A stretch of 21,807 bases of DNA. Source: a virus. The notes below the pieces were generated by a model. That model saw only the letters and a list, made by a program, of their open reading frames with translations. It had not been told where the DNA came from and searched no databases. Position 1 is the stretch's first letter, and every line of letters starts with the position of its first letter. The DNA is taken from positions 1 to 21,807 of IMG/VR virus record IMGVR_UViG_3300034120_000269. One strand, written 5' to 3'. The translations under genes and the position numbers were made by a program. This document shows positions 1 through 21,807 of this stretch, piece by piece.

Positions 1-2
1 CA

Positions 3-206
3 ATGATAGAAGAATGAGAAAAGCATTTAGATATTCCTTTGTATATTAATTCAACACCGCAAGGTATATTTTCGTTTAACCTTTTAAAAATATTACCAAT
101 ATGGGAAATTAATTATTTAAATCCTGCAACTACACAATTTACAAACACAAACAGAATAGCAAAAGAAGTAACATATTTACAAATCAAATTAGCAGAACAA
201 TTATGA
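3..206 (+). pseudogene. Left-edge ORF fragment interrupted by an in-frame TGA
   Basis: Reading frame 3 is open from base 18 to the TGA at 204-206 and encodes a protein-like stretch (key segments IPLYINSTPQG and TNRIAKEVTYLQIKLAEQL) but has no ATG. The same frame contains a TGA at 15-17 directly preceded by ATG-ATA-GAA-GAA. Read as Trp, it would give a natural-looking EEWEKH junction. Every other gene here uses TGA only as a stop and TGG for Trp, so recoding is unlikely. A point mutation, a sequencing error near the contig edge, or an indel are the simplest explanations; frame 2 is open from the left edge to 49. The end overlaps the next ATG as ATGA, so the 3' end looks like a true gene end. 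I do not recognise the family. Confidence 0.45.
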
Positions 207-559
207 AAGAAAACCCAATACAATTAGAATACCTAAAATCAGTATTACTATCGCAGTTATTACTTGAATCAAATGAAAATTTGTATTTTACAAAGCAATA
301 CAAGCAGCAGATTAAACACAAAATTAACTCTTTAAATAAAGATTTAGAAGAAGTAGTACGTACAGAATATGCAACAATTTATAAAACTGATGCAGAAATG
401 ACAACAAACATTTTAAACGCAATAGAAGATGTAATTTATAAGTTACAAACCTGCACTATAGATGAAATTGTAATGATAAATGCAGTAATTGATAAATACA
501 AAGAGAATAAAGAATGGTTTGCTGAATATGCACAAGCAGAATTTTTAAGAATAGAATAA
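203..559 (+). CDS. Hypothetical 118-aa helical protein
   Basis: I do not recognise this protein. It is rich in Lys, Glu, Asn and Ile and looks almost entirely alpha-helical. There is a probable coiled-coil stretch around residues 25-60 (Lys/Gln-rich, then NSLNKDLEEVV). No signal peptide, membrane segment or Cys motif is visible. The ATG lies inside the stop of the preceding ORF (ATGA overlap), which suggests translational coupling, and a 16-nt AT-rich gap separates it from the methyltransferase downstream. Its place at the head of a string of DNA-metabolism genes suggests an early function, but nothing in the sequence says which. Confidence 0.7.
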   Translation: MKENPIQLEYLKSVLLSQLLLESNENLYFTKQYKQQIKHKINSLNKDLEEVVRTEYATIYKTDAEMTTNILNAIEDVIYKLQTCTIDEIVMINAVIDKYKENKEWFAEYAQAEFLRIE

Positions 560-575
560 TTTTATTTAATTATAT

Positions 576-1139
576 ATGAAATATAAAATAATTTATGCTG
601 ACCCGCCTTGGAGTTATTATAATGATAGTACTGCAAAACAAAATTGCACAACTATAAAAGGGATGAGGAGACCACCATATCCAGTAATGAGTTCAAATGA
701 TATAAAAAATTTACCTGTAAAAAAAATTACTGATGATGATGCTATTCTTTTTATATGGACTACAGATTATCATTTATCAAAATGTATTGATGTTATAAAT
801 TCTTGGGGATTTAATTATAAAACAATAGGTTTTGTTTGGAATAAAAAAAATAAAAAAGGTTTACCTGTTTGTTTTATGGGTGCTTATACAATGAAAAGCG
901 GAACAGAATTATGCCTTCTTGCTACAAAAGGAAAAAATGCTCATAAATTAGTTTTAAAGCATAATGTTAGAGCATTAATTGAAAGTGAAAGAGAACATCA
1001 CTCAAAAAAACCAAATGAAGTAAGGACAAGAATAGTTGAACTTCTTGGAGATTTACCAAGAGTAGAATTATTTGCTCGTGAAAAATTTGAAGGATGGGAT
1101 GTTTGGGGTAATGAAATAAATAATTCATTTTCTTTTTAA
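576..1139 (+). CDS. MT-A70 family DNA N6-adenine methyltransferase
   Basis: This enzyme is expected to transfer a methyl group from S-adenosylmethionine to the N6 of adenine in DNA. The catalytic motif DPPW is at residues 9-12, directly after the first strand (YKIIYA), as is usual in phage MT-A70 enzymes. Other family blocks are visible: ILFIWTT near 57-63, ELCLLATKG at 111-119, HSKKP at 142-146 and ELFAR at 164-168 followed by W-D-V-W-G-N. At 187 aa it is a complete compact family member. The start is the only ATG before DPPW. No partner restriction gene is seen nearby, so it is probably an orphan methylase that protects phage DNA or marks it for regulation. The family call is firm; the target sequence is unknown. 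Confidence 0.92.
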   Translation: MKYKIIYADPPWSYYNDSTAKQNCTTIKGMRRPPYPVMSSNDIKNLPVKKITDDDAILFIWTTDYHLSKCIDVINSWGFNYKTIGFVWNKKNKKGLPVCFMGAYTMKSGTELCLLATKGKNAHKLVLKHNVRALIESEREHHSKKPNEVRTRIVELLGDLPRVELFAREKFEGWDVWGNEINNSFSF

Positions 1140-1399
1140 TGGCAAAAAAACAAGAAGTAAAATACTACCCTGCACATCAAGAACTAAATGATATGCGAAT
1201 TTGCCACCAAAATAATTTAGCTTATGTAATAGTTCCTGCAGGTGGTAATAAGTATTGGATTAGCAAGTACAGTTTAAACGATTTACACAGGCAAATTTAT
1301 TTAGAAGAAAATAACGTGAGAAAAGAATTTAGCCAATACGAAGCAGATAAAAAGATTATGGAACTTTACACACAACACTCAAAACGATTTAAAAAATGA
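1139..1399 (+). CDS. Hypothetical 86-aa basic protein
   Basis: I do not recognise this protein. It starts MAKKQEVKYYP, has a short beta-like core (AYVIVPAGGNKYWISKYSL) and ends in a Lys/Arg-rich helix (HSKRFKK), so it may bind nucleic acid or another phage protein. Its ATG shares one base with the TAA of the methyltransferase gene, and its own stop overlaps the next ATG by 4 nt (ATGA). It is therefore in a tightly packed operon with the adenine methyltransferase and the DUF3310 gene. There are no Cys motifs or membrane segments. Confidence 0.65.
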   Translation: MAKKQEVKYYPAHQELNDMRICHQNNLAYVIVPAGGNKYWISKYSLNDLHRQIYLEENNVRKEFSQYEADKKIMELYTQHSKRFKK

Positions 1400-1617
1400 C
1401 ACCAAACCACTACGACAATAACAAAAGCTACGATGTAATAGATTTTGTAAAAGATTATGATTTGAACTTTAACGAAGGCAATGTAATTAAATATGTAGCA
1501 CGTGCAAGAAAGAAAGACAATCACATAAAAGATTTAGAAAAAGCAATAGATTATTTAGAAAGAGAATTAACACACGTAAGAAAAGAACAAGCAAAATGGA
1601 TAGAACTGAACAAATAG
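1396..1617 (+). CDS. DUF3310 family protein
   Basis: The 73 aa match the pattern I know for DUF3310 (SaV-type phage proteins, sometimes called nucleotide kinase): an N-terminal PNHYDNNKSYDVIDF, then GNVIKYVARARKKDNHIKDLEKAIDYLERE. The Y-DVIDF and GN-IKY--RA-KK-----DL-KA--YL signatures are both complete. The family is common in phage early regions next to nucleotide-metabolism and DNA-modification genes. Its biochemical role is not settled, and I assign none. The ATG overlaps the previous stop (ATGA). The last 22 nt overlap the next small gene in another frame. Confidence 0.85.
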   Translation: MTPNHYDNNKSYDVIDFVKDYDLNFNEGNVIKYVARARKKDNHIKDLEKAIDYLERELTHVRKEQAKWIELNK

Positions 1618-1763
1618 AATTTGAAACATTAGAATTAGAATTTAGATTAACGCAGCTACTCAAGAAACGAGAACAACTATATTTGAAAGGTAGCAATGAT
1701 GAAAAGCTAAATGATAAAATTAGAGCAATACAACACGAATTAAGAAATAAGGGTAGCAATTAG
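1596..1763 (+). CDS. Small 55-aa coiled-coil protein
   Basis: A 55-codon ORF starts at ATG 1596, inside the end of the DUF3310 gene, and stops with TAG at 1761-1763. The product is a single charged helix (MDRTEQIEFETLELEFRLTQ, then KKREQLYLKG) with heptad-like Leu spacing, probably a coiled coil. The stop codon lies in the loop and 3' arm of the terminator that ends this operon, a compact arrangement that fits a genuine last gene. No function can be assigned. Confidence 0.6.
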   Translation: MDRTEQIEFETLELEFRLTQLLKKREQLYLKGSNDEKLNDKIRAIQHELRNKGSN

Positions 1764-1771
1764 CTACCTTT
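1749..1771 (+). terminator. Intrinsic terminator overlapping the stop of the 55-aa gene
   Basis: The arms AAGGGTAGC (1749-1757) and GCTACCTTT (1763-1771) form a 9-bp stem with one G-U pair (1751 with 1769) and a 5-nt loop AATTA. A short, T-rich but interrupted tract follows (TGTTCATT). It ends the first operon and precedes a 140-nt non-coding region. The core stem GGGTRGC/GYTACC recurs at 7869 and 18618. Confidence 0.75.
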
Positions 1772-1824
1772 GTTCATTAAAATAGTTTGTTCACGTAAAC
1801 GTAAACACAAAATAAAAGTGAACA
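1769..1824. promoter_or_regulatory. Candidate operator: repeated TGTTCA half-sites
   Basis: The non-coding region holds TTTGTTCA twice in direct orientation (1769-1776 and 1786-1793). An inverted copy follows: TGTTCAC at 1788-1794 pairs with GTGAACA at 1818-1824, 23 nt apart. Between them ACGTAAACGTAAAC (1793-1806) is a short direct repeat. The cluster lies just upstream of the promoter candidate, which suggests a binding site for a repressor or activator. No regulator gene is visible in the window, so this is inference from sequence symmetry. Confidence 0.35.
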
Positions 1825-1829
1825 GTAAG

Positions 1830-1880
1830 TGTTAAAGTTTTACTAAAATGTATTTTGTATTAATAACTTGTTTATATTTG
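1830..1880 (+). promoter_or_regulatory. Promoter candidate with Bacteroidota -7 box (TATATTTG)
   Basis: TATATTTG at 1873-1880 fits the Bacteroidota -7 consensus TAnnTTTG. A TTTTG at 1853-1857 could serve as the -33 element, although the spacing is short (15 nt). Upstream is the 20-nt block 1830-1849, which matches a block at 7311-7330 upstream of the other TAnnTTTG site (18 of 20 positions). The site lies after the terminator and 25 nt before the ATG at 1905, so it would drive the second early operon (1905 to about 5626). Confidence 0.55.
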
Positions 1881-1904
1881 CTTATAATTTAAAAACAAAG
1901 ACAA

Positions 1905-2021
1905 ATGGCATACTCAAAAAATCCTTTACCAAAACGAGAAACTATATTTGAAATACAATATAGATTAAAACAAGAAGCAAAAGAATTACTAAACAAACTA
2001 AAAGAACAAAAAAATGACTAA
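1905..2021 (+). CDS. Small 38-aa basic helical protein
   Basis: ATG 1905 opens a 38-codon frame ending TAA at 2019-2021. It is the first gene after the promoter candidate and overlaps the next ATG by 8 nt. The product begins MAYSKNPLPKRETIFEIQYR and continues as a Lys/Leu/Glu helix (QEAKELLNKLKEQKND). The Asn-Pro-Leu-Pro-Lys segment followed by a charged helix is all that can be seen. No family is recognised. Confidence 0.55.
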   Translation: MAYSKNPLPKRETIFEIQYRLKQEAKELLNKLKEQKND

Positions 2022-2223
2022 GACAGAAATTTTACAAGAACTACAACTACTAACTGATTTAGCAAGTACAATGAATGATTCATTTACTTATAACAAGCTA
2101 ACTAAAGTTATAACTTCTTTAGAATCTTTATGGCAAACAGAATATGCCTACTTTGAAGAAATTAAACAAGTATTAAACTACGATGAAACAATGGACAATT
2201 TAAACCAATTAAACATTAGATAA
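2014..2223 (+). CDS. Hypothetical 69-aa acidic helical protein
   Basis: I do not recognise this protein. It looks like three short amphipathic helices (MTKTEILQELQLLTDLAST; NKLTKVITSLESLWQ; EEIKQVLNYDETMDNLNQL). There are no Cys residues and no membrane segment. It overlaps the preceding small gene by 8 nt and ends one base before the ATG of the nuclease gene, so it is probably cotranscribed and perhaps translationally coupled with it. A small partner or regulator of the nuclease is possible, but only from context. Confidence 0.65.
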   Translation: MTKTEILQELQLLTDLASTMNDSFTYNKLTKVITSLESLWQTEYAYFEEIKQVLNYDETMDNLNQLNIR

Positions 2224-2224
2224 A

Positions 2225-2992
2225 ATGATTACAACTTTAGACAACAAGATTTGGGACAAAAAAGAAATTTTAGATAATATGTACAGTGATGACTTTTACT
2301 ATGGTTATTTAGGAAAACAAGCATTATCATCATCTACATTGAAAATGGTGCTTAAATCGCCTAAAACATATAAATACGTAACAAAGTATGGTCAAGCAGA
2401 AACGCAACCGTTACGTGATGGTAAACTATTCCATACATTGATATTAGAACCCGAAAAGATAGATACGTTTGTAATTGTAGATGCAGCAACAAAAGCAGCA
2501 AAAGCATACAAAGAAGCAAAGGCAGAAGGTAAAGAAGTTTACACATCTTCAGAAATGCGTGATGCAGAACGTTTAGCTGATGCAATTTTAAAGAATGATG
2601 AAGCAGTACACTATATGAGTAAAGCAGGATTTGAAGTACCTGAAATAGCAATGATAGACGGATTACCATTTAGAGCAAAAGCAGATATATTACGTGAAAA
2701 TATGATAGTAGATTTAAAAACTACTACCGGATTAAATGAATTTCGTTATTCAGCAGATAAATATAGCTACGATTTGCAGGCTTATTTATACCGTGAAATG
2801 TTTGGTGTAGATGAATTTGTTTTTGTGTGTATTGACAAAGGTAGTTTAGATATTGGTATCTTTGAATGTTCAGATGAATTTTACCAAAGAGGAAAAGAAA
2901 AATTAGAGCAGGGAATTAGTAACTATAAATATTTCTTTGGTCAAGATAGTGATGTAGATTTGAATCAGTATGTATTACGTGGAATTTTATAA
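2225..2992 (+). CDS. PD-(D/E)XK nuclease-like protein (DUF3799, RecE/exonuclease VIII type)
   Basis: This 255-aa protein has the layout of the RecB-like PD-(D/E)XK nucleases known as DUF3799 or exonuclease VIII-like. SSSTLKMVLKSPKTY lies at 35-49 and RDGKLFHTLIL at 64-74, with the conserved His at 70. E140 follows in EVPEIAM, D154 in AKADIL, and the catalytic IVDLKTT at 161-167 (D163, K165). The YDLQAYLY block is at 182-189 (Q185, Y188). It would degrade one DNA strand 5' to 3' to feed a single-strand annealing protein in phage recombination. No Bet, RecT or Erf partner is visible in this window. The C-terminal 50 residues are family-typical. The ATG follows the previous stop by one base. Confidence 0.85.
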   Translation: MITTLDNKIWDKKEILDNMYSDDFYYGYLGKQALSSSTLKMVLKSPKTYKYVTKYGQAETQPLRDGKLFHTLILEPEKIDTFVIVDAATKAAKAYKEAKAEGKEVYTSSEMRDAERLADAILKNDEAVHYMSKAGFEVPEIAMIDGLPFRAKADILRENMIVDLKTTTGLNEFRYSADKYSYDLQAYLYREMFGVDEFVFVCIDKGSLDIGIFECSDEFYQRGKEKLEQGISNYKYFFGQDSDVDLNQYVLRGIL

Positions 2993-3002
2993 GTAATAAA
3001 TT

Positions 3003-3668
3003 ATGAAAATATTAAATCTATATGCTTGTTTAGGTGGTAACAGATATAAGTGGGATGAAGTAGCACAAGAGGCAGGTATTAAAATTGAAGTGACTGCTAT
3101 TGAATTAGATGAAGAAGCTGCAAGATTATATCAAGAAAGATTCCCGAATGATAAAGTAATAGTTACAGATGCACATCAGTATTTATTAGATAACTTTAAA
3201 GAGTTTAATTTTATTTGGAGTTCTCCACCTTGCCCAAGCCATAGTAAAGTAAGAGTGAGCCAAAAAAATAGAGAAAATTTTAATTTTTTATATCCTGATT
3301 TAAAATTATATGAAGAAATAATTTTTTTAGATAATTTTTTTAATGGAAAATATGTAGTTGAAAACGTTACACCATATTATGAACCATTAATTCCTGCACA
3401 AAAAAGAGGTAGACATTTGTATTGGACAAATTTTAATTTGCCAATAGATTTAAAAGAAAGAAAATTAAATGGAAGTTTATGTTTAATGGAAAATGAAATA
3501 AATGTGCTTTCTGAATTTCACGATTATGATTTTAGAAAATATAAAGGAAATCAAAGATTAGATAAAATGGCTCGAAATTTAGTTGACTATGAAGCAGGAA
3601 GAACTATTTTTGAAATAGCATTAGGAATAGTAAACAAAAAACAAACTAACCAAATAGAATTATTTTAA
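3003..3668 (+). CDS. DNA C5-cytosine methyltransferase, compact
   Basis: This is expected to methylate cytosine C5 in DNA using S-adenosylmethionine. A variant motif I is at the N-terminus (NLYACLGG, 5-12; canonical FAGxGG). Acidic ribose-binding E34 lies in AIELD. Motif IV is SSPPCPSHS at 73-81 with the catalytic Cys at 77. Motif VI is ENV at 120-122, a motif VIII-like QKRGR is at 133-137, and a motif X-like RNLVDYEAGR is at 191-200. At 221 aa it is much shorter than cellular enzymes, and the region between motifs VIII and X, where target recognition normally sits, is only about 50 residues. No restriction partner is nearby, so it is probably an orphan anti-restriction methylase. C5 chemistry follows from the PC and ENV motifs; the target is unknown. 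Confidence 0.85.
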   Translation: MKILNLYACLGGNRYKWDEVAQEAGIKIEVTAIELDEEAARLYQERFPNDKVIVTDAHQYLLDNFKEFNFIWSSPPCPSHSKVRVSQKNRENFNFLYPDLKLYEEIIFLDNFFNGKYVVENVTPYYEPLIPAQKRGRHLYWTNFNLPIDLKERKLNGSLCLMENEINVLSEFHDYDFRKYKGNQRLDKMARNLVDYEAGRTIFEIALGIVNKKQTNQIELF

Positions 3669-3678
3669 ATAAACAATT

Positions 3679-3975
3679 ATGACAATAGAAATTTTTAATC
3701 AAATTAGAGTTTGGGCATTTAACAAAGGAATCTATAATAATTCAGATTCAAGAACACAGTTTTTAAAACTACAAGAAGAAGCAGGCGAATTAGCAAAAGC
3801 ATTACTACACAACGATAGGGATGAAATAATAGATGCTATAGGTGATTGCATTGTAGTATTAACTAACATTGCACATTTAGAAGGTTTAATACTTGAAGAC
3901 TGTATTGCTTCTGCTTACGATGTTATTTCTAAACGCACAGGCAAAATGGAAAACGGAACATTTAAAAAAGATTAA
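3679..3975 (+). CDS. MazG-like nucleoside triphosphate pyrophosphohydrolase
   Basis: The protein is 98 aa, the length of a single MazG-type all-alpha NTP-PPase domain. The metal-binding motifs are present: QEEAGELAK at 32-40 (E33, E34, E37) and EIIDAIGD at 49-56 (E49, D52, D56). The C-terminal ISKRTGKMENGTF is also typical of phage MazG-like proteins. It should hydrolyse NTPs or dNTPs to monophosphates plus pyrophosphate. In phages this is usually taken to adjust nucleotide pools or alarmones during infection. The gene lies between the C5 methylase and a tiny helical gene with a 1-nt overlap. The family call is firm; the substrate is not known. Confidence 0.88.
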   Translation: MTIEIFNQIRVWAFNKGIYNNSDSRTQFLKLQEEAGELAKALLHNDRDEIIDAIGDCIVVLTNIAHLEGLILEDCIASAYDVISKRTGKMENGTFKKD

Positions 3976-4196
3976 TGAAAGAAATTACTGCTGAACATTA
4001 CAACCTTGCATTATACGAATACGAACAAGGAATGAGTTTAGAAGAACTACGTGAGGTTATAAAACACTACGAAGATTTAGAACTATTTGAAGTTTGTCAG
4101 GGTGTACATTTAGCAGTAGAAGTAATTAGATTTCACATCTTATTTGATGAAGCAAAAAAGCAAGAAATAAAAACAAAGAAATTAAAATGGAAATAA
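3975..4196 (+). CDS. Hypothetical 73-aa helical protein
   Basis: I do not recognise this protein. It is acidic at the N-terminus (MKEITAEHYNLALYEYEQGM, then SLEELREVIKHYEDLELFEV) and basic at the C-terminus (KKQEIKTKKLKWK), and helical throughout. The N-terminal half resembles a short helical-repeat hairpin, but this is a weak impression. The ATG shares a base with the MazG stop, and the 3' end overlaps the DnaA-like gene by 10 nt, so it is an internal operon gene that is probably translationally coupled. Confidence 0.65.
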   Translation: MKEITAEHYNLALYEYEQGMSLEELREVIKHYEDLELFEVCQGVHLAVEVIRFHILFDEAKKQEIKTKKLKWK

Positions 4197-4699
4197 ACAA
4201 TAAAATAAAAGAATTAGTATTACAACAAACTAACATAAATGTAGATGATACTACACGTACACGTGAGCAAGTAGAAGCACGTAGTTTATATTACACACTA
4301 ATAAAAGAAATAACACCTAAAACAACTTTAAAGCAAATAGGTAAATCAGTAAATAAGAATCACGCTACAGTTATACACGGATTGAATCAATGGGATATGC
4401 TTGTAAGATACAACCCAACACTAAACAAGTACAAGGAACGCATTTTAAAGATGTTTGACAAAGAAATAGATTTAACTGATATAGATTTACTACGCAAACA
4501 AATTAACCGCTTACAAGGTGAATTAATAGATTTACAAATAGAGAATGAAAAACTAAGAAAAGAATTATTAAACGATGCTGAACCAACAATAAAAGAAATA
4601 AAAGAATTATTAGCTAAATTTGCAGGCACAGAACATCACGAATTATTTTTGTTTAGATTAAATCAATTAGTAGATATAAATAGCAAAAGAAAGATATGA
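4187..4699 (+). CDS. DnaA domain IV-like DNA-binding protein with coiled coil
   Basis: Residues about 27-90 resemble the C-terminal DNA-binding domain (domain IV) of bacterial DnaA. EQVEARSLYYTLIKEIT corresponds to the helix where DnaA has a -----AR-IA-YL-RE-T pattern. TTLKQIGKSVNKNHATVIHG corresponds to the DnaA signature helix-turn-helix (IG--F--RDHTTVIHA), with the HxTVIH core kept at 59-64. There is no AAA+ ATPase domain (no Walker A or B). A predicted coiled coil (about 100-130, QINRLQGELIDLQIENEKL) and a short helical C-terminus follow. It could bind DnaA-box-like sites in phage or host DNA to initiate or block replication, and the coiled coil suggests dimers. Domain recognition comes from motif memory; function is inference. 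Phages of Bacteroidota often carry such proteins. Confidence 0.72.
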   Translation: MEINNKIKELVLQQTNINVDDTTRTREQVEARSLYYTLIKEITPKTTLKQIGKSVNKNHATVIHGLNQWDMLVRYNPTLNKYKERILKMFDKEIDLTDIDLLRKQINRLQGELIDLQIENEKLRKELLNDAEPTIKEIKELLAKFAGTEHHELFLFRLNQLVDINSKRKI

Positions 4700-4899
4700 G
4701 TACACCAAAAGAAAGAGCGCAGATATTAATGCGACTAAAAGCAGGATACAAACCAATACATAAATACAATAATGGTTTAGGTGCTACACTATGTAATAAA
4801 TGCAGCATAATAATAACAACAGGATTACAAGATGAAATAATGTGTGAAAGTTGTATAAAAGAAATAGAAGTTAAACTAATAGATGAAGATAAAGAATGA
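4696..4899 (+). CDS. Small zinc-ribbon-like protein (CxxC...CxxC)
   Basis: This 67-aa protein has four cysteines as two CxxC pairs: C33-N-K-C36 and C50-E-S-C53, 13 residues apart. The spacing fits a zinc ribbon or zinc finger. The N-terminus (TPKERAQILMRLKAGY) is a basic helix and the C-terminus is acidic. Such proteins can be transcription or replication accessory factors, but no specific role can be read from the sequence. It overlaps both neighbours by 4 nt (ATGA), so it is part of the coupled early operon downstream of the DnaA-like gene. Confidence 0.7.
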   Translation: MSTPKERAQILMRLKAGYKPIHKYNNGLGATLCNKCSIIITTGLQDEIMCESCIKEIEVKLIDEDKE

Positions 4900-5150
4900 C
4901 ACCAAAAGAAAAAGCAATTGAATTATTAGGTAAATTTAATTTTACTCACAATAAAGTTACAGGAAAATTTTTATTTCATCAAACTTTAAATGAAAGTAAA
5001 AGATGTGCATTAATTGTAGTAGAAGAATTATTATCTGAAACAGAAGAAATAGATGGAATGCGAATTATAAATAACCCGTATTGGTTAGAAGTAAAAAATG
5101 AAATATGTGATTTTGGAAAAGAATTAAAACTAAAAGATATACAAATATGA
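4896..5150 (+). CDS. Hypothetical 84-aa protein
   Basis: I do not recognise a named family. The N-terminus MTPKEKAIELLGKFN, followed by KRCALIVVEELLSETEEIDG and PYWLEVKNEI, is an arrangement I have seen repeatedly in small flavobacterial phage proteins of unknown function. The CALIVVEELL helix and the NPYWLEVK tail are the most distinctive parts. It overlaps both neighbouring genes by 4 nt (ATGA). There are no membrane segments. It is probably an early-phase accessory protein. Confidence 0.65.
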   Translation: MTPKEKAIELLGKFNFTHNKVTGKFLFHQTLNESKRCALIVVEELLSETEEIDGMRIINNPYWLEVKNEICDFGKELKLKDIQI

Positions 5151-5386
5151 AAAACAAAACAGTAGAATACTTAGTTGATAAAATAGTGCAATTAAGAATA
5201 AATGAGTTTAAGTTAGAAGATAAAAACAGAAAACTTGAAAATGAAAAAAAAGCAAGTGATAATATAATTCTAAACTACAAACAAGAAATAGCTAATTTAA
5301 GGGTAGCACTATCTACTTTACAAAAGCAAGAAACGAATACAAATGAACAACCTGAAGTTATAATTACTGATAGAGATGACAAATAA
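5147..5386 (+). CDS. Hypothetical 79-aa coiled-coil protein
   Basis: Residues about 5-65 form one long charged helix with heptad-like Leu/Ile spacing (VDKIVQLRINEFKLEDKNRK, then IILNYKQEIANLRVALSTLQ), probably a coiled coil. The C-terminal 14 residues (TNEQPEVIITDRDD) look disordered. It resembles generic phage coiled-coil proteins and no function can be assigned. Its ATG overlaps the previous stop by 4 nt, and its end overlaps the next small gene by 11 nt. Confidence 0.65.
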   Translation: MKNKTVEYLVDKIVQLRINEFKLEDKNRKLENEKKASDNIILNYKQEIANLRVALSTLQKQETNTNEQPEVIITDRDDK

Positions 5387-5516
5387 AGAAAGAGCAGAAC
5401 TACTACATAAGAAATACACTAAAGACTATTTACGATTTGTAGTAAGTGGATATGTTAAACAAGGTTATCCTGAATGGGTAGAAATAGGAAAAGAACTTAA
5501 ACAACTTTACAAATGA
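5376..5516 (+). CDS. Hypothetical 46-aa basic protein
   Basis: ATG 5376 lies in the end of the coiled-coil gene and the frame ends TGA at 5514-5516, again in an ATGA overlap. The product MTNKERAELLHKKYTKDYLR continues with VSGYVKQGYPEWVEIGKELK. It is basic and helical with a central Gly/Pro/Trp turn, and has no recognised motif. Support comes from coding-like composition and the same overlap style as its neighbours. Confidence 0.55.
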   Translation: MTNKERAELLHKKYTKDYLRFVVSGYVKQGYPEWVEIGKELKQLYK

Positions 5517-5626
5517 AACTAACAGAACAAGACAGAAAAGAAATTAGATTTTTAGCTAAAACTGCATTTAAAGTTTATGTAGGTTTATTATTAACTTTAG
5601 CCATTATGTTTATTATATTTGATTAA
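5513..5626 (+). CDS. Small single-pass membrane protein (37 aa)
   Basis: ATG 5513 (ATGA overlap) to TAA 5624-5626. The first 20 residues are charged (KLTEQDRKEIRFLAK), followed by a clear hydrophobic segment at about 21-36 (VYVGLLLTLAIMFIIF) and a terminal Asp. It should insert once in the inner membrane with the charged N-terminus inside. It is the last gene before terminase. Size and position would allow a role in lysis (holin-like) or superinfection control. One membrane pass in 37 aa is too little to decide, and no lysin gene is seen in the window. Confidence 0.55.
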   Translation: MKLTEQDRKEIRFLAKTAFKVYVGLLLTLAIMFIIFD

Positions 5627-5629
5627 TAA

Positions 5630-5680
5630 ACAAAAAGAAGAATAGATTATTTTTATTTCATTAATAATTACTTATTTGAT
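5630..5680 (+). promoter_or_regulatory. Leader before terminase, weak match to the late-leader motif
   Basis: The 54-nt gap before the small terminase gene contains ACAA (5630-5633), then 13 nt, then TTATT (5647-5651). This is the same core spacing as in the stronger leaders at 7920, 15260, 16028 and 18646, but the distance to the ATG is longer and the flanks do not match. No TAnnTTTG box is present. Confidence 0.25.
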
Positions 5681-5986
5681 ATGGAAGATAGAAGAAAATT
5701 TAACGGTGGTAATAAAAACGCAGGCCGTAAATCAAAAGTGGAAGAAGAAAAAGTAAACAACATCTTTTTAAAAGCATTAGGTGAACTTTACAATAAAGAA
5801 ACTGAAGAAGAAACAAAGATTGAATTTGTTAAAACTACTTTAATGGATTCACAACGTGGACAGTTGTTTATAGCTGAACACATATTCGGCAAACCAAAAG
5901 AAATTATAGAGGCTACACACAACGTAAATGATTTTAATATAAAAGACATCTTCAAAGTTGGGAATAGCAATAAATCAGAAATATAA
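5681..5986 (+). CDS. terS: Terminase small subunit, putative
   Basis: This is likely the DNA-recognition subunit of the packaging motor. The N-terminus has the basic Gly/Asn-rich opening NGGNKNAGRKSK (9-20) typical of small terminases in Bacteroidota phages, followed by helical regions (EKVNNIFLKALGELY; GQLFIAEHIFGKPKEI). The strongest evidence is position: its 3' end overlaps the large terminase start by 29 nt in a different frame. At 101 aa it is short for the family. A classical helix-turn-helix is not obvious, so recognition rests on context plus the NxGRK opening. An AT-rich leader precedes it. Confidence 0.68.
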   Translation: MEDRRKFNGGNKNAGRKSKVEEEKVNNIFLKALGELYNKETEEETKIEFVKTTLMDSQRGQLFIAEHIFGKPKEIIEATHNVNDFNIKDIFKVGNSNKSEI

Positions 5987-7166
5987 TTTACTTGGTTCAG
6001 ATAGTAGATACTTTGTAATAACAGGAGGAAGGGGAAGTGGTAAATCATATTCCCTTAATTCCTTTTTACTATTGCTTACTTATGAATCAGGCCACGTTAT
6101 ATTATTCACACGTTACACATTAACTTCTGCAAACGTTTCTATTATTCCTGAGTTTATAGATAAAATTGAAAGAGCTGATTTAAGCAGCGACTTTTATATA
6201 ACTAAAGATGAAATAGTAAATTTAAAAACAGGTTCTAAGATTCTATTTAAAGGTATTAAAACAAGTAGTGGTACACAAACTGCTTCGCTTAAATCTTTAG
6301 CAGGTGTTACTACTTGGGTATTAGATGAAGCAGAAGAATTAACAGATGAAGAAACATTTGAAAAGATTGATTTTAGTATAAGAACAAAAGGAATACACAA
6401 TAGAGTTTTATTAGTGTTAAATCCTGCAACAAAAGAACACTTCATTTATAAAAAGTTCTTTGAAGATAAAGGTGTACAAGCAGGAAGCAATTTAATAAAA
6501 GGTGATACTACATACATACACACTACATACTTAGACAACATAGAAAATCTATCTGAATCATTTATAACACAGATAGAGAATATAAAACAACGTAGACCGG
6601 AAAAGTATAATCATCAGATATTAGGTGGATGGATGGACAAAGCAGAAGGAGTTATATTTACTAATTGGACAATAGGCGAATACAAACAAATAGGTAAATC
6701 TATCTTTGGTCAGGATTACGGATTTGCAGCAGATGAATCAACACTATTAGAATGCAATATAGATACATCTAACAAACGAATATACATTAACGAAAGGTTT
6801 TATCTAAAAGGTTTAACAACATCGCAGATATACAGTTTAAACAAGCAGCACGCAAACGATGCTTTAATAGTTGCTGATTCGGCAGAACCAAGATTGATTA
6901 GTGAACTACAAACATTAGGTTTGAATATTGTACCTGCAGTTAAAGGTCCTGATTCAGTAACGTATGGCATTAGTATTTTACAAGATTATGATTTGATAGT
7001 ATCACCTGAATCTATTAATTTAATCAGGGAACTAAATAACTATTGTTGGTTGGAAAAGAAATCTAAAACTCCACAAGATGCACACAACCATTTATTAGAC
7101 CCATTACGTTATTGCGTTACTTACCAATTAGAAAATAAAAACAAGGGTAATTACTTTGTTTACTAA
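5958..7166 (+). CDS. terL: Terminase large subunit (Terminase_3-like ATPase/nuclease)
   Basis: This is the packaging motor that pumps DNA into proheads and cuts it. Walker A is GGRGSGKS at 23-30, Walker B VLDEAEE at 121-127 with the catalytic Glu, and a coupling-type LNPAT at 154-158. The C-terminal RNase H-like nuclease has its acidic residues in GQDYGF (D253), IVADSAEP (D307) and HNHLLDPLRY (D381). At 402 aa it is full length. The start must be TTG at 5958: the frame is closed by TAA at 5940-5942 and there is no ATG before Walker A, while a start at TTG gives the usual short N-terminus before the ATPase strand. The 29-nt overlap with the small subunit and the weak start suggest translational coupling that keeps the large subunit low. 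Confidence 0.93.
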   Translation: MGIAINQKYNLLGSDSRYFVITGGRGSGKSYSLNSFLLLLTYESGHVILFTRYTLTSANVSIIPEFIDKIERADLSSDFYITKDEIVNLKTGSKILFKGIKTSSGTQTASLKSLAGVTTWVLDEAEELTDEETFEKIDFSIRTKGIHNRVLLVLNPATKEHFIYKKFFEDKGVQAGSNLIKGDTTYIHTTYLDNIENLSESFITQIENIKQRRPEKYNHQILGGWMDKAEGVIFTNWTIGEYKQIGKSIFGQDYGFAADESTLLECNIDTSNKRIYINERFYLKGLTTSQIYSLNKQHANDALIVADSAEPRLISELQTLGLNIVPAVKGPDSVTYGISILQDYDLIVSPESINLIRELNNYCWLEKKSKTPQDAHNHLLDPLRYCVTYQLENKNKGNYFVY

Positions 7167-7316
7167 ATGACATACGGACAATTCATAGCTACGATACAAT
7201 GCTACATACATCACGTTAAAAACGTAGAAGTAGATATTGCTTTACCACGAAACATTGGTGAAATAAAACTAATGCATAAGATGTATGAAATAGCAGCAGC
7301 ATACTTAAAATGTTAA
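7167..7316 (+). CDS. Hypothetical 49-aa protein
   Basis: ATG 7167 directly abuts the TAA of the large terminase. The frame runs to TAA 7314-7316, and its last codon and stop lie within the conserved promoter-upstream block at 7311. The sequence begins MTYGQFIATIQCYIHHVKNV and ends with an Ala/Met-rich helix (KMYEIAAAYLKC). It has two Cys (11, 49) and two His but no clear metal-site pattern. I do not recognise it. Adjacent placement and a coding-like helix pattern support it. Confidence 0.5.
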   Translation: MTYGQFIATIQCYIHHVKNVEVDIALPRNIGEIKLMHKMYEIAAAYLKC

Positions 7317-7372
7317 AGTTTTGTTAAAATTAACATTGAGTGTTAATAATGTAAAAAGTAGGTGTATATTTG
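7311..7372 (+). promoter_or_regulatory. Promoter candidate with TATATTTG box
   Basis: TATATTTG at 7365-7372 fits TAnnTTTG and is identical to the box at 1873. The 20-nt block 7311-7330 matches 1830-1849 except at two positions. The distance from block to box is 34 nt here and 23 nt there, about one helical turn longer. ATTG at 7335-7338 is the nearest -33-like element but is far from the box. It would drive the two small genes at 7404 and 7570, up to the terminator at 7869. Confidence 0.5.
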
Positions 7373-7403
7373 TCAAAGAAATAACAACAAATAAAAACAC
7401 ATT

Positions 7404-7568
7404 ATGAAAACTTTAAAATTACAAAACGTAGAAACAGTAGATGGGTTTAATAACATCACAGGTATTTATACCTTTATTGGTAGAATAGAAAATACATATT
7501 CTATTTTGGTTGAATGTATTGATACAAAAGAATTGTTTTCAATTAGTGATTCTTATTTATACAGATAA
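7404..7568 (+). CDS. Hypothetical 54-aa beta-rich protein
   Basis: ATG 7404 follows an A-rich leader 31 nt after the TATATTTG box and runs to TAA 7566-7568. The product looks like a small all-beta domain: MKTLKLQNVETVDGFNNITG, then alternating strands around IYTFIGRI, YSILVECI and ELFSISDSYLYR. No family is recognised. It is the first gene of a short unit with the 90-aa gene, whose ATG follows after one base. Confidence 0.55.
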   Translation: MKTLKLQNVETVDGFNNITGIYTFIGRIENTYSILVECIDTKELFSISDSYLYR

Positions 7569-7569
7569 T

Positions 7570-7842
7570 ATGAGAACCTACAAAATTAGTTATTACACAG
7601 AATATGCTGATGAATGTTTTGATTCAGAAGCTACAATAGATGCCACAGGTATTTACGATGCGCTTATAACGTTTAATTCTAAGAATGTATGTAAACGTAT
7701 ATACAAAGTAGAAGAAATGCCTACAATGACCTTAGAACGCAGAATAGAACTAAAGGTAAATGAAGGGAACGATGTATGGATACCATACGCACAAATATCA
7801 CAATCACTTCGGGATTTTTGGATAGAGTATTTTAAGAAATAA
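7570..7842 (+). CDS. Hypothetical 90-aa protein
   Basis: I chose the ATG at 7570, one base after the previous stop. The frame is open upstream to an ATG at 7510, but that part overlaps the 54-aa gene and reads unlike a protein N-terminus. From 7570 the product is a small alpha/beta protein: MRTYKISYYTEYADECFDSE, an IDATGIYDALITF segment, RIYKVEEMP and a helix ending DFWIEYFKK. A strand-helix-strand layout of this kind occurs in many small phage proteins. No function is assigned. A terminator follows 26 nt downstream. Confidence 0.6.
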   Translation: MRTYKISYYTEYADECFDSEATIDATGIYDALITFNSKNVCKRIYKVEEMPTMTLERRIELKVNEGNDVWIPYAQISQSLRDFWIEYFKK

Positions 7843-7868
7843 AATTGGTTGGTTAAATAGTGGGAAAT

Positions 7869-7894
7869 AGGGTAGCAGAAATGTTACCCTTTTT
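7869..7894 (+). terminator. Intrinsic terminator upstream of the tail operon
   Basis: AGGGTAGC (7869-7876) pairs with GTTACCCT (7883-7890) with one G-U pair (7875 with 7884) around a 6-nt loop, followed by TTTT. It separates the small-gene unit from the tail operon. Confidence 0.8.
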
Positions 7895-7901
7895 CTGTTT
7901 C

Positions 7902-7920
7902 AATAGCTTTGCTATTTTGT
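7902..7920 (+). terminator. Second small hairpin behind the terminator
   Basis: AATAGC (7902-7907) and GCTATT (7911-7916) form a perfect 6-bp stem with a TTT loop, followed by TTGT. It could be a backup terminator or an mRNA 5'-end stabiliser. It lies 11 nt after the first terminator's T run and ends where the tail-operon leader begins. Confidence 0.4.
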
Positions 7921-7964
7921 TTAATACAATTTCACATAAAAGTTATTATTAAATAAAAAACTTT
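7920..7964 (+). promoter_or_regulatory. Late-leader motif, copy 1 (tail operon)
   Basis: A 45-nt block directly upstream of ATG 7965. TTTAATACAA opens it (7920-7929), TTATTATT is at 7943-7950 and an A run lies before the ATG. Aligned without gaps to the block before 18691, 35 of 48 bases agree (start codons included), and the core spacing is the same in the copies at 15260 and 16028. It may be a phage late promoter, a translation-enhancing leader, or both. It has no TAnnTTTG box. Confidence 0.5.
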
Positions 7965-8642
7965 ATGAAGTTAGAAATTTCTATACCTACATCTTTAAAA
8001 GAAATAACATTAGAACAGTACCAAAGATTTACAAGTATAGCTAAATCAAATCCTGAAGGTGATTTTTTGCAGCACAAGATGATTGAAATATTTTGTGGTT
8101 TATCGTTAAAAGAAATATCACTAATGAAGTTAAAGGATATTAACGCTATAACAAACAAGTTAGGCGAAATGTTCAATAACAACTATTCGTTAATTCAAAC
8201 ATTTAAACACAAAGGTTTAGAGTTTGGTTTTATTCCTAATTTAGATGAAATAAGTTTAGGTGAGTATACCGATTTAGAAACATATATTTCTGATTGGGAT
8301 AATATGCACAAAGCAATGGCAGTTTTATACAGGCCTGTAATAAATAAGCTAAACAAGAAATACCTAATAGAAGAATACAAAGGTTCAGCAGAATATTCAG
8401 AAGCATTATTACAAATGCCTTTAGATGTAGCTTTAGGTGCAATGGTTTTTTTTTATCATTTAGGCAACGCATTGTTGATGTCTACCCTGAATTATTTGGA
8501 GACGGACAAAGCATTGATGGATTTAGCAGAGAAGCACAGTTTGGCAGAAAATGGAGTTGGTATAGTTCCTACTATGGTCTTGCTCAGGGAGACGTTAGAA
8601 GATTTGATGAAGTTTCAAAACTTCGGCTTACAACCTGTTTAA
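7965..8642 (+). CDS. Tail assembly chaperone-like protein, unshifted form (225 aa)
   Basis: This soluble helical protein begins MKLEISIPTSLKEITLEQYQ and is the first gene of the tail operon. It is probably the counterpart of lambda gpG. Residues 1-163 are shared with a longer product made by -1 frameshifting at a T9 run. Residues 164-225 (YHLGNALLMSTLNYLE to the end NFGLQPV) are read only in frame 0 and still look like a normal helical C-terminus. In the dual-coding part Leu is mostly TTG, with CTG, CTC, GAG and ACG also present. Upstream the gene favours TTA and GAA, a shift expected when two frames are constrained. Chaperone identity is inferred from frameshift architecture and context; it lies 4.7 kb upstream of the tape measure rather than next to it. 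Confidence 0.65.
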   Translation: MKLEISIPTSLKEITLEQYQRFTSIAKSNPEGDFLQHKMIEIFCGLSLKEISLMKLKDINAITNKLGEMFNNNYSLIQTFKHKGLEFGFIPNLDEISLGEYTDLETYISDWDNMHKAMAVLYRPVINKLNKKYLIEEYKGSAEYSEALLQMPLDVALGAMVFFYHLGNALLMSTLNYLETDKALMDLAEKHSLAENGVGIVPTMVLLRETLEDLMKFQNFGLQPV

Positions 8643-8716
8643 CTTATTTAACATTTGAAAAAGAAAAAAACGAATTAGAAGCACAACAACTAAGAAGAAA
8701 TGAAAACATATTATAA
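7965..8716 (+). CDS. Tail assembly chaperone-like protein, -1 frameshift product (250 aa)
   Basis: Join of 7965-8453 and 8453-8716. In frame 0 the codons are ATG GTT TTT TTT TAT. A -1 slip on T TTT TTT (8447-8453) continues as TTA TCA TTT AGG for 87 codons to TAA 8714-8716. That extension is clearly protein-like: VDVYPELFGDGQSIDGFSRE, GRKWSWYSSYYGLAQGDVRR and a charged C-terminal helix. It has no ATG, GTG or TTG near its beginning, so independent initiation is unlikely. Its stop overlaps the next ATG (8700) by 17 nt, the style of overlap seen elsewhere in the genome. The architecture matches lambda gpG/gpGT, in which a minority of ribosomes make the longer chaperone. A 1-nt assembly error in T9 is the main alternative. 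Confidence 0.65.
8447..8453 (+). other. Slippery heptamer T TTT TTT for -1 ribosomal frameshifting
   Basis: The heptamer is in the correct phase (X XXY YYZ with YYZ as a frame-0 TTT codon) inside the 9-T run 8446-8454. It joins the two open frames exactly. No strong downstream stem-loop was found by eye, so any stimulator is undefined. Confidence 0.6.
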
Positions 8717-9161
8717 AGTTACAGAAGCATTACGTGATTCACTACTACAGGATGGTATAGTAAACAACTGTTCTACAGGTGATATTTTCAACGTAGATTT
8801 AAACAAGCGTACTATATTCCCTTTAGCACACGTTATTGTAAATAGTGTAGCAGAATCAGCAACAGGTAATACAAACCTATTTAACGTTTCTGTGTTACTT
8901 ATGGATGTTTGCGATATTTCACCTGATGAATCTACTGATTTGTGGTTAGATAACGATAACGAACAAGATATATTTAATACACAATTTGAAATAGGTAAAC
9001 GATTTGTAGAATCAATGCGTAGGGGTGATTTATACACGTTAGGTTATCAGTTAAACGGTAATGCAAATTACGAAGCGTTTAGTGATAGGTTTGAAAATAA
9101 GTTAGTAGGATGGACTATTACATTTAATGTAGAAGCAGCAAACGATACAACTATCTGCTAA
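8700..9161 (+). CDS. Hypothetical tail/head-tail joining protein (153 aa)
   Basis: The protein starts MKTYYKVTEALRDSLLQDGI and contains the stretch VDLNKRTIFPLAHVIVNSVA, which I associate with a conserved protein in tail modules of Bacteroidota siphophages. It appears alpha/beta, ending in paired strands (VGWTITFNVEAAN). The position directly before an HK97 gp10-like gene suggests a tail terminator or tail completion role, as in HK97-type gene orders, but I see no diagnostic motif. It overlaps the frameshift extension by 17 nt, and its stop shares one base with the next ATG. Confidence 0.6.
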   Translation: MKTYYKVTEALRDSLLQDGIVNNCSTGDIFNVDLNKRTIFPLAHVIVNSVAESATGNTNLFNVSVLLMDVCDISPDESTDLWLDNDNEQDIFNTQFEIGKRFVESMRRGDLYTLGYQLNGNANYEAFSDRFENKLVGWTITFNVEAANDTTIC

Positions 9162-9700
9162 TGGCATATAATCTAATAAATACACAAAAGACATTAGAAC
9201 GCTTTAGAGACTATGTAATACAACAAAGTAGAACTAATCTAACTAAAGGCGATAAAAACGTTACAAGCAATTTATATAGCCAATTAAAAGGTGAAGTAAA
9301 AGCAATGCCTAATTCAATAGGTGTTTATTTTGAAATGCCTGCTTATGGACAATTTCAAGACAAAGGAGTAAAGGGTAAATTCAGTTCATTAAAAGCACCA
9401 AACTCACCGTTTAAATTTGGTAGTGGTACAGGTAAGAAAGGTGGATTAACTGAAGGAATAAACAAGTGGGTAAAAGCACGTAGAATACAATTTAAAAAGA
9501 AAGACGGTAAATTTATGAGTTATGAATCTACTGCATTTATGATTACACGCAGTATTTATAACAAAGGAATACGACCAAGTTTATTTTTTACAAAACCATT
9601 TGAAGCAGGATATAAAAAATACATAACAGAAGATTTAATAAAAGGATTCGCATTAGATGTAGAAGATTTAATGAAAACAAGTTTAAAAGATATAAAATAA
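9161..9700 (+). CDS. HK97 gp10-like tail completion protein, putative
   Basis: A 179-aa basic protein with a layout reminiscent of HK97-gp10-like tail components. An N-terminal helix (LERFRDYVIQQSRTNL) is followed by a strand-loop MPAYGQFQDKGVKGK at about 64-78, which parallels the Y-----E-GT segment of gp10 proteins. After a Gly/Lys-rich loop, RSIYNKGIRPSLFFTKPFEA leads into a C-terminal helix. These proteins join the tail to the head completion complex. The assignment rests on the pattern and on position between the tail-operon start and the tail-tip genes. Overlaps of 1 nt with both neighbours show tight coupling. Confidence 0.62.
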   Translation: MAYNLINTQKTLERFRDYVIQQSRTNLTKGDKNVTSNLYSQLKGEVKAMPNSIGVYFEMPAYGQFQDKGVKGKFSSLKAPNSPFKFGSGTGKKGGLTEGINKWVKARRIQFKKKDGKFMSYESTAFMITRSIYNKGIRPSLFFTKPFEAGYKKYITEDLIKGFALDVEDLMKTSLKDIK

Positions 9701-10800
9701 TGAAAGTAATAAATGCACGTTCACCATACTTTATAGGGGTAGATGAAAACGACCAAGTAGCAGCACAATTAAGGTTATTCATTTGGAATAAAGGTGAAAC
9801 AGAACCTGCTACACCTACATACACTATTGAAAAGAAAATACCTTCTACAACGCAGCCTTTAATTGTATTTAATATTTCGCCTTACATAGCTGAACAAATA
9901 GAAACAATAGATGCTGTGCCACGTTCATTTGCTCACGAAGATGTAAATGATATGTGGGTTTATGTACGTGCTGAATGGTATTATAATGTTGCAGACGATA
10001 AAACGTGGGTGCTTGTACGTGAAATTAATTACATTGGTGTAAGTGGGTTTAATAATTATTTAGGTGGTGCAAACCAAGTAGTAACTGCACCTATTGTTTA
10101 TTTAACTAATCCTACAATTACGCAGTATTATAACGAAACTTTAGCACAAGATAAATTACCATATTTTAACGTACTAATTGAACACGATGGAGTTTCAATA
10201 ACTGAAGCAAAGTGGACAAATAGAAGATACGCCACATCAAGCACACAAGTATTATTAGATGATTCGTTTGCTGCTGATACATATATATTTATGATACCCG
10301 CAAAAGATGCAGGAATAGCAAACCATAATTTTGGAAATGATATAATAATAGAATCAGAATTAACAGGCACACTACAACCTACAGTTACTTTTTTACCTGT
10401 GTGTGAATCTAAATACACTCCTGTAATTTGTGAATTTATAAACAGATTTGGTGGGTGGCAATTTCTTACATTTTTTAAAGCACAAACAAATAACGTAGAA
10501 GTTAAGAATAGTGAATTTAGATTACTACCTGATAATTGGGATTACAATCCATTAAGAAATCAAACGCAGCAGTTTAATTTTAATGGCACGCAAAGTGTTA
10601 AACTAAACACAGGTTGGGTAGATGAAAACTATTCTGATTTAATGTTTGATTTAATGGCAAGTGAAACTATTTTATTAGATAACAAACCTGCTAATATTAA
10701 AACTAAATCAATGCCAATTAAAACAGGATTAATGGATAAGATGATTAATTACGAAGTTGAGTTTATCTATAGTTACAATCTAATAAACGATGTAGTATAA
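9700..10800 (+). CDS. Tail protein, probable distal tail/tip component (366 aa)
   Basis: Beta-rich throughout, starting MKVINARSPYFIGVDENDQV and followed by LRLFIWNKG and VFNISPYIAEQIE. This opening matches a conserved structural protein I know from tail modules of Bacteroidota phages, usually annotated only as tail or hypothetical protein. The middle contains YIGVSGFNNYLGGANQVV. The end has KTKSMPIKTGLMDKMINYEV and a YSYNLINDVV tail. It lies directly before the largest tail protein and overlaps it by one base, which suggests neighbouring parts of the tail tip, possibly with a Dit-like role. No catalytic motif is seen. Confidence 0.6.
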   Translation: MKVINARSPYFIGVDENDQVAAQLRLFIWNKGETEPATPTYTIEKKIPSTTQPLIVFNISPYIAEQIETIDAVPRSFAHEDVNDMWVYVRAEWYYNVADDKTWVLVREINYIGVSGFNNYLGGANQVVTAPIVYLTNPTITQYYNETLAQDKLPYFNVLIEHDGVSITEAKWTNRRYATSSTQVLLDDSFAADTYIFMIPAKDAGIANHNFGNDIIIESELTGTLQPTVTFLPVCESKYTPVICEFINRFGGWQFLTFFKAQTNNVEVKNSEFRLLPDNWDYNPLRNQTQQFNFNGTQSVKLNTGWVDENYSDLMFDLMASETILLDNKPANIKTKSMPIKTGLMDKMINYEVEFIYSYNLINDVV

Positions 10801-13184
10801 TGCAAAGTGTAGAAATATATATTTACGTTGATGGTGTAGCAAATCGAATTGAATTGTTTGGCGATGAAAAAATTTCGGTTGTTTCAAGCATACAGAATTT
10901 TAGCGATTTAGGGAAACTGTTTACGGATTATTCAAATAGCTTTACAATTCCTGCAAGCAAACATAACAACGCTATTTTACGCCATTGGTACGAATCAGCA
11001 GTAGGTGAAACAAACTTAGAAAACCCACAAGATGTAAATGGTGCTTTTGACCATAGAATAAAGTATTACGGATTTATTGAAATAGATACTATTCCTTTTC
11101 GTGATGGTAAATTTACAATGGATAAAGCCAATAAGAAAAACGGGTTTATAGAATCATATACAATTAATTTCGTTGGTAACTTAGTTCAATTAAAAGACAA
11201 ATTTAAAGAAGACAAATTAAATAGTTTAAGAGATGCTAACGATGTAAGTTATTATGATGAATTAAATTTTGAATACAATCAATCAAACGTAGTTACAGGT
11301 TCTTATGCTAACGTAAAATTTCCATTAGTTGGTAGTGATAGACGTTTTGAGTTTATGACAGGAACGGCAGAAGATATAACCACAGTTCCAGGCCAAATAG
11401 ATTATAGAACTTTGTTTCCTGCAATTCGAGTTTCGAAAATACTACAATATATTCAATCGGCTTATGGCCTTATTTTTTCAGGTGAATTTTTAAATAGTCA
11501 AACTTTTACTGAATTATTTTTATACTGCAAAAATGCTGAAGAAATGCAGGTTAGAACTGAACTATTACAAGTTAATTTTACAAGTTTAACAGGTAATCCA
11601 ACTACATCATCAGGAGAATATAATTTAACTACAAACACATTAAATGTTATACGTAGACAAATTTATATGGAGCGGTTTGGCTCTTTTATAACTGATTATC
11701 CTGATATAAGTAGATTTTCTATTCAAATAAATACAGTATCAACAAATTATAATATTCACGTTTATAATAACGGTATTCCTTTTACAAGTTTCTTAAATCA
11801 AAGCGGAAATACAACTTTTCAATTTTTATCTTTAGGAGAGTTTTTTACTGATGTTTATAATTTTACATTTTTTGTAAATTCAGACGATGCTGCTGTAACA
11901 TTTGAAAGTAGAATCATAAGCAGTTATTTTAAATTTGTAAGTACAGGGCCGAGTTCAGCAAGCGATATTTATTCCGCAAGGCACGACGCAATAGGAACGT
12001 GGCAAACAAGTACAGGGTTTATAAATATTAGAAATTACGTACCCGATTTAAAAGTAACTGATTTTTTAACAGGATTAGTTAAGATGTTTAATATGGTGAT
12101 TGCGCCAACTGCCGAAAATACATTTGATTTTATACCACTTGAATTATGGTATCAAAATGGGGATGAAATAGATATTACAAAATTTATTCAGGCAAATGAA
12201 TTAGAAATAGGCAAACCTAAACTATTTAAACGGATTGATTTTAAACACGAAACTTCAGAAAATGTTTTAAATAATTTTTATAGAAGCGCAAACAATAACC
12301 AAGAATATGGCGATGTGTTTTTTGAAAATCCTAATTCAGCGTTTACAGAAAATTACGAAGTTAAAACACCCTTTGAAGATGTAATGTGGGAACGTACTAC
12401 AGGCGAAAACTTTTTAACCACAACTATGTGGAATAAAGATTTGCAACCATATACACCAAAGCCTGTTTTAATGTATTACAATGGACTGCAAGGATTAGGC
12501 CCTTATGCTGATAATATAATTTTTAGCGATGGATTAACCACAATTACACGTTCATTTTATAATAGATTTTCAAATGAAATACAATTAGGTGGTTCTGATT
12601 TGTCTTACTTACAAACTTTAAATTGGGGTGTAGAAAATTCAGTATGGAATTTAACATTTGCACCTAACGGATTATATCAGCGTTTTTATAGTCAGTACAT
12701 TTTAAATTTATACAACCAACGCACAAGGGTAATAAAAGCAAAAGGAAATTTTAATCCTTATTTATTAGCTTCAATTAATTTAAACGATAGGGTAATAGTT
12801 TCTAATAAACGATATATTATAAACACACTTACAACTGATTTAACAACAGGTGAAGTAGAATTAGAATTGCTAAACGATTTCAGAGATATATTGCAAGACA
12901 CAACCTACTTTAGATATTCAAACATACCATTTTTAATAGTAGATAATACTGCACAGGTAGTTCAATTTATAATATACAAAAACAACTACGATACATTTGA
13001 TGTAAAGCTATCTACTGACTTTTTAAGCTATCCATTAACAACTGATAACGATACTGATATATTGTTAGAAGTAACTATTCCTGTTAACGCTACGGCAGCA
13101 GATAGAAACGATATAGTGATATTAGAATACTTTGAAAACGGAGTTGGAACTATAATACAAATACCTGTACTACAATATGCTTAA
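10800..13184 (+). CDS. Large tail-tip/baseplate protein with C-terminal BACON-like domain (794 aa)
   Basis: This is the largest protein in the window, probably the tail-associated (Tal/hub-like) protein at the tail tip. The N-terminus reads VEIYIYVDGVANRIELFGDE, then SSIQNFSDLGKLFTDYSNSF and TIPASKHNNAILRHWYE, a conserved opening of this protein type in Bacteroidota phages. A later segment (PYLLASINLNDRVIVSNKRY, then TTDLTTGEVELELLNDF) closes the main body near residue 700. Residues about 711-794 resemble a BACON domain: strands, then VTIPVNATAADRNDIVILEY and the terminal strand ending IPVLQYA, parallel to the N-----R---I-----Q pattern of that fold. BACON domains are thought to bind carbohydrate or mucin, so this could contact the host surface. 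No lytic motif was recognised. Confidence 0.68.
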   Translation: MQSVEIYIYVDGVANRIELFGDEKISVVSSIQNFSDLGKLFTDYSNSFTIPASKHNNAILRHWYESAVGETNLENPQDVNGAFDHRIKYYGFIEIDTIPFRDGKFTMDKANKKNGFIESYTINFVGNLVQLKDKFKEDKLNSLRDANDVSYYDELNFEYNQSNVVTGSYANVKFPLVGSDRRFEFMTGTAEDITTVPGQIDYRTLFPAIRVSKILQYIQSAYGLIFSGEFLNSQTFTELFLYCKNAEEMQVRTELLQVNFTSLTGNPTTSSGEYNLTTNTLNVIRRQIYMERFGSFITDYPDISRFSIQINTVSTNYNIHVYNNGIPFTSFLNQSGNTTFQFLSLGEFFTDVYNFTFFVNSDDAAVTFESRIISSYFKFVSTGPSSASDIYSARHDAIGTWQTSTGFINIRNYVPDLKVTDFLTGLVKMFNMVIAPTAENTFDFIPLELWYQNGDEIDITKFIQANELEIGKPKLFKRIDFKHETSENVLNNFYRSANNNQEYGDVFFENPNSAFTENYEVKTPFEDVMWERTTGENFLTTTMWNKDLQPYTPKPVLMYYNGLQGLGPYADNIIFSDGLTTITRSFYNRFSNEIQLGGSDLSYLQTLNWGVENSVWNLTFAPNGLYQRFYSQYILNLYNQRTRVIKAKGNFNPYLLASINLNDRVIVSNKRYIINTLTTDLTTGEVELELLNDFRDILQDTTYFRYSNIPFLIVDNTAQVVQFIIYKNNYDTFDVKLSTDFLSYPLTTDNDTDILLEVTIPVNATAADRNDIVILEYFENGVGTIIQIPVLQYA

Positions 13185-13335
13185 ACAAATATTAGAACTT
13201 CTGCAATGCACAGAGCATTACGGACAAAGCGAATTAATAGAAATTGCTAAAGGTAAATACGAACTACCTTCAACATTTAAAAAAGGATATACACAAATTA
13301 AAAGGGAAATGAAATGGCTGAAAAGTACGAAATAG
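13177..13335 (+). CDS. Small 52-aa protein between tail-tip and tape measure genes
   Basis: ATG 13177 overlaps the end of the large tail gene by 8 nt, and the frame runs to TAG 13333-13335, overlapping the tape measure start by 22 nt. The product (MLKQILELLQCTEHYGQSEL, then AKGKYELPSTFKKGYTQIKR) is a compact basic helical protein. It fills what would otherwise be a 129-nt gap in a tightly packed operon, which supports it. Function unknown. Confidence 0.55.
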   Translation: MLKQILELLQCTEHYGQSELIEIAKGKYELPSTFKKGYTQIKREMKWLKSTK

Positions 13336-15107
13336 ATTTAGAGTTAAAAAGCAATTTTGATAAGGTTGTTAAAGATGTAAACGACCTTAAAAAAGGTATG
13401 CAAAATGTCCAAAAGGAAACTGAAGATATTGGCAAATCAGCAAAGAACGCAGAAAAGGGTGTTAAATCTATTGGTGAAGGATTTAAAGCGATAGGTTTAT
13501 CTATTAAAGCAATGGGTATAGGTTTGCTTCTTGAAGCTTTTGCTATACTTAAAGATGTGTTTTCACAAAATCAAGTAGTAGCTGATAAATTTGCAACTGC
13601 TTTAGGTGCTTTATCTAAAGTATTTAATGATTTAGTTAATTTTTTAATTAAAAATATTCCTGTTGTTGTAGATTTCTTTAAAGATATATTTGAGAATCCA
13701 CAAAAACACATTGAAAAATTAGGAACTTTAATTCAAGAAAATTTAATTGAACGCTTTAATTCGTTATTAAAAACCGCAGGTTATTTAGGCGAAGCATTAG
13801 GAAACTTGTTTGAAGGTAAATTTGCAGCCGCAGTTGAATCAGTTAAAAAAGCAGGTAAAGAATCAATAGATGTTTTTACAGGTGTAAACAATTCGGTTGA
13901 TAGAGCAGGAGAAGCTATCGATAAAATTGGTGGTGCAATTAGTAAATATGGTAAAGAAACTTGGAACGCGGCAGCAGCAAATGTAGCATTACAAAATGCA
14001 GCTTTAATTGCAGCAGCACAGCAAGCTAAATTAGTTGAACAATATGATAGACAAGCAGAGGCACAAAGACAAATACGTGACAATGATTTATTAAGTATTG
14101 AAGATAGAATAACTGCAAATAATAAATTAAAAGATGTTTTAGACAAACAAGAAAAAGCAATGATTTCTGCGGCTGATTTACAATTGCAAGCAGCACAAAA
14201 CACTTATGCTAATAACAAATCAATAGAAAACCAAGTAGCTTTAATTAACGCGCAAGCAAACATAGAGGGTGTACTTGCACAGGTTAAAGGCTTAAAAAGT
14301 GAACAACTTTCAAATGAAATTTCTTTAACCAAAGAATTAGTTGCTTTAAAACAAACTGATGTTGATGCTACTGCTGCATTAGCTTTAGAAAATAAAAAGT
14401 TTAACGCTTCTTTAAATGATGATAATATAGCAAGATTAAATGCAGAAAGAGAAATACTACTTGCTGAACAAGAAACAGAAAGACAAAGATTACAATTAAA
14501 AATCGATGGTGCGGCAGAAGGTACACAAGCAAGGGTAGATGCTGAAATAGAATACAAAACAAGAATGCAAGAAATCGGAAACGAAATTAAGCAAAATGAA
14601 AAAGATAATGCTGATGCAAGTAAAGAAATAGAAAAAGAAAAAGCTGCAGCACGTGATGCTTATTTAACTGCGGGAAGTAATGCTTTAAAAAATGCTGCTG
14701 CTTTGGCAGGCGAAGCTACAGATGCAGGTAAAGGATTAGCTATTGCGGCTACTACAATAGATACGTATCAATCAGCAGTTAGTTCTTATAAATCGTTATC
14801 AGGTATTCCTGTAGTCGGGCCTGCATTAGGTGCTGCTGCTGCGGGTGTAGCTATTGCAACGGGTTTAATGACTGTAAAAAATATATTAGCAGTTAAAGTT
14901 CCCGGTGGTAGTAGTAGTGGTGGTGGTGCTCCCGCTACAGGTGCTGCTCCTAATTTTAACGTAGTAGGTGCTACAGGTGTTAATCAATTAGCAGGTGCAA
15001 TTAGCAATAGAGAACAACAACCTGTCCAAGCGTATGTAGTAGCAAATAACGTAACTACTGCGCAAGGTTTAGATAGAAATATAATTCGTTCAGCTACATT
15101 AGGATAA
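13314..15107 (+). CDS. Tail tape measure protein (597 aa)
   Basis: This is likely the protein that sets tail length and is ejected with DNA. The N-terminus is a long helix (residues 10-56, NFDKVVKDVNDLKKGMQNVQ), then a hydrophobic stretch (about 57-83, with IKAMGIGLLLEAFAILKDVF) and further membrane-active-looking segments (VNFLIKNIPVVVDFF). The middle is long coiled coil rich in Ala, Gln, Glu and Lys. Near the end is an Ala/Gly-rich segment (IPVVGPALGAAAAGVAIATG) and a Gly/Ser linker at 529-538. By the usual 0.15 nm per residue, 597 residues would give a tail of roughly 90 nm, short for a siphovirus. No peptidase or lysozyme motif is visible. Confidence 0.85.
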   Translation: MAEKYEIDLELKSNFDKVVKDVNDLKKGMQNVQKETEDIGKSAKNAEKGVKSIGEGFKAIGLSIKAMGIGLLLEAFAILKDVFSQNQVVADKFATALGALSKVFNDLVNFLIKNIPVVVDFFKDIFENPQKHIEKLGTLIQENLIERFNSLLKTAGYLGEALGNLFEGKFAAAVESVKKAGKESIDVFTGVNNSVDRAGEAIDKIGGAISKYGKETWNAAAANVALQNAALIAAAQQAKLVEQYDRQAEAQRQIRDNDLLSIEDRITANNKLKDVLDKQEKAMISAADLQLQAAQNTYANNKSIENQVALINAQANIEGVLAQVKGLKSEQLSNEISLTKELVALKQTDVDATAALALENKKFNASLNDDNIARLNAEREILLAEQETERQRLQLKIDGAAEGTQARVDAEIEYKTRMQEIGNEIKQNEKDNADASKEIEKEKAAARDAYLTAGSNALKNAAALAGEATDAGKGLAIAATTIDTYQSAVSSYKSLSGIPVVGPALGAAAAGVAIATGLMTVKNILAVKVPGGSSSGGGAPATGAAPNFNVVGATGVNQLAGAISNREQQPVQAYVVANNVTTAQGLDRNIIRSATLG

Positions 15108-15303
15108 ATAAAAACTATTAAAAAACATATTACTATAAATAAAAACTTGCGCTGTTAAGTATTGATTTTAAAGGGATTTTTAATTTAATAAACAAACTAA
15201 AAAAAAACAACAGGTAATATATAAAATAAAGAAAGTGCTTTAAAACGCAAAAAAAGCTATTTAAAACAAAATCAATAAAATTTAATTTTAAAATAAAAAC
15301 AAA
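15108..15303 (+). promoter_or_regulatory. 196-nt AT-rich junction between tail and capsid modules, with late-leader motif
   Basis: This is the longest non-coding stretch in the window. It contains no ORF and no convincing terminator. A local GC-richer island (ACTTGCGCTGTTAAGT, 15146-15161) stands out in otherwise A/T sequence. The last 44 nt (15260-15303) carry the late-leader motif: TTTAAAACAA (15260-15269), then TAATTTTA (15283-15290), an A-rich run and ATG 15304. It probably starts transcription or translation of the capsid module. Confidence 0.45.
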
Positions 15304-15882
15304 ATGCGAATAGTAGAATTAATATTAGATGATGATAAAGCTACAGGTGTAGAAGCAATTTCAATTGTAGAAAATCCTGCAATAGAAGAAAACTTTGTAG
15401 CACTAAATAAAGAAATAGAAATTAAACTTGCTGAAGTAGATTCTGATAAAAGAATTTTAATGGGTGCTGCATTAATACCTAATAAAAATATTTACAGAAG
15501 AAGCGGTGATGATGAATACTATATTTTCTTTTCAAAAGATACAGTAAAAAAAGCAAGTGAGTTATATCTAATGAATGGGTTTCAAAATAATGCAACTTTA
15601 GAACATAGCACAAAGTTAAAAGATTTATCAGTAGTTGAATCTTGGATAGTAGAAAGTGAAGTAGACAAATCACGTAACTATGGTTTAGAAATGCCTATTG
15701 GAACTTGGATGGTTTCTATGAAAGTAAACAACGAAGATATTTGGCAGGAGTTTGTTAAAACTAAAAAAGTTAAAGGTTTCAGCATTGAAGGATACTTCAG
15801 CGACAAAGTAGAAATGAACTTTCAAAAAGCTAAAGATGATGAATTGATTGAAAAAATTAAACAACTACTAAAAGATGAGTAA
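15304..15882 (+). CDS. Prohead protease, XkdF-like (Peptidase S78_2 type)
   Basis: This is likely the serine protease that matures proheads by cleaving scaffold and capsid precursor. The 192 aa match the XkdF-like layout. The N-terminal ELILDDDKATGVEAISIVEN is followed by PAIEENF. Next come RILMGAALIPNKNIYR and YYIFFSKDTVKKASELYL. LEHST at 99-103 has the candidate catalytic His101, and VKGFSIEGYF at 156-165 has the candidate nucleophile Ser160. ESWIVES, EMPIGTWMVSMKV and DIWQEFVK are also characteristic. It is followed by scaffold-like and capsid genes, the expected neighbours. A late-leader motif lies upstream. The third catalytic residue cannot be fixed from one sequence. Confidence 0.85.
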   Translation: MRIVELILDDDKATGVEAISIVENPAIEENFVALNKEIEIKLAEVDSDKRILMGAALIPNKNIYRRSGDDEYYIFFSKDTVKKASELYLMNGFQNNATLEHSTKLKDLSVVESWIVESEVDKSRNYGLEMPIGTWMVSMKVNNEDIWQEFVKTKKVKGFSIEGYFSDKVEMNFQKAKDDELIEKIKQLLKDE

Positions 15883-16027
15883 AGAAATAAAAACAACTTC
15901 ACCAAAAGGCGGTAAACGTGGTTGCTTGTGTAAAGATAATACGTACAACTCTAAATGCTGCAATGGTAAGTTACGTGAACAAGGTATAGGTACTTTAGTA
16001 GGACAAGGCAACGAACCTGCGCAGTAA
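15875..16027 (+). CDS. Small Cys-rich 50-aa protein
   Basis: ATG 15875 overlaps the protease stop by 8 nt, and the frame ends TAA 16025-16027. The centre is GCLCKDNTYNSKCCNGKLRE, giving four Cys as C17-x-C19 and C28-C29, followed by QGIGTLVGQG. I have seen this Cys/QGIG pattern in small proteins next to capsid genes of Bacteroidota phages, always unnamed. A metal site or disulfide knot is possible. Being wedged between the protease and scaffold region, it may take part in capsid assembly, but this is context only. Confidence 0.68.
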   Translation: MSKEIKTTSPKGGKRGCLCKDNTYNSKCCNGKLREQGIGTLVGQGNEPAQ

Positions 16028-16073
16028 TTTATAACAATTTAAAACAACAATTATTAATATAAAAAATTTTACT
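16028..16073 (+). promoter_or_regulatory. Late-leader motif, copy before the coiled-coil/scaffold/capsid group
   Basis: TTTATAACAATTT (16028-16040) and TTATTA (16051-16056) have the same offsets (positions 1, 7 and 24 of the block) as in the copies at 7920 and 18646, followed by an A run and ATG at 16074. The block starts right after the TAA of the Cys-rich gene. Confidence 0.5.
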
Positions 16074-16445
16074 ATGACACCTGAAGCACTAAAGATTTTA
16101 AACAAGTTTCAAAAAACTGAATTAACTGCGCAAAAAGTTGAATTAGCAGCAGGTGATGAAGAATCAAAAAAAATAGAAACTATTTGGAAGGAAGGCCAAA
16201 ACATCAGAAGTCAAGCATTAAAAGAAGCTATTTCCAAAGTTGATGCTTATACTAAAGAAATGGTTAATTTAAGAGTAAAAATGTTTAAAGATTCACAAAC
16301 ATTTTCTGCAAAATATAAAGAATTAGTTGGTGAAAGTGCAGATAACACTCAACAAATAAAAGATTGGAATAATGCTATTAGAATTGCTGATTCAAGAATA
16401 AATGAATTAGATAGTTTTAAAAAACAATTATCAGGAATACTTTAA
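16074..16445 (+). CDS. Hypothetical 123-aa coiled-coil protein in the capsid module
   Basis: I do not recognise this protein. It is entirely helical and charged (MTPEALKILNKFQKTELTAQ; KEAISKVDAYTKEMVNLRVK; IRIADSRINELDSFKKQL), probably a long coiled coil or helical bundle. There are no Cys residues and no membrane segment. Its place between the protease and the acidic scaffold-like gene suggests a capsid assembly or minor head role. It is separated from the next gene by 18 nt. Confidence 0.6.
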   Translation: MTPEALKILNKFQKTELTAQKVELAAGDEESKKIETIWKEGQNIRSQALKEAISKVDAYTKEMVNLRVKMFKDSQTFSAKYKELVGESADNTQQIKDWNNAIRIADSRINELDSFKKQLSGIL

Positions 16446-16463
16446 ATAACTAAATAAGTAAAT

Positions 16464-17000
16464 ATGAATGTAATTAACGAAATTAAAACTCTTTTGGGAA
16501 TGGAGGTAAAACTTGCCCAAATGAAACTTGAAGATGGTGTTACTGTTATCGAAGCAGAAGTGTTTGAAGCAGAAGCAGCCGTATTCATTGTAAATGGTGA
16601 AGATAGAATTGCTTTACCTGTAGGGGAATACAAACTTGAAGATGGAAACATTTTGAAAGTTGAAGTAGAAGGTGTTATTGCTTCTATTGAAATGCCTGCT
16701 GAAGAAGCCCCTGCTGAAGAAGAAGTTGCGCCTGAAGCTGAAGTAGAAGTTGAAGCGCAAGCTGCTGCTCCTAAACGTGTAGTTGAATCAATCACTAAAG
16801 AAATGTTCTTTTCTGAAATTGAAAAACTACGTGCAGAAATTGCTGAATTAAAATCAGTAAAACAAGAGTTAAGTGCTGAAGTTGATGTACAACCTTTAAC
16901 ACACTCACCGGAAGTTAAATCTTCTGTTAAATTAAATAAAATTTCATCTAATCGAACAATGTCTACACAAGACCTTGTAATGTCTAAACTTTTTAACTAA
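16464..17000 (+). CDS. Scaffold-like capsid assembly protein (178 aa)
   Basis: This is probably the scaffolding protein around which the prohead forms. The N-terminus (IKTLLGMEVKLAQMKLEDGV, then EAEVFEAEAAVF and LPVGEYKLEDGNIL) looks like a small beta domain. A strongly acidic Glu/Ala/Pro linker follows at about 78-98, then a coiled coil (MFFSEIEKLRAEIAELKSVK). The C-terminal tail NRTMSTQDLVMSKLFN is the kind of short terminal helix that binds capsid subunits. Proteins with this layout occur directly before the major capsid gene in many Bacteroidota phages. Gene order (protease upstream, capsid 9 nt downstream) agrees. The assignment is by architecture and context. Confidence 0.72.
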   Translation: MNVINEIKTLLGMEVKLAQMKLEDGVTVIEAEVFEAEAAVFIVNGEDRIALPVGEYKLEDGNILKVEVEGVIASIEMPAEEAPAEEEVAPEAEVEVEAQAAAPKRVVESITKEMFFSEIEKLRAEIAELKSVKQELSAEVDVQPLTHSPEVKSSVKLNKISSNRTMSTQDLVMSKLFN

Positions 17001-17009
17001 ATATAAAAA

Positions 17010-17954
17010 ATGGCTACTACTACTTCTATTACTTCTACCTACGCGGGAGAATTTGCAGGGAAATACATCTCAGCTGCATTATTATCAGGTTCAACTATTG
17101 CAAATGGTGGAATCGAAGTTTTACCTAACGTAAAATACAAACAAGTAATTCAAAAAATTGCTACAGATGGTATTGTAAAAAATGCTACTTGTGATTTTGA
17201 TGCTACTTCTACAGTTACACTAACTGAAAGAATTATTACACCTGAAGAATTCCAAGTAAATTTACAACTTTGTAAAAAAGATTTCCATAACACTTGGGAA
17301 GCGATTACAATGGGTTATTCTGCCTTTGATAATTTGCCTCCTTCATTTGCTGATTTCTTAATTGCTCACGTAGCCGCTAAAGTTGCTGAAAAAACAGAAC
17401 AAAACATTTGGAAAGGTGCTACTGCTACTGCAGGTGAATTTGATGGATTTGTAACTTTGGCTACTGCTGATGCTACAGTTCTTGACGTTGCTTCTCCTGC
17501 TGCAGGTGGTGTTACTTCAGGTAACGTAATTGCTGAAATGGGCAAATTAGTAGATTTAATTCCTGCTGCATTGTACGGAAAAGAAGATTTGTACTTATAC
17601 GTTTCACAATCAGTTGCTCGTGATTATGTACGTGCTTTAGGTGGTTTTGGTGCAAGTGGCTTAGGTGCTAACGGTACTAACGCAATGGGTACTCAATGGT
17701 GGAATAATGGTTCACTTTCTTTTGACGGAATCAAAGTATTCGTAGCAGAAGGAATGGCTACAGATTATATGATGGCTGCACAAAAATCAAACTTATATTT
17801 CGGAACAGGTTTGTTATCAGACCAAAACGAAGTTCAATTAATTGATATGTCGCCAATCGATGGTTCACAAAATGTAAGAGTTGTAATGCGTTTTACTGCT
17901 GTAGTTCAATACGGAATTGGTAGTGAAATTGTATTGTACACTCCTGCTGCATAA
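17010..17954 (+). CDS. Major capsid protein (HK97-fold)
   Basis: This is the main shell subunit. The 314 aa begin MATTTSITSTYAGEFAGKYI, without a long delta domain, in keeping with a separate scaffold protein. It contains segments typical of this capsid family in Bacteroidota phages: GGIEVLPNVKYKQVIQKIAT, ITPEEFQVNLQLCKKDFHNT and FADFLIAHVAAKVAEKTEQN. Later come GKEDLYLYVSQSVARDYVRA, a Gly/Asn-rich loop and FDGIKVFVAEGM, then RVVMRFTAVVQYGIGSEIVL. GC-richer codons and many GCT Ala codons suggest high expression. A strong terminator follows 18 nt after the stop. The HK97 fold is inferred from family resemblance and context. Confidence 0.87.
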   Translation: MATTTSITSTYAGEFAGKYISAALLSGSTIANGGIEVLPNVKYKQVIQKIATDGIVKNATCDFDATSTVTLTERIITPEEFQVNLQLCKKDFHNTWEAITMGYSAFDNLPPSFADFLIAHVAAKVAEKTEQNIWKGATATAGEFDGFVTLATADATVLDVASPAAGGVTSGNVIAEMGKLVDLIPAALYGKEDLYLYVSQSVARDYVRALGGFGASGLGANGTNAMGTQWWNNGSLSFDGIKVFVAEGMATDYMMAAQKSNLYFGTGLLSDQNEVQLIDMSPIDGSQNVRVVMRFTAVVQYGIGSEIVLYTPAA

Positions 17955-17972
17955 TCATAATAAATAAACAAG

Positions 17973-18006
17973 AAAAGGTGGTGCAATAAACATCACCTTT
18001 TTTTTT
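17973..18006 (+). terminator. Strong intrinsic terminator after the capsid gene
   Basis: AAAAGGTGGTG (17973-17983) pairs with CATCACCTTTT (17991-18001) as an 11-bp stem with one G-U pair (17981 with 17993) and a 7-nt loop. An uninterrupted T tract (17998-18006) follows. This is the best terminator in the window. Confidence 0.88.
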
Positions 18007-18027
18007 ATTAATGCTTCAAACAAAAAA

Positions 18028-18045
18028 GATAATTAATTGATTATC
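18028..18045. promoter_or_regulatory. Dyad GATAAT-N6-ATTATC before the tail tube gene
   Basis: A perfect 6-bp inverted repeat (18028-18033 and 18040-18045) lies in the 63-nt gap between the capsid terminator and ATG 18070. The gap must hold whatever starts the tail tube transcript, if the terminator is efficient. No TAnnTTTG box is present, and the late-leader motif is at best degenerate here. Confidence 0.35.
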
Positions 18046-18069
18046 AATAACTTATAAAAAAATTTCAAA

Positions 18070-18597
18070 ATGGCTTGTGATATAACACTCGGAAGATTAG
18101 AACCCTGTAAATCAGCAGTAGGCGGTTTAAAAGCTGTTTATTTTGTGAATTGGGGTGATGCAACAGGATACACGTACAACGCAACAAATACAGATGTAAT
18201 TGACACCGTTACAGGTACACCTTCAGCATATAAATACGAATTAAAAGGAACGAATAGTTTTGACCAAACTATAACTTCTTCACGTGAAAACGGAACTACA
18301 TTTTTTGACCAAAGTGTAAAACTTCAGTTGAAAAGTTTAGATATTGTTACACATAAACAAATCAAATTGCTTGCTTATGGTAGACCACAAGTGATTGTAG
18401 AAGATAACAACGGAAACTTATTCTATTGTGGTTTAGAACACGGAATGGAAGTTACAGGTGGAACTATTGTTTCAGGAACTGTAATGGGCGATTTATCAGG
18501 ATACACATTAGAGTTGAAAGGAATGGAACGTGTAGCAGCTAATTTTATCGGTGATGATTTAGCAGGCGCAGGATTTACTATTGTTTTAGGTAGTTAA
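18070..18597 (+). CDS. Major tail tube protein (175 aa)
   Basis: This probably forms the tail tube. It reads MACDITLGRLEPCKSAVGGL, then KAVYFVNWGD, YKYELKGTNSFDQTITSSRE, NGTTFFDQSVKLQLKSLDIV, THKQIKLLAYGRPQVIVEDN and LEHGMEVTGGTIVSGTVMGD. I recognise these as conserved blocks of the main tail protein in Bacteroidota siphophages. The beta-rich composition and length fit a tube protein. The gene stands alone between two terminators (17973-18006 and 18618-18643), as expected for a highly expressed monocistronic unit. It is separated from the tail operon by the whole capsid module, an unusual position. Confidence 0.78.
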   Translation: MACDITLGRLEPCKSAVGGLKAVYFVNWGDATGYTYNATNTDVIDTVTGTPSAYKYELKGTNSFDQTITSSRENGTTFFDQSVKLQLKSLDIVTHKQIKLLAYGRPQVIVEDNNGNLFYCGLEHGMEVTGGTIVSGTVMGDLSGYTLELKGMERVAANFIGDDLAGAGFTIVLGS

Positions 18598-18617
18598 TTT
18601 ATTCTTACAATTTAATT

Positions 18618-18643
18618 AAGGGTGGCATTAGCTACCCTTTTTT
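18618..18643 (+). terminator. Intrinsic terminator after the tail tube gene
   Basis: AAGGGTGGC (18618-18626) pairs with GCTACCCTT (18631-18639), a 9-bp stem with one G-U pair (18624 with 18633) and a 4-nt ATTA loop, followed by T6 (18638-18643). The core stem matches those at 1749 and 7869. Confidence 0.85.
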
Positions 18644-18645
18644 AT

Positions 18646-18690
18646 TTTAAAACAATTTCGACTTTTATTTATTATTTAATAAAAAATAGA
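18646..18690 (+). promoter_or_regulatory. Late-leader motif, copy before the portal group
   Basis: TTTAAAACAATTTC (18646-18659) and TTATTATT (18669-18676), followed by an A run and ATG 18691. It has the same length and offsets as the block at 7920-7964 and, like that one, starts directly after a terminator. Confidence 0.5.
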
Positions 18691-19032
18691 ATGATAGTTT
18701 TAAAGGATTCTACATACACACAAAATTTCAAGTTTATGCCACGTAGTTGTAATATTACTTCTATGGTGTTTAAAGATGAATTAGCAAATGTAGAACACGA
18801 AATAGAAAACCCTGTACTTGTAACAGAAAAGTATTGGATGCAATTTCAAGAAGATTTAACGTTTGAATTTCTAATAGATGGGCGTACATATAACTTAACT
18901 TGTTTTGATGGCGCAAACGTCGTTTATAGAGATAAAATAATGTGTACAAATCAATCTATTTCTACATACACAATTAATCAGGGTGTTTACGTTGCACACG
19001 CTACATCTAATGAATTTATAATATATGACTAA
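18691..19032 (+). CDS. Hypothetical 113-aa beta-rich structural-region protein
   Basis: I chose ATG 18691. The frame is open back to an ATG at 18622, but that start lies inside the terminator stem and the added 23 residues look non-coding. The product begins MIVLKDSTYTQNFKFMPRSC, has LTFEFLIDGRTYNLTCFDG and ends in the strand NEFIIYD. It looks all-beta, and its last 8 nt overlap the portal gene. The position at the head of the portal group suggests a minor virion protein or a fibre-related component. I recognise no family with confidence. Confidence 0.65.
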   Translation: MIVLKDSTYTQNFKFMPRSCNITSMVFKDELANVEHEIENPVLVTEKYWMQFQEDLTFEFLIDGRTYNLTCFDGANVVYRDKIMCTNQSISTYTINQGVYVAHATSNEFIIYD

Positions 19033-20821
19033 TAATATTTCAGTTGTTAATTTATCGGCTTATACATCGCCTGAAATTCGAGAAAGTAAAAGAAATAATT
19101 ACATCGAATACGGAAACGATAACAATTACTTTCAGTACTTAATTGATAGATTCCTTTATAGTACTTCAAATGGTGCTATTATTACCGGTATTACTAATAT
19201 GATATACGGTAAAGGATTAGGTGCATTAGATGCTAATAGAAAACCTAACGAGTACGCACAAATGGTGTCTATCATTAAACCTGACTGTTTAAAGAAAGTA
19301 GCATTAGAACGCAAGTTATTAGGAATGGCTGCAATGCAAGTTGTAATGGAAAAGAATTTAGTTAAATCTATTTCACATTTTCCTATGCATACTTTACGTG
19401 CTGAAAAATGCAACGATAAAGGCGAAATTGAAAATTGGTATTACTTCCCTGATTGGACAAAAAAGAAGCCAAGCGAAGAACCTAAAAAGATTCCTGCTTT
19501 TGGTTTTGGTAATGGAAACGAAGTAGAAATTTATATTATTAAACCATACGTTTCAGGGTTTCACTATTATACACCTATAGATTATTCAGGCGCTTTGCCT
19601 TATGCTTATTTAGAGGAATCAATAGGCGATTACCTTATTAACGATATTGCCAACGGATTTAGCGGTACTAAAGTTATCAATTTCAACAATGGTATTCCTT
19701 CTGAAGAAATGCGTGATAGAATCAAACGTGATGTTCTTTCTAAGGTAACAGGCGCACAAGGTGAAAAAGTAATTATAGCTTTTAATGCCAACGCTGAATC
19801 TAAAACTACAGTAGATGATTTACCTTTAACTGATGCACCTGCACATTACGAGTACTTAAGCAAAGAATGTTTTGAAAAACTAATCGTAGGACACCGTGTA
19901 ACTTCACCTATGCTTTTAGGAGTACGTACAGGTGATGGTGGATTAGGAAACAATGCAGATGAAATTAAAACTGCTACTTTATTGTTTGACAATATTGTAA
20001 TTAAACCATACCAAGAAGAAATTTGTTCAGCATTAGATACAATTTTAGCAGTAAATAGTATTTCTTTAAAATTATACTTTAGAACTATTCAACCATTAGA
20101 ATTTACTGATTTAGAAAACACTACAACACAAGAACAAGTAGCTGAAGAAACAGGTTTAAGTTCACACACTTGTTTAGCTTCTGAATCTATAGCTGATGAA
20201 TTAATAAACAAAGGCGAAGTATTAGGTGATGAATGGTTATTGATTGATGAAACAGAAGTAGATTACGATTTAGAAGAAGAATTAGATTTTGAATTAGAAT
20301 CTATAAATAAAAAAGAAGATAAATCACTACTATCTAAAGTATGGAATTTTGTTAGTACAGGAACTGCAAGGCCAAACATTAAAAGTCCTGAGCAAGATAA
20401 AGTAATTGATGGTGTAAACTTTATTACACGTTACGTTTATAGCGGTAATTTAACAGGCGAAAGAGAATTTTGCAATAAAATGTTAAATGCAGATAAAGTA
20501 TATCGTAAAGAAGATATTATAGCTATGAAAAATCAAAAAGTAAATCCGGGCTTTGGTGTTAAAGGTTCTGATTTTGTGGATGTTTGGTTATACAAAGGCG
20601 GGCCGAGATGCGAACATAAATGGTTACGTAGAACGTATGCAAATTTAGAAGGTGTAAAAGTTGACCCTACAAGTGGAACTGCTAAACCATTAAGCAATAG
20701 AATAGCTGAAAAGTACGGATATAGAATTAGAAACGAAAAGGAAGTATCTATGAAGCCTGCTGATATGCCAACAAAAGGTTACACACAAGAATATTGGGAT
20801 AAAATGGGATTTAAAAACTAA
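19025..20821 (+). CDS. Portal protein with C-terminal minor-head-like extension (598 aa)
   Basis: Residues 1 to about 400 form a portal of the type found in Bacteroidota phages. GAIITGITNMIYGKGLGALD lies near 49-68. LGMAAMQVVMEKN, YIEYGNDNNYFQYLIDRFLY, RVTSPMLLGVRTGDGGLGNN and the LLFDNIVIKPYQEEI helix are further blocks. After an acidic linker (about 400-440), a second domain starts near residue 460. It has RYVYSGNLTGEREFC (C483), YRKEDIIAMKN, NPGFG and VDVWLYKGGPRCEHKWLRRTY (C529, H531). The second part recalls C-terminal portions of MuF-type minor head proteins in its Cys/His/Trp pattern, so this may be a portal-minor head fusion. The portal assignment is firm; the extension's identity is inference. 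A 4-nt gap precedes the connector gene. Confidence 0.83.
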   Translation: MTNNISVVNLSAYTSPEIRESKRNNYIEYGNDNNYFQYLIDRFLYSTSNGAIITGITNMIYGKGLGALDANRKPNEYAQMVSIIKPDCLKKVALERKLLGMAAMQVVMEKNLVKSISHFPMHTLRAEKCNDKGEIENWYYFPDWTKKKPSEEPKKIPAFGFGNGNEVEIYIIKPYVSGFHYYTPIDYSGALPYAYLEESIGDYLINDIANGFSGTKVINFNNGIPSEEMRDRIKRDVLSKVTGAQGEKVIIAFNANAESKTTVDDLPLTDAPAHYEYLSKECFEKLIVGHRVTSPMLLGVRTGDGGLGNNADEIKTATLLFDNIVIKPYQEEICSALDTILAVNSISLKLYFRTIQPLEFTDLENTTTQEQVAEETGLSSHTCLASESIADELINKGEVLGDEWLLIDETEVDYDLEEELDFELESINKKEDKSLLSKVWNFVSTGTARPNIKSPEQDKVIDGVNFITRYVYSGNLTGEREFCNKMLNADKVYRKEDIIAMKNQKVNPGFGVKGSDFVDVWLYKGGPRCEHKWLRRTYANLEGVKVDPTSGTAKPLSNRIAEKYGYRIRNEKEVSMKPADMPTKGYTQEYWDKMGFKN

Positions 20822-20824
20822 CAA

Positions 20825-21325
20825 ATGGCACAGGCACTATTTATAACTCGTGATGATATTGTAAAATTTACTGCATTAAATGGGAACATTGATACTGATA
20901 AATTTATACAGTTTATTAAAATCGCTCAGGATATTCATATACAGAACTATCTTGGTACTCGATTATTTAAAAGGATTAATGATGATATAGTTTCAGGTGA
21001 TTTAGAAGAACCGTATACAACGCTTTTAAGCACTTATATTAAACCTATGGTAATACATTGGTCTATGGTAGAATATTTGCCCTACGCTGCTTATACTATT
21101 GCTAATAAAGGTGTATTTAAACATTCAAGCGAAGCAAGTACAAACGTAGATAAAAACGAAATAGATTTCTTAATAGAAAAAGAACGTGATGTAGCACAAT
21201 CTTACACAAATAGATTTATAGATTATATGTGTTTTAATCAATCTTCGTTTCCTGAATATAACCAAAATTCCAACGCTGATGTATATCCGGATTCTTCTGC
21301 AAATTTTACAGGATGGATACTATAA
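20825..21325 (+). CDS. Head-tail connector protein, DUF6712-like (166 aa)
   Basis: A helical protein beginning MAQALFITRDDIVKFTALNG, with a central IAQDIHIQNYLGTRLFKRIN block followed by LLSTYIKPMVIHWSMVEYLP and FLIEKERDVAQSYTNRFIDY. The layout (N-terminal start, QN-LG--L helix, YI-P---------P) is that of adaptor/connector proteins found immediately after portal genes in Bacteroidota phages (DUF6712 in my memory). It would sit beneath the portal ring and join head to tail. The position four bases after the portal stop supports this. Confidence 0.7.
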   Translation: MAQALFITRDDIVKFTALNGNIDTDKFIQFIKIAQDIHIQNYLGTRLFKRINDDIVSGDLEEPYTTLLSTYIKPMVIHWSMVEYLPYAAYTIANKGVFKHSSEASTNVDKNEIDFLIEKERDVAQSYTNRFIDYMCFNQSSFPEYNQNSNADVYPDSSANFTGWIL

Positions 21326-21453
21326 AAGAAACATACAAACCCAAAGAAAAGAACGTACAAAAATTACAATTATTTTTAAATAAAATAGAAAATGAGTTTA
21401 AACTTCACACACATAAAATCCGATACGTTCGAGGCAGTAAACTTCGAGATTAA
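21313..21453 (+). CDS. Possible 46-aa protein overlapping two genes
   Basis: ATG 21313 lies in the end of the connector gene (13-nt overlap), and the frame ends TAA 21451-21453, overlapping the next gene by 62 nt. The N-terminal 30 residues (MDTIKETYKPKEKNVQKLQL then FLNKIENEFK) look like a normal charged helix. The last 16 (HTHKIRYVRGSKLRD) use CGA Arg codons and lie in the overlap. The ORF fills an otherwise empty 66-nt gap, but could be chance. Confidence 0.4.
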   Translation: MDTIKETYKPKEKNVQKLQLFLNKIENEFKLHTHKIRYVRGSKLRD

Positions 21454-21724
21454 CGTAGATACTGTACCGGTAGATTTAACAGATACTACTATTCGTATGC
21501 AATTACGAAAAGAATACGGTGGTGTAGTAGGTTTATCTTTAACTTCTGTAGGTAATGCAGGAATTACTATTACAGATGCTGCAAACGGCTTATTTAAAAT
21601 AAATCAGCAAATCATAAACATACCTGCTTTTAATTATATTTATGATATTGAGTTTGATTTTGATGGCATTGTTAAAACTTATATTTCAGGGAATTTTTTA
21701 ATTAAAAATGATGTAACCCGCTAA
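21392..21724 (+). CDS. Beta-rich appendage/fibre-associated protein (110 aa)
   Basis: MSLNFTHIKSDTFEAVNFEI leads into PVDLTDTTIRMQLRKEYGGV, GITITDAANGLFKINQQIIN and FNYIYDIEFDFDGIVKTYIS, ending GNFLIKNDVTR. This pattern (F-A--F-I----P-DLT---I-MQLRK, then YDIE----G----YI-G-F-I) is that of small immunoglobulin-like proteins found with tail fibre and BppU-type N-terminal domains. It is likely a virion decoration or fibre-attachment protein, but binding partners cannot be inferred. The stop shares one base with the following ATG. Confidence 0.6.
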   Translation: MSLNFTHIKSDTFEAVNFEINVDTVPVDLTDTTIRMQLRKEYGGVVGLSLTSVGNAGITITDAANGLFKINQQIINIPAFNYIYDIEFDFDGIVKTYISGNFLIKNDVTR

Positions 21725-21807
21725 TGTGTGAAAATGTAAACATAAACGTTTCTGAAACAAATGAAACAATTAATATAGTATCTTCTGAAATTCAGGAAGT
21801 AATTGAT
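21724..21807 (+). CDS. N-terminus of a probable tail fibre/appendage protein, cut by window end
   Basis: Twenty-eight codons are open to the right edge, starting MCENVNINVSETNETINIVS. The alternating beta-strand repeats (NVNINVSETNETINI) resemble the start of fibre proteins in Bacteroidota phages. The ATG overlaps the previous TAA by one base. The gene continues outside the window, so length and function are unknown. Confidence 0.6.
   Translation, partial: MCENVNINVSETNETINIVSSEIQEVID

Follow-up and report, generated by a model that had tools for sequence, protein, structure and literature searches.

We identified one gene in the virus record IMGVR_UViG_3300034120_000269 (21,807 bases, all of which were analysed; hereafter the window) whose reading can be continued in two ways past a run of nine thymines (T9). 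The shift into the -1 frame at this run, which places two C-termini on one N-terminal domain, is on sequence comparison real and widely conserved, and it is carried throughout a large family of Bacteroidota viruses. The reading that we judge probable is one gene with two proteins, in which a slip of RNA polymerase at T9 gives the long form and the two forms act as a pair for virion assembly in a set ratio. From one start, two proteins with a common N-terminal domain of 163 aa would be made: unslipped mRNA would be translated into a 225-aa form, whose predicted helical tail is overprinted on the other frame; in a share of the mRNAs, RNA polymerase would add one U (or a frame-equivalent number) at T9; and the slipped mRNA would give a 250-aa form with the C-terminal domain seen in relatives that have a single ORF. 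Made in a set ratio, the two forms would serve the assembly of the virion, most likely of its tail, like lambda G/GT. We infer both that the two products exist and that the slip is made by RNA polymerase, not by the ribosome.

The frame-0 gene, delimited by its ORF and its relatives, is located at 7965-8642 (forward strand, as are the other genes and gene parts of the window given here) and encodes the short product of 225 aa. The N-terminal domain common to both products (163 aa, 7965-8453) is related to the N-terminal part of single-ORF proteins of the phrog_25418 type; the T9 run is at 8446-8454, with the in-register heptamer T TTT TTT at 8447-8453; and the -1 frame extension at 8453-8716 (87 codons plus a TAA at 8714-8716) would form the C-terminal domain of the long product (163 + 87 = 250 aa). 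The remainder of frame 0, the tail of the short product (8454-8642), overlaps the extension. The open stretch of the -1 frame begins at about 8348, upstream of the T run, and in the window this frame has no ATG, GTG, or TTG giving an ORF of 20 aa or more, so an independent start for the extension is ruled out. The next gene (8700-9161, 153 aa, an ORF matching phrog_30964, function not known) has its ATG at 8700 and overlaps the end of the extension by 17 nt (8700-8716). An earlier note on this DNA had described frame 0 as open to 8642 and the -1 frame as open through 8453-8716, joined at T TTT TTT, the latter frame lacking a start codon and having a stop that overlaps the next ATG; the sequence bears this out on each point. 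There is also a TAG in the third frame, two codons past the T run (8461-8463), which is found in the same place in 243 of 253 loci and would cut short the products of a slip in the opposite direction. We set aside the idea that it is a designed truncation, since it is probably a consequence of the codons that the two real frames use.

To establish how widely the run is kept, we took a census of loci by the N-terminal domain, the T run not being required. The census held 480 loci; omission of 93 duplicates and of three contigs that end before the site left 384 distinct loci, the window included. The run is found at the same place as T9 in 352 and as T10 in 31 of these, and T7, T8, or T11 at the slip site occurs in 0 of 383 loci. 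The -1 extension matches its profile in 382 of the 384; the two exceptions are L398, a contig that is too short, and L098, which has an internal deletion. The relatives came from searches of viral contigs with frame 0 (273 relatives), the extension (503), the Nonlabens extension (320), and an N-terminal profile (at least 590), the best 80 being taken from each, and from three further seeds with 9, 82, and at least 593 relatives, the best 80 of the two larger sets being used; the search peptides for frame 0 and the Nonlabens extension contained the FF site, and the N-terminal profile and the three later seeds were without it. Five MAG contigs carry the gene, all with T9, and are titled Flavobacterium, Winogradskyella, Psychroflexus, or Bacteroidetes bacterium. 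Among phage records, tblastn with the window's products and with four distant members matched solely the Nonlabens phages P12024S and P12024L, one of the distant members having no match there. Both are isolated phages; they have T9, and their records show the gene as two ORFs.

We reject an assembly error or a pseudogene, as 382 of the 384 distinct loci repeat the run together with both frames. The earlier note had named as contrary cases an assembly error at T9 and homologues with T8 or T10 in which a single frame is conserved; in the homologous loci compared, T8 does not occur and the 31 loci with T10 all keep the extension in -1. It follows from the latter that no T10 among the 31 is a bare one-base insertion. 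This count bears also on a contingency locus, in which slippage during DNA replication would switch the two forms within a phage population. Homopolymer runs are mutable, and in L098 (around 3221-3230) T10 sets the extension in frame with the codons directly before the run; but L098 is the sole locus seen in this state, and it also has an internal deletion upstream, in the N-domain, because of which its site was misplaced in the census. With a frame-changing length in that locus alone, we hold a contingency locus to be very improbable.

Both frames are selected to stay open. We resampled synonymous codons from the window's usage in 107 distinct loci near the window (109, less L098 and one further locus), each locus being tested against its own observed length, so that values near one half would be usual without selection. 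For the window itself, 1 of 2000 trials (0.05%) leaves frame 0 open for its observed length when the -1 frame alone is kept, and 0.35% leave the -1 frame open over the overlap when frame 0 alone is kept. Over the 107 loci, the observed openness of frame 0 has a per-locus chance of 0.008 at the median (sum 2.3) under selection on -1 alone, and that of -1 over the overlap a median chance of 0.001 (sum 0.2) under selection on frame 0 alone; since the loci share descent, these chances do not come from independent trials and the sums do not count independent events. In this set, frame 0 is open for 57 to 85 codons past the slip, with its stop at the same codon in 88 of 107 loci; over 253 loci, the tail ranges from 27 to 85 codons. 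Codons of the form NTA in the -1 frame, which make frame-0 stops when A or G comes next, account for 2.7% in the overlap versus 13.4% downstream (frame 0 upstream, 13.4%), in agreement with the shift in frame-0 codon choice reported before.

Silent positions give a similar but less uniform picture. Codon identity at conserved residues in 44 sister pairs is 0.924 in the overlap, 0.911 in -1 downstream, and 0.839 in frame 0 upstream, i.e., the overlap is well over frame 0 upstream and barely over -1 downstream; in 44 more distant pairs, the values are 0.766, 0.700, and 0.604, respectively. For pairs that differ by 0.1-0.7 upstream, third positions of -1 codons are less divergent in the overlap than downstream, and in the closest pairs (distance 0-0.1) they are slightly more divergent in the overlap (0.086 vs. 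0.063). We also looked for residue-level constraint on the frame-0 tail at silent -1 codon changes, and did not detect it there: the frame-0 changes have mean BLOSUM scores of -0.47, -0.46, and -0.85, where -0.48, -0.61, and -0.83 are expected (96, 202, and 277 changes, respectively). As the frame-0 changes are not more conservative than expected, the residues of the tail are taken to be mostly set by the -1 frame. The dual coding proposed earlier stands in that both frames are kept open (medians of 0.8% and 0.1%), but not as far as constraint on the frame-0 residues is concerned. The length of the tail (27-85 codons) and its residues, without detectable constraint, count to some extent against a specific role for the short form, and one could suppose that the long form alone is functional and that frame 0 past the slip is a by-product, which would be compatible with either slip mechanism. 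That the single-ORF relatives described below encode just the long form would fit this idea as well, yet frame 0 is open far longer than a -1 protein alone predicts, and it is in the overlap, not downstream, that NTA codons are avoided; we consider the idea unlikely.

Comparison of the frame-0 model to viral models gave 39 matches with E < 0.001, each of them either unnamed or uncharacterised; among these are a Nonlabens protein and a protein of Flavobacterium phage 6H (the latter match was assigned to the 191-aa gene of 6H by length alone). A tblastn search from the 6H gene found homologues in 25 records. Single ORFs of 259-301 aa without T9 are found in Flavobacterium phages 23T, 2A, FPSV-F7, and laban6-1, Cellulophaga phage Ingeline, Polaribacter phage Leef, and “Microcystis” phage Mea-Yong924. 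The five single-ORF proteins that were scanned all match phrog_25418, a PHROG of no known function. In 6H itself (L315, 10047-10927), the homologous gene is broken where 23T, 2A, and FPSV-F7 have one ORF, by either a sequencing error or a real change. The homologue at 7953-8777 of L322 lies in a phage recorded as infecting Microcystis; since the homologue is otherwise seen here in phages of Bacteroidota, this host label may deserve a check.

We then compared profiles (hhalign) of the products in 83 of 253 long forms with that of five of the seven single-ORF proteins, near-copies having been dropped and E-values being per single comparison. The long form matches the single-ORF profile with an E-value of 1.2e-18 (245 columns); a second run gave 2.6e-14 (230 columns). 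The N-domain alone gives 6e-12, and the short form, at 2.6e-12, shows no gain over it; the extension alone gives 1.3e-6 (probability 81%), and the frame-0 tail 0.44. This comparison shows the long form to be the common architecture and the frame-0 tail an overprinted alternative: the phrog_25418 proteins are homologous to the long form in both their N- and C-terminal parts, and differ from the present gene in having one uninterrupted ORF without T9. By this profile evidence the -1 extension is the ordinary C-terminal domain, and not the add-on that the earlier note had taken it for. We infer that the single ORF is ancestral; in an alternative history, which is possible, the single ORFs would result from a later fusion by an indel. 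The structures were predicted with the two C-termini modelled separately: the last helix of the predicted N-domain (residues 153-180 of the short form) runs across the slip site, a helical fold is predicted for the extension (mean pLDDT 85), and confidence is low for the frame-0 tail past residue 180. Of two further families, phrog_32199 matches the frame-0 part with 16 of its 16 members and phrog_38404 the extension with 22 of its 36, i.e., PHROGs keeps two separate families for parts of one gene (e.g., that at 8001-8695 of L148), likely because the Nonlabens gene was annotated as two ORFs. A protein held in this way as two families in a phage protein database will be missed in genomes.

The question of which machine slips turns mainly on the length of the run. 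A ribosomal frameshift of the classical -1 kind at U UUU UUU, on the model of lambda-type tail genes and with the long U run helping, is a possibility that we take seriously though hold only tentatively: phage tail genes widely use -1 ribosomal frameshifting (according to the portion consulted of PMC5009743), and the window has the heptamer in the right register. Since such a heptamer is contained in every run of at least nine, every locus could use ribosomal slippage, which is also the caveat to the polymerase case. For the ribosome T7 would do, but neither T7 nor T8 occurs in any of the 383 loci. Likewise, in 231 of 253 loci the last T of the heptamer could become C without altering either protein and with the pattern X XXY YYZ kept, but this C is present in 0 of 253; TTC makes up 16 of 151 Phe codons in six genes of the window. 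In five of 383 loci, from three lineages (L308/L324, L328/L331, and L268), the T on one side of the heptamer is missing, and each of the five has extra T at the opposite end, so the run is still nine or ten; among the other loci, such an extra T is found at the 5′ flank in 3 of 378 and at the 3′ flank in 27 of 378. Judging from these loci, run length, not register, is what is conserved, although the flanking T's may be set in part by coding (hydrophobic residues).

Long T runs are otherwise avoided in these phages. In 1,183 other genes from the same phages (1.04 Mb), the ratio of seen to expected runs is 0.53 for T7 and 0.28 for T8, the avoidance growing with length, and T9 or longer was seen once versus 17.5 times expected. 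For T7, the ratio is 0.58 in the slippery register and 0.26 and 0.61 in the other registers, so the slippery register is not singled out. The avoidance could also reflect replication slippage. A scan of 2.7 Mb on one strand, in which overlapping loci were counted more than once, found T9 or more at 66 other distinct places, only two of them inside ORFs of at least 100 codons, and neither of these two has a long open -1 frame. The window has a second T9 run at 17998-18006, which is intergenic and directly past the capsid-like gene. As for RNA structure downstream of the slip site, the pseudoknot-free consensus had 0 pairs in 22 sequences, and pseudoknot-free folding of single sequences gave mean z values of -0.2 to -0.6 (n = 60).

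On these grounds, namely that T9 or longer is kept where T7 suffices, that length is compensated from the other end, that T runs are avoided elsewhere, and that no pseudoknot-free RNA structure was found, RNA-polymerase slippage is favoured over ribosomal frameshifting. The programmed -1 frameshift of the earlier note can be kept as a conserved shift, present in 382 of 384 loci; its ribosomal nature is not established, and run length favours the polymerase. The published record, as far as the parts consulted of each article go, has several points of contact. Avoidance of A or T runs shows from nine in a large proportion of bacterial genomes, and IS elements are the largest group using transcriptional slippage (Baranov and others, 2005; PMC1088944); PMC5009743 covers mxiE, lambda G/GT, and slippage on runs of nine A or T; and homopolymers of eight or more are given as typical for transcriptional realignment in PMC3711429, which also reports 6-7% frameshifting in an HK97-like cluster of phage tail chaperones. 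Prediction of ribosomal frameshifts in phages is the subject of PMC10885494. The present case resembles Thermus thermophilus dnaX in its run of nine and Shigella mxiE in that the longer product would depend on slippage (PMC1088944 and PMC5009743, in the parts consulted); unlike both, it is a phage gene whose run is conserved over hundreds of phages and in which both frames are open for tens of codons past the run. Whether, across a broad set of Bacteroidota phages, polymerase slippage on a strictly kept T9 or T10 sets the ratio of two forms of a virion-assembly protein, the second tail being overprinted over the ancestral domain, seems to us about evenly balanced.

A role in virion assembly is likely from the position of the gene, which lies between the terminase gene (large subunit, 5958-7166, a PHROG/Pfam-level match) and the gene at 8700; in Cellulophaga phage Ingeline, the genes for portal and tape measure stand on either side of the homologue, with two genes separating it from the latter. 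By analogy, the two forms, the common N-domain, and the helical C-domain would suggest a tail-chaperone role. In lambda, gpG and gpGT are made by way of the slip heptamer G GGA AAG, directly before the tape measure gene. The present gene is like that pair in having two predicted products with a common N-terminal part and a -1 shift, as seen in the sequence alone, and in sitting among virion genes. It differs in having T9 in place of G GGA AAG, in the overlap of the frames by about 63 codons with a long form that adds just 25 aa, and in not adjoining the tape-measure-like gene, which is located at 13314-15107 by PHROG match, ~4.6 kb downstream of the extension (top match, a virion structural protein; tape measure family, E 1.8e-4). 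The tail-chaperone identity suggested earlier is not established. With hhalign, lambda T and G (as single sequences) gave probabilities of 0.1% and 0.2%, i.e., no match; Pfam had no match worth the name and none to tail chaperones, the weak Pfam matches of single members to unrelated families being ignored; and PDB fold searches with both models gave no usable match. Among the 50 viral-model matches listed, two weak ones are labelled tail assembly (E 0.0086 and 0.26). We do not file the gene as a member of the lambda G/GT family.

In the available portions of the open-access literature, which most subscription journals lie outside, we found no paper reporting such a case. If true, the proposed mechanism would add a virion-assembly gene, from aquatic phages of a common group, to the cases of programmed transcriptional slippage, and a tail-chaperone-like pair would be made by transcriptional in place of ribosomal recoding. 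The hundreds of genes at hand would form a natural series for telling polymerase from ribosomal slippage by run length and register, and would offer a case of overprinting with single-ORF relatives as a reference. The gene order around the locus has a feature of its own: in the window (5958-21724), the head genes (protease, capsid-like, and portal) come after the tape-measure-like gene, not before it.
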